From: Telopea speciosissima
Lineage: Eukaryota; Streptophyta; Magnoliopsida; Proteales; Proteaceae
Length of the DNA: 64,000 nucleotides
Reading direction: 5' to 3'
Assembly: GCF_018873765.1 (NCBI RefSeq)
Contig: NC_057917.1
Span: 53,003,464-53,067,463 of the forward strand
Shown: piece by piece, positions 1 through 64,000 of the stretch
How the letters are laid out: each line of letters opens with the position of its first letter
Position numbering within the stretch: the stretch's first letter is position 1
Position numbers and translations under genes: made by a program
The notes under the pieces: generated by a model
The model's database searches: none
Seen by the model: only the letters and a program-made list of their open reading frames with translations
Told to the model about the DNA's origin: nothing

Positions 1-700
1 ATGCAAAATGAACGTGAAAAAATCAGTTTATTACTGTCGGTATCTTTTCAGAAAGAGATGCAAAAATGAGAAATTGCAGGGTTCCACAATGCAAACTACA
101 AGTGCTAGAGGAAGGACCCCTAAGATTCATGAGGAGAAAATAGTAACTTTGAACTGTTGGGTTCCCCAAGAATATCAAAAAAATCGACTAATGGTTTATG
201 TAGGACATTGAAGAGTAGTTTCTGCATAGGCTTGATCAATTGTTTTGCTCAAAGATATTAATTCACATACAAACAATTTTATTAAGAAAAAACTGATATG
301 TTAGTAGTTTTCACAGCTACTACAGTCATATCTGTGATTGGAGAAACATACACAAGACAATGATGCATCAACCTAAGGTGTCTTAATTATGATAAGCTTC
401 TCTGAGTTACTTCATTTAGTACCATATATTCATATTTTCACCTCTGCAACCTCATTTTGACCTTCAACTTCTAAATCAAGTACACATTTGAACCATACCA
501 CAGACAAGATTCAAAACCTGTTCTTAGCAACTACAACATGGTTGTGTGGTGTGAGGTCTTTCCTTGTGTTAATGAGGCCAGCATTTTTAAATCAGGAGCA
601 GAGTGGATAGTTGGACTATCCTTAAACATGAATTCAAGTCAGTCTGGTCATTGACCCAAATTACTTAAAAGAAGAGGATCCTAGCAGAGATATCTTGTCG
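1..700. other. intergenic, nothing recognised
   Basis: AT-rich sequence with only short chance reading frames. No conserved protein motif, RNA gene or terminal repeat was seen. Confidence 0.5.
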
Positions 701-1029
701 GCAGGAGGTTTTGAGGGAAGTGACTTGTCAAGGGACTTGGGAGCTCCTAGACATTGGGAGAAGAGTCTATGGGAGCATCGAGGGAGTCAGCACGTTGCAG
801 AATGGTACAGGCGCCGGGACCATTGGTCCTAGCAGAGGGAAGGATAGATGGGAGATGAGGGGGCGCATTGGAGTAACCGATGGGGGAACCAGAAGCGGGT
901 TTTCACTGATTAGGGTGCTGGCGCCTACTTCTCTGACGGCCTCGCAAGGGAGAGGTGGGAGGACCAATCGAAGGCAGAGGGATGGGAGGAGCAGGTTATA
1001 AGGTGTGGGGATGGCTGGAGGTTTCAGAG

Positions 1030-1775
1030 GCAAAGGGGATGGGAGCTTGGGTAGCTTCAGCTAAGCCAAGCTGAGAAGGGTTATCATCAGTAGCAGGGGT
1101 TTAGGCAGACATTGAGTCGAGTTGTGGCTGAAAACTTTGCACACATTGTAATGAGGGGGTCTCCAATTGTATATGACCTCTTGCTCGAAGCTGTATCCTT
1201 CTCCATCAGAGATTGTGATGGAAGTGGGGGGGGGGGGGGTGGGTTTCATCAGCAAGGACGTCAACACAAATCCTGGCAAAGGCCAGATGTTCTTTCCTTT
1301 TCGTTATACCATCTGAAAATAGAGGGGTAGCTAGAACCGAGCCAACAAAACTCAGTCCGTCTGAGCACCAGTATTGCAAGGGAGCCTTGGAAGGGAGATC
1401 CACAACGGAATGGAGGTGAGATCAACTTTGCGAAGCTGGAGGCGACGATCCCATTGACGGAGGAAGATCGGCTTGCGATCAACCTGCCAAGGGCCACCTT
1501 CAAGGACACGAATCTGGTCTCCTTCCTTAGAAAATTTGAAGATGAAAAATCCGCTATCTAACAGGTAAGTTTCCAATTGCCCTTGACTTCCAATTAAGTG
1601 GCCAACTAAGGAGTTGAACCAGAGTTTTGCCTTGTTAGCTAGGATCTCAGGAAGGCAACAAGCAATTTTTGAGTTGCCATCAGTGGCAGGGGGGGGGGGG
1701 AATAAAATGTAGCGGGAGACCTTCACCTGATGGCTCGGGGGCCTTGCTGAAGAGACTGGACCAAGCCATCCCACC
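1030..1775 (-). pseudogene. LINE ORF1 relic (DUF4283 plus zinc knuckle)
   Basis: Read on the minus strand, 1774 to 1352 encodes a DUF4283-like block: a LWFNSLVGHLIG stretch, then LLDSGFFIFKFS, then VLEGGPWQVDRKPIFLRQW and LDLTSIPLW-type residues. The similarity continues through frame changes at 1403-1206 (GLSFVGSVL, KRKEHLAFARIC) and 1279-1061 (YNWRPPHYNVC and a CKVFSHNSTQC knuckle). This order, DUF4283 followed by a CCHC-type knuckle, is that of ORF1 of plant LINEs and related non-LTR elements, where it serves as the RNA-binding, gag-like protein. The reading frame is broken at least twice and no reverse transcriptase is adjacent, so this is a dead fragment. Proline-rich sequence on both sides (about 770-1030 and 1860-1930) may be the low-complexity flanks of the same ORF1. 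Confidence 0.8.
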
Positions 1776-1930
1776 CTAAGGGGTAGGGGCAGCAGGGGAC
1801 GAGAGGGGGAAGGGAGAGGAGGCTCTAGGAGGAGGTAGTGAGGGTGAGGGAGGAGAGGAGGTTAAGGAGGCGGAGGGCCTGGGAGGTGGAGGCACCGTCC
1901 CAGGCAGGCCAGCCATGGAGGCTGGCGGAT

Positions 1931-4129
1931 AGGGGGAAGGGGAGAGGTCAGACCATGGAAGGGCGAAGAGGAGAAAGTTGAAATTCCATAAGTCTTAATA
2001 TGATAAAACATTGCTAAGAACCAAAAGAGCGGTAAAATATTCGTATGTTTTAATGTCCAAAAATTTATTTCCATTCATAGTGATTTTAAACAACATTTGC
2101 GCACACCAAATTAAGTTTGGAAAGCTTTCCAACAAATCCAAGATTAAATCTGATTTATATTGAAAGAGTTATGTTCCGGTCAAACCTTATTCGATACCAT
2201 GTCCAAAAACAATATACACCATCAAACTTGGGTCAAAACCACGAGTATTATTGTGAGTGTTTTCTATGTGAAACTAATGCATGGATTGGATTCAAAATGT
2301 CAAAAATAGGCAGCACAACAAGAAACAGGGCAAAAAAACTTCAGGTCTCAAAAACAAGGTTTTGAGATAGCCTAGAGAAAGTACAAGGTTTCGACCGAGA
2401 ATCCGAGATATGGTCGAAACCTAGGAAATCTCATAATGTAAGACAGGATTGCAGGTTCAACCAGTCCCAAAACAGGATCTAGAATCAAGGGAATGGTTCA
2501 GCTCGATGGGTTAGGGCTGGGATGGTTTGATAGGTTAGGGTTTAGGTCAGGGGTTAGGTTTAATATGAGGGAATAGGTTCTGGGATAGCAAGGAGGTCAA
2601 GGGAGTAAGCAAACAAATCTGCAGCAGGGTGTTCACCTCTGCCAATTTGCGTCGCAGGCTAAGAAATAGGGTTTTGAAGGATTTTGTGAGACTTCCTGTG
2701 GAAGACAACCCGCAGGTCAGATGGAGCTGAAAGTGGGATCAAGTGGAAGCCATAGGTGGGGGATTATGTGGTCAAAAGATTGAAAAGAGGTGATGGCTGG
2801 ATAGGGCAGGAGAAAGGGGGGAATGGAATAAGAAAGTAGGGCAAATAGGCACAAACTAGTCACAGCAGCGAGGGAGGAGCAGCAGTGTGTCTCGGTTGGT
2901 GTAGAGGGATCTTCTAGGGGCTTGATAGCTTGTAGGATATGAAGAACATCAAGTTAAAGTGACCTCCTGGGCTTCCCACCGCAAGGAGTCAGCCAGATCA
3001 TACACCAGCTCCTTCGTCCATGGATCAAACACCAAAGAAAAACACTTCAATGGAAGCAAAGCTTGACAGCAATATTAGAGGGTAAAATCATGGCCTGTAT
3101 GGCCTCTTGGGTAGTTTTTATAGACAGCAATAAAGCGGGAATGGCAAGGGAACAAAATTAGAAAGTCCTAAAAATTAAAAACTTCCAATCTTGACCCTTG
3201 CTTGAGTTACAAGACACAATCAGCTACTAAACTTATGTGACCTTCTAATCCTTGTCACATACTAATTATGAAAATAGAAACTAACTCCATACAATGAAAA
3301 TAGAAAGTAAGACTGCTAACTTGGTCCACAAGACTGACCATGACTTCAACTAGACCAACTGAACCAACCGGTTGATTGGTTCATTACATGACCCACAATT
3401 AAAAACATAGAAAACCCAATAGAACCATGGGCTACTGCTGGACAGTAGCCTATTCAAAATCGTGGCTGCTGCCTTATACTTCATCTTCTTCTTCCTTGAA
3501 TACACTCCCAGCCATCATCTCGATTTCTGGCTGGTTGAAACCAGTGTCAGCACCGAGTTCTTGAACCTTTGTTGATCCTCTTAATAGACAACTGAAATTT
3601 CTTAGTTTCGAGGAATACACCTAAATCAAATGGATTACATTTGGTAGTGTGAAAATTTTTGAAACATCACCTTTTTTACTAGAAAGCAAAATCTACATTT
3701 ACCAAGAGAGAAATCAGTTTAGCCATTGAGTTATTTTTCCCAAATATAATAAATATATTTTATGTCTTACAAAGATGAAAGGATATTATGAATTCATTCC
3801 TCATAAATGAAATAAGGGGGACACGAATGTAAAGTGAGTTCTTTGGGCTTACATTATCTGGTTGGTTCACACAACTCAATGATAGAACCAGGTCATGTAC
3901 ATCTGGGATTCTTCCTAGACATGTTTCCAGTCAGGTTTGAAAATATTGAATTGGGCAATGCAAGTGAAAAATCCAAACCAAAAGAAGCATTGGTTTAAAT
4001 CAGTAAGCAGTAAATTGTTTTTGCTGAATCCATTTTCTAAATTGACCGCGAAACCAAATGGTTGGTATAAGAAGCTAGATGATCAAGATAAGAAATAGAT
4101 AGGCCCTGTGATGCAGTTGAGTCACCTTA
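1931..4129. other. intergenic, probably old repeats
   Basis: No coding motif was found. The stretch 2380-2640 has short G-rich near-repeats built on variants of GGTTAGGG. The stretch 2930-3480 looks like decayed retroelement non-coding sequence, but no paired terminal repeat could be found in the window. Confidence 0.4.
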
Positions 4130-4530
4130 ATTTACTAGAAATAAGCCTTGGGTTGGGTTAAATATGTGTGGGACCTTTACTACAATGGGTTTTCTTTGTA
4201 ATGAGCATATAATAATGGTAGAGTTTTGGCATATGGGATTAGTTCAGTTAGTGTCTTCATTTCTTTGTTATTTCAGTTTCCTACTCAGGTTAGGTTACCT
4301 TATTAGTTAAGGATTGGATTAGGCCTTTTCTTTTAGTGTAGGAATCAGTTTTTGAGTCATCTATATAAGTTTGTAAGGGAGGCCAGCATTGTACACGAAT
4401 TTTGATTAATGAAAAGCCTTCGCTGCTCTTCTTCTCCAATGGTGAAGAATCTTTGTGTGTGATCAAGGAATCCTTGTGTTTGATTAAGGCTGGTTGGTGT
4501 TTGATCCATCCAACCACCTTGCGGTGTGAA
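4130..4530. repeat. possible LTR-like repeat fragment
   Basis: The block beginning at 4143 (CCTTGGGTTGGGTTAAATAT) recurs in diverged form at about 7708-7765 (CCTTGGGTTGGGTTACATAT), so it is repetitive. The following sequence has a TATATAAG box at about 4362 and then an AATGAAAAGC-type region, which resembles the R region of a plant LTR. No partner LTR, primer-binding site or target duplication is visible, so the class is uncertain. Confidence 0.35.
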
Positions 4531-5222
4531 GCCCAGGTGTTTTTCTATCTTATTTATTCTTCTATCTTCTTCCCATCCATCGATAATGTTACTGTTCTAA
4601 TTAATTTTATACAATTCATCTTCTAATACTTGCTGTTCTAGTTCCTGCAATTAATTCTGTTCAAGTTGAGATTCATATGCACGACTTTTTTTGCATGAAT
4701 TCTGATTAGACAATCCAGCCATTACAATCTGTCCAAATTTTGACCAACTGTTCTTCAATCCAAAAGAAAAACTCGATTCAAGTTTTATACAGATCAGACC
4801 TGCTGCTCTGTACTTATAGTGAAACCTCTATTCTGCCCCTGTTCCTACATGTTGTTGTTTTACTGTTCTAAACTCTGAATCAATTTGCTGTGAATACTAT
4901 TTTGTTTTGGCTGATTTTATTACTCTATGATCAGAATCAAATACTCAATATAATTCTGATCTCTGATAATTATTTCGATTGGACAAATTACTAAAATGCC
5001 CTTCCCTTGGTACTACTAGGATTAGTTCATATTTTCGGATCCAGCCTTTTGGATCATCCTCAGATTTTCAGCAGCTATTCCACCCCCCAAGTACTGAACT
5101 CGATTTGAGTTTCATCCCCATCTATCCATCTGATTTTGAGTTATCCACCCTAATCTGGACTTATTCTTTGATAAAGATCTTGTTATTTGGTACTGTATTG
5201 ATCTTTTAAATACAGTTACATT

Positions 5223-6519
5223 CATAGTTAGTAAGTTCGGGTACGGTAATAATACGGGTATGGATATGTATGGCAATCATACAGGAACGGATACGTACGG
5301 CAATTAATCGGCCCATACGGCAATAGCACGTTTTAAAAATTCCAGCACAATAAAACACATACGGCAATGATATGGAACGTGTTTTAATACGGTTGCTCTG
5401 TAAAAGTCGGGAGCAAAAATAAGGGCTTATCCTAGTAAAAGTCAAGGAGCAAACTGACTTTTTGGCAATCAAATTCTAATCTCTCAAGCCTTCATGAACA
5501 CTTAAAACCAATATGACTTTGCAATTTGAAATCATTTCTCATTCTTTTGGATATCTACATCTAATATTAATTAAGTTTAACCATGTCTATCAAAACAAAT
5601 GTTGATAAGTAATCCATCAACCACAATCTAACATAGCAAATAATAGCATGTATCAGTCAAAATAATAATAATAATAATGAGTAGACAACCATTTAACAAA
5701 TCAAAATATCATCATTGATATTATCTCATCAAACAAGACAATCCACAAAACATTATCTATAACAAGAAAATATGTATATCGTCCATCACATAACCCATGA
5801 AATCCACAAAATATAGTTCATTCCATAAAAAAGAAACAGAATTCAGTGATTCTTCCAAGTATTTAGCTTTGATGAATCCAAATTCCAGACTAACATAAAC
5901 CCTATGCAGAGAATCGAGAAAATAATAAGGTCACAAGCAATGAAGCAAAGAAAATAACAATTGAAGAAAAATAATAAATAAAAGAAAAAAGAAGAAAGGG
6001 ATCACCCTGCACCATGAATAAAAAACAACTAACACATATTTAAAAAAAAAAAAAACCTAGTTCGTGAAGAACTGCAGATCTGTATAAATCTTATCAACAC
6101 AAACACAGAGAGAGAGAGAGAGAGAAAGATGAAAGATACCTGGAATTGATGGATATGGACTAGAACTAGAGTCTTCGAGGTTGATCAGAGAACCAGAGTG
6201 CTTTCCCTGACTGTGAGAGTAGATGGTTTGCTAGAACGAGAGTCTTCAGGTTTCAGATTTAGGGGTTTTCTCACCGGCTTTTGGACTTTTAGGTTTTCGG
6301 TTTTTTTTATTTTTTATTTTTTTTATTTAATTAAAACTCATAAATATGTATTAATACGCGATTAATACGGAAATTTATACGGCAATTAATACAGTGTTTC
6401 TTTAGAGTCGCGTATAAAATTGTACTACCTGATAGAATATGGTAAGAGTTGGATTTTTTATTCATACGGTCAAATACACGTATTAATATGGCAATTAATA
6501 CGCAAACTTACTAACTATG
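5223..6519. mobile_element. hAT-like non-autonomous DNA element
   Basis: The element begins CATAGTTAGTAAGTT and ends in the near-perfect inverted complement (AACTTACTAACTATG). It is flanked by identical 8-bp direct repeats GTTACATT at 5215-5222 and 6520-6527. Many short subterminal motifs of the type ATACGGCAAT lie within about 180 bp of both ends. An 8-bp duplication with CA..TG ends and subterminal motifs is typical of the hAT superfamily. No transposase is encoded; the inside is AT-rich with a (GA)n tract near 6108-6124, so this is a 1.3-kb deletion derivative that would depend on a transposase supplied elsewhere. Confidence 0.85.
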
Positions 6520-6529
6520 GTTACATTAC

Positions 6530-7529
6530 CCTGTATTCCATTAAATTTTATCCTCTCCCCCCACCCTCCAAATCTCCTTTAAAAGGAAATGATGACGTAT
6601 GAAATCATGGGGTACAGACAACTAATTCAAAAATTATTAAATGAAGCCCACCATAGGAGCATAGATTAAGAACAATCACTAGTTCTGGTAAAAGATTATG
6701 AATGCTCTCATCAAAATAGGTCAGTTAAAGAGGATAAAAAAAAAAAAAACTATAGTTGGTAAGGTTACTTCTCCTAGCTGAGCAGTGACCGGTGAACAAA
6801 TCCTGCCTTCACATGGGAGGTTGGATTGAGATAGGGTTATGGGATGGGGGGGTTGATTGTGCTCCAAGGGATTGAACATATGAAAAATTCTATGAAACTA
6901 TGGGAGAGAGGAGCAAATATTAAAACAAAAACAAGAGTATCAGAAAACTATTTTAGCTTCAAGAACCAACCATCGAGGGTTTCCTCTAACTAAGGAAAAA
7001 AGATGGGGAAAAAATTATGGAGAAGGGGATTGATCTTGGGATAATCTTCACTCATAAAAGAAACCAATGATAGGACCTTTGGAAAGAATTTTGAGAGTTT
7101 TGGATACAAAGCAACAATTAAAGACATCTGTGAAGGAGCTCTACTACATGAACAAGCTATAAGAGAAACACAGAAATTTCCAATCATAATAGACCTATGA
7201 CAGAGTCATCTTTAAGCCCATGATATTCCTGATTCATGATGGATGGATTAACTACACCAAATATGAGGAAGTCCCATGGTGTACATACTGTTCTTCATGA
7301 CACTTTTGATTGAGGAGATTAGAAATGAGTACATGCAAAGCTGTAAGTATGATGGACATTTAAGAATTAAAATGATTCAAAATAAGATGGGCAAAGAGGA
7401 AGTATATGAAAGTAACTTCAGTGGAGACAATATCAAAAAGGAAAATGTAATTGATCAATAGATATCCCAAAGTTACCGTTCTCTATATGTTGAATTAATT
7501 AACCATATAGGAAATAAAAGTCTTAAGAG
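6530..7529. other. intergenic, nothing recognised
   Basis: AT-rich. The short reading frames on either strand (for example 6990-7187 minus and 7276-7461 plus) show no family resemblance and are not supported. Confidence 0.4.
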
Positions 7530-7535
7530 GACGGA

Positions 7536-7698
7536 CCTCGGCACAACAAGGTTGCTCCATTGAGACCTAGTGATCACGGGTTTGAGTCAGGAAACAGCCT
7601 CTTAGTGAAGTGGGGGTAAGGCTGCGTACATTATGACCCTCCCCAGACCCTGCAGTGGCGGCAACCTTGTGCATTGGGTACACCCTTTTTTTATAGGG
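7536..7698 (+). mobile_element. Au-type SINE
   Basis: The sequence has the features of the plant Au SINE family: a tRNA-derived head with a B-box-like GGGTTTGAGTC at about 7579, then a body with TAAGGCTGCGTACATTATGA and CCCTCCCCAGACC, a 3' part ending in TGCATTGGGTACACCC, and a short T-run. SINEs are transcribed by RNA polymerase III and mobilised by LINE proteins. Target duplications were not clear. A second copy of only the 3' body is present at 22414-22468. Confidence 0.85.
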
Positions 7699-7699
7699 G

Positions 7700-8060
7700 A
7701 TAGAAGCCTTGGGTTGGGTTACATATGTGTTGAGACTTTTGTCCAATAGGTTTTCATTATAATAGGCTACTTTAATGGACCTAAAACATGGGTAGGAGAT
7801 AGGAAAACGGAATTACTTGGGGTTCTCAGTAGTTATTTTCTATTTCACTTCTTATTAACTATTTTATCTTAACTTTAGTAGGATTAGTTTGATGTTAACA
7901 ATCCATCTTATGCCTTAACTTTTTTTCTATCTTTACCTTATCTCTATCTCTAGAATCAGTCTTTTAGTAAGATAGGTTGTTTATTATTATTTTCTTTTGC
8001 ACAAAGTTATCTGTAATCAATTCTGATGCTATCCGACTTGACTTAAATCACATTAAAAAA
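7700..8060. other. AT-rich non-coding spacer
   Basis: Contains the diverged second copy of the 4143 repeat (7708-7765) followed by T-rich sequence up to the edge of the Gypsy fragment. No gene was seen. Confidence 0.4.
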
Positions 8061-8062
8061 AG

Positions 8063-8645
8063 AAGTAAAGGACATAGGCCTCCCCAACGATTTGAAGTAA
8101 TACGATATCGTTGAGCATGTTCCTCTTCACTTTTGGGGTAGACCAGGATATCGTCGATAAATACGATGACATACTTGTTTAGTACGTCGTGGAATACCCT
8201 GTTCATCATATCCATGAACGCAACTGGGGCGTTGGTTAATCCGAATGACAACACCAAGAATTCGTAGTGTCCGTATCGGGTTCTAAACACCGTCTAGTGA
8301 ATGTCGCTACCCTTGATCTTCAACTGATTGTACCTAGACCGAAGATCAATCTTAGAGAAAACCCTTGCACCTTGCAATTGATCAAACAGGTCATCGATGC
8401 GTGGCAATGGGTATCGGTTCTTGATTGTGAGTTTGTTCAGCTCCCGATAGTTGATGCACATTCGCATGCTTCCATCCTTCTTCTTCACGAACAACACAGG
8501 TGCTCCCCAAGGAGACACGCTTGGTCGAATAAGTCCCTTCTTCAGTAAATCTTGCAATTGAATCTGCAGCTCTTTTAGCTCCACAGGCGCCATTCTGTAA
8601 GGTGCTACACCAGGAACTAAGTTGATCGCGAACTCCGTTTCTGGC
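8063..8645 (-). pseudogene. Ty3/Gypsy reverse transcriptase fragment
   Basis: The minus-strand translation gives the N-terminal half of a Ty3/Gypsy reverse transcriptase: EFAINLVPG, then [65 protein letters not shown], a stop, then [14 protein letters not shown] and the catalytic [20 protein letters not shown]. The FIDD box is the polymerase active site. Sequence type matches the chromovirus-like branch of plant Gypsy elements. There is one in-frame stop near 8294, and similarity ends abruptly near 8063 just after the catalytic box, so thumb, RNase H and integrase are missing. Upstream it is joined directly to Copia gag at about 8646. Confidence 0.9.
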
Positions 8646-8649
8646 CATT

Positions 8650-9634
8650 AACATGCAACGGAAAGCTTGAAGTTCATCCGGAGTGAGCCTAATGTCTGTG
8701 GAAGGGGCTGCAGCAGTTTCAGTATGATTACCCTTGGACTTGGACTTCCACGACCACGTTTCACCTCAAAGTCAGCAGGTTTACCATGAAGTTTCCAGCA
8801 GTTGGCTTTAGTGTGATATGGTTTATGGTAGTGCTCACATTTAATGACCTCCTTAGAGGTATCTCCAATGTGAGAAGACCCATCAGATATGGAAGTAGAA
8901 CTTCAACCAGTTTGCAAGGCAGATCAGTCAATGGTAGGAGGATGAAGCATGGCAACCCGTCTATTTTTTCCAATATGAACCAGAGCATAAGACTGATCCA
9001 ATGTAGGAAAAGATGATCTGCTAAGGACTTGAACACGAATCTGATCGTATTCAGCATTCAAACCAGTCAGGAAGTCATAAACTCCAATCTTGTCACATGC
9101 TTGCTGTAGGCAGCAATGTTTGTTGCATTAGTGGGCTGGTAATCAGTGTAGTGATCCAAATGTTGCCACAAGCTACGAAGGGGGAGCATAGTACTGGGAG
9201 ATGGAAACTTCTTTTTGGGTGGTTTCATGAACTTTCTTGCGAAGTTCACACACCTGAGCATTGTTTCCAACCTGACCATAAGTCTCCTTCGCAGCAATCC
9301 ATATATGAGCAACAGTGTCTAATAGCAAATAACCACCGGCAAGGTCAGGTTGCACACAGTTAAGAAAGAAGGACATGACTTGGGAGTCATTTGAAATCCA
9401 TTGATCCTGAAGAGGACCAGCTGTAGAGTGCTTCTTGGCAGTCCCAGTGATGTGTCCAGTAAGACCGCAACCAGCAATAGTTAAGTAAGTAGACCTGGAC
9501 CACATCAGGTATTTAATGCCATCAAGTTTGATTGAGACAGCAAAGGGAAGATACTCATTCTGTGGCTGCCCATCAAGCCCAGAAGTAACAGTAGAAGTGT
9601 CAGACATTAGGGCACAAGAAAACACCAGATCCAC
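8650..9634 (-). pseudogene. Ty1/Copia gag relic
   Basis: The minus-strand frames give a plant Copia gag polyprotein: IKLDGIKYLMWSRS, GHITGTAKKHSTAGP, DQWISNDSQVMSFFLNCVQP, LLLDTVAHIWIAAKETYGQV, CELRKKVHETTQKEVSISQY. After a frame change near 9175 it continues LWQHLDHYTDYQP, and later reaches a zinc-knuckle-like CEHYHKPYHTKANCWKLHGKP segment near 8830-8770. The region after the knuckle ([18 protein letters not shown], about 8700-8650) is also typical of this gag type. Frameshifts mark it as non-functional. It belongs with the LTR and primer-binding site at 10300-10563. Confidence 0.88.
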
Positions 9635-10299
9635 TCAAATATGGAGAAAATCAATATCTTCAAAATCAGCTGTTGGAAACAGCTCAAACTTGGATCGAGT
9701 TCTTCTGTTGGTGAGGTGAATAACTCCCCCAAAAATTAGCTGCTGCTGATAAGGGATAGGTGAAATTGAGCTGTCAGGGTTTTAGGAGAAAACCCAAAAA
9801 AAAAAAGAAGAGAATATGTAGATAACCCCAAAAAACTTGGCAGAAAAGGCCACAGCTAGGATCCTCTTTTAGGGTAATGAAGACCTCCTCCAAAAAACCA
9901 GCTTTGATCAAAAAGGGGAAAGCTGAAATCGATGAAGTAAGGGTTTTGAAAAAAAAAACACCCAAGTCCTGAAATCAATAATTGGTCTTCAATCTTGCAA
10001 GCAATGATGGATGCTTCCACAGGAGCAGTACTTGATCTTCTATATATGATGTAGACTCAGTCTCCAAAAAAGAAGAATCGCAGAAGGGAGAAAGCACTCC
10101 AATCGATCCTTGCAGGGTTTGATGTTTTTATCTCATCGAGGTGGGAGATAGGGCAGCAACTAGATGCATAAGAATCACCTCATTAGTGCTGCCCTGTTAT
10201 GGTTTAGAAGGACAAAAGGAGGAAGAAGAGAAGGTGGAAGAAGAACGGTGAGATAAGAAGTTTGCGATAGAAGGAAGGAGAAGCTGAAATCAGATTTAA
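9635..10299 (-). mobile_element. Copia leader between primer site and gag
   Basis: Non-coding sequence between the gag start (about 9634) and the primer-binding site (10300-10313) of the minus-strand Copia relic. No separate gene was seen. Long leaders before gag are ordinary in this class. Confidence 0.6.
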
Positions 10300-10313
10300 T
10301 GGCTCTGATACCA
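10300..10313 (-). other. Copia primer-binding site
   Basis: On the minus strand this reads TGGTATCAGAGCCA, the standard complement of the 3' end of initiator methionine tRNA used by plant Copia elements, lying directly next to the LTR end at 10314. Confidence 0.9.
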
Positions 10314-10563
10314 TGTTAACAGCAGTGCTAAGGCTGAATGCTTGGATGATCAATGTGATCACCAAACCCTTATATTTATAATAAAGAGAGAATGGACAGA
10401 ATTACAATTAGGCCCCCTCATAGCCAACTCTACTAAATAAGTCGGCTATGGGGGAAAACCCCAAAATACCCTTTCGGGTTACATCACTAAACAATTATAT
10501 TTTAAATGTCCACAAGAAGAGTTACATCAATGTACTATTGAACAAGAATCAACCGTATTAACA
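10314..10563 (-). mobile_element. Copia LTR (5' LTR of minus-strand relic)
   Basis: A 250-bp segment bounded by TGTTAA and TTAACA, directly adjoining the primer-binding site, is the 5' LTR of the relic whose gag lies at 8650-9634. The matching 3' LTR is not seen to the left, where the element is replaced by Gypsy sequence. It sits within the second intron of the sterol desaturase gene, in the same orientation. Confidence 0.8.
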
Positions 10564-10945
10564 GGGATACATCACGCTAACTAACCTTTTAGATAACTTG
10601 AATTAATGATGACAGAAACAGCTCATACACCAACAAGAATAATCCCCATACACCAAGCACAGACTAAAAACCTATCTGCAAGTCTAAATTCATGCATTGA
10701 GTAAGATCTCCGTCAATGGTTTTGGAAATCATGGCACAGAACCCGAAAGGTAAAAAGAGTATAGAAAATTTTATGTATTTCAGTCTTATAGTTTGACAGA
10801 GTTTAGTAAAGTTTGATTCTTGAGTATCTTCATGTGAAGCCACTTAACCGCATGTTACAGCACGCACCTCTACAATGGAGACACAAAAATAAACCAGCAC
10901 ATGGATAACATGTAACGCATGAATTAAATAGGCAATAGAACGTAC

Positions 10946-13900
10946 CAGCAAATGGAGAAAGCGTGTTTTGCTTGTTGTAAATGTGATGTGTCGTATGAAG
11001 ATATTTGTACAAAGGTTTTATGTCATGCAACTCTCTGTGCATCCAATAAATCCCAAACTCAACAAATACAAAATAAATCACCAAGTAGACAAGGTAGGCC
11101 TGCCAACCAATGTCACTTATTCTAGAAAAACACCTTGTCCAGCCACTTTCAACCATGTACTCTGAAACTGTTGGAAGAGCACAGTACCAGGGCATGGCCT
11201 TCATTGAAACAATTATTTGCAAAAGCATGGCCTTTGTTGAAGGTATGGCATCTGTAACAAGAGTATTTAAGCTCTAAGAAAATGTCAACAAATAAAGTAA
11301 TGAATGAAAAGCATTGTTTCTCAATCAATCTAAAAAAACAGTAGATATGTTTATAAAAGACAAAGAAGATGAAGAAGTAATTCCTAAAAGAAGAATAAGT
11401 AACTTGTTATCTTAATTGATGGGGAAGCAAACAGAAAGTGATTTGACCATCTGCTTTTACTTGTGGAAGGTCACCATAGAAGCAAAAATGAGCAAATTAT
11501 GGTATGCCAAATTCAGAGGCAAGAGTTACAAAATAAACTGAGATATTCAAAATACTGAGGTGTTCAACCCTCTAAATATACTGTAGTTCTGCACTACAAT
11601 AAACTCTGTTACGTGTAAAGATAATCTACAAATAAAATAAGAAAAGAGAGAAATAATAAGGAGAAAAAAAGAGAGAGAGAGAGAGAGAGAATATGGATGC
11701 TTTATGGACGAAGCAAGGGCATTTGGCTTGGGTGGGGAAGCCTACCTCATCTTTAAGAGATAAATTAGAGGTTAATCGTCTATCTTCCTTTTCATATTAG
11801 CCTATTAAATAGGCAACGCCAAACAAGTAGTTACTAACTCCAAAAACTTCTCCCACACCTCACGTGCAACTTCAATTACATCCCTAAATAACTACAACAA
11901 ACACCACAACTCCACGTCTACTTAATCACTTACATAGTTACATAAGCTTAACTACTTACAACTACTCACGTACATATTGGCATATAACAATCCATCCCCC
12001 TAAAATTTGGTCACCTCAAGACCACTAGGCTACAAATAAAAATTAAAATCATTCCACCTGGATCCAAAATCTTGTTAGAGTAATTCCCAAGTTGCTTCCT
12101 TTGATGGTCAATGGATATTAATTGGATGCTACGCCACAAACTTGTCGGTCCAATAAATGAAAAATATGATGAAAATCCCATACAGACGCGGAACGGTTAA
12201 TCTCTGCTGAACAAATCTCTTCCATCCGTCCTTGTTTTAAGCCATTAAATAGAGGATAATCCCGTATAGACCCGGGACAGTCGATTTCCTCTGTTTTGCC
12301 TAGCTCTGATGCCATTTGTTACGTGCAAAGATAATTTAAAAATAAAATTAGAAAAAAGAGAAATAGGGAGAGAGAGAGAGAGAGAGAGAGAATATGGATG
12401 CTTTACAGACGAAGCAAGGGTGTCTGGCTTGGGTGAGGAAGCCTACCTCATCACTAGAGATAAATTAAGGGATTTAATCATCCATTTTCCATTTCATATT
12501 AGCCTATTAAATAGGCAATGCTGAACAAGTAGTTACTAAATCCTAAAACTTCTCCCACATCTCCCACACCTCACGTACAACTTCAATTACATCCCTAAAT
12601 AACTACAACAAATACCACAACTCCACGTCTACTTAACCACTTAGGGTGTCAAAACCAAACCGAAACTGAACCGAACCGTATAAACTGAAACCATGAAACC
12701 GTTTAATAAATGGTTCGGTTAAACTGAGGCCGTTTAGTTAAACGGTTTGAACCGAACCGAACCGTTTCACCGAATAAACCGTTTCACACTCTTAAATGTA
12801 CATAAATGTGTCAAAAGCAAATAGAAACGGTTTACCTAACTGAACCAAACCGTTTAAAACGAAACCGTGAAACCTTTTAATAAATGGTTCGGTTATGGTT
12901 TCAAAGGTGAGACCATTTAGTTAAACGGTTTGAACCGAACTGAACCGATTAACACCCTTACTTACATAGTTACATAGGCTTAACTACTTACAACTATTCA
13001 CGTACATAGCGGCACATAACAAACTCCACCTCCAATTAGATTAAAAAAACTTTTGCATATGAAACGGCCAGATAGGGCCTAGGGTAGCTGAGATAATCCA
13101 TCGATGTTGTGTTGGTGCAAGTGTGCAACACAACCTCGGTAATTTTGCAATTGGACGTGCATTATTGAGGCAAGGCAAGATGAAAATATCATTATGTTAT
13201 CATCTTTCAGTTCTCCCAACTATTCTCTCATGTTCACTGTAAATGCCACATCTTAAATATTTATGCCACCTGCCTAAGTGGTTTGAACATATATTTTGAT
13301 GTTTGAAATGAGAGAGAAACAAAAACATAATGCTTAAGAGTTAAGACACACTGTACACGAAGTATAGCAAAATCATCATATCAGGCATGACATGCACATT
13401 CATTGGACATTGGTTTGGAATAACTACAAGATCCGACAACAAGAAATCCTATAAAACAACTGAATCCAAAGAGAAGCTGCACAAATTCGTTGCTCTTCTA
13501 TTAGTAACAAGCAGGATTTTAGAGCATGGATCTTTGTAACCATGATTGGAATAGTCAAGGAAGCCAGGAAAAAACTGCAATGCCATTGCAATGAAGAGAA
13601 AGCAAAACACGAAGTAGCTTAGGAATGCCTGAAGGTTCATTCGGGCATCTACGTCTATGAAATGTGGGAATACGAAAAAAGCAAATAAGTTTTGAAAATC
13701 ACTATAAAAAGCAAGTTTTCGATGAGGACCATGCAGGGCCACAAGTAGGCTTTTGATGACCGTCTCGTGAAGGTTAGCGAGGACAAATATGGTAATCTCA
13801 TAATAAGGTTCTAGATAATCAAAATTTTCTCCCGCCTTTCTGCATCTTTTCTACGATCAAATAGTATCCGACGAGCAATTTTTCGATCGAAAAGACAGAA

Positions 13901-14408
13901 AGACAACTAAAAAGTGAAAAGTGAGCATGCAAAGATAAAGTAAGAATCAGAACAAATAGATACCCACGGAAAAATTACAAAAAGCTATTAGTCCAAATAC
14001 ATATCTATCAATTCCACACAAACAACACAGGATCAAACATGTCCAACTAACTAAACACACAGATTTGACGAAATCATCCTTTATAAATCGAACATCAATG
14101 GCTTCCAACTAGAACGACACTGAGAGGACTGAGAAGACCTAGAATGATTGTAAATGACTAAATTGGAAAAGAAGAGGCGAAATATTTATACCTTTCGGAA
14201 TATAAACGTTTCGTTTCAAATAATAAATGTAGAAACACCAGAGAAACCCGGAGACAAAATAAACTAAAGTTCCACCAATGTAATTCCGAATCCAGGACTG
14301 GAGAAAGTGAGGAAGGGGCTTCCAAAGATTGTCAGGCAGAAGGCTTCCCAGCACAATGCGATTGAAAAAGTTGGTTTCGTTAACGAAAAGCTGCAAGTAC
14401 TCTTCCAT
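10946..14408 (-). CDS. STE1: sterol C5(6)-desaturase, exons 1-2 (partial)
   Basis: Encodes the N-terminal two thirds of a Delta7-sterol C5(6)-desaturase (STE1/DWF7 type), a diiron endoplasmic reticulum membrane enzyme that introduces the C5 double bond in plant sterol and brassinosteroid precursor synthesis. Exon 1 is 14408-14192 ([20 protein letters not shown] to NVYIPK, with membrane segment [17 protein letters not shown]) and ends AAAG|GTATAA. Exon 2 is 11251-10946, preceded by TTGTTACAG, and restores [18 protein letters not shown], a membrane segment and two of the three histidine boxes: HRELH (about residues 144-148) and HTTHH (158-162). It ends TTTGCTG|GTACGT after SPFAG. The third histidine box and the C-terminus, normally one further exon of about 100 residues, were not found between 10945 and 1. 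Either the exon lies beyond the left edge across an intron longer than 10.9 kb, or the gene is truncated. Intron 1 (11252-14191) contains a TRIM-like element. Confidence 0.88.
11607..13021 (-). mobile_element. TRIM-like miniature LTR retrotransposon
   Basis: Two direct repeats, 11607-11989 (383 bp) and 12317-13021 (705 bp, enlarged by a nested MITE), both start TGTTACGTG and end CATATAACA or CACATAACA. The element is flanked by 5-bp duplications AACTC at 11602-11606 and 13022-13026. On the minus strand the base next to the 12317 repeat is followed by TGGCATCAGAGCTAG, a methionine-tRNA-type primer site, and the far end of the internal part has a purine-rich tract, TTTTAGGGGGATGGAT, near 12000. 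The internal part (11990-12316) is about 330 bp with no gag or pol. Small LTRs, primer site, polypurine tract and no coding capacity define a TRIM. It lies in intron 1 of the sterol desaturase, in sense orientation. Confidence 0.88.
12644..12959. mobile_element. MITE nested in TRIM LTR
   Basis: A 316-bp insert present only in the right-hand LTR of the TRIM; the left-hand LTR (around 11925-11935) preserves the empty site. The ends read GGGTGTCAAAACC and TTAACACCC. The inside is a run of ACCGAACC and GGTTTGAACC-type motifs on both strands. Comparison with the empty site gives ACTTA as the shared flank (12639-12643 and 12960-12964). The ends and ACCG-rich body resemble the MITE that forms the extra intron at 58830-59046. 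Confidence 0.75.
13030..14190 (-). other. desaturase intron 1, 5' part
   Basis: The rest of the 2.9-kb intron between exon 1 and the TRIM. An open frame at 13449-13742 minus has no recognisable motif and is taken as chance. Confidence 0.5.
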
Positions 14409-15015
14409 TCTCAGGAGATAAATCTCCGCCTACAGCCACGGATGGCCGCCGAATACCGCCGGAGATTCTAATACAGACAGAGAAAAAGACAGCGCAAATG
14501 AAGACTGAACAGAGAGATTCGAAAACGAGGAATAGTGCGTGGGCAGAGGACAGGACGGCAATGGAATATGAAGGGACCGTGACGTCTCAGTGTCTCACGT
14601 GCTAAGAGTACTATTGGTGTCATCGTCTTAACGCTAGACACGTGGAATAGAACGAAGGAAATATAGGTATTGTCGCCTCGGTCAATTTGTCATTTTATGA
14701 AAAAATATTGGTCAAATTGTCATTTTACCTTTGTCGTATTCATCGCTTCATACGTGAAAGAAAAGGATGTATGATCAGATTCCCCTAGGTTGTGTTTGGT
14801 ATGCATTCTAGATCGATTTTAGATTCTCGAGATAAAAAACTATTTTTATCATCAGAGAATACGAAATCAACTTAGAATGCATACCAAATGCTATCCTAGT
14901 TTCACAGAATAGAGCCCAAATATGAAATTCATACGAGAATGTATCAGGGTTTGAAAATATCGGATCGGCCAATTCGAATTGGACCGATTTTGTACGGTAA
15001 ATAAGGTTCATGTGT
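14409..15015. other. upstream region of the desaturase gene
   Basis: Immediately upstream of the desaturase start codon, so promoter and 5' UTR are expected here, but no TATA box or other element could be assigned with confidence. From about 14940 the sequence is MITE-like (GGATCGGCCAATTCG-type motifs) and is interrupted by the hAT-like element at 15024. Confidence 0.4.
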
Positions 15016-15023
15016 ATTTTAGC

Positions 15024-16930
15024 TAGGGTTGTAAGTTTGGGCTTGTCAGCCTGAGCCTGCCCAAACAAGGTCAGGGCTGGATTTTTCAACCTTGAGGGCA
15101 GGTTAGGGTTGAAATTTTTAGGCCTAGGGTCAGGATCAATCGAGTTGGGCCTGGGTTGAGGTCTCGGGCTAAGCCCAGCCTGGCCTGGCCCTGTGTTAGG
15201 TTATGCTTTACAGTTTATTGATTACATTTTGCAATTTTTGTTTAGTATTTAATTATCTATTGGTTTACTCAAAATAAAAAACTAATTATCTATTGAACAA
15301 AAGTATTTAAAATTTTAAGATTGGGCTAAGTATTTTAACCAAAAGAAAAGTCTAATAGTCTTTTTTTTTTTATTTTTTGGGGTAGAAAAGAGGGCTATTG
15401 ATTCATGTGCGTCCAACGCCAAGCAAAGGAAAAACAGATACATAGAACAGAAAGAGAGCATGATAAACACAAGGTATGGATATAAGGTATCCAAAACCAA
15501 GGAGTGGAAATTGACCCAGTCTTACATGCCATTGACTAGGTCATCCAGGCTAGGGAATGGGTCACAATCACTTCCCTAAAAGAAAAGACAGCTAAAATTG
15601 AGTGCATGCACAAACGTGCCAATAGAGGGGACCCCATATGTGCCAAAAAGACCAACACCAAACTGCCCACGTGTGTCGACATACTGCCACAACCTACTTT
15701 TAAACAGACTAGCCGGATCGGCAAAGGTCTGTTGGATCAACGAGTGGAGCATCAACCGACGACAGGAAAACCACCAGAATCATTGCCATAGCCTACTTTC
15801 GAACAGATTTACAAAGATTTGCGGGATCGATGAGTGGAGTTTTGTCCTGTTGATAGGAGAGGGATGGTGAAGAGTGAACAGCGGCTGGAGCTTTGGAGCC
15901 AACGACAACCTCGGTGCCACCAGCATCTGAGGCGGCATCACCTGCAAACACACAAAAAAAGAAAAAGAGAAATAGAATCCAAAGGAATAGCAACATCAAT
16001 GGGAACTTTTCCTATAGGAGGGGGTGCCATTTCACAACAACAATGGAGACTTTTTCGTTCCCCCTGCATGTGAAATCTCCAGCTCCTCTCATCAAGTCAA
16101 AACTCCCAAGGTTCGACATTAGAACCAAGAGCTGTATAGCTCTGAAATGAGGCGAGTGGAAGAGAAGGAGAAGAAGAGGAAAGGGAAGAGAAAGGGAAAG
16201 AAAAGGGGGAAAAAAAAGGTAGAGGAAACATGCCACTGGGGCGGAGGACTGCACGCCACATTGGTGGAGAAAGATCACGCCACAGGGGCAAAAAGGCTAC
16301 ATTGTGAGCCGAAGGTCATGCGATGACCGCTGCAAGTGGTTCTTGCGCTGCCAAGAGAAACCCTAGGTTTTCCATAGACCGTTCTCACTTGAAGAACAAC
16401 AGAAAAGTTAAAATTGAAGGGAGGATTCCTCTTTTTTATTTCAAAATTTGAAAGATCAGAACTTGATTCTGTTCATTTGGGTTGATATCGTTGGAGAATT
16501 GAATGGATTACAAGTGGCGATACTGGCGGTGCCGACGGTGAGGTATCTTCGATGCTTACCCGCTTACTTTCCCAAACAACTAGCCACATAGAAAAACAAT
16601 ACAAAACATTGTTTGTCTAGTGGCAGTGATAAACAACCGTCATAAGATCTCTCTATAGGGCAGCAGTTTTGTGTGTGTGTGTGTGTGTGTGTGTGAAACA
16701 AATCAATACCCAATCACATGAGACTGGTCAATCAGGGCCAACCAGGCCATAGCAAAAATCAAGGTCAATCATGGCTGAGTTGGGTTGAGCTGAGCCAGAC
16801 AAGATTGGGCCTGGGCTGAGATATTTCAACCCGACCTTGGGCCAGATTGGGTTTGGGTTGAGCTAAGAAGACTCAGGGTTGGGCTAGGGTTTTACAAAAT
16901 CCGGCCCAACCCGACCCTGTTTCACCACTA
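15024..16930. mobile_element. hAT-like non-autonomous element, 1.9 kb
   Basis: Starts TAGGGTTGTAAGTTTGGGC and ends GACCCTGTTTCACCACTA, an imperfect inverted repeat. The flanks are ATTTTAGC at 15016-15023 and ATTTTAGT at 16931-16938, an 8-bp duplication with one difference. Subterminal sequences at both ends are rich in GGGCCTGGGCTGAG-type words. The flanks join into one older MITE-like sequence when the element is removed. The interior has no transposase; open frames at 15598-16290 are low-complexity or unrelated and not supported. A (GT)n tract lies at 16671-16695. Confidence 0.6.
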
Positions 16931-16938
16931 ATTTTAGT

Positions 16939-18480
16939 TGATTTCAACCGATTCAGGCCATCGGTCGAGACCTATCAGATCCTGATTCTTGGTTTGTAAA
17001 CCTGAGTACGATAGTATGGGCAAATCAAGTCCGGCCCATTCTTTCTAAGAAGGAACTTGCTTCGGGTTGGCAACTAGGTGGATTCTGGTATTCCTCTTTT
17101 GGTGAGGAATTTTACTCATCAAGAGGTTTGGTTGATAGTAAGGGGAGCACAATTGTTACTGGATCAAGCTCAAGAGCTGTATTTATAGAGAATTATAAAA
17201 ATATGAGCTCAAATTCAAGTAATCTATTTTACCCTTCTTCAGATTTTGCCTCTCCTAGTCCTTAATTGTCTAACACTCCGGCTCCCTCTCCTCTCTCGGT
17301 GAGCTAAAGCTCAAGAGGCTTGAAGTCGAAATCATCGAAATCACTACAATCGGTGGCGCAATTGCCACCACTCCACTACATCCATTCGCTTTGTCACCTC
17401 TAGCATCTATAGAGAGGTTAATAAAAACATGAATTCCTCACTTGAAAGAAATTCTTTGGATAAGCGATATTCAGTCAAGCATTTAGTACCCACATTCACC
17501 TCTATGAAGTTCTTCAGGGCGTAGGAGAAAAAATCCGACCTTACTCGTTTAGGACGACCACCCTCCCCCCCTTACTAAACCTCAGATTTACCTCTAAGAA
17601 GTTCTTCAGAGAAGAGCCCACATTCATTGGCAAAAAGTTCAATGGATTAGTACCCGCATTTGCCAACGAAAGAATTTGTTGGCGACGAGGGGGAGAGGAG
17701 GGGAGAGAGAGAGGGCAATGAGTGTCGTTGGGTTACAGAAAAGAGAGGGAGAGAAAAAAATGTGTACTAGTGGTAGAAAGAATGGGTTACAACAATGGAT
17801 GAATTGAATGATTAGATGCAAAAAGTGAGATTTAACGAATAATTAAATCCTAATGTGCAAGATTCAATTGTAGGAAAAAGGCTGATTAATCTAAAGAAGA
17901 GGTGTTGAGCTTACCTCCATAAGACCAAGAAGTTCAGTGCTCTATCCAACTATGAATAAAGATTTTCTGGCGAACGACGACATCGATCCCCAATTTCTTC
18001 TGGTTTCTCTGTATTCCCTCATACCATACTCTGTGATGGTGAGTTATGTGTACTGCATACTGAAACCAGGGACCTGGGGAGACTTTAAGTACCCTCTAGA
18101 TAACTAACTACCTTCCATATTTGTGGTTATCGGGTGGTGGTAAAAACTACTCGATCAACTACTCCCACACCTAATGTTGATGTGGCAATGTATGCCATAT
18201 CTTACATTATCCCACTTGACCTATATTGTCATATGCCAAGTAATTGATATAAGTTCTTAATATAATGTATGTTCATAGTAAACATTAACATTGTAAGCGT
18301 ACTTAACATTTGAGATGAAAACTTCAACCTAAGAATCATGGTGGTACATGTCTTTACAAAGAACACTTCCTTCCATGTATCATGTTGGATTGTCCTTTTC
18401 AAAACGAACCTTATGTGGTGAGTAGAAATGTATAGAATCAACTCTATAGTCAATTCATGGTCCAAAATTTATTACCCTTC
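16939..18480. other. intergenic, nothing recognised
   Basis: No conserved coding motif. Contains short local repetition of TTTAGTACCC / TTCTTCAG-type sequence near 17480-17660 and a purine-rich run near 17690-17760. Confidence 0.4.
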
Positions 18481-18489
18481 AACCTTAAG

Positions 18490-20170
18490 GACATCAATCA
18501 TTTGATTGCCCTCAAAGACATCTATCACAAATCAACCTTTCGACGAAGGCTTTATGACCAACGACTCAATACCCTTCGTTAAGGGTCTATGTCAGTGGAG
18601 GAGTACACAGACTAGTTTGAAGATCTTCTCTCACGTATAGGTGTTGATGAAGAAGATAACCAACTCTTATCTCGTTTCAAATTGTGATTACGACCTGATA
18701 TCCGTGACAAGATGAGCGTGATCTATATCCTCAATTTGAACGATTGTTTTGAGAAGGCACTTAAAGCAGAGGATTTACTCAAATTGGCTTCTCGATGTTT
18801 TAATCCATAATCCAGAGATGTCATGAAGAACTTCAAAACAAATAAACCAAGTGGTACATGCACCTACCCGAGTTGCACAAGCTACAATGGATAAGGTGAG
18901 GCTCCTATGATTAATATAGGTGCCACAAAATGTTATTATTGATTGTAATGGGTTCGGTCACTATGCAAAATTTTTCCACAATGGGGTAAATCAAATTCAA
19001 TCATTGAATCCAACTCCGAGTTGCTAATCTATGAACCTCAAGTGGATGATTATTGGTCAGTTAATGCTACCTGGCCTCGAGGGAGAGGATTACAATGCTA
19101 CCTTAAATGATGATAATGATGATGATATCTATGAGGTTAAAATCATTAATCAGATTTTGTTCGCTGAAGCTAAAGGTGAAGATTGGTGACACCATTGCAT
19201 TACATGCACATTGATGACTAGTGGAACGTACAAGTCTTATTGGACAGCGGTAGTAACGTCAACATGGTGTCACAAGCCTTCATTACTGAAGAGAAGCTGA
19301 AGCCAGAACCATATCCACAACCATACAAGGTATCACTCCTCAACGATGACACTTTGGAGGTTAACCAACGATGTTCTATGCCTTTGAAGATTTCAAGTTA
19401 TGAGAAAGACGTATGGTGTGACATCATAACTATGGTGTTGACCGATGATCTACTTGGACGGCCTTGGATTACGACAACATGTTGGTGGTAGGCACTAAAA
19501 ACAATATTTTTGTAAATCTTTAGTGTTGTTAATCCACTCAACATACCAATGATGAAATTAAATCTTAGAGCTGCACAATCCAAACGACAATATATAGATT
19601 TTGAAGTTGTAGTCATGAAACACCATCAAAAGAATATATGTATGGCAAGACAGGGCAAGAAGGTGCAAGTACAAGCAAGGAGCAACGTACGAAACAAAGG
19701 CTACTAGCCTTAATTACCTCATCAAGAGTTCTTAGCAACCAATGTAGAAGTAAGCTTACTATTAGCATTAGTTAGTAAAGAAGTTGTGTCTACAATTGAA
19801 ACTAGCTAACTCTCCCAAACCTATAAGGTGTTAACTTTCAAATTTTGCAGACTTAGTATCAAATGACTTACCCAACGAGCTAGCTACCACTGATGAGAGA
19901 CATACAACATGCCATTGATTTAGTGCCAAGATCAGTCTTGCCAACCTACCTATTTATCATCTCAGTCCAACTGAGCATGTTGAGCTCAAGAGACAAGTGG
20001 ACGAATTGCTATCTAAGGATTCATTGTAAAGGGCATGAGTCAATGTGTTTTACTAGCACTACTTACTCCAAAGAAAGATGGAATGTGCCACATGTGCATC
20101 GACAATAGATCCATCAATAAGATCACCGTCAAGTATAGGTTTTTGATTCCTAAGCTTAACATTATGCTAG
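18490..20170 (+). pseudogene. Ty3/Gypsy relic: gag, protease, RT start
   Basis: Successive plus-strand fragments follow the Gypsy order. At 18540-18790 a gag-like segment reads SVEEYTD, DEEDNQLLSRFKL and LNDCFEKALKAEDLLKLASR. At 19235-19480 a retropepsin segment carries the DSG active-site triplet (LLDSGSNVNMVSQAF) and ends DDLLGRPW. At about 19960-20160 a reverse-transcriptase start reads [19 protein letters not shown], then [20 protein letters not shown] and [12 protein letters not shown]. Similarity stops at about 20165, before the polymerase active site. Stops and frame changes are frequent and no LTRs were found, so this is an old truncated copy. Confidence 0.82.
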
Positions 20171-20953
20171 ACACAACAATTACTATCGACGCTTCAGATA
20201 GTTGGATATGAATTGGGGGATAGTTCTGAAAATATAAGCGGATGAAAAATGTCATCCGTATTCCAATCCGACACTCCAAAATCTCGATAGATCTCCTCAT
20301 GCTCTTGATAGGCCATTTTCCAAACCGCTAAATCAACATATTCATAAAATCAAATACCATAAACAAGCTATTATCACTATAAGCAAAGATTCTATCTAAT
20401 TACCATTCAATTCAATTTGAGGCATATTATAGTTCCTGCTCAGCTTAAAACCCAGGCTGATTTGATCTCTTTGAAGCGTGAACCTACAACTACCTAATCT
20501 AAAACAAGGTTCATGTGTATCTATCAAAGGGTGAGGTTCAGGAAGAATCAACCGTGGTGTAGTTGTAGTTGATGGATTTTGAGCAGCAACATGGGAAGTC
20601 AGGATTTGTCCTAGCTTCCATCCAAGTGAATAGAAGTTATATATTCCATGGGGGCAACTGAAGTACGGTTACAAATTTTGTTTGTAACCAACAAATGAAC
20701 CCAATTTTTTTAATAATAACATTATAATCAAATCAAAATATTTTGGAGTTAGAGCTAATCAATCATGTAAAGTAATAATTACAAAAAAAAAAAAAAAAAA
20801 ATTTCATTTTTTTTTTTTTTTGGTTTAAATTTGATTTCACCTCTCTTCCTTTTATTTTCCGTACAACCAAACAGAGCCTGTAACTAAAATGTATTACAGA
20901 ACCTACAAATAAATAAATGATCAAAAAATAAATTTTATGTACACCATTCCTAG
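20171..20953. other. intergenic spacer
   Basis: Non-coding sequence between the Gypsy relic and the 3' end of the first GT14 gene, with A- and T-runs at 20784-20820. The 3' UTR of the GT14 gene should begin here, but no polyadenylation signal was assigned. Confidence 0.4.
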
Positions 20954-23933
20954 TTATTGATGGAAACCCAAAACCTTGGGAGCAAACCTTAACAACCTAT
21001 CCAAAGTGTTAGGATGGAATTTTCTTGCAAACAAATGACAGGTAGTGGTGGTATTGCCATTGTACTCACAGTTGCTCCCACTCCTTAAAGTCTCTAATAA
21101 CTCAAAAGTCACATCCGTTCTCATAAACATGAAAGGGTGTGGTCCTCCTTTTGACCAATCAACCCATGTCAAAGTTCTGTTTGAATTCGTCTTTGGAAAC
21201 AAGAGATTCACAACAGTAGGAATATAGTGTTCATCTGCATAACAAGGACCATTGCAAAATTTCTCATAAACAGGATAAAAGATACGATCAGAGATTATCT
21301 CGATTGCCATCTGTCGATCCATCTCGAACCATTGTGACCCTTTTCGCCATTGTTCGAGTTCAATAACTGGGCTCATTTGAGGATTGTAACGCCCACGCCC
21401 TACAGGGCTTGGGTCATCGTAAACTTCTACAAAAGTTTCTGTAGAATTAGTGAGGTAAGAGTAGATGGTTGTGAAGTTGAAGATAGGAATGCATGATTCT
21501 GATAAGAGAACGAATCTTTGGTTGGAAAAGTCTAGTAGAGCATTTGCTAGTAGTCTTCTTTCTCCTTCGATCAAGCTAAATTCTCCCCATTGTACTTCCT
21601 GCACCAGAAGATGACGTTTGTAATTAATTAGGTTAATTTATTTCTTAATTATCACTTTAAATGTTTAATGGACAATCATTATCAGTAGAGATGGCAAACA
21701 TCGATCTTGTGATGTACAGAAAGAAGAAACTCTTTAAGTAGTCAAACAAATCATTTTGAAGCATTTGTTAAATTAGTTGCCCTAGTTGACTGGGAAACAT
21801 TTTGATTTCTAAGTTCAAAATTTTAGAATCCACCAAAATGCAGTCTTGGAAGATGTTTTGAAAGTTCATCTCTTGTCCCTTTTGCCTTTTCCTCTTGGAT
21901 GAAGACAAAAGGAAAGAGAAGCTAAATTTGCCTGGTAATGCCTGGGGCAAAAAACTTGAAAGTCTAGGATAAATACAAAATTAGGTTTTGAAATTCAAGA
22001 CTATGAGAGAATGCATAATAGAGGTTGGTTTAGGCATACATGAATATACATGAGGATGCATTCCAATATATGGAAATGTATTTGATTGAATTAGCGTATG
22101 AAAAAATAACACACATGGTTAATCCAGGCCATGTGTCATTTATCGAATGGTCAAATTTCCACATCATCATCCATATTGCATAATGAGGATGGGTTTTTTG
22201 AAAAGGTTATCAAAACGTCTTGCTCAGATGAGTTTTCCCAATCATTTCATTATATTTGAAAATGATTTTATGGCATGAAGTTTACAGCTTATTCCAACTC
22301 CGTCAATTTACCATGTTAGACCAGAATGTGAATATTAAGAACCAAAATACTTCATTCTTCATGACTTAGGCTATGTTTAAAATGTAAGGAATATAAATAC
22401 ACATACATTAGTTATGACCCTCCCCAGACCCCACAATGGCGTGAGCCTCGTGCACTAGGTCCGCTTATTTTATATATAATAAGACAAAAGTAATGAAACA
22501 ATAATGATTAGTTTATGTATCTTTTTCTCTCTTTCTTTTCATAAATTTTCCTTTTTTTTCCTGCTTTTTATTGCATTGCATTCCAAACATCACCTTTATT
22601 GCTTAAGTTTTGTTACTTTTGATGCTTGAAGGAGTTTTTCAATAAGGTTGAGCTCTTACCTGTTACGTATTTAATTTTTGGGAAAAGGTTCTCTGAGTGG
22701 CATGGTATCACTAATACTTTTGTGTCTATCTCTCACCTCCTCACATGAAATGATTTCATTAACTTCCTATATGCAATACTGTTTTGACACACCTCATTCG
22801 TGCTCCCCCTATGCTGCTTGCAGAGAGAACCCTCTTCCTAAATTTTTTCAAACAAACAGGCCCTACTAGTATGATTCTGTTTTTTTTTTTGTTTTTTCAC
22901 AAAAAACTGTTCTTTTGTGAACCTTCCAATAAAATGGTGGTCTGGCTCATAAGGCACTAGTGCTGCCTGCAATGTTAAGAAACATCTACCAAACAGAACA
23001 ACTAAAAGTAATGAGCACCAGAGCCAAAAAATGGTGGCTCAGCTCATAAGCCTCCAAATGTTTCCTTTTCATTAATTACAATCTATCTCTATTTGTTATA
23101 AGGAAAAGTTTCCTGTTATAAATAATTCTTCTCACTCATCTTTAATTTGTTAGTATTTCACTTTCAGTTAGTTTTATAATCAAATTTAAAACTTTGCTTC
23201 CTAAGATCATGTGGTCCAGTAATTTTTTTAGAGAACAAATCAAGATTCAATATTGATGAACTCAAGAAATTTAATTATAACTAACCTTACTGGGAATCCT
23301 TCGACCGTAGAACACCGAACCTTGAGGATCAGACTCATTGAAGGATGGATCAGAGTGCACGTAAATGGAGTAGAGCCCTTCAAATCCTTTAAAGAATTTC
23401 TCCCAAAGAGGAGCAAATGGCAATGGTCCTCTTGTCAAGAACATGAAAGCAACCTTAGGGATGAGCTTGTAAGGGAACTCATCAATCCGAGGAACCATCG
23501 ATGCTCTCCACAACAATTCCTCCTCGGTCATATTGTGCATAGCATCATCAGGTACCTTCAAGAAGTCCTTCAATCCAAAAAGTTCTTTGGTAGTACTATT
23601 CTCGTCACTGGATGGCAATAGTGATGGTGATGGTGCCGGTGGTGGAATACTTACCGGTGGTGCCGGAGGGCTTATTGAAGCTTCAGAAATGTTGGTGACC
23701 GGAAATGTTGTTGGTAATGGAGAGTCAGAGAATTGGGTAGCTACTGAACTGATTGGCATATTATTCATGAGAAAGGAACTAACAATGATTCCGAGGGCAA
23801 CACCAAACCCAAGGAAGAGGAAATTAGAGAGGAGGCTACCCATACGTAATTGGTCTTTGAAGATCTTCGCTATGGAGACTGACGGTCTCTGTTCTTGTTG
23901 TTTCATTGTTCTGTTTCCCTTTGGAGCAAGCAA
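20954..23933 (-). CDS. GT14 glycosyltransferase, BC10-like (copy 1)
   Basis: A predicted Golgi type II membrane protein of the Core-2/I-branching GlcNAc-transferase-like family (GT14, Pfam Branch), related to rice BC10; substrate not known from sequence. Exon 1 is 23933-23286 (ends AGTAAG|GTTAGT), exon 2 is 21598-20954 (preceded by CTTCTGGTGCAG), giving 430 residues, or 421 if translation starts at the tenth-codon methionine (23906), which better matches the paralogues. Features in order: basic cytosolic tail, membrane anchor at about 34-56, a short proline-rich stem ([16 protein letters not shown]), then the domain from about residue 160: [101 protein letters not shown]. Intact frame and consensus splice sites suggest a working gene. 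The 1.69-kb intron holds a SINE fragment. Confidence 0.92.
22414..22468 (+). mobile_element. Au SINE 3' fragment
   Basis: A short piece matching the 3' body of the SINE at 7536-7698 (TATGACCCTCCCCAGACCCC ... CTCGTGCACTAGGTCCGC), in the intron of GT14 copy 1. The tRNA-like head is missing, as expected of a 5'-truncated copy. Confidence 0.7.
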
Positions 23934-25556
23934 TTACAGACAGATGGGTGGACTGCAGGTGGAGAAAGAGAGAGGAATTGTGATTAAGAAGAAAGAAACT
24001 TTCAAGTTTCTAGAGAGGCTTGATGAGTTGATTCGTCAATCAAGCAACACAAGAAAAAGGGGAATTGAAATGAAGCATTTCCTTCAGCATCTCCACCTCC
24101 TCTTTAATTTCTGTGTGTCCGTGAACAACGGAAGCTTATCGTCAGCGAGTTGACAAATGACACGGTCGTAAAGAAGAAGAACTGGAAACCCCATTATTGG
24201 AATTTTCCATTATTAAAGCATTAATCTCTGATTAGAAGATGGGTTTTTTGACTCCCTGAGATACTAACTGGTGGGAAACACAGTTACGCAATAGTGAAAA
24301 CAAAAATTAATTACAGCTAATGATCCTAATTATCGTATAATACTAGATTCGCACGCTTTAAATATGTGACGCGTGACGGTACATGACCGTTTAGCGACTT
24401 ACTCCCCCTAGTTTGAAGAACTATTGAAGGAGTCTTACTTGCCGTGTAATGCTTAAAAAGAGAATATTGCAGGTGTAGAGGAAGTCTGAAACCAATCGGG
24501 TTCGGATCTAGGTAATGTAAAATGGGTTGGTCCAGTTAGTTTACCTGACCAATAAAGGTACCAATACCAAAAACTTAAACCACGTGCTTATGGTCAAAGT
24601 AATAAAGTGTCCTAAAACACAGAAAGGGTAGTCTTATTCAAAGTTGAGGGCAGGGCACCGTGTGGGGTCTGGTCTTTTTTGCACCAAAAAACAAAAAAAG
24701 TCTGGTCTTTGTAGGACTACCCTAGGCCCAAGCCCAGGTTCGTTCACCCATTAAGGGATGTATTGTCTGTTCGGTTTGAAGAATGGAAGCATTTGAGTTT
24801 GACCTTTAAAAATTTTTAAATTTCACGACAAGTCTTGTCCAATCATGTAACGACCTATATTACCAACCTAGAGTCCAGATCCAGGAAGGTCGCTGGCTAG
24901 GTTACGTGTATGCTTGTGGGCCGTGGTGGGTATGATGGGCCCTCATTCCTTTTACTTTTTATTTTAGAAATAGGTAGCCATGAATCAAACCTAAAACACC
25001 TCACCACTCACCATTCATGACTGATACTTTCGTAGACCGGCGTGGAAAACAAGCAACCCCAATCCCCCACTGTTGAATCTTTGATAGCCGACTATTGATT
25101 GTTATTTTTCTTTTTTTAATTTTTTTTTTCTCTTTTTGGTAAAAAGATAGCTGCCATTCCCGTGCCAGACACATGGCCTGTGAAAAACCATTTGTCCCTT
25201 GTCCCTTTAAGAATGCCCATGCTTGTGCTTGCATTGGCTCAGGCACCACCGGTGCATAGGCCACGCAACCTGGAAGCAAAAGCTTGGCCCCTTTTCTTGG
25301 GAGAGGGTTCCTTAGAAAGCAACATGGCTCCTACGCTAGTGCCAAGGCCAATGGGACTATGAGGGAAAGCATCAATATGAATAGGGTTTCTGCTTTTCAT
25401 GGAAGGTGGGGGCAGTCATTGCACATGCCTTTGTGTCTAAGTGCTACGCCCACACTGTCTTTCAAAGTTCTTTTTCCCTTTTAAAGAAAATGGCTCCAAA
25501 ACTCCAAGCTAGTGTAGAAGCATGTATACAACTTAATTGGGAAGTAAATAACCATT
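23934..25556. other. intergenic region upstream of GT14 copy 1
   Basis: The first few hundred bases should contain the promoter and 5' UTR of GT14 copy 1, but no specific element can be assigned. The stretch 25290-25490 (agcatcaa..., ...ctgtctttcaaagttctttttccc) recurs in diverged form at about 38165-38310 and 63230-63410, so it is a dispersed repeat. No gene was seen. Confidence 0.4.
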
Positions 25557-25561
25557 GACGG

Positions 25562-26083
25562 TGTTGGGATATGGAAACTGGCTCTGTAAGAACGAGCTAT
25601 TGTGGTCGTCAAGCCAAGCCAGGGCCCCGAGCTCGTCGAATCGTGAACATGCACCTCGCCTTGCGCTGGGGGAGCGTAACTCGTCATCTTGGAATAACAT
25701 TAAGAAAGAAGAGAATAACCCCTACGGCTTACGTAGGGCACCATGAGTCTATCATGGACCAACAGGGTCCGAGACTTTCGCCCACGTCACGCCTAATCAG
25801 GTGCGTGGGAAGCAACGGATAAACATTATCTCCAAATTACACTCTCCAACGGTCTCACTCCACTCCGGAATTCCAACTTTCCAATTCAAGCATAACTCAA
25901 ACTCTCAACCACCTTAAATACGGGAGCTAACACACGCCTAACCCATCTGAACACTCATTGAATGGACTATTGCTCAGAGATCTAACTTAAGCATCGGAGT
26001 GAGATCATCGACGACGCCCGATATTCTCTGCTAATCTCTGTCTTGCAGGAAGAACTCGCTCCAGCAGGATTTCTGATGCAACA
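25562..26083 (+). mobile_element. 5' LTR of the Gypsy element
   Basis: 522 bp, beginning TGTTGGGATATGG and ending TCTGATGCAACA; the terminal TGTTG/CAACA is inverted. A TAAATA-type box at about 25914 in an otherwise GC-richer U3 could be the core promoter. Confidence 0.95.
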
Positions 26084-26086
26084 GTT

Positions 26087-26105
26087 TGGCGCCTTCTATG
26101 GGAAC
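26087..26105 (+). other. Gypsy primer-binding site
   Basis: TGGCGCCTTCTATGGGAAC begins three bases after the LTR. TGGCGCC is the usual start of the primer site in plant Athila/Tat-type elements, commonly assigned to aspartate tRNA; the tRNA assignment is inferred. Confidence 0.7.
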
Positions 26106-26154
26106 GATACAATTCTCAAAGCCTTAGACTCTCTATTTGACTGAACTTGAGATC

Positions 26155-28049
26155 ATGGCCGGAGAACCCAATGTCGTTCCATCCAATACTCAGGCCCCAC
26201 CAGCCGTGGAAAACTCGGTGACTCGTTAGACAACGAAGAACACTCACGGCGGCGGGAATGCAGGGAAGAAAACCCAACAACGGCAGACGGCAACTACATC
26301 TATCGACCCCCAGCTACCAGCGGCAGGGAAAGTGGCAAGAACCCAACCCTCTGCCTCATTGGAGGCTGACCAAACGGTGACTCAGATCAGGGCTAGTCTA
26401 GCTGCTGCATTCAGGCTTTACCACCTCTGCCACCGATGCCCCAGGGATTTATCCCCGAGATAGATCCTAGAGCGCCTGTCAATGTCGGCCAAATCCAGGA
26501 CCTACAACTACAAGTTCTCAACCAGAGTGGGGTCCTAAGGGATATAATCCGTGAGGTACAAGCATTGAGGGCAGCCACTGTTGTGGCCGCAGGCCTCCCA
26601 CCGGCAGCAATACCACCCCCTACACCGTTGCTGCCTCTGGTACTCCCAAGAACTGCCCGGGAGAATCCGAGGACAGCGAGAGACACCGTACGAGCATCAG
26701 GAAGTAGAGCGGGGTCATCACACCCATCCAGGCGAGAGCTACCTCCTCTAGGAACAGTGCGTACGAGGAACCTGCCTACCCGGAGCAGGCCCCCTCGCGT
26801 GGAGGATTAATCAATTTCCACCGGCCAGAGAACTCACAACCGGTCTGAAAGGACTCATTCTAGGGCCTCAGACATACGCATTGATCGAGTAGACCCACCA
26901 AGGCTACCCCGTTCAGATCTCAGGGACGAGTTGAATGCACGTCGTACACGCACGAATGTCATCAACAACCAGGTCGAAGAAAGCGAGCTTGACCGTAAGC
27001 TCAGAGAGATGAACACAAAAATTACAGCCCTGGAGAGGGGAACAGCCCCAGAAGAAAGCTTCAGGCCAGGCCAACATCCCTTTACAAGGGAGCTCATGAG
27101 AGCAGAGCTTCCCAAGGGTTTTAAACCCCCTACATTCGAGGGTTATGATGGGAAGGGCGATCCCAACGACCACATCAGTTACTTCAATGCCATGATGATA
27201 GTCTATGGTGGGTCCGATGTAGTATCCTGTCGATCTTTCCCCACCTCTCTCAAGGGGCCCGTGGCGTTGTGGTCCGCCAAATTGAAGCCTAACTCAATCC
27301 GAAGCTTCACAGAGTTGGCCAAGGCCTTTGTCAGCCACTTCCAGAGCAGTGTAAAGCAGAAGAAGACTGCAGCCAACTTGTTGGCTGTGAAGCAGCACTC
27401 TGATGAGTCCATCAGAGATTATATCACCCGCTTCAACGTGGAGAGCTTGGAGATCAAGGACCTGGATGATGCAATGGCCTTCAACGCCTTGCACAATGGG
27501 GTCACCAACCACGACCTGGTGAAATCACTCGCGTTGGACCCAGTGGCGACCATGCCGCAGCTATTGGACCGTTGTTACCAATTTGCCGACATGTTCGATA
27601 TCATGAAGGCAAGAAAAGCAATGGATGGCAAAGTCCTTGAGAAAAAGAGGGCAAGTGAAAACAATGAGAAGAGTAAGGACACCAAGAGAGCAAGGTCAGA
27701 CAGAGACCAAAGTCCTGACTACACCCCGCTCAACACCACCAGGACCAAAATCCTAATGGAAGTCTATGATCGGGGACTGCTGCAGTGGCCCTGGCCAATG
27801 TTCTCCAGACCGGAGGACAGAAACAAGAATAAGTTCTGCGAGTTCCACAAAGACGTGGGCCATGACACTAAGAACTGCAGGCAATTGAAGAGAGAGATTG
27901 AAGATGTGATCCAAAAGGGCCACTTAAGACGGTATGTCAAAGGCGATGTAAAGGATAACACCCGAGGTTGGGAAGCCACGAGAAATAATCGTGGAAGGGA
28001 CGACAGAGCTTGTAGAGGAGATGATCGAGATCGCCAAGGTAATCGATGA
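26155..28049 (+). pseudogene. Gypsy gag (decayed)
   Basis: A gag start at 26155 (MAGEPNVVPSNTQ) meets a TAG at 26227, probably from CAG. The body is open from 26931 to 28049: FKPPTFEGYDGKGDPNDHIS, LKGPVALWSAKL, FTELAKAFVSHFQSS, TAANLLAVKQHSDESIRDYI, MAFNALHNGV, RCYQFADMFD, and near the C-terminus a knuckle of the form CEFHKDVGHDTKNC. This is the retrotransposon gag family that forms the virus-like particle. The preceding part (26436-26810) is in the same frame but separated by a stop. Confidence 0.9.
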
Positions 28050-28175
28050 GACGATTCGCGGGAGGTACGTAGAGATCTGGACGAGGCCAATACGTCCATT
28101 GCACCAGCCATTCTCACCATCCTGGGGGGTCCAGGATGGGAGTCAGCCCGCAGAGCCAAGGCAAAGGCGAGGTTC

Positions 28176-28774
28176 ATGGCTGTGGCTGAAGTCCCTGAGA
28201 AGAAAGCGTGCACTGAGTCCGTCATCACATTCTCAGACAAGGACATGGAGGGGCTGAGCTGGCCACACGACGATGTTGTCGTGGTTCAGGCAGTTATAGC
28301 CAATAGACCAGTCCACAGGATACTGGTGGATACGGGGGCATCTGTAGACATGCATCCTACGATGCATACTTGTAGTTTGGGTTTGAGCCGGGCACTTTGA
28401 AGCCCGAGTCAGCACCCTTATACGGATTTTTAGGAGCACTTGCCCCGATCGAGGGGTCAGTAGAGCTCTTACTGACGGTGGGAACAACACCATGCCAAAA
28501 GACCATAAAAGTCAATTTCATGGTCGTTCGAGTAGCCACCGCCTACAATGCCATCCTGGGCAGACCAAGCTTGAATGAGCTGGGCGCAGTAGTTTCCACC
28601 AAACACCTGAAAGTCAAGTTTTCTACCGCTGACGGAGTGGGAGAATGCCAAACGGAGCAAAAGAAAGCCCAGGAGTGCCACGTTGCATTCTTGAAAGGCA
28701 TCAAGGGCAACTGTAGAGGAACGGCCTATCAGGTGGAGGTCATGGATAACCGCGAAGATGATAAGCGCTATTAG
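28176..28774 (+). pseudogene. Gypsy aspartic protease
   Basis: The active-site strand RILVDTGASVDM lies near 28317-28350; after a frame change close to 28395 the C-terminal part continues ATAYNAILGRPSLNELGAVV and STKHLKVKFST. The DTGA triplet is intact, but the frameshift breaks the polyprotein. It cleaves the gag-pol polyprotein in active elements. The solo LTR starts 22 bp beyond the end of this open stretch. Confidence 0.88.
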
Positions 28775-28795
28775 AGGGGTGAGCCAGTAGAGGAG

Positions 28796-30519
28796 TGATG
28801 AGCACATTTATGTGTGACATCTTAGGGCATAAAGCATACATTTTATCACATTGGACAGAGTTACTCGGTGCTTTCTTGTGCTTTTCAGGTTGTAGGTGAT
28901 TTCTTGTGAAAATGGAGGAGATGATGCTAAGGAAATGTTTTTAAGCTGTTTAAAGGTGTTAATGGCTTGGATGTGTAGCCCATCGAGTCAGCTTCGTAAC
29001 GGTTCAAACGACACATGATTCCGAGTTGAAACGAAGAAGTTACGGATGTTTCGTAACGGCACGAAAATGGTCTATAGGGGTTTATTTGTAATTATTGACA
29101 GTCGGCTGGGGATAAAGTGAAACGAAAGTTCAGATTGCAGGGGCCTTAACGCAATTATTAGAAGTTATATTTCTTGTACCCGAAAGATTCCATTTGGAGG
29201 GCTCTGGACAGTCCAACTTCAACTTGAGATATCTTGGGCTCCCGAACTCCAAATTGGACGAAATTTGGGTCTATTTTGGGTGATTCTTCGCAAGGAACAC
29301 AATGGTGAGGCCTATATAAGCACCCCATGCTCCACGTTTCCTGAAGGACAGAATGGATATTTTATTTATTCTTGAAGGAATCCTAGTCATCACCCTTACT
29401 CTCTCTCTCCTCCAACTTTTCAAGGGCACTTCTGAAATTCTACTTGGGATAGATTTATTTTGAAAGATATTCTCTCACCTATGGAAAGTTGAAAAATCAA
29501 AGATGTTTTGATTTTATTGCTTGGAGAAGATATCTACAAAGAAAAGGAAGACTTGTTAGAATTGGAAGTTTACTTTTAGAAATAGAAGGTCTATGTAAAC
29601 AATATTCTCTTCTTCTTCTTTCTATTTTTTTCTTTTTTCTTAGGATTCAAGGCATTGTAAAAGAGGAAGGAGAAGAGAATATTCTCTTTTCTTAGGGAAT
29701 ATTTCTCCTACACTTCCCTCTTCTCTCTTCTCCTCTCTTCCTCTTATAAATACCCCTTACCCTCTGGGTTGTAAAAGTTAGTAGTTTTAGTTCAGTTTTT
29801 AGTTAGTTTCTAGTTCAATTTTAATTCAGTTTTTTAGTGTAATTTTTATTTCATTCACTTAGTGAAATTTTCTCTTCTTTTCCTATTTTTGGCTTAAGTT
29901 CTTAGTTTTGATTTCAAGTTCTTAGTTTTGATTTCATAAGTCTAGTTTAATGGTTGTAATAGTTTTAGTTTAAAGCTTCCTAGTCTAAGTTCCTATGTTG
30001 ATGACAAGACATGGAGATTTAGAAGAGGAAGCCATGGTGAGTTTATTCAAGTATTCAAGCACATCAAGGTATCTCATTCTCTAAACCCTTAATCTCATTC
30101 TCCCTTTCCTTTATCTCTCTCTATCTTCTTCTTCTTCTCCCTCTATTTCTTTTATTTTTTTTATATGGTTGTGGTATGTGGATGCACTTTTATTCCCTTA
30201 TTTCTTTTTATGTGATTATGAAGTGTGGCTGCGTTTTTATTATTCCTTTCAATTCGCTTTAGTTTGATAGGTTAGATGCTCATGCGTATAGGTTAGATGC
30301 TCATGCGTTAGGACGCCAATTTAATCCCTTAATTTTGTTAGATGCTTATGAGTTAGGATGCATTAATTTTCATTAGTTTAATTAGTTTAATTTAACATTT
30401 TAATTTGGTCCACTTTGCATTACTTTTAAGTTAATTAAATAGAGTGGCGTATATCTCCTCGTGTTCGACCCGTAGCTACGATTGACCCGTACGCTTGCGG
30501 TATTATTTTAACTCAAACA
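28796..30519 (+). mobile_element. solo LTR nested in the Gypsy element
   Basis: 1724 bp beginning TGATGAGCACATTTATGTG and ending TTAACTCAAACA, flanked by AGGAG at 28791-28795 and 30520-30524. No primer site, coding sequence or second LTR is present, so it is a single LTR left by recombination between two LTRs of an unrelated large Gypsy-like family. Removing it with one AGGAG rejoins the host polyprotein between protease and reverse transcriptase. Orientation is inferred from TG..CA and a promoter-like TATATAAG near 29313. Confidence 0.88.
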
Positions 30520-30524
30520 AGGAG

Positions 30525-32253
30525 CTCGTGGAGGTCTCGTTGGATGAATAGAACCCTATAAGGACTGTGAAAATCGGGTCCTCACTAAGTAAAGAAGAAG
30601 CGAGGGAGCTCACCACATTCCTACAGAAGAATAAGGACGTGTGCCTGGTCAGCAACTGACATGCCAGGCATACCCCGTCATATTACCGAGCACGCTCTGC
30701 ACGTGGATCCCAACAAGAAGCCAGTGCAGCAGAAAAGGAGGATGTTCGCGCCAGAACGACAGGCCGCGATGAAAAGAGAAATTGAGAAATTGAAGGCATT
30801 CGGCTTTATTAGAGAAGAACAATTTCCCACCTGGCTCGTAAATGTGGTAATGGTTCCCAAGCCAAATGGGAAATGGAGGATGTGCGTGGACTGCACTGAC
30901 CTCAATAAGGCGTGCCCCAAAGATGAATATCCATTGCCAAGGATCGATTTGTTGATAGATGCAACGACGAGACACGAGAGGCTGAGCTTTATGGATGCAT
31001 ATTCCGGGTACAACCAGATCCTGATGAAGGAAGGAGACGAGTTGTACATAGCATTTCGGACTGACCAAGAGAACTTCTGCTACCTGGTGATGTCGTTCAA
31101 GCTAAAGAACACAGGAGCGAGTTACCAAAGAATGGTGAATAAGATCTTCAAGGCCCAGATAGGCAGAAACACGGAGGTATACATGGATGATATGCTAGTA
31201 AAGAGCATCAAAGCCCGGGATCACCTGGCCGATCTGGATGAGGCATTCCAAGTATTGCGTGCTCATCAGATGAAGTTAAATCCGACCAAGTGCACCTTCG
31301 GGGTCAACTCGGGTAAATTCCTGGGTTACATGGTGTCCCAAAGAGGAATCGAGGCCAACCCAGTGAAGATCAAGGCTATACAGGAGATGAGCCCACCCAG
31401 GACGGTTCGTGAGGTACAAAGGTTGAACGGAAGGATCGCGGCACTAGCATGATTCGTGTCTCGCTCGGGAGATAAATGCCTACCTTTCTTCAAAACCTTG
31501 AAGAACCTGAAGGATGTGAAGGGCTTCGCGTGGACAGAAGAATGTCAAAAAGCTTTCGAAGACCTCAAAGCTTACCTCACCAACCCGTCGCTCCTGACAC
31601 GTCCAGTATCGGAAAAAGAACTGCTCCTATACCTGGCGACGTCACCAGTAGCCGTAAGCGCTACCCAGGTGAGAGAGGAAGACGAAGTTCAAAAACCCGT
31701 ATACTATGTCAGCCACGTCCTACTAGATGTAGAAACTCGCTACCCCAAGATCGAGAAGCTAGCATTCGCACTGGTGAAAGTAGCCCAAAAGCTAAAGCCG
31801 TACTTCCAAGCCTATCTAATAGCGGACATGACTGACCAACCCTTAAAAAAGGTACTCCATAAGCCTGATATATCTGGGAGATTAACGGCCTGGGCAGTGG
31901 AGCTGAGCGAATATCAGATCAAGTATAAGCCCAGAATAGCTATCAAGGGACAAGCCCTAGCAGACTTTGTGGTTGAATGCACGCAGAATGAGAACGAGCA
32001 AGAACGGGAGGACATGACAGAAGCAGAGCCTAGCCCGGAGTCGTCCTGGACTATGTTTGTAGATGGGTCAAGCAACGCAGAGGTCAGGGGAGCTGGCTTC
32101 ATCCTAACAAGCCCAGAAGGCTTCAAGATACAGTTCGCACTATGGCCGAGCTTCCCTGCCTCGAATAATGAGGCCGAGTACGAAGCATTGATTGCAGGAC
32201 TGAGGACTACCAGGGCCATACAAGTCAAAAGGCTGACCGTACGGGCTGACTAA
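30525..32253 (+). pseudogene. Gypsy reverse transcriptase and RNase H
   Basis: Open from 30661 to 31452 and, after a single TGA, from 31456 to 32253. Reverse transcriptase motifs in order: [42 protein letters not shown], the catalytic [10 protein letters not shown], and [13 protein letters not shown]. The connection to RNase H contains VYYVSHVLLDVETRYPKIEK. RNase H shows MFVDGSSN, NEAEYEALIAGL and TVRAD followed by a stop. Several stops fall where CGA or CAA would be expected (TGA at 31450, TAA at 32251), the pattern produced by deamination of methylated cytosine. Catalytic residues are kept, so the damage is mainly nonsense changes. Confidence 0.93.
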
Positions 32254-32975
32254 TAACTGATCGTGAATCAGGTCAGCGGAGACTATGAGGCCAAGGACGA
32301 TCGAATGGCAGCATATGTTAAAGAAGCCAAGAAGTTAGTAGGCTTATTCGAGACGTTCAAGATATATAGGGTGCCATGCAGCGAGAACGAGAAAGCAGAT
32401 GCGCTCTCTCGACTATCCAAGAAAAAGTTAGCCCAGCTCGATGGCTCAGTATATATTGAGTAGCTCGATGCACCCGCCCACATAGTTTGAGAGGTCATGC
32501 AGGCCGAGATCGAGCCCAGCTGGATGGACCCAATTATCGTGTACTTACGAGATGACGTCTTACTAGAAGACAAAGTCGAAGCCCGTAAGGTTCGAGGTTG
32601 AGCAGCACAGTACATGATGATAGAGAACGAGCTGTACAAAAGGTCAGTTTCGGGTCCGTTGCTGAAATGTTTGACCCCCACAAATGCTCTGAACGCCTTG
32701 GCCGAAGTGCATCAAGGCATATGTGGCAATCATATGGGGGGAAGGCATCTGGCGGACAAAATACTGAGAGTAGGGCTCTACTGGCCCAACATGCAAAAGG
32801 AGGCGATTCAGTACGTAAGAAGATGCGAGCCGTGCCAAAAGTTCACGGATGTACCACGACAACCCGCTACAAAACTAACTTCCATACTTAGTCCAATCCC
32901 CTTCGCCATGTGGGGGATGGATATACTGGGCAACTTCACCCTAGCCTCAAGGGGAAGAAAATATCAGCTGTTCCT
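32254..32975 (+). pseudogene. Gypsy RNase H end and truncated integrase
   Basis: After the stop at 32251 the frame continues through ADALSRLSKKKLAQLDGS to an integrase N-terminal HHCC finger (VHQGICGNHMGG, then RRCEPCQKF) and the start of the catalytic core (MWGMDILGNF, first aspartate). Similarity ends at about 32970 after KYQLFLQ. The second aspartate, the glutamate and the C-terminal domain are absent. At this point the sequence passes directly into the 3' part of an antisense ORF, so a deletion has joined the two. Confidence 0.88.
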
Positions 32976-34811
32976 CCAGCTCCTCGATGCTCTTGGTAAA
33001 AGACTTGACCGCATCCTCGTGGCCCTTGGCCGCCTCAGTCATGGTAGAAATGGTGGTCCCAACGACTATCGTCTGCTCTTCTGCGGCCACTCTCATCTTT
33101 TTCTCCTCCTCATAAGAGGCAGACAGGCTTGCTACATGCCACCGTAACTCGCTTGCTCCCCGAGTAACCTATAGAGAACAGAACGATATCAGAAGTGCCT
33201 TGAGCAAACTAATGAAGGAATCATCTTGGCCTGAGGCTTACCCTGGCGAAATCCAGCACAAAAGAATTAAGGAGTTCGTCATCCGACAGAGCATAAAAAT
33301 CATCGACGTCCCCTGGAGGCCCGTGATCCATCAATTCCCCAGTAACACGAGGAGAATGAAGGGAGGAATCGCCCTCATAAACCTCCCACTAAAATTGGAG
33401 GCACTTCTTCCCCTTGGGAGGAGGCTGAACACCCGTCTCACCGTTGCCAGATTTTCCCTTGGTGAGGTCTTGGGGAGCTATCCTTGAGGCTCTTGAGACC
33501 TGGACAGTCTCCTCCAGAGATCCAACACTTCGCGTAACTCTTTTCGAGGAAGGGTCAGAGCTCGCCACATCTTCGCGCGTCCTCTTCTCAGGGACCTTAG
33601 GCGGAAGAGCCTTACTAGACTTCTCTACCCGCTCCATCCCCTTGGGGGAGGCTTCCTGCTTCTTCTGAAAATTATTGGAGGACGGCGAACCTCCTATTGA
33701 AATGCCAGGGAGCGAAGGGCGAGATGAATGCCTAGATTGCCTCTCCAAGGCTTTATGTCTGGCCGATACAACGTCTCCACGAAGCTCGTTGGCATCAGGC
33801 TCATAGTCCATTGAAAGAAAGATAAATTCAAGTTAGAAACAACTCGTGGCTGTTAAGGAAACAAGTTCTTTGGGGTAGGGACTCACCCCGCGCTGAGCTC
33901 AGTCCATGTTCAACCAGCAGACCCTCGTTTGCCAGACCGCACACGTCGAAGGCCGTGCCCTATACCGCAATCTCTAGAGACCGCTGATCGTATGAGCTCA
34001 GCATGGGGAGCTGGTTCACTGATCGAAGTCGTACAAGTCTCCACTCCGCTCTAAAGGGATTGCCCTCGATACGTGCAAAGAAAAAACGATCCTTCCACTT
34101 CTTCGCTGATTCGGGCATATAGGAAACAAAAGCCTTAGGTCTATATGACCTCATTGTACTACGTAGGGCCAGGTAGAACCACTCACCGCCGGTCTGCTTC
34201 AGGTGGTAGTAGTAAAGAAAAAGTGCCCAGGAGGCCTCACGGCCAAGCTGGGCAAAGTACAGGTAGAAGCCAAGGAGGTGCTTCCAGGCATTCACCACTA
34301 ACCGGCCTGGAGAAATCTGAAAGCGGTCTAACACTTCCAGAATAAAGCGATGGACGGGGAAGTGTAAGCTGCATTGAAAGGCAACCTTGTACAAGCATAC
34401 AGTATTCGGCCGTGGGGTGTTCGCCCTCTGCTCTTGTAGAAACCCATGTCTCCACCCATGGGGGAAAGTTGTACTGGGTGCAAAGAGCAGCTAGGGACTC
34501 CGCAGTCATGGTACTCTTAAAGGCTACCACACTGGTAGGTCTCACTAGGACCTCCTCCTCTTCATCAACGCCAGAGGCACCGTCGTCGTCGACAGTACGC
34601 TTTGCGAAAGTCTCATCCGACACTGGCCCATCGTTGGACCGAGCGGCGGAGCCCCGGGTCAGACGTTGGGCCCAGGCAGCAAACCTCTTGGACCCAAAGA
34701 GTATAGATCACCCCTCTTGGGTCCCCTCGAAACTCACTTCGGGTCAGAACCCCCACTCGATTCGGCAGCATTGCCAGAACCCCTGGCAGACTCCGATGAA
34801 GGAGAAGACAT
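32965..34811 (-). pseudogene. antisense ORF, plant gypsy-type transposon domain
   Basis: Minus-strand coding sequence between integrase and the 3' LTR. Possible first exon 34811-34737 (MSSPSSESARGSGNAAES) ends at a GTGAGT donor. 34623-33960 carries CTQYNFPPWVETWVS, then in another frame FPVHRFILEVLDRFQISPGR, NAWKHLLGFYLYFAQLGREA, GGEWFYLALRS, KKWKDRFFFARIE. This matches the family annotated as putative plant transposon protein, gypsy type (PF04195-like). 33811-33389 is a charged segment, and 33120-32965 is heptad-rich (EEQTIVVGTTISTMTEAA, KSFTKSIEELEEQ), a coiled coil. One frameshift near 34380 breaks it. Antisense extra ORFs at this site are known in Tat-lineage plant elements; their role is not settled. 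Confidence 0.78.
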
Positions 34812-35411
34812 GACTAAAGAGTAACTTACTAATAAAGGGCGGTAGAGATCGAGAGCAGAGGATGCAATAAGATCGAAGCACCTGACGAGTGTTCGTGAAG
34901 GAGGAACTCCACCAGAAGAGTACGAGGATCCTTGGACGCGATGATCGTCAGAATAAACGCAGCGGCGACAACAGGAAGCACCAAGAGTAAAAATCCCCAA
35001 ATGAACGAAAGACAGTAAAAGATTGCTGTAAAAAAGTGAAGTTCCAGTTTATAAAGAAGAAGAAATGCTTCCCAATCCAATGGCCCAGGGACGCGACCCC
35101 TCGAATGGCTGAAGGTAGCCAACGTTTGGGATGGCTCGAGGTAATTAAAGCTCAATCCACATGGCTGAAACACAATGGGGGGGCTTAGCGTGAAGAGGAT
35201 CAACCGATGGTAGGTCTAGCCCAAAGATCATAATGCCTATGGCCACGTGTCAATACAAAGAAGGAACGTCGAGCATCGCCTCGAATCGAGACACCTCTAG
35301 GGTTTCAGACATGTGTCAAAAAGCCGCTGGAGCGACAAATCACACTTAGCTGCCTAATTATCGAAACATGTGCGCCAGGGTAATTTTCATAAAGCAAAAT
35401 AAACCTGGACG

Positions 35412-35432
35412 TTCAGGGGAGTGGGGGGCTCG
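35412..35432 (+). other. Gypsy polypurine tract
   Basis: Purine-rich sequence including GGGGAGTGGGGGG lies immediately before the 3' LTR at 35433, the expected site for priming plus-strand DNA synthesis. Confidence 0.75.
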
Positions 35433-35954
35433 TGTTGGGATATGGAAACGGGCTCTATAAGAACGAGCTATTGTGGTCATCAAGCCAAGCCAGGGCCTCG
35501 AGCTCGTCGAATTGTGAACACGCACCCCGCCTTGCTCTGGGGGCGCGTAACTCGTCATCTTGGAATAACACTAAGAAAGAAGAGAATAACCCCTACGGCT
35601 TACATAGGGCACCATGAGCCTATCATGGACCAACAGGGTCTGAGACTTTCGCCCACATCACGCCTAATCAGACGCGTGGGAAGCAACGGATAAACGTTAT
35701 CTCCAAATTACACTCTCCAACGGTCTCACTCCATTCAGGAATTCCAGCTTTCCAATTCAAGCATAACTCAAACTCTCAACCAGCATAAATACGGTAGGTA
35801 ACACACACCTAACCCATCTGAACACTCATTGAATGGACTATTGCTCAGAGATCTAACTTAACCATCGGAGTGAGATCACTGGCGACGCCCGGTACTCTCT
35901 GCTAATCTCTGTCTTGCAGGAAGAACTCGCTCTAGTAGGATTTCTGATGCAACA
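35433..35954 (+). mobile_element. 3' LTR of the Gypsy element
   Basis: 522 bp, same length and ends as the 5' LTR, followed by the GACGG duplication. Differences from the 5' copy are mainly transitions. Confidence 0.95.
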
Positions 35955-35959
35955 GACGG

Positions 35960-36710
35960 TAACCCCAAAATAGAAGGGCTTTAATGCAGCCTATAAGGGA
36001 AGCTATATGACTATGGATACATACGCATTAAGTGTGTTAATTAGTTTGGTTTCGATTCGATTGAAGATATAATATGTATAAATTGAAACTGAATCAGAAT
36101 CGAATAATTTTCATAATCTCAAATCGGATTTTTTTTGTTCATGTTCAACTTTCTGTATTTGGTTTCATTCGATCTGTATATGATCTTGGTTACTTGATTT
36201 TGTTCAATTTTTTTTTGTTTAGTTCCTACTAGACTTGGGAATGTCTCATACGAACTTTGAAAAGAAGCAAGGAATGGAAGAAGAAATGACCAGAAGTTCA
36301 AAACTGTAGAAGCAAAGTGAGGAGAGTTGATAGTCGAAGACCGAGTCAGAAGAGGCGAAGTGAAAACTGAAATCTTAAAACTTGTGTTTTAGCCTTTTAG
36401 GCTTTAATATAGTTTAGGTTTGATTTGGGTTCAATTTATAAGTATTACACTTAATTTAATTGATACAATTCGATACAAACTGATAGCTTTAGCCTAGAAT
36501 CAAATCAAACCAAAAAATCGATTTGATTCAGTTCGGTTTTAAACAGCCTATTTTGTTTCTGGTTGTTTTAAATTGAAAACCTTAATTTAGATTAGTCCAA
36601 ATGAAGTGAGAAGGGCCAATAGGCACGCAGTTGAACCCATCCAATTGACCTAAATAGATTCTTAGTGGAATCACCTTCTAGTTGCCAAGTGCCAACACGA
36701 GAACTATGGG
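35960..36710. other. intergenic, MITE-like AT-rich sequence
   Basis: Contains inverted short words (GGTTTCGATTCGATTGAA near 36048, CAAACCAAAAAATCGATTTG near 36507) that look like the two ends of an old ACCG/CGGTT-type MITE, but boundaries are not clear. No gene. Confidence 0.35.
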
Positions 36711-36714
36711 AAGT

Positions 36715-36866
36715 AGTTTTCTATAGGCCACACTCCCATGTGTCTATCTCTTTCCTCCTCAAAACAAGGGGACAACAGTGTCTTTTCATTTGGGGAGGAG
36801 AAAGATAGACTCATAGGAGTATTGGCATAGGCCACACTACCAGACAGAGTTCTTTTTCCCGAGAAC
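36715..36866. repeat. foldback MITE, copy A
   Basis: Inverted arms GTGTCTATCTCTTTCCTCCTC (from about 36739) and GAGGAGAAAGATAGACTCAT (about 36796-36815) surround a short loop. A closely similar copy is at 37955-38107, sharing CCTCCTCAAAACA and ACAGAGTT(C/G)TTTTTCCC. Confidence 0.65.
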
Positions 36867-37149
36867 TATATATTGGTCATTGATTAAACATGAGGGTTTG
36901 ATAAGTTTGAACAATAGTTCTAAAAAACGGTATGCGAATTTGTATCGGTCTCGGTCGATACCGATATGGATTGGGTTTGGTCATTTCAAATCGAATTAGA
37001 TGATTTGCCCTCAATTTCAATAAAAAAAATTGGATTCTAGATAAATTTACCCTTAATAAGAATTTTTTAACCGACACAGGAACAATCAGGTATCAATATT
37101 GATCGATATGCCCGATTCAATACCATTTTAAAACCATGGTTAGAATTCG

Positions 37150-37178
<29 letters not shown>
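37150..37178. repeat. (CT)n microsatellite
   Basis: Perfect CT dinucleotide run of about 14 units. Other CT/GA runs of similar size are at 11671-11690, 12367-12390, 39140-39181, 39597-39618, 41257-41276, 59459-59485 and 61067-61090. Confidence 0.95.
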
Positions 37179-37181
<3 letters not shown>

Positions 37182-37954
37182 TATTGGTTGATGAACTGGT
37201 TCATTCAATTTGGATTATAAACTTCCAATTAACCAGGGGGTGGTGATCAGCCAGCTGGGATTTTACTCACCAAGCCTGAACAGTGAGGGTGGAAGGTATA
37301 CAAGTATGGAGAACGCGTATACATGGCTGGCAAGAAGAAGAATGAAGAATGAAGAATGATCCATGCTGTTGTTTATTATCATTGTGTGAAATTGTTTGAA
37401 TTTGAGCATTTTCATGCCTTAGAGTCATCTTTGAAACTTGGATTGCTTGCTAGTTTGATCCAGAATTCCGTGTCTCAATGAGGTCACATGTTTGTTTCCG
37501 AACGTTGCCATTTGATGACTTAAAACATATAATGAGGATGATTAATTAATCTTTTTATTCTTGTAAGTAATCATGCATGAACATTTATATCAAACCGTCT
37601 AGAAACAAAATCTATTAAACAACAAAAATGGAGAAATCTCTGTCATGAGATGTTTCTGGGCTCACAACTTTTATGTTCTTTATTCAATGACAATCAGAAA
37701 GTACAAGCTATGGAAATAACTAAGCAACTACTAATTTAATTTGCATATGCAGGAAACTGGATCTCTACAAATGTTTATAAATTTAACATTCTTTGGTTTT
37801 TTTTCTTTTCTTTTCTTTTTGTGGTAATAACCTTTCTTTGGAATGTTATGAAACATTATTACATTCCCTCTTTGGTTACCTTGATTACAATATTTTTTTG
37901 TTGGGGGTTGGGAGAAGGTCCAACAGGTTAGCTTTTTAGCTTAACATAAGGGAG

Positions 37955-38107
37955 GTAGTTTTCTGTTCAAAAGTGCTATCATAGGTCTATCTCTTTCCTC
38001 CTCAAAACATGGGGGCAGAAGTGCCTTTTCATATGAGGAGGAGAGAGATAGACTCATGCATGGGAGTGCTGGCGTTGGCCGCACTCCCGGACAGAGTTGT
38101 TTTTCCC
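37955..38107. repeat. foldback MITE, copy B
   Basis: Second copy of the element at 36715-36866. Arms read TCTATCTCTTTCCTCCTC and GAGGAGAGAGATAGACTCA, followed by CACTCCCGGACAGAGTTG. Confidence 0.65.
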
Positions 38108-38355
38108 TTAACATAATTAGATCATTCTTCAGGGTTCCCTGAAAGGCAATCTGGCCTCTATGCCAGCATAGGGAGGGGCAATGGAAACATGTGCGGAAGC
38201 ATCAACAAGGGAGGGATTTTCAACTTTTCTGGGGGTGGAGCTGTCATTTTTCGCCCCACTGTGTCTAACGCAGGGGCCACATTGCCTTTCAAGATTCTTT
38301 TTCCCTTTGGAATATTATACGGACTTAGGTTCTCTTCTTCACCCCCGCAATGAAG

Positions 38356-38544
38356 GGATTAGGCTCCTCTCCTATGAGCCCAGCACCCATCGAGTGCCCA
38401 GTGAGGCATCCAACGGCTAGGCTGTTGGGTGCACGCCAGGCCCCACTCAGGTACACATCCCTGTGCACGCCCATCAGCCTAGCCATTGGATGACTCACTG
38501 GGCACTCGCTGGGCACTGGATTCCCAAAGAGAGGAGCCTGATCC
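38356..38544. mobile_element. foldback MITE with 8-bp duplication
   Basis: 189 bp with long imperfect inverted arms: GGATTAGGCTCCTCTC at the left and GAGAGGAGCCTGATCC at the right. The inner arms pair again around GCCCAGTGAGGCATCCAACG and its counterpart near 38480-38510. The flanks are CAATGAAG at 38348-38355 and 38545-38552. The long hairpin and 8-bp duplication mark a hAT- or Mutator-type MITE. Confidence 0.82.
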
Positions 38545-39099
38545 CAATGAAGAGAGAACCTCGAAATCTACAACATCATTTAAGCATTGGATTGAAATAG
38601 GGAAGAGTACTTTAAACGATGTATAATGAAGATGAGAGTCCAATCATGAGATCACATTATGGTGGATGAAGAAAGATCTCTTCATCCTTGCAGGCGATAA
38701 ACTTTCTTCATAATTTATTATGACAATGGATTGGCTGGAGATCGAGTTAATTTGTTTCTAATTAAAAACATAGAAATGTATTCTTAAATCCATTGATGAT
38801 GTGTAAATGGAATATTCTCCTAGTCCATGGTATAAGCTTATTTAATTAACACATGTATTATATACAGTTTATTTACATATCCGATAATATTATTAAAAAA
38901 ATCTGTCCTTTCCCTCCAATCCAAACAAAATAAAATACAAAGTACTTTACACAAATCCATTGTTTTTCTTACAAAAAGTTGATGTGATTAATAATTGAAA
39001 AAATCATATTACATTCCCCACGGGTTCTTTTCCTCTTCATATTTCAAAGAGAGAGGGAAAAAAACAAAAAAACCAACTCGGAGAAGATTTAGCCGAGTC

Positions 39100-39132
39100 A
39101 TGCCTTCGCCGGAGAATTCGGCAATCGCCGTC

Positions 39133-39139
<7 letters not shown>
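39100..39139 (+). other. possible isolated first exon
   Basis: An ATG at about 39100 opens MPSPENSAIAVK and is followed at once by a perfect donor (CAA|GTAAGT) and a long CT run, with an A/G-rich leader-like sequence upstream (39040-39090). This is the layout of a plant first exon, but no downstream exon or family could be recognised before 39995. It could be a captured or orphaned exon, or chance. Confidence 0.3.

Positions 39140-39181
<42 letters not shown>
39140..39181. repeat. (CT)n microsatellite
   Basis: Perfect CT run of about 21 units, the longest in the window. Confidence 0.95.
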
Positions 39182-39184
<3 letters not shown>

Positions 39185-39994
39185 ACGAGTGAAAATAAAT
39201 TAAGGAACTCAAAATGGTGGACATCGCGAACTGGACTGTTTATGGACTTTATTATCTGATTCTATGTTCCATGCCACCCTTCATGTGGCACAACATGGTG
39301 TTCGTCTTAGGTATATTCTCTAGTTGAGTAGAAAAATCTTATTTTACCAAAACTTAATCAATTATTTATCCAAAAAGCTAATCACAAAGATTTTGCGACC
39401 TCATGAGCATTACAGTCCAATCACCCATTAGAATATTAATTTTTATTTTCCATCCCTATATTTAACAAGGTTTCCAATTCCTGTGAATCTTGTAAGCAAC
39501 CTGCTTCACAATTTTTTTGATGTTAGCAAAAACCCTTCACTAATATGAGTCCAGAGGAAAGGTTTACTAAGCGGACAGTGGAGGGTACACAAGCAATCTC
39601 TCTCTCTCTCTCTCTCTTTTATGTATGAAATCATTTAATCACTCCTAATTGGTGCACTCCCTATACCACCTGCTCAAAGAACCCTCTCCTATTAGTCTAT
39701 TAGCTAGGGCCATTAGATACAAAATACATCTTCTGCCCTTAATACACAAGGGTAGGAGTTACAAATTCGAAATTCATAGACAGGTCCATCACATCTAGAT
39801 TATCTGGCCCAAGTCCAGGTCAATAACTTCTGAGCCAGATGGGCTGGGCCCAGGCCAGCATACGTGCTTGATATTCTTTATTGTGCAACTATGGATTTGG
39901 GGTCCATGTAAATTTGTACGTATTTGTTTCAGACTATTCCAGACGTGTCTCTTTTAAATCTCTTTACTAGTGTGATCAATTATATTTGTAAGAA

Positions 39995-40297
39995 TCAGGA
40001 GCCGTTACTGCTCTCAATCAACATTGTACTAACTCCTCTGCTATCCCTGAAGACACCTCCAATTCCAGCATGGCCTGGAGATCCAAGGGCTGAACCTTTC
40101 ATATTCACTTTGATTACATGTTCTGGGGGAGGAGACCAAGAAACTAAAAGGTTTTTTTGTCTTGATAAATGATGATCATTTCTGGGCCGACAGAAATCCA
40201 TGGCAAAAGATCTACTTCTGTCGTTGAAAGCTAACCATATGTGCCAGGTGATGCTAGCTGAAAGTGCAGTCAACCATTGCTTGAGCTTTGGAGCCAT
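39995..40297 (-). pseudogene. LINE-type RNase H fragment
   Basis: The minus strand reads MAPKLKQWLTALSASITWHI, WLAFNDRSRSF, then VSWSPPPEHVIKVNMKGSAL and GSPGHAGIGGVFRDSRG. This is the end of a plant LINE reverse transcriptase followed by the start of its RNase H domain (KVNxDGSAL...GxxGxGGVxRD). The usual aspartate of the VNxDG strand is replaced by lysine here (VNMKGSA), so the active site is lost, and the domain stops soon after. It is a short 5'-truncated relic. Confidence 0.82.
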
Positions 40298-40417
40298 ACG
40301 AAGAGGAAAAATATGAGAAAACTATTCAAGTCGCGCGGTTAGTTAGTTGTTAGATGTGAGAATGCTGGGGAATAGAATAGAGGCAGGACTTGGTTACTTT
40401 TCGGATCCAGCTTAGGA

Positions 40418-40808
40418 ACTGACTGTTAGAACCAAAATTGAATCGAATTTGAGAACCAATATATTAAAGTTTATTAATACAGTATAATATTAATATATTA
40501 TAGTATATTAATGATACAATATATTACTGATATATTCTAATATTAGTATTAGATTTTATAGTGCTATTATATCATAGTATAAAATTATAGTATAATATAT
40601 TATACTATTTTTATGGTATAAATCGAGTATAAGAATTGGAACCGAACAGTGTAAGAATCGAATTTTGGAACCGAATACATTCAATTATTCTAGTATCAAT
40701 TTCCAGCCCTAACCCGCCCTCAGGGTCAAATATCTCAACCCTGACCCTGTTCGGGCTTAGGGCGAACCAAGGCGGGTTCAGGCCAACAAGACCAAACTTG
40801 CACCCCTA
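40418..40808. repeat. AT-rich block and hAT-like MITE end
   Basis: 40440-40620 is an AT-rich run built on TATTAATAT-type words. 40700-40808 is a reversed copy of the TAGGGGTGCAAGTTTGG family seen at 52003 (here ending ACCAAACTTGCACCCCTA), abutting the left inverted arm at 40809. Confidence 0.55.
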
Positions 40809-40972
40809 TCCCCATCCGTCGTTTCTCTTTCTTTCTTCTTTCTTCTTTTTATTCTTTGGCAAACACCACCGTCACACCTGCAACTCCTCTCCCACTGTCA
40901 CTCTCACTCCAACCGTCGCACTCCCCTGGTTTAATTCCACTCCATTTTTGTCCTTTCCAAAATAACCTCCTA
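40809..40972 (+). repeat. left arm of 160-bp inverted repeat
   Basis: Matches the reverse complement of 48034-48192 at roughly 85 percent by eye. Shared blocks include ACCACCGTCACACCTGCAAC, TCTCACTCCAACC and TTTTTGTCCTTTCCAAAATA. The two arms enclose the XTH fragment and the Copia element. They could be terminal repeats of a Mutator-like element that captured gene sequence. Confidence 0.75.
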
Positions 40973-41078
40973 CTCCCACCAACTCTCTGGGACCGAAGAC
41001 TCCAATTCCGGCCAAAGGGGCAAATGGGTCTTCAGTTTAGAATGTGGGATTTCTTCCTTTACTACGTACATGATCGAA

Positions 41079-41110
<32 letters not shown>

Positions 41111-41469
41111 CCAGTTTTGTGTTGCTCTTTCGAGTGCGTTTTCAGGCGAGAAACTATCGAATTCCAGAGGGATTTGGGGTGAAAGACGAACGTGGACACT
41201 CAAATTGCTAGCACCACTATAGAACATAAGGACAATTTGTCACTTCCCACCTTTTCTCTCTCTCTCTCTCTCTCTCACGGTGTCACTCCCTTTTTTGGGC
41301 TGATTGCCATTACTGTAGAGGTCAATCTCCTTCTGAAGAATAAAAGAAAAAAGACGAAACTGGAAGAGATTAATAATATAGGAAAACAGAGAGTAGAAAG
41401 ATAGCATTGTGAGGAAGAAAGAAAAAAAAATGATGGGTTTTTGTTTGGGATTTTTTATGATTTTGTCTG

Positions 41470-41712
41470 TATAGAGAGAAAGACCCAGCGCAATATTCAG
41501 CTACCTTTCTCGGCCATTATCACATGTGTTATCACATGTGATACATATCTTGGATACATATAGTAAACCCAATCGGTTGGGCACTTATTATGGTTATGCA
41601 ATATTCTCTGTAATTTCTAATATTGTCTACCAAGTTTAGCTTGGATTGTATCTCATGTATTTATATCCCCTTTGGGGCAAATCAATGAATTAAGGATCAA
41701 TTTATACTAATA
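41470..41712 (+). mobile_element. 5' LTR of Copia element
   Basis: Starts TATAGAGAGAAAGACCC (or two bases earlier with TG) and ends TTTATACTAATA. Contains the inverted motif ATCACATGTGTTATCACATG and a TATTTATA-type box near 41657. Confidence 0.92.
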
Positions 41713-41724
41713 TGGTATCAAGAG
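41713..41724 (+). other. Copia primer-binding site
   Basis: TGGTATCAAGAG directly follows the LTR and matches the methionine-tRNA primer site with one changed position relative to the usual TGGTATCAGAGC. Confidence 0.9.
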
Positions 41725-41799
41725 AACTACAAGCTCCAACGAGCAATCTCTAGTCCTTTTTTTTTTTTTTTTCTTTCTATCTTCTTCTTCATTTTCCCA

Positions 41800-44026
41800 A
41801 TGGCCGGCAGCACTGGCTCCTCCAACAAGGACATCTGGGATACATTGCAGACTGCATTCTCCTCTCCCTCTGAGAGCATATTAATGGCCCTAAACATGGC
41901 TCTCATGGATTTAGAGCAAAAACCAGATGAAGCAGTGTCACTTTTCTTACAGAGAGCCAAGTCCATTGCCGATTGTAGACACTGAATTTTGTCACCCCCC
42001 GGCGATGATGACAACAGGACATGAACAGACATCGGTATCTCTCTCAAGAAGGACTCTTGTCCCTACATATAAACCAAATCATCCTAACATCCCTAAAATG
42101 ACTTATAAGACCCTTTTATCAAATACTGAAGGAGGTACTGCTCACCCTCCCCCACCACGACGGTCCCGCTAGCCGGTTAGCGGGCCATGGGGGTCGAGGG
42201 GGGCAGGCAGCCCCCCTGCGGGGGGTGTAGGAGGCGGAGCCCCCCGACAGGAAATTTCCTGAAGAGTCAGAAGGGAGCCAAAAACCCAAAAAATAAGGAA
42301 AAATGGCACTGCGCTCCCACGGCGCGTGGACTCTTCCCACGGCACCGTGGGCGCATTCCCACGACACTATGGGGATGTGTACTGGATTTCCACGGCGCCA
42401 TGAGGGGGTGTGACATCAGCCTGCTGATGTCACCCACGGCGTTGTGGAAAAGTCCCCCACGGTGCCGTGGAGGACTTATCTAGCTAGGAGAGAGAGGGGA
42501 CCCCTCCCTATAAATAGGAGGGTCTTCCCCCCTCATTTCTCAAGCTTTTCTCGGGTAAGGAGACCCCCCAGGGCTCGTTTTGCCCCCCTTTTCACCCTTT
42601 TTTCCTCCGTCTTTCCCTCTTGAGCATGTGAGTGAGTGGAGTTCTTCGACTTGGGTAGATCCTTCGATTACCCATCCAAGCATAGAGCGATTCTGCTCTT
42701 GGGTATTGTTATCCCGTCAGTGTACGGATAACGAAAAAACCCCCTTCACAGCCGTTATTCTGTCTGTATACAGATAACGAGAATCTCTTATATAGTCGTT
42801 ACTCTGCCCGAAGTCTGAGTGACAAAACTCATCTCGTATAGCCTCATTCTGTCCGACAAGAGAGAGACAAGCCGATCGTCCGTCTCCACCTGAGCCGTGG
42901 GACATCACATATTTCGCCCTCGGTGCGCTTTCATTTATTTCTTGCATTTCTAGACAGGTATCTGTCTCTTTCCCTTTCATTATTTTTGGCATAATGTAGA
43001 CAACTAAAGCAACTTGTTTAGTGTACATAATAAATGATTTTCTCTTCCTTTGTCAAGATTAGTGTATCATAACTTAGCCTTACATGTTAGTATAAGATAT
43101 ATTATCAAGGGAGAATATTCAAAAACCATCATCTAGTAGAAAGACCAGTTTATCCGGGCGAGGTGGGTGCCTAACACCTTCCCACCCTCGTAACCTGACT
43201 ACTTACCCTGAATCTCTGACCAGACCATATGGAATCACGTAGCCCTTTCCTCTAACCCCGGATGGGGCTACACCCATTGGGTCCTAGGCCCTAATCCTAG
43301 GTGTCGACTCCATTCCTTTATAAAGCATGATCCCAATCCCCATGATGATATATCGGAACGATACGTCGTTATTCATCGAAGCCAATGTTTGTCGCCATAA
43401 GGCTGAGGAACCCTCGTCCCGAGGACCACGGTACTTACACCGATGAACTGGTTGCTGCTGGTCACTCTCTGCGACCTGGTGCCTTCAATCTCCATGTTTA
43501 CTGTTGATTAAAATCTGAATTCAAGTCCATGGTTTCATCACTTCTTACTAGAACCGATCCTATCTGTTATGATGATTTACATGCTATGTTGTTAAGCCAT
43601 GAGTTCTTACATGGCTCTTCTTTGAAAAAGCTTGCTTTGACCAAGGATGTTGCTCCTATCTCAACGATGACCGCAAATAATGTCCAGCGATCTAATTCCT
43701 CTCCCTCCTCTGGCTCCCCTCCACCTAGCCGTGGTGGTCGTGGAGGTCGGTGGGGACGTGGGGGTCAAAATGCTGGGCGTGGCCGTGGTTCACCCACTGG
43801 TTATGGCAGGTTTTGGTGTACCATATGCAGGCATACAAACCATTCCATAGACGGATGCTTCTACCGACCACAACAGGCCTTTCCACCCAATCCTGCATAC
43901 CCTTTTGCCACTCCAGCCCCAACGGCCCATCATACCTACCCAAATCCGACAGCCCATTACCCCACCTATCCACATCCGAATCCACCCATCTTACCTACTC
44001 CTCATCCATCCACAACCTTACCTTGA
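41800..44026 (+). pseudogene. Copia gag split by solo LTR
   Basis: The first part, 41800-41973, reads WDTLQTAFSSPSESILMALN, MDLEQKPDEAVSLFLQRAKS. It is interrupted by the solo LTR at 41974 and resumes at 43441 with DELVAAGHSLRPGAFNLHV, a TGA, then MVSSLLTRTDPICYDDLH, LLSHEFLHGSSLKKLAL, a glycine/arginine-rich RNA-binding run (GGRGGRWGRGG) and a knuckle CTICRHTNHSIDGC. The start is only about 90 bp from the primer site and lacks the usual N-terminal 80-100 residues, so gag was shortened before or besides the LTR insertion. The TGA near 43507 is where CGA or GGA would be expected. Confidence 0.88.
41974..43439 (+). mobile_element. solo LTR nested in Copia gag
   Basis: 1466 bp starting TGTAGACACTGAATTTTGTC and ending GGTACTTACA, flanked by CCGAT at 41969-41973 and 43440-43444. 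It is GC-rich in its first 550 bp, with several variants of CCCACGGCGCCGTGG forming short palindromes at 42318-42470, and a TATAAATAGG promoter box at about 42511. No coding or second LTR. Its removal rejoins the gag reading frame exactly. The internal palindromes are distinctive for this LTR family. Confidence 0.92.
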
Positions 44027-44467
44027 TATCCCGATACTGGTGCATCCCATCATGTGACTCCAGATCTCGGTGCACTTTCTCAATATGATGAGTACAACGG
44101 TATGGATCAATTGCATGTGGGTAATGGTAAGGGGTTACATATATCACATATTGGTTCTTCATCTTTTCCATCATTATCTTCCCGTGCCTTTCATTTACAT
44201 AATATTCTCCATGTACCATCCATTTCTAAATCATTGTTATCTGTTCAAAAATTTACACACGATAATAATGTATTCTTCGAATTTCACCCGTCTCACTTTC
44301 TTGTGAAGGATTAGGTAACCAAGGAAATTCTGCTGTCCGGACCGAGTAAGGACGGCCTTTATCAGCTTCACCCATCTGTTCCACCTTCTGCACATTCTGC
44401 TATTCGGGGTTCTCTTATTCTGTGGCATAACCGTCTTGGACATCCAAATTAGCAACTTTTACAACTT
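44027..44467 (+). pseudogene. Copia protease and pre-integrase region
   Basis: PDTGASHHVTPDLGAL at about 44033 is the Copia aspartic protease active site; it continues LHVGNGKGLHISHIGSSSF and LHNILHVPSISKSLLSVQKF. The GAG-pre-integrase segment follows (LWHNRLGHPN, about 44421-44450). Stops at about 44025, 44313 and 44451 break the frame. Confidence 0.88.
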
Positions 44468-47107
44468 ATGCTTCGTCAAAATAATTTAGATTTTAATATT
44501 TCTGGTTCTAAATCTCTTTGTAAGGCTTGCCAACTTGGCAAAGCCAGTAGACTTTCTTTTCCATTATCTAGTAGTCGAAGTACATTCCCTTTGGATCTAA
44601 TTTTCACAGATGTTTGGGGACCATCACCCACCCCATCTATATCCAACCACCGATACGATGTGATTTTCGTGGATGACAACACCAAATTCATTTGGTTCTA
44701 CCCTCTCATCTGTAAATCTGATGTTTTAGAAATTTTCCCAAAATTTCAGGCCATGGTTGAATGTTTATTTGGGAGAAAAATAAAAGCTTTACAATTTGAC
44801 TGGGGTGGGGAATTTCGGTCTCTACCTACCTATTTTGCCAAGCTTGGGATAATTCATAGAATTTTTGCTCCACATACACATGAGCAGCAGGGTTCGATTG
44901 AGCGTTGGCATAGACACATTGTTGAAATCGGCCTCACCCTGCTTGCTCATGGGTCTGTGGCTCGTAAATATTGGCATTTCGCCTTCGAAACAGCTGTTTT
45001 CTTAATCAATAGAATGCCATCCTCTGTTTCACTTGGTATTTTCCCGTTTCAACTAGTTTTTCACAAATCCCCTGACTATGGGTTCTTCAAGGTCTTTGGA
45101 TGCCTATGCTTTCACTACTTAAGGCCATACAATCGTCATAAGATGGATTACCGGTCCAATGAATGCATTTTCCTTGGTTATAGCCCTTCTCATCTGGGCT
45201 ATAGATGTCTTGACCTCACCACTCACAAAATCATCATTGCTCGGCATGTTCGCTTTGATGAAAACAATTTTCCCTTTTCGAGTATCACCGTACCATCTAC
45301 CATTACATCCACACCAAGCCAGTCCATACTGTGGGCTTCATCATCCCTTACACCACCTAGTATGAGGGACCAACATTCCCATTTCCCACCGCCATCACCA
45401 ATGGATCCACCATCCTTGAGTCCTACACCCACACCGATTCCATATTATGCAGCCACACCCACACCAACCCAAGCATCTTCGGGTCTTCACAGCCCAAGCC
45501 CGAGTCCGACCACATCTCCAACATCTCCACCCATCCGAACCAGACCCATTCATGAGCTATATCAAACCCCACCACCAAACCCGCCACCTGCACCCTCCTT
45601 ACATCCAATGCGCCTGCGGTCTCACCAAAACCAGCCACAGGCCAACACTTCTAATGCAGTTATTACTGAGCCTTCTTCTTTCTCGCAGGCTAATAAGGTT
45701 CCAGAATGGAGGGCTGCGATGACAAATGAATTTAATGCCCTATTGAGAAATGGCACATGGTCTCTAGTTCCACGCACTGCTGCAATGAACCTAATTGGTT
45801 ATAAATGGGTATTTCGCATTAAAAGGAAAGCTGATGGGTCTTTAGAGCGCTATAAAGCCCGTTTGGTGGCAAAGGGGTTCCACCAACAACATGGTTTGGA
45901 CTATAGTGAAACTTTTAGCCCAGTTGTCAAGCCAACTACCATCAGATGTGTACTATCTATAGCAGTAACCAGTAACTGGCCGATCAGACAGCTTGATGTC
46001 CATAATGCGTTTCTACATGGTAGCTTGGATGAAGAGGTGTTTATGGTGCAACCACAGGGCTTTGTCGATCCATCACACCCAGACTATGTATGTAAACTCC
46101 ATCGCTCACTCTATGGCCTGAAGCAGGCACCCCGGGCTTGGTTTTATAGGCTTTTAGAATTTTTGATTGGATTGGGTTTTATTGGATCACGAACGGACAC
46201 GTCTCTTTTCATCCGTCGATCTAGAAGCAAAGTTTGCTACATCCTAATCTATGTTGATGATATCATAGTTACTGGCAGCGACTCAGTTATGATCACTTTC
46301 TTGCTACACCTGCTGGCTAGTGAATTCTCTATCAAGGATCTCGGTGATCTCCACTTCTTTCTTGGTATAGAGGTAAATCGGCATCCAAAGGGCATTTTAT
46401 TGTCTCAAAATAGATATATTTTGGATCTGGTGAATCGAACGGGTATGACAGATTGTAAACCCGTGAAAACTCCTATGGCTACCACCTTCAAACTCAGTGA
46501 CTCAAGGGGTGCACCCCTAGCCGACCCAACCAAGTATCGGTCAGTTGTGGGTGCACTACAATATATTACATTAACCCGTCCTGATGTTTCATTTGCGGTA
46601 AATCGTGCGTGTCAATTCATGCATGCACCGACCGAGGAGAATTGGCAGCTTGCCAAGAGAATAATTCGGTATTTAAAGAGTACACAATCAATAGGTCTTC
46701 TAATTGAGAGATCTCCAGCCCATTCCCAACAGGCCTTCACCGATGCAGACTGGGCCGGTGATGGGTCTAACCGCAAATCAACTGGTGGTTTTGCAATTTT
46801 TCTGGGCCAAAATCTTATTTCATGGGTTTCTCGAAAACAAAGAACGGTGGCTAGATCATGTACTGAGGCCGAGTACAAGGCTCTCACAGATGCTTCTGCG
46901 GAGCTGATTTGGCTTGAATCACTGCTTATGGAACTGGGTCACACACTATCTGGGCCACCAATTCTGTGGTGTGATAATCTTGGGGCCACGTATTTGTCGG
47001 CTAATCCTGTGTTCCACGCCCGTACCAAACACGTGGAGGTAGATTTTCACTTTGTTCGTGATCAGGTGGCTAAGAAACAACTTCAAGTTCAGTTTATTTC
47101 ATCATAA
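44468..47107 (+). pseudogene. Copia pol: integrase, RT, RNase H
   Basis: A single 879-codon open stretch. Residues about 15-35: [14 protein letters not shown], end of the integrase finger. Integrase core: [10 protein letters not shown] (first D), FDWGGEF (second D), [14 protein letters not shown] (E). A proline/serine-rich linker follows (about 280-400). Reverse transcriptase: [48 protein letters not shown], and the catalytic [11 protein letters not shown]. RNase [58 protein letters not shown]. It is stopped at 47105 by a TAA, but the remaining residues (DQLADTLTKPL to LPDSPP) follow in frame up to the polypurine tract. All catalytic residues look intact; only the upstream breaks make the element inactive alone. 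Confidence 0.95.
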
Positions 47108-47202
47108 GATCAGCTGGCAGACACATTAACCAAGCCCTTGGCGCATTCCCGTTTTGAAACGTTAAGGGACAAGCTGAAGATTCGATTGCCTGATTCTCCA
47201 CC

Positions 47203-47213
47203 TTGAGGGGGTG
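47203..47213 (+). other. Copia polypurine tract
   Basis: TTGAGGGGGTG immediately before the 3' LTR, overlapping the natural pol stop codon TGA. Confidence 0.85.
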
Positions 47214-47467
47214 TATAGAGAGAAAGACCCAGCGCAATATTCAGTTACCTTTCTCGGCCATTATCACATGTGTTATCACATGTGATACATATCTTGGATA
47301 CATATAGTAAACCCAATCGGTTCGGCACTTATTATGGTTATGCAATATTCTCTGTAATATTTTTGTAATCTCAAATATTGTCTACCAAGTTTAGCTTGGA
47401 TTGTATCTCATGCATTTATATCCCCTTTGGGGCAAATCAATGAATTAAGGATCAATTTACACCAATA
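47214..47467 (+). mobile_element. 3' LTR of Copia element
   Basis: 254 bp, matching the 5' LTR with a few substitutions and an extra 11 bp near 47355-47380, ending TTTACACCAATA followed by GTCTG. Confidence 0.92.
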
Positions 47468-48033
47468 GTCTGTGATGGTTCTGGCTTCTGCAACTCCTAA
47501 GAATCAGAATCTACCCATCTTGTCATTCGTTGAAGGGTATTCTCATTTGTTTGGGGATAATAATCTCATGATATTAAAAGATGGAAAAACAATTCATATC
47601 TCACTAAATGAAAGATCAGGTCTCTTCCGTTTCTTTGTTTCTTACACAGTTCTGCTCTATTCCTTTGTTTCTTCACTTCTTCTTCCACCCCCTCTCATAT
47701 TTTAGTGCTTTTCTTTTTTTGATTTTCTATGGGAAAAACAGGTGTTGGGTTTGTATCTCAGGACCTTTACTTGCATGGGTTGGTGGTTTCTTCATCTATC
47801 GCCATTGCGTCTACTTTCTCCTAATTGAGCAGTTTCATACTCCTGTTCCTTTCTTCTTCATCTTCAGAAATAAGAAATTTCGGGAAGCTTGAAACTCATT
47901 TAAATGGCCGACGCGGAAAAATAGTAGCATCAAAGAAATTATTAGTTAATTTTCATGGAGTCTGAGTTGGTTTGATTTAATAGAGAAAGGAAATGGCTTG
48001 GGAGTTGCTGGGTCGGCTTCGTTTGGATCGACA

Positions 48034-48192
48034 GGAGGTTATTTTGGAAAGGACAAAAATGGATTGGATTTAAACCAGGTAGTGGGGTGGTTGGAGTGAG
48101 AGTGAGAGAGGAGTTGCAGGTGTGACGGTGGTGTTCACCGGAGAAGAAAAAGAAGGAAGAAAGAAAGAAAGAAAGAGAAACGAGGGATGGGG
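48034..48192 (-). repeat. right arm of 160-bp inverted repeat
   Basis: Reverse complement of 40809-40972 (see that entry). Similarity ends on the inner side at AGGAGGTTATTTTGG and on the outer side at GGATGGGGA. Just outside are several GTTAGGTTAGG-type short repeats. Confidence 0.75.
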
Positions 48193-48592
48193 AGGAGTGA
48201 GAGAGGAGAGAGAATGTTAGGTTAGGTTAGGATTGGGTTAGGTTAAGCTAGGTTGGAAATTCTCACCCGTTAGATCGCTAGTGCCACATGTCACGATTCT
48301 AAGGGGGTACTTACAAGAACTTACAGTTTTGGGAACAAAAAATCCCTTTATTTTTCTTTAACCACAATAACACCCCATCCACTAGTAATGATGCCCATCC
48401 ATCCTTCACCGTGGCTAGAAGAAAACTTGATTCAAGAGCAAATGTCGATCTATAAGAAGCTAACTTGGCTAGGAATCCTTCATATTCATTGAAGAATGCT
48501 TACTAGGGACTGGGAGTGGAGAGTATAGAGACCAAGGTTGCAACAGTGTTGGGTTGAGCCGGGTTTTTTAAACCCCAACCCAACCCTGAGTC

Positions 48593-49547
48593 TAGGGGTG
48601 TCAATTCCAGGCCTAACCGAGCCCGCCCGGTTAAAGCCCGATCCGGACCGGATCGATTCTTAAATGTGTCGGGCTTAAGCCCGACACGTTTAATAATAGG
48701 GCGGCCCTGGTGTGGGGTCCTAGCCTGTCGGGCGCCCGATCGGACCGACCTTTTTCAAGCCCGACCTAGCCCGCCCAGCTACAACCCGACCTAGCCCGAC
48801 CCTTTAAGCAAACCACCCTCCATTAATCCATTTAGCCCACTTGATAACTCTCTCTCTTTTCCTATTTAACTCCTTAAAATGATTAGCCCATTAAGCCCAA
48901 ATTAATGGGCAATTCAATTGATGGATTTCCTTAACTCAAAAAAATGTTTATATTCTTCTCCATTAAGTTTCTCATTTCATAGAATCAGAACCAGACATAT
49001 ACAAAAAGGGCTGGGGGTGTTCTTGCTCCAAAGAGAAAACAAATAGCATGACGAACCCAGTACCGTCAATGATGATTGAGCTGATAAACATAAGCACTGC
49101 ATAAATTTGAGTTAGTTATAATTACAAAAAGAAACAAATCAGTAAATAAAAACTAATAAACATAAGTTCTTCCTTTTTTTTGGTAGAAACTAATAAACAT
49201 AAGTTCAGGAAAAAATTATGGTTTGAAAAATTGGGTTTGGATTTGGGACTTGAATGTGTTTTGGTGGAAACCCATTTCTTTTCTCTTTATTTTTTCAAGT
49301 AGGAATTTAATTCTGTAAAGGCCCGATTAAGAATCGGGTAAGGCCCGATGAAGAGTTAAACAGGCCCACAACCCGGTTACCCGATTAAAGCCCAATTTTA
49401 GTACCTGATTAAAGACCGACACCGATCGAACCCCGATCGAGCCCGACATGGCCCGGACCGAATACTTAAATGGTCGGACACGGTGCAGCCTGCACAATTG
49501 GTGAGGCCCGGCTAGGCCCGACCGAGCCCGACCGGTTGACACCCCTA
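48593..49547. mobile_element. hAT-like non-autonomous element, 955 bp
   Basis: Perfect 12-bp terminal inverted repeats TAGGGGTGTCAA and TTGACACCCCTA, flanked by identical 8-bp duplications CCTGAGTC at 48585-48592 and 49548-49555. Both ends carry dense GCCCGA, CCCGACC and CCGGTT subterminal words. No transposase. It is inserted into an older repeat of the TAGGGGTGCAAG family (right end at about 49893). Confidence 0.92.
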
Positions 49548-49555
49548 CCTGAGTC

Positions 49556-51994
49556 CCCTTAGCTGGGTCGAGGCCCGGTCCAACCTTGACTCAAGGCCAA
49601 AAAAATCCAACATTGACCTGCCCTCAGGGTCGGGTTAGGCTGACCCTGATTGGCCCCAACCATGGGGAGGGGGAAGGGAGATGTAGGGGCTAGGCCAAGT
49701 TGGGGAGAAGAAGACGACAGGGTCAGGCTAGACAGGGCTGGGCTCAACCCGAGGACTCAACCCTGGCCCGACCTTGTCCTAACATAAGGCCATAAATTCT
49801 CAGCCCTAGCCCGCCCTCAAGGTCAGGGTATCTCAACCTAGGTCCTGTGGGGCTCAAGGTGGACTTGGGTCCTGAAAGACAAACTTGCACCCCTAATTGG
49901 AGACCCTTTAAAGTTGAAAAGTCAAGTCTGAACTAAGGAAAGGATGTGTGATTGCATGTGCAATGCTCTCTTCTCTCGAGATAGCTAGTTAGGCATGTAC
50001 AAACAAGTCTATCAGCTTCTGGTCTACGATAACTAAACAGATCTGCATGGAGTTTTGGTCTTATAATTCTGTGTCTATCTGGTGCAGTTCTTCAGTGTTG
50101 AACATATTGGTATAAGTATATTCCAGTCTTCAGCCGAAGAGGATCAGTTAATTTCAACTTTCAAGTTTCAACAACTCATGATCTTATAAAAAATTAATAC
50201 GGTTAGTTGTACACTGACCAAAAGCAATTTTTATTATATTTTGTGTAATTACACCTTAATTTGTGTGTGTGCCAAGGTTAATTATTTTGGTCAATCCATT
50301 AATTAATTAATTAAAGGGAGGTAATGGTTATCATTTGTACACTATTGTATATTACTAAATTATATATGTTTCATCCAAAAATCTAAAAACTCCCTCTGTT
50401 TCATTTCATACAGAGATCATCTAAAAAAACAAAAAAAAAACCCTAAAATAAATTATAGTAAAGTAGAATTGAAGTTATTTCAGAGTTCTAGTATTGTAAA
50501 TATATGTGTCCTCCAACCATAGGCGTTAATTGCGTATTAGTACCAACCTAACCAGCATTGAAAGGCAAGGGATAGACCCTCCCTATAGTAATATTCGATG
50601 ATTAATATATCTAAGGTGTAATTAAGTTAAACTCAAGATTAATGATTCAATTTCAAACCTAAAACAAACAGACAAACATAAATTTAGGGGAGGTTATCTT
50701 TTTAATTGAGAGTCTTATTGAGACTCTAAATATATAATACGTACATTACACTTTACACATACCCCATGTGCGACTTGTCTTTGGATGCACAATATCTTAA
50801 TTAAGTAGTCTTAAATAAATTTAACATTCTTTAAGTAGAAACGCTATTGGCATGCATTGTGGAAGTGTTCACACACCCCCAAAAAAACAATTACACTATA
50901 TTGGTGTTGGTCCGTCTGATTGGATGTAAAATATTGTTGTAATATCTATTAAAGCAAAAAATCAAAACTTTTTTCTTTTTTTTTTTTTTTTTTAATGGCA
51001 ACTTATATTCAAGAAAATTCATATATCAGCCACGAAGGCTAGACAAGGGGAAAATTCCAAACAAAAGGAGCAAAAAAATCTTCCTCAAGATGATATATCA
51101 AAATTAGGGGGGGGGGGGGGCGAATAAAAAACTCGCAAAAGGGAGGATTCATCATAACACCATTGGAGGGATATGATCAACCACAAATTAAATTTCTCAT
51201 TCATTGGAGTAGGGGTATACATTATGGGGCAAATTTTAAGTGATAACTCCGTCTAGAAGTATAGACGCCATGACCATCAGAATCATCATCCTTTTCAAGG
51301 CGCTTCGAAGATGATGTCTTAGAGTCATGTAGAAGACAGGCTGAAGAAGGACACTGCCAATCATGAATGCGAAGAAAAGGAGATTCTAAGATTGTTTTAT
51401 ATTAATTTTCATTAATTTTATTCCCTTAAATTGTCTTAGAGTCATTTTTTTACTCCCTTATATTGTTTTACATTAATTTCATCATTCTACATCCAACCCA
51501 ATGGAGCCTAAAAGAAATGCAGTATTATCGGTAGCCTCAATTCACATATGGGAACTATTGATACAGTAATGTTATAAAAAGAAAAAAAAAAAAATAGAGA
51601 TCCTTTGTACATTTCCTATACTGATAGATACAATGATGGTATTAGGACTAATGTTGGGACTAATGAAATGGTCAAGTAAGTGGAAATCAAAGCCACTAAA
51701 TGACAAATCGGTTTATTATTAAAAAAAATTCACCCCTACCTTATTCATGTGTCAAATTTCCTTCTAAAAGCACTTCTTATTAGGTAAATTAAATTATTTT
51801 CTTCATGCTAATTTGCACTATGATATCTAAAAGCAAAAAGTTCTCCCACACTACTGATTAGAAAAGAATCTCCTTAGTGATCATACCTAGTTTTGTCACA
51901 TAGAAGAACAATGTGATAAATCCGACAATGTTGGATATCTAGGGAAGACTGATGACACCATGTGTCAAATTTAATACTCAAGTTCAATGATTTA
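49556..51994. other. intergenic, repeat remnants
   Basis: 49556-49895 is the rest of the MITE interrupted by the hAT-like element, ending ACAAACTTGCACCCCTA. 49900-51994 is AT-rich non-coding sequence with a T-run at 50970-50993 and a G-run at 51110-51120. No gene was seen. Confidence 0.45.
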
Positions 51995-52002
51995 CCTTCC
52001 AT

Positions 52003-52715
52003 TAGGGGGTGCAAGTTTGGCCCTGTCGGTCTGAGCCTGCCTTGATCCCGACAAGGCTTGGACTGAGATACCCTAGCCTTGAGGGCAGGTCAGGGCTGGG
52101 AATTTCAAGTCTTGAGTCAAGGTCGGGCCGGGCCAAGGTTGAGACAACGATGGTCATGTTATACTTAGACAACAATGACAATCTCATTGCCTAATCATTT
52201 ATTCTACGGTTAAAACAAACAAAAAAAAAAAAAACTTAATATGATTAGAGGAATGCATCATTTTTCTTACTAGTAGAGATTCTACATGGTGATTATTAGA
52301 TGTTTTTGGCTCTAGAACTATATAAGTTTGGGGGTGCTGTTCTCTGTGCCGTAGCGCAGCCTGCACCTAGGCACATGGGGATGGGCACAATGACCACCCT
52401 GCCCCCCTGTACAGGCTGCCCATGTGCCTGGGTGCAGGCACAAAGAATATTCTCCCATAAGTTTGTTATTACTTTGAGATTTGGTTTCCTTAAATTATTG
52501 TTATTGATGCTTTTAGTTCACTGTCAAGTTGAAAGTGTTAATTTGCTACCATTTAAGTGCGGAGCTCAGCTCGGCTAGGCCCTGATGGCGGTGGGTCAGG
52601 GTTGGATTTTTCAAAACGTGAGTCAAGGCCAGCCAGACCTGGGCCAAGCTAAAGGGACTTAGGATTGAGCTGGGGTTTTAAAAAACCCAACCCACCCAAT
52701 CCTATTGCAGCATTA
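52003..52715. mobile_element. hAT-like non-autonomous element, 713 bp
   Basis: Flanked by identical CCTTCCAT at 51995-52002 and 52716-52723. The left end is TAGGGGGTGCAAGTTTGG, the right end TATTGCAGCATTA; terminal inversion is weak but TGCAA pairs with TTGCA. Internal words such as GGGCCGGGCCAAGG and CAAGGCCAGCCAGACC recur in the other family copies at 15024, 40700 and 49556. It hosts a smaller Mutator-like MITE at 52331. Confidence 0.8.
52331..52456. mobile_element. Mutator-like foldback MITE, 126 bp
   Basis: Flanked by 9-bp direct repeats ATAAGTTTG at 52322-52330 and 52457-52465. Arms GGGGTGCTGTTCTCTGTGCC and GGCACAAAGAATATTCTCCC are imperfect inverted repeats, and the inner parts pair again through GCCTGCACCTAGGCACATGG and its counterpart. 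A 9-bp duplication is typical of Mutator-like elements. Confidence 0.82.
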
Positions 52716-52723
52716 CCTTCCAT

Positions 52724-53247
52724 CCAATGCAATACCCTCCTTTGTAGTTAATGGTCTTCACTCTAGCCTTATACACTCTCTAGATTGTCTTTAATTATTC
52801 AATTCCTTATTTTGTCATGATCACTTGGTAAAATTTGTACTGGGCTGAGTTTAAATATGTTAACAGGGGACTTTAGGGTCTATCTATCCACAAAATTTAG
52901 TCTCATTAATTTGACCTGCCACAACAAATCTAGATGTCGGTTAAGATGATTCTTTCATCGATGTTCGTGTAGTCAAAATGTGAAATGTAAAAAAGTTTAC
53001 AAGTATAGTCTCAAACCATGTGATTAAGGTATGCACCATGTAATCTTAAGAACATTCTTGTTATATATAAGGCATAAATGTGTACTACATTATTTTGCAA
53101 TACATACTCTCTCTCTCTTTCTCTCTTGGAAGAGCATTATATTCTCAAGTATGACAATACTTATTTTGAACAACACAAATGATGAATCTGATGAACAATC
53201 AAAAACAAAAAGAAAAGGCTCAAAAGTTTTCCTTTAAGCCGGTACAA
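52724..53247. other. spacer downstream of GT14 copy 2
   Basis: Non-coding AT-rich sequence; 3' UTR of GT14 copy 2 is expected next to 53248. A CTCTCTCTCT run is at 53107-53116. Confidence 0.4.
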
Positions 53248-55743
53248 TTAAGAACCAAAACCAAGTAATGGAGCAATCTGCAATAGAGGCTTCAACGTAT
53301 CTGGGTTAAATTTCCTAGCGAAAAGGAAACATATCGATGTGGTATTCCCATTGTACATACAATTGCTTCCAAAACGTATGCCATTGAGAAACTCTACTGA
53401 AATATCTCTCCATCCAATTTTCCTTGGGTGTGGACTTGGCCTCGACCAATCTACCCAAGTCACGCTTCTATTTGAGTTCAGTTCTGGAGAAATTATGTTA
53501 ACTAATGTTGGTATATAGTGTTCGTCATTGTAGCATGCAGGTTGACAGTAATTTCTGAAGACTGGGTAGTACTTCTGGTCTGATATGATCTTAATTGCGA
53601 TATCACGATGAACCTCGAACCATTGAGACCCCTTACGCCATTCGGAGATCGATACTACAGGAAACATTTGCGGGTTGTAGCGACCACGGCCTGCCTTCCT
53701 TGGGTCATCGAAAGAACTAAGGAAACTGAGTTTGGAGTTAATGATGTAGTTATAGACTGTTGTAAAGTTAAACAAAGGAATGCATGCCTCTGAGAGTAAC
53801 ACAAATCTTTGGTTAGAGGGCTGGTCGAGGAGTGCACTGGCTAGAAGGCGCCTTTCTGCGTCGATCATTGTCATCCTTCCCCATTCGGCTCTCTGCAACA
53901 TATATGTAACTCAACCGTCTATCATCATTGTTAAGGAATTCACATTTTTTTTGTACCCCTGTTCCATCTACCACTTACCACCTACCACATATTTCAAATT
54001 CGGTTCTCCTCCAGCTGTGGCGGGAGCTGAAGGGTCAAAAAATAAGGGGGGGTTTAGTCATTTTACAAGTGGGACCCAAATGGATCCCCTGTTTTTGTTG
54101 GGTTGGACCCTCTAGCTCCCGCCACAGCTAGAGCCTGAAAGAGAGCCGGATCACTTGAAATGAACAAACCCCACACTGATTTTGCTGGGGTGAATCCTCC
54201 AGCTCCCGCTATATTTATATTTTACTGTATAGACACTCAACACTAGTATAAATAAAAAAAGTAAAAATGAAAAAAAAAAAAAAAAAAAACCCTCTTGATC
54301 TTAGCTTCAAGTTGCAGGTAAGGCGGGTTTTGGTTATGGAAGGAGCTGACACCGAAGAATCAGGGTGAGCTTGGTCTGTTTGTTTGATGGGTGTTGAAAA
54401 CCCAAATGTGAATGAGAAAAACGCACGACTTACGCCACAGACCGCGTGAATGGAAACGCAAATGTGTCTGAGAGCACCCAAAATGCTCGTGAGTGAGAAG
54501 CCACCTTCCCTTAATTGGTTGCTTCCAACTTGTAATTAAACATGTAGACTGGCCGGGTTTCACTCCGTTCCATGTTACAAATTTTCATTTCCAGGGGTAA
54601 AGTGAGATATATTATTGACAATCGAGATCTTCTATGGCGCGCCTGTCCGTAGTGGTGAGGCCAACGCACTGATAAGGCGATGCGCAATGATCGCCTTACC
54701 CTTACCCGAACGCCTTGCCCGAGTGGAGGTAAGGCGATCATTGCACGTCGCCTCATTTGTGAGCCGCTCTCGCCACGGGGAAAAGCTGGTTGTCACATTA
54801 GACGTAATCTTAGACGTTGAAATAGAATCCTACTCCAATTAAAAATAGATATTTTGGAAACCCATTAGGGAAAGGGATTATTCCATTTTGGCGCTTGGCA
54901 TTACCGGCAGCAAGAAAGGTTTTAGAAGGAATATTTGGGTATTATTTTGGGTCACAACTTCACAACCCATCTCACACCCTCCATTGGCGTTGGGACTTGG
55001 GACTTCATGACCTCTTTTTAAGGAATTTTTTATTAAGTACAGTTGAACGGATCCAAAACCATTTTATCCCAAAAAGGCCAAAAAAAAAAGAAGGAAAGTC
55101 AAGCAAAGGAACTGACCTGACTGGGAATCCTTCTCCGGTAGAAAACAGAATTTTCAGGCACTGCCGATTCATTGAAGGAAGGATCAGGATGGACGTAAAT
55201 GGAGTATAGCCCATCATAACCTTTGAAGAACTTCTCCCACAAGGGTGCAAATGGAAGTGGTCCTTTTGTCAAGAACATGAAAGCAACCTTGGGCTTCTTC
55301 TCCTCATGAGGGAGAACCTCATCAATCCTTCCCAACAATGCCTTGGCAAACAACTCCTTGTCATCCATGTTGTGCATCAGAGATGTATTTTCATCTCTTG
55401 CCTTGACCACACTTCCCCTTTGCATTTCTATTGACAACGCCACTGGTGGTGGTGGCGAAAATGATGGCGGCGGTGGTGGTGGTGACGACGGAAATGGTGG
55501 TGGTGGTGAAAATGATGGTGGTGGTGGTGGTGGTGGTGGTGATGATGTTGATGGGAGCGAAGTAGACGTAGGATTTAAGAAGGCTTCAGGATTGAATAAG
55601 AAGCTTTTGAGATAAAAGCTAGCTATGATTCCAAGAGACAAACCAATAACAAAGAAAAGGCAATGAATAACACGGTTTAACTGTAGATGGGTATTGAGGA
55701 TCTTTGAAGTGTTGAAGGATTGTTGATGGTTTTCATTTCTCAT
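53248..55743 (-). CDS. GT14 glycosyltransferase, BC10-like (copy 2)
   Basis: Second paralogue, 423 residues. Exon 1 is 55743-55117 (ends CAGTCAG|GTCAGT), exon 2 is 53892-53248 (preceded by ATGTTGCAG). The start is the first methionine (MRNENHQQSF). Membrane anchor is at about 25-45. The stem (about 64-105) is extremely proline-rich, with runs of six to eight prolines and SFSPPPP blocks like an extensin; at DNA level this is a GGT/GGC-type repeat at 55440-55550. The Branch domain starts at about 152: [111 protein letters not shown]. All conserved positions are kept, so it is probably functional. Intron 1.22 kb carries two foldback MITEs. Located 2.8 kb from copy 3, same strand: tandem duplication. 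Confidence 0.93.
53990..54165. repeat. foldback MITE in GT14 copy 2 intron
   Basis: Inverted arms centred on CAGCTGTGGCGGGAGCTGAA (about 54012-54031) and TAGCTCCCGCCACAGCTAGA (54112-54131); pairing extends outward through ATTTCAAATTCGG and its counterpart. Target duplication not clear. Confidence 0.7.
54646..54778. repeat. foldback MITE in GT14 copy 2 intron
   Basis: Arms GCGCAATGATCGCCTTACC and GGTAAGGCGATCATTGCAC around a short loop with CTTGCCCGAG. The arm core GGTAAGGCG(A/G)TC is shared with the element at 62963-63150, so they belong to one family. Confidence 0.72.
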
Positions 55744-56635
55744 TGTTATTAGCTATCAGTACAAGTCTCTCTCCCTCTCTCTACACAAACATACACAGAG
55801 GAAGTGAGAGAGAGAGACAGAGGAGTAGGGATTGGGAGGGAATGGTGAAAGAGAGTTAATATTGAGTGGAGAAGGTACGAGGTGATGTGACCCCTTCATC
55901 AAGCTTAAGTAAATTGAAACAATGTGAGTGAGACCTTAGTTAGTTCCTAAGTAAAGAAACCTATCAAAACGCCATGTGCCATGTTCCCTTCTCTCGAGGT
56001 GGAAGCAGCAATTTGGGTTTTGTTTTAAGGTTTCGAGTGCGCAAGGGATGTATAATTAGGTACTATATTTAGGTCAATACACACACACACACACACCCAA
56101 GAAATGAGGAAACCTTCCTGTATGTTGACATTTTGACTTATCATGAGTTATGACTTAGGACCGAACCCACTATGAAATGAAAGAATATTTTCAAATATCT
56201 AAAGTAATGAAGTAAACTTGCGACTGCAAGTGTCTGTGTTTCAAAACGTCTACGTGCAGGGAAGGTAGATTGTAGGGAGGTAGGCTTAGGAAGACTTGCA
56301 GATTACCCTTTAGAAACCCAAACCAAATCCTCACCCTTTAAGGGAGAATAAATGGTCTTTTCAGTATTTTTATTTGAAGAGTCTGAGAAACAAGGAAAAT
56401 ATAGTATTTTGATATTAACTTGAAGGAGTCCAAAGAGGACTACATTCTTCAACCAAACAAAAACAAAAAGAGGACTACAGTCTACGTACGGCTATATTCT
56501 CAAACGTGAAAGTGGACTACAATACAAACAAAGGACCATGTTTCCCTTCATCTAAGAATTCATTTACCGTGTTTACACTTGACCATTATGTTGAAAACGA
56601 ATCTTAATATAATGTTTAAAAAAATGAAATAGATA
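55744..56635. promoter_or_regulatory. upstream region of GT14 copy 2
   Basis: Just upstream of the start codon lies a CT-rich leader (CTCTCTCCCTCTCTCT at 55766-55782), common in plant 5' UTRs and promoters. No TATA box was assigned. An (AC)n run is at 56079-56096. Function is inferred from position only. Confidence 0.35.
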
Positions 56636-56639
56636 AACA

Positions 56640-56938
56640 ATAATCACATAACGAACACAAGGATTTACTGTGATTTGGCAAATTAGATTGTCTACGTCTA
56701 CAGTGAGATGAGATATGTTATACTATCAATGGAGAATAGAGTTAGAGTCACTTGTCCTCACACCTCTCTCAGATTTTGTTATAGAGAATGAATCTTTGCT
56801 ATATATTTATAGAGAAACCTTATACAAGAATTTTACTAAAATATCCATATAGTCCTCGAGGCTTACGATCCTTCAGAATCAGTCCACAAATCAAACAATA
56901 AAATACAAGATCGACATCATACCCCCCCCCCCCCCAAT
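56640..56938 (+). repeat. dispersed repeat, copy A
   Basis: Begins AATCACATAACGAACACAAGG and contains GATTGTCTACGTCTACAGTG, CCTCACACCTCTCTCAGATT and ATACAAGAT. The same order of motifs occurs at 59815-60123 in the intron of GT14 copy 3. It ends in a run of C at 56922-56935. Probably a retroelement leader or LTR piece; no ends defined. Confidence 0.65.
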
Positions 56939-56939
56939 A

Positions 56940-58528
56940 CATTAAATAGCCACTCGATCATCAACCATTACTAAGAGGTGAGAGTATACTGATAACTTAA
57001 GAATGGTCATTTCACCCATGGTCAAATTATTCTTTCTTTCTCTACATGTGAAAGAAATTTTGCCACAAACATCTATGGCTGGAGTTGGAACCTTTGGGCA
57101 AAACTATTAACCAATGTCACTAGTTATCTAGTTATTATAAGGTTAGGACATTCCTTAATCGATCCTTGATGCACGATGGTTTCGATGGTGGTCCTTTTTT
57201 CTTGCCACATGGCTGTGTACGTGGTTAGTCCTTCCCTAAAATGATTTACATAAAAGCCAGCTCACCCTGTACTCATTTGGAAATTATTCAGCCAAACTGC
57301 AGTTTGCATTTGAGAAAACTATAATTAGTTTTGAAGGCTCTAACTTTCACTCTACCTAGTGGCCATTTGAAGTTTATGAAATAATTATGGTAAGACATGG
57401 GTGAGTCTATGTGATAGAGAACTCTATATGCCCATTTCTTTGTAAAATTTCAACCGAAGATGGGCAAGGAAAGTGCTTCGATGTCAAAGGCCATAAACTT
57501 GTAAAATTTCATAAGGAAGCAAACATAAAATGGTAAGTCACAAACATGAACCATCCATTTCCATGTCCTCGCTATTCCACGGTTGGAATGGACACATCAC
57601 CTGCCCATGTGATATAGGTGTCTTGTGAGATTTGAAAAAATAATTGACCTTTCTGACAATAATATTTTGTCAAAATAATATTTTGTCAATATAATATGAC
57701 ATTTATAATTTTAAAATACTTTCATTATTCAACTGAAACTTATTATCACAGAGTGTGTGAAGTTCTCTATCACATAGACCCACATATGTTTCACCATTTG
57801 ACAAGTAATTTAGCACTCAGTGTTTCCCCAGAAAGCAGTTTAGTTTCTGGTTTTCTGCCACGTGAACCCATTGAGGCATGGGAGTCCCTACAAACTTTTC
57901 GCATTAGGTTAATTAGACACATGCATGAAAATAGAAAAAAAAAAGAAAAATATGAGTGTGGTATATATATTGTTTTCTTCCCCACAGTAGTCTGTCATAG
58001 TAAATATAGCCTTTCGACTCCCTATGTAATCACATTTGGAATTGCAATCTATGTGATTTGAGAATTGTTTTATCTTAGAGGTATAGGTGCATGGTCAACC
58101 CGAATTGCAGAATTAAGATATCTAAAAGCCTTAAGGAGAGCATCTTTTGACGCAACTCAACTCTACTATTTACTGTTGAGTATCACAAGAGGACATGTAT
58201 TGGTGTACTTCTTTCTACAAGAATATTCCAGTGCTATACTATTGGCCATAGTAATCAAATAAGTCTTGTATTTACTATTCGTATATTATATTTCTATTCT
58301 TATACTTTTTGCCCATCTTTTATATTTTAACATTGTATCGATAGGACATTTAAATGTGACAAATAAAAAGCTACATTTTACTACCTTATAGTTACAGATC
58401 TTCTTTAATATAATATTGTACCAATTAAGCAAGGAAAAATGGAGGAAATTAAAGAAATAATTAGACTTCCCTCACCCGAGTTAGCTCCGATTCTGATCAT
58501 TTCACAAAAATTACAAACTATAATCAAT
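56940..58528. other. spacer between GT14 copies 2 and 3
   Basis: AT-rich, no supported gene. An open frame at 57696-58061 has no recognisable motif. A 19-bp inverted match (TCTATGTGATAGAGAACT type) links 57405-57423 and 57761-57779. Confidence 0.4.
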
Positions 58529-59455
58529 TTAAGGATCAAAACCAAGCATTGTTGGAGCAATCCTTAACAATGGCTCCAGAGTGCTGGGATGAAATTTCCT
58601 TGCAAAGAGGAAGCAGATTGAAGTAGTATAATTACCATTGTAAGAACAATTGAAACCACTCCGAATCCGGTTCAACAATGACTCGGAAACATCTCTTCGG
58701 ACGAATCTTTTTGGGTGCGAACCACCAGTTGTCCAATCCACCCAAGTGAGGCTTCTATTCGAGTTCAGCTCCGGGTGGAGCTTAGTCACTAGGGTTGGCA
58801 AGTAATGTTCATCCATATAACATGGAGGCCTGCAATTAAAGAAACCGAAACCGGCCTTTTAAAATCGAATTGAATCGAACGGTTAATAATTATTCGGTTA
58901 GGGTGTTAAACTCAAATAACCGGTTCAGTTTTAACCAAGAAACCGATTATTAATCGATTTCGATTTGAGAAATTGAGAAGGTTTAATAATCGGTTCGATT
59001 TTAATTTAAGTGATTAAACCAAAACTGAACTGATTTACACCCTTACCTGCAATGTTCTCGGAAGACCGGGTAATACTTTTGGTCAGATATTATCTTAATT
59101 GCGAGCTTCCGGTTCACTTCAAACCACTGGGACCCTTTGCGCCAATCGGACAACGATACAATTGGCCACATCCTCTTGTTGTATCGGCCACGCCCCATGG
59201 GGCGTGGGTCGTCGAATGAGCCAAGGAAGCTGTGATTGGAGTTGATGAGATAGTTGTAGACAGTAGTGAAGTTGAAGACAGGAATGCATGTCTCGGAGAG
59301 TAACACAAATCTCTCATTAGAGAAATCGAGGAGTGCATTGGCTAATAGCCGCCTCTCTGCATCTATCATTGTTGCTGTTCCCCATTGGACTTGCTGTTAC
59401 AAGAACACAAGAAACACATAATACTTGATCAACATATCCTGATCTCCATCACCAT

Positions 59456-59489
<34 letters not shown>

Positions 59490-62400
59490 GGATATGGTTT
59501 TATTAGATGTGTCATCGATATACTATGGTACCTAAGACTTACGGGAGACCAGATCATCAGCGGGCCAGGACCCCCTGCCGTACTGCAGGGTATGCGGTGC
59601 ACTTCCTGCGGCACAGCAGAGGTCCCGTGGTACACATGGCACACATGGCCTCTGCTGGGCAGTAGGATGTGCATCGCACACCCAACAGTAAATTAGAGGA
59701 TTTTCATTTGATCAACAGCTGACTCAGCTTAACCTTTTTTAGCCCAATGATCTGGTTTTCGCTCTGACAGTACTTGTAGAAAACAACACCTATAACGATG
59801 CAGAAAAGAATGGAAATCACACAATCAAACATAAGGATTTATGTGGCTTGACGAGATTGTCTACGTCCACGATGAGATGAGATCTGCTAAGTCACTATTA
59901 ATTGAGAATAGGGTTAGAGTCGGTCATCCTCACACCTCTCTCAGATTGCATTACAAAGAAAGAATCATCGCTACAAATTTATAGCGAAATCCTATACAGA
60001 AATTTTAACGAAATACTCATATATACCTTAAAAGAATTTCCTCGAAGCCTAAGGCCTGCTAACGGATCTTCGAAATCAACCCACAAATTCAAGCGATGGA
60101 ATACAAGATATCATACCCCCAACAGTACTATATATGTTTTGGTTATAAAATTGGGCCCATGCTGAGTCAAGTTAGGTTGGTCGGTAGATAGCTAGCCCTA
60201 GAAGAAATCGTGGGGTAAAAAAGATTGAGAAAAGTTTCTCTAAGCTTACCTCGAGTGTACACTAGCAAGCACCCTCTCTCTTTCTCTCTCCTTTTCACAT
60301 GAAATGACCTCCTTGTCTCTTTATGTATGAAACTGTTTTGTCGCGCTTCATTGGGGTGCGCTCCTCTATGCTAGTTGCTCAAAGAACCCTCTCCCCAAAA
60401 GATTTTATTGTGAAAGTCATGCGGTAAAAAAGATTGGGAAAAGTTTCTCTAAGCCGATCTTGAGTGTACAGTAGCTAGCACCCTTTGTCTATCTCTCTCC
60501 TCTTCACATGAAATGACCTCTTTGTCTCTTTATGTATGAAACTATTTCATCGTTTTTTTATTGGTGTGCTCTTCTGTACTGCATACTCAAAGAACCGACC
60601 CTCTTCCAAAATTAAAGATTTTATTTTGAAAGTAGGCTAAGTAGCCCACACATGAAAGAGGAAAAATTTGGTGGTTGAGCACATAAAATGCAACACATCC
60701 TATATGTAGTGCAAAAGATCAATAGAGTTAGTATTGAATGGATCGACTTAAAAGAATCTCACTACCAAAAATCAACACGAACTTGATCAGTTTTGAAACA
60801 ATATTCATGGAAATGATCTGGGTATGAACTTTGATCAAATTTGGAGGGTTACTTATTATCCCTCTGTGGTAAGAAAGGGAACGTTTAAAGAAGGAATTAA
60901 TATGGACAAACCAGTTCAAAGAAACTTTTTGCTAAAGTCTAAAGGATCATTTATGATTCAAACACCCTTTACCACTAAATTACAAATTTATTTATCTAAA
61001 GCCTAAACTGGGCTAACTTATAGATCCGAGGGCCACCCTAACCTAATGGATCATCTTAACTCCTGTGAGAGAGAGAGAGAGAGAGAGAGACCATTATTAC
61101 CATTTTCTCTTTTTGCAAAAAGAAGAAAAAACCTCCAAGAAAGAGACCATTATTACCATTTTTTTCTTTTTCAAAAAGAAGAAAAAACCTCTTTGAAAGA
61201 GAATTTTTATCCTAGATAGGTGAATTAATTTGGTTGCTACAATTTCTTCCTGATAATACTCTGCAGTCTGTTCTCTTGAATTGCAATTATGTAACCTACA
61301 AATGTATCTCACACTTTCCTATCATACTCTCAAAATGCTTCCCACATGAGGCCTAGGTAGAATGCAACGGTTGGACATGGATCATGATTCATGTGGGCCA
61401 CCTCAAGTAATTAAGTGGGACCCGAACTTTTCTCAGTTCAAAAAATATCTACATTTAGCCCATGCATTTATTACCTTGCTCATTTTCCAGCACTCTCCCA
61501 TGAACCATAGATTTAGGTATCGGTATCATATATGGTCGATATGTATTGGTATTGGTGACAACCTTATCGATACTAGTACAATCGATCAATATGATAAAAA
61601 AAAAATGGCGATGAATTTTCATTTTCTCAAGTGCGATGCATTGCGTAATACACCTTTAAAGTGCATCAAATGGTGACCAGGGCGCTTGAAAATAATGCAT
61701 TTTTTAATATTCACTAGTAACTAGGGGATGGGAGTCCTTTAACAGTATTTAATGTTTTGGAGAGAATTTATAAAATGTGTTCCTATGAAACAAAAAGAAG
61801 ATATTTTCATGAAAACCTATCATTTGAAAGATTTACTGTTTGGTAGATAGTTCTGAAAGTGTGGGGAATATCATATCAATTTTTGAGGTTTAGGGAAGAA
61901 AAAACTAACCTGACTTGGTATCCTACGCTTGAAAAACACAGAAGATTCAGATGGTTCCTCGTTAAAACCAGGTGGGCAATGGAGGTAAATGGAGAACAAC
62001 CCATCATGTCCTTTGAAGAACCTCTCCCAAATTGGTTGCAGTGGGAGTCTCCCCCTGGCCAAGAACATGAAAGCCACCTTGGGAGTCCGGTTGAAGGGGT
62101 AGTCTTCGACAAGGGGCGACATAGATGCCAGCCACATGAGCTCTTTGTCTCTCATCGAGTGCCATAGCTGCTGCTCTTTAGGGGCTACCCAGTCTGCCAG
62201 TCCCTTCATTGTTGTCCTTGTCCTTCTTGTTGTCATGGTAGAATTACTATTCAATGAAGAAGAATAGTTACATAAAGGAGTAGCAGTCAATGAAGTAGTA
62301 CGAGGCCAAGAAGTAGTAGTAGTAGAAGATGGAGAGAACTGAGGAAAGTAGAAATCCTGGGAGAGAACAAATTTCTTGACATGATCAGAAATGAACATTC

Positions 62401-62560
62401 CCATGAAGAGAACAAAGAAGGACATGGAAAAGAAGAAGATTATAGTGGTTGTGATCTGAAAGGAAAAGCCCCCATCTCTACCTTCTCTTCTGGCTCTCGA
62501 GGAAGCAGACATCTCCTTGGGCTGCTGCTGCTGCTGCTGCTGCTTCTCATTCTCAATCAT
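58529..62560 (-). CDS. GT14 glycosyltransferase, BC10-like (copy 3)
   Basis: Third paralogue, 432 residues after splicing three exons: 62560-61910 (ends AGTCAG|GTTAGT), 59393-59047 (preceded by CTTGTAACAG) and 58829-58529. The N-terminus has a run of eight glutamines and basic residues, then a membrane anchor at about 36-57. The stem is serine/threonine-rich, not proline-rich. The Branch domain starts at about 161: [78 protein letters not shown], then across the extra junction HCRPPCYMDEHYLPTLV, TWVDWTTGGSHP, ARKFHPSTL. The paralogues are continuous here ([24 protein letters not shown]). Without removal of the second intron, codon 333 is followed at once by TAA and about 100 residues, including the DEHY motif, would be lost. 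Intron 1 is 2.5 kb. Confidence 0.92.
58830..59046 (-). other. MITE-derived novel intron of GT14 copy 3
   Basis: 217-nt phase-2 intron in codon 333. Read on the minus strand the donor is CAG|GTAAGG and the acceptor TTTCTTTAATTGCAG|G. The donor G is the last base of one target-site copy and TAAGG is the transposon end; the whole acceptor (ATTGCAG) is the other target-site copy. Removal restores the uninterrupted ancestral coding sequence to the base. Splicing is inferred from sequence, not observed. Confidence 0.85.
58837..59045. mobile_element. hAT-like MITE, 209 bp, inside GT14 exon
   Basis: Flanked by perfect 8-bp duplications CCTGCAAT at 58829-58836 and 59046-59053. Ends TAAAGAAACCG and TTTACACCCTTA (a weak inverted repeat, TAAGGGTGT at the right end read inward). 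The inside is composed of ACCGGTT, ACCGATTATTAA and TCGGTT words on both strands, like the MITE at 12644. No coding capacity. Confidence 0.92.
59459..59485. repeat. (CT)n microsatellite
   Basis: Perfect CT run of about 13 units in intron 1 of GT14 copy 3, 60 bp upstream of the exon 2 acceptor when read on the coding strand. Confidence 0.95.
59588..59685. repeat. foldback repeat in GT14 copy 3 intron
   Basis: Imperfect arms GGGTATGCGGTGCACTTCCT and its partner near 59660-59685, meeting around GGCACAGCAGAGG / CCTCTGCTGGGC. Likely a short MITE; boundaries not set. Confidence 0.6.
59815..60123 (+). repeat. dispersed repeat, copy B
   Basis: Second copy of the 56640-56938 repeat: CACAATCAAACATAAGGATT, GATTGTCTACGTCCACGATG, CCTCACACCTCTCTCAGATT, GGAATACAAGATATCATACC, ending in C-rich CCCCC. 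Same orientation as copy A, roughly 75 percent similar by eye. Confidence 0.65.
60205..60605 (+). repeat. tandem duplication, about 190 bp unit
   Basis: Unit 1 (about 60205-60400) and unit 2 (about 60412-60605) share GGTAAAAAAGATTG, GAAAAGTTTCTCTAAGC, TCACATGAAATGACCT, TTGTCTCTTTATGTATGAAA and TCAAAGAACC. The second half also resembles 22725-22830 and 39595-39690, so the unit belongs to a dispersed family that was duplicated here. Confidence 0.75.
61067..61200. repeat. (GA)n run and short direct repeat
   Basis: A GA run at 61067-61090 is followed by two near-identical 45-60 bp copies of GAGACCATTATTACCATTTT...AAAAAGAAGAAAAAACCTC (from 61087 and 61144). A recent local duplication in the GT14 copy 3 intron. 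Confidence 0.8.
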
Positions 62561-62962
62561 CTCTTTCTCTTTCTCTTAGGTTTTTAATTTGATGGTGAAA
62601 CCTTTTGGCGTTAGGGAACATCTTTTAAGGTGTTGGATTGAGAAACCATTTCCATTTTACGTAATTGGGTAGGACCATAGGGTCCCAATAACGTTCTGGT
62701 TTGGGGAATGAGTGCACAAATTGCACATGGGAAATGCTGCTACAGCAGGAGAGCCTGCAAGGATCAAGTGTTAAGAAGGGTGACTTTGAAGCTGTGCTTT
62801 TAGCTTTCTCTGCCACTGAGAAGAGAGAGCACGCGATCAGCCATATCCATCCATTCATAACTCATAACTGCCTAACTGGCCTAAACTCGGGTTGGTTTTG
62901 TTTGATTCAGATTATCGGCCCATGCATGCTATAAAGCGTAGCCTTTATGGATTCCTCACTCC
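62561..62962. promoter_or_regulatory. upstream region of GT14 copy 3
   Basis: Expected promoter and 5' UTR of copy 3 by position. The minus-strand leader just before the start codon is CT/AG-rich (AAGAGAAAGAGAAAGAGATG). No specific motif assigned. Confidence 0.35.
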
Positions 62963-63150
62963 GCAAAGATCCTGTGCATCCGGGCAGTCGGACTGCATGT
63001 GCAGCGCCAAACTCAAGGCACTGTGCTTTGACCGCCTTACCTTGCTCGGGCAAGGCACTTGGGCAAGGGTAAGGCGGTCAAAACACGCCGCCTTGAGTTT
63101 GGCGCTGCACATGCAGCCCGACTGCCCGGATGCACAGGAGCCAGGTCGGT
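62963..63150. mobile_element. Mutator-like foldback MITE, 188 bp
   Basis: Near-perfect arms of about 70 bp: left from 62971 (CCTGTGCATCCGGGCAGTCG ... GACCGCCTTACC), right 63067-63138 (GGTAAGGCGGTC ... CGGATGCACAGG), loop about 25 bp. Flanked by 9-bp duplications CCTCACTCC at 62954-62962 and 63151-63159. Pairing does not reach the very ends of the insert, so the exact termini are inferred from the duplication. Confidence 0.8.
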
Positions 63151-63159
63151 CCTCACTCC

Positions 63160-64000
63160 ATTGTAACTCTCCATCCCCAATTCTTGTAATAAAATTTACA
63201 GGAAGTGTTCTCTGTGGGGAACGTGACCCCTATGCATGCATGGGGTCCAATAGGATCATGCACATAAGCATCAACAGGGTCGACATTTCTACTTTCATTT
63301 TGGGAGGGGGGAGGTCATTTCGACCCCTCGATGCCTCGTTAAAACTTTCCCTACGGATTCTCTCTCCTCCCCTCCCCCCTCCCCCCTCCCCCTCGCACAG
63401 AAAATTATCTCCTATCTATGGTTCTCTGCCTGGTCCGGTCCCCTAGCGCCTCTAATAAGAGGGGGGTGAACCTCACCCGGGCAAGGGGTAAAGTGGTCAT
63501 TTCTGCCCCCTCTACGAGAGGAATTGTAGGAACCATACCGACACACCTTGATTTTGTTCCTAGCATATGGAATACCACAAGAGTGTTGGCCGGAGTCGTG
63601 TAACACTCCAAGACGATGAACCACGGTTTTAAAGAGCGGATCAGGATTTGAATATAGGTCTCAACCGATTCCAATTCTATGACTATCCGGGTCGGCTAGA
63701 TTCTGCCCTAACCCTAAAAATACAGTACGAATCAGTTGGAATCAATGTTATTTAATATAAAAAGTGTTCAAACTGATTACACTTTACTTGATTATCCAAA
63801 ATTCAATCCTTTCCTTGATTTATACACGAATTATTCATGGAAGTACTCTAAAAAATTCATGAATTTTTTTCTGAATTTGTCAAATGAAATCTGATTCAAT
63901 TCAAAAAAAAAAATTCTCCTTAATTTGTTAACTAAGATCACGAGGGAAATTTGTAAGGTCATGAATCTAGACATTCAAATAAATTAACTCGTAATGCAGT
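63160..64000. other. intergenic, dispersed repeat remnants
   Basis: 63200-63420 resembles the repeat at 38165-38310. 63615-63720 has GGTTTTAAAGAGCGGATCAGG and CCGATTCCAATTC words of an old MITE similar to 36920-37135. The rest is AT-rich with no gene. Confidence 0.4.

Follow-up and report, generated by a model that had tools for sequence, protein, structure and literature searches.

The window analysed here, a stretch of 64,000 nucleotides from the genome of Telopea speciosissima (waratah), carries three copies of a GT14/BC10-like glycosyltransferase gene, all on the minus strand. Copy 1 lies at 20954-23933 (exons 23286-23933 and 20954-21598) and copy 2 at 53248-55743 (exons 55117-55743 and 53248-53892); the latter is the best paralogue match to copy 3 in the genome, at 72%. 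The gene model of copy 3 comprises exon 1 at 61910-62560, with the ATG at 62560, exon 2 at 59047-59393, which ends in CGAGAACATTGCAG at a putative new 5' splice site, and exon 3 at 58529-58829, which runs through the stop codon. The spliced model (62560-61910, 59393-59047, 58829-58529) has 432 amino acids. An NCBI protein named 'glycosyltransferase BC10-like [Telopea speciosissima]' (P0002, 432 amino acids) is 100% identical to it over 432/432 residues, with exon 1 corresponding to residues 1-217. Hence, the NCBI annotation uses exactly this splice. NCBI proteins with spliced junctions may be homology-guided predictions, and no second Telopea-named protein was detected among the best 120 of the 3453 matches to the copy 3 query, some of which are nameless. 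When the GT14 protein was compared with solved structures, a usable match was not found.

Repeats and other elements are also present in the window. Intron 1 of copy 3 harbors a 139-nt tandem duplication (60205-60552, 87%), and an inverted repeat with 72-nt arms, 93% complementary and separated by a 26-nt spacer, is found just upstream of the gene (62970-63139). A Copia-like retroelement occupies 41468-47467; its end repeat pairs are 99% and 95% alike, and an RVT_2 frame lies at 44468-47107. Retroelement frames (RVT_1, 30661-31452) between 300-nt repeats that are 94% alike, at 25561-35731, probably represent a gypsy-like element.

The insert in GT14 copy 3

Exons 2 and 3 of copy 3 are separated by a 209-bp insert (58837-59045), flanked by perfect 8-bp target site duplications (TSDs) that read CCTGCAAT on the forward strand (58829-58836 and 59046-59053) and ATTGCAGG on the coding strand. 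An earlier note on this DNA had reported an insert of this size with perfect duplications; the same coordinates were recovered, and the observation of a precise insert is confirmed. On the coding (minus) strand, the junctions are AACATTGCAG|GTAAGGGTG...TTTCTTTAATTGCAG|GCCTCC, and the boundaries CAG|GTAAGG and ATTGCAG|G given in the earlier note were found as described. The note had also proposed that the 5' splice site is composite and that the 3' splice site comes from the second target copy, and the sequence bears out both proposals. The GT donor takes its G from the last base of the first target copy (59046-59053), while the second copy (58829-58836) provides CAG as acceptor together with the base that opens exon 3. 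The acceptor, TTGCAG|G, is preceded by a T-rich stretch.

The putative new intron (58830-59046, minus strand, 217 nt, GTAAGG...TTGCAG) is the same that P0002 implies. It is made of the element and one TSD copy, with nothing else, and its AT content is 68%, compared with 52% and 56% in the exons. Two further claims were upheld: cutting 217 nt restores the codon, as the spliced model that matches the 432-residue NCBI protein at 100% attests, and in the unspliced sequence the codon that follows exon 2 is TAA.

Ten spaced 8-bp repeat pairs were detected in the exon region, and only one of the ten has hAT-like ends on both sides (YARNG is the hAT end consensus); 1000 shuffles of the local sequence produced no such pair. 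In the window as a whole, three 8-bp pairs with YARNG ends were found; 100 shuffles gave 0.47 on average and at most 3.

The insert, on the minus strand, starts with TAAGGGTGTAAATCAGTTCAGTT and has TAAAGAAACCG at the opposite end. An imperfect palindrome (TAAGGGTG...CACCCTAA) takes up roughly its first 148 nt, and the remainder is a tail of 61 nt. At the extreme ends, 4/5 bases agree (TAAGG/TAAAG); the TAAGG end is multicopy, and the second end is atypical. The predicted fold is stronger than those of 200/200 dinucleotide shuffles (z -4.1), and simple self-complementarity, which is less striking, reaches 31 (mean 19.0 and maximum 40 in 200 shuffles). Stops are present in all three coding-strand frames. 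The label 'MITE' used in the earlier note can be kept in part: the insert is short and non-coding, with a hAT-type end that is multicopy and an 8-bp TSD, but a simple MITE with long terminal inverted repeats, a structure that we considered, is not supported by a palindrome with a tail and ends matched at 4/5 bases. A genome search that skipped very common words did not reveal any close sibling; the best other matches were 81-88% over 49-68 nt.

Exon 3 of copy 3 was compared with its Macadamia counterpart, to which it is identical at 82/99 residues. Polarization of the changes with six outgroups assigned 4 to the Telopea side and 10 to the Macadamia side, with 3 unpolarized. Among 37 sites that are invariant in 10 outgroups, 34 are kept in copy 3 and 3 are changed, and the end branch of copy 3 in the tree is short (0.067). 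This pattern fits a working gene, and a very recent insertion would also fit. A rival reading is that the insertion is a recent disruption with poor splicing, that copy 3 is null or encodes a truncated protein (the stop lies one codon in), and that the NCBI protein is driven by homology. The perfect TSD of copy 3 agrees with such an event, and a recently killed gene would look equally intact. However, the consensus-like splice sites, the AT-rich insert and the lack of an excess of Telopea-side amino acid changes in exon 3 argue against a disruption, which we view as unlikely.

The insertion codon in paralogues and homologues

Copies 1 and 2 read through the insertion codon in exons 20954-21598 and 53248-53892, respectively, in agreement with the earlier note. 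The codon was also uninterrupted in all close GT14 paralogue loci of the Telopea genome that were read at the DNA level (10/10), one of which (C1:4189535) has a stop at another place. Protein search alone indicates that three remoter single-exon GT14 loci and a weak, stop-containing match (C10, 36%) span the codon.

In the protein, the junction falls between Cys332 and Arg333. An alignment of 12 homologues is ungapped at this position apart from four extra residues in Tetracentron, and the spacing of the motifs that flank the junction is unchanged in 108 of 110 homologues (120 matches were listed, 10 of them without a motif). The extra residues of the Tetracentron GT14 protein (P0006), GPQC, are located exactly at the Telopea insertion codon, and may stem from an old footprint, from a duplication or from an intron that was annotated wrongly. 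Another GT14 copy, at C11:55110885-55117531 (L021/L038), matches residues 208-370, with a stop-containing match to residues 356-430 about 6 kb further on; unlike copy 3, it is probably decayed.

Phylogenetic analysis groups copy 3 with Macadamia (100/100), and copies 1 and 2 belong to a different clade, outside the group made of copy 3, Macadamia, Tetracentron and others. The window paralogues are therefore old: the empty codon is visible in them, but they give no date for the insertion, and paralogue dating was rejected. Thus, the view that this is a datable case with paralogous empty sites holds for the empty codon, present in both paralogues, and fails for the dating.

Related elements in other genes

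The end pattern TAAGGGTGTNAATCNGTTCNGTT has 143 exact matches in the 823 Mb genome, the insert included, and 0 in the control. The first 30 places listed, that is, the insert and 29 other copies, were read. An exact 8-bp TSD was found in 9 of the 29, a TSD with one mismatch in 3, and none in 17. The 12 TSD-bearing copies have symmetrical ends, with the TSD beside a ACACCCTTA-type end, and their lengths range from 312 to 973 bp. By these signatures, the element group is classified as hAT-type. A scan of viral contigs for the exact end gave 0 matches.

The window contains a second element that shares the TAAGGGTGTNAATCNGTTCAGTT end, at 12643-12960. A local tandem duplication is found there (11649-11990 and 12350-13022): the latter arm carries the element and the former is an empty site. 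The duplicated bases visible at this element are about ACTTA, not 8 bp. A further hAT-type element, 955 bp long, is located at 48585-49555 and shows a perfect TSD, CCTGAGTC, and TAGGGGTGTCAA at both ends.

A scan for AGG targets with AGGTARGGGTGTNAATC yielded 77 exact matches (control, 0), and about 230 bases upstream were read for the 76 others than copy 3. A frame open for at least 70 codons up to the junction was detected in 7/76 upstream flanks, and three of the seven are host genes: an AMP-binding acyl-CoA ligase, recognized by Pfam, a CYP86A1-like P450 and a UDP-glycosyltransferase (UGT). The fragments of the latter two were below the Pfam cut-off; the P450 was identified by protein search, and the UGT by alignment with solved UGTs. 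For the other four open flanks, Pfam gave either nothing or weak families at most (zinc knuckle, YqgG), and they were not counted. The earlier note had suggested a search for the same MITE family in other coding exons with a CAGG-TAAGG arrangement; three further genes carry apparently related elements at such sites.

The three loci are C11:42425818-42427972, which holds the ligase, C2:16271400-16273900 and C2:14233200-14235700. The junction in all three is CAG|GTAAGGGTGT...CAG|G, and in each of them TA is followed by another copy of the target that has diverged slightly. The ligase element has 503 bp (TSD CTACCAGG/CAATCAGG), the P450 element 518 bp (CTTGCAGG/CTTTCAGG) and the UGT element 734 bp (ATTACAGG/TTTACAGG); within the fetched stretches, the spliced frames have 420, 496 and 313 amino acids, respectively. 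NCBI Telopea proteins are 100% identical over 100% of the ligase frame (P0241) and of the P450 frame (P0121). The junction is ungapped in 9/9 ligase and 8/8 P450 proteins chosen for alignment, and the UGT frame is ungapped at the junction against the two best solved UGTs.

The ligase gene, on C11, is split by the element alone (1-271 / 267-548), and in its paralogues at 79, 71, 56 and 53% one frame stays open across at least residues 1-540, which argues for intron gain in an otherwise intronless gene. In a remoter ligase paralogue (C7:53429740-53432021, 45-52%), a split is found near residue 256, some 15 residues away from the position of the MITE intron in the C11 gene. Intron gain is recognized by an empty site in relatives, and such sites are found in the 10/10 GT14 paralogue loci and in four ligase paralogues. 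These loci also bear on the idea that an older spliceosomal intron existed at the GT14 codon and that a MITE landed inside, replacing or masking it. Many plant MITEs sit within introns, a circumstance that lends this idea some plausibility. However, the copy 3 intron holds only the element and one TSD copy, none of the ten close GT14 paralogue loci has an intron there, and the four ligase paralogues are single open frames; an older intron is thus highly improbable.

The TSD copies differ at 2, 1 and 1 of 8 positions in ligase, P450 and UGT, respectively. This divergence suggests that the frames stayed open while the TSDs diverged, and the occurrence of the same arrangement in three other genes with diverged TSD copies further weighs against recent disruption as the explanation for copy 3.

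In copy 3, ligase, P450 and UGT, the introns have 217, 511, 526 and 742 nt, each being one nucleotide longer than a multiple of 3, and without splicing the first stop would be found after 1, 13, 17 and 3 codons. Their AT contents are 68, 75, 74 and 59%, that of UGT being only slightly above its flanks. Branch-point-like motifs at the usual distances are weak in the four introns. The donor side reads TAAGGGTGTNAATC in all four genes and the target always ends in CAGG, and the elements are mutually diverged (61-91% over 23-275 nt). As judged from sequence, the splice sites come from the element and/or the TSD with the mRNA unchanged in 4/4 genes, and NCBI proteins are identical in the 3/3 looked up. 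By anatomy, copy 3 would be one of at least four such cases in the Telopea genome.

A wider census of flanks was also carried out. A second scan, with CAGGTARGGGTGTNAA, gave 153 matches (control, 3); 100 were listed, 90 of them new, and 60 upstream flanks were read, of which 43 show CAG|GTAAGG and 17 CAG|GTAGGG. No host exon was recognized among these 60 flanks, 10 of which were scanned with Pfam and the rest judged by open frame and by eye; in the first set, likewise, 10 fragments were scanned with Pfam and the others examined by eye. Because an exon was recognized only if an open frame reached the junction, in most cases by eye, short exons may be missed. Among the first 77 copies, exonic cases were 4/12 at CAG|GTAAGG and 0/65 elsewhere (P 0.0004). 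With all 137 flanks, copy 3 included, the figures are 4/55 and 0/82 (hypergeometric P 0.024, or 0.060 without copy 3). The concentration of exonic cases at CAG|GTAAGG, weakened once the 60 flanks were added, is not relied on.

In a control of 29 copies with unselected flanks, 4/58 strand-flanks were open for at least 70 codons, none of them recognized by eye as a host gene; this control is too small for a conclusion. If coding exons are assumed to make up about 1/20 of the genome, chance alone should produce a handful of exonic insertions in sense orientation, so that the counts give no sign of targeting. What matters is that such insertions can persist.

Two duplicate loci, L208 and L209 (C5:43726100 and C5:57251900), carry the same 1126-bp element with a perfect TSD, ATGCCAGG, and CAG|GTAAGG within an unassigned frame. 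The pair is a possible fifth exonic case and was left out of the count. A third stretch, L210, was not convincing as an exonic case.

Proposed mechanism and comparison with known systems

A transposon insertion turned into a precise intron is supported as the best reading of the case described in the earlier note, in view of the NCBI protein with an identical splice, the multicopy group with hAT-type ends and the three further genes with the same anatomy. We consider it very probable that a non-autonomous hAT-type element inserted at ATTGCAGG in a GT14/BC10-like coding exon and is removed as a precise new intron. After landing at this target, the TAAGG of the element would become positions +2 to +6 of the donor, the last G of the target position +1, and the preceding CAG the end of the exon. 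Because the element begins with TAAGG, the duplicated G and the first element bases form a strong donor, CAG|GTAAGG. The duplicated target copy, ending in TTGCAG|G after a T-rich stretch, would serve as acceptor, and a cut at both sites would remove the element and exactly one target copy. If the spliceosome removes the four elements in this manner, as we infer, the insertions would be tolerated and the genes would still make the ancestral protein. Since TAAGG looks like positions +2 to +6 of a donor, sense-exon insertions at AGG targets would be among the survivable ones. The rule we propose is that a target with AGG at its end obtains a full 5' splice site from the TAAGG end and that the duplicated target gives the 3' site.

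Simulation of insertions into copy 3 yielded a codon-restoring GT-AG cut at 15/637 target positions, 6 of the composite type. The actual insertion site is the only CAGG in 648 nt, and three AAGG sites equal it in donor score with an approximate matrix. With the same approximate matrix, the donor at the copy 3 target scores 7.1 with the TAAGG end and 4.0 with the TAAAG end, the observed orientation being the better one.

A broader hypothesis is that the Telopea hAT MITE group acts as a low-frequency introner and that the chemistry of its insertion has precise intron gain as an inherent by-product: every sense-strand AGG target joined to a TAAGG end would provide a ready 5' splice site, and the 8-bp duplication the 3' site. 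We give this hypothesis just short of an even chance. If it is correct, surveys that look for highly similar introns would miss the group, as its copies are old and diverged. A rival view, compatible with the explanation favored for the single copy 3 insert, is that the four exonic cases are independent transposon accidents filtered by survivorship, and that the group is no more intron-prone than any element starting with T. Only 4 clear cases were found among 137 AGG-flanked copies with flanks read, copy 3 included, the four elements are diverged, and a GT arises from any T-starting element at an AGG target. However, TAAGGGTGTNAATC at the donor side and the CAGG target end are common to all four, and donor scores at one and the same target differ between TAAGG and TAAAG (7.1 and 4.0, approximate matrix). 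The rival view retains a sizeable probability, somewhat below one half.

With four cases in one plant genome, each with an identifiable element, target and exact cut, the mechanism is testable in a species that has a reference genome and sequenced relatives, and the sequence rule, a NNNNNAGG target plus a TAAGG end, can be searched in any plant genome.

Plant hAT MITEs typically have an 8-bp TSD and TAAGGGTGTCAA...TTGACACCCTTA-type ends, which are also present in group members with both ends found; the window insert differs from them in having one degenerate end and a 61-nt tail past the inner palindrome. In maize, Ds alleles are mutants. A Ds-derived intron of maize was reportedly described by Giroux et al. 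in 1994. The likeness to Ds is that a hAT element in a plant gene supplies splice sites and that the duplication has 8 bp. The donors of Ds1 are found at distances of 12, 22 or 33 bp from its terminus, and element sequence therefore stays in the mRNA (PMC5432752). In contrast, the Telopea donor lies at the very junction, and removal would be exact.

The earlier note had considered a datable case with paralogous empty sites rare in a flowering plant; transposon-made introns as such have precedents in plants, since the review by Yenerall and Zhou (2012) already includes cases in Zea and Oryza (PMC3443670). Searches of the open-licence literature that did not pair Proteaceae with intron gain revealed no account of hAT MITEs that repeatedly gave rise to introns in a plant. 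In the AGGT proto-splice-site model of transposon intron gain, as set out in that review, the main form needs an AGGT target (PMC3443670). The Telopea cases are alike in that both junctions derive from the duplicated target without any change to the coding sequence, but their target has AGG at its end and the element contributes the T.

The origin of spliceosomal introns is a long-standing question. In the survey by Gozashti et al. (2022), introners are DNA transposons of the non-autonomous kind, flanked by TSDs, whose insertion generates introns and leaves the mRNA unchanged; their splice sites are shared between element and TSD, some being partly recruited, and families that give 5 to >2000 introns per genome are described in many eukaryotes and in no land plant (PMC9860276). 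Compared with such families, Telopea offers four diverged cases, fewer than the smallest family of five, in an angiosperm, with a hAT-type element and an 8-bp TSD. The resemblance lies in the anatomy: as in introners, element and TSD share the splice sites, and the coding sequence would be restored.
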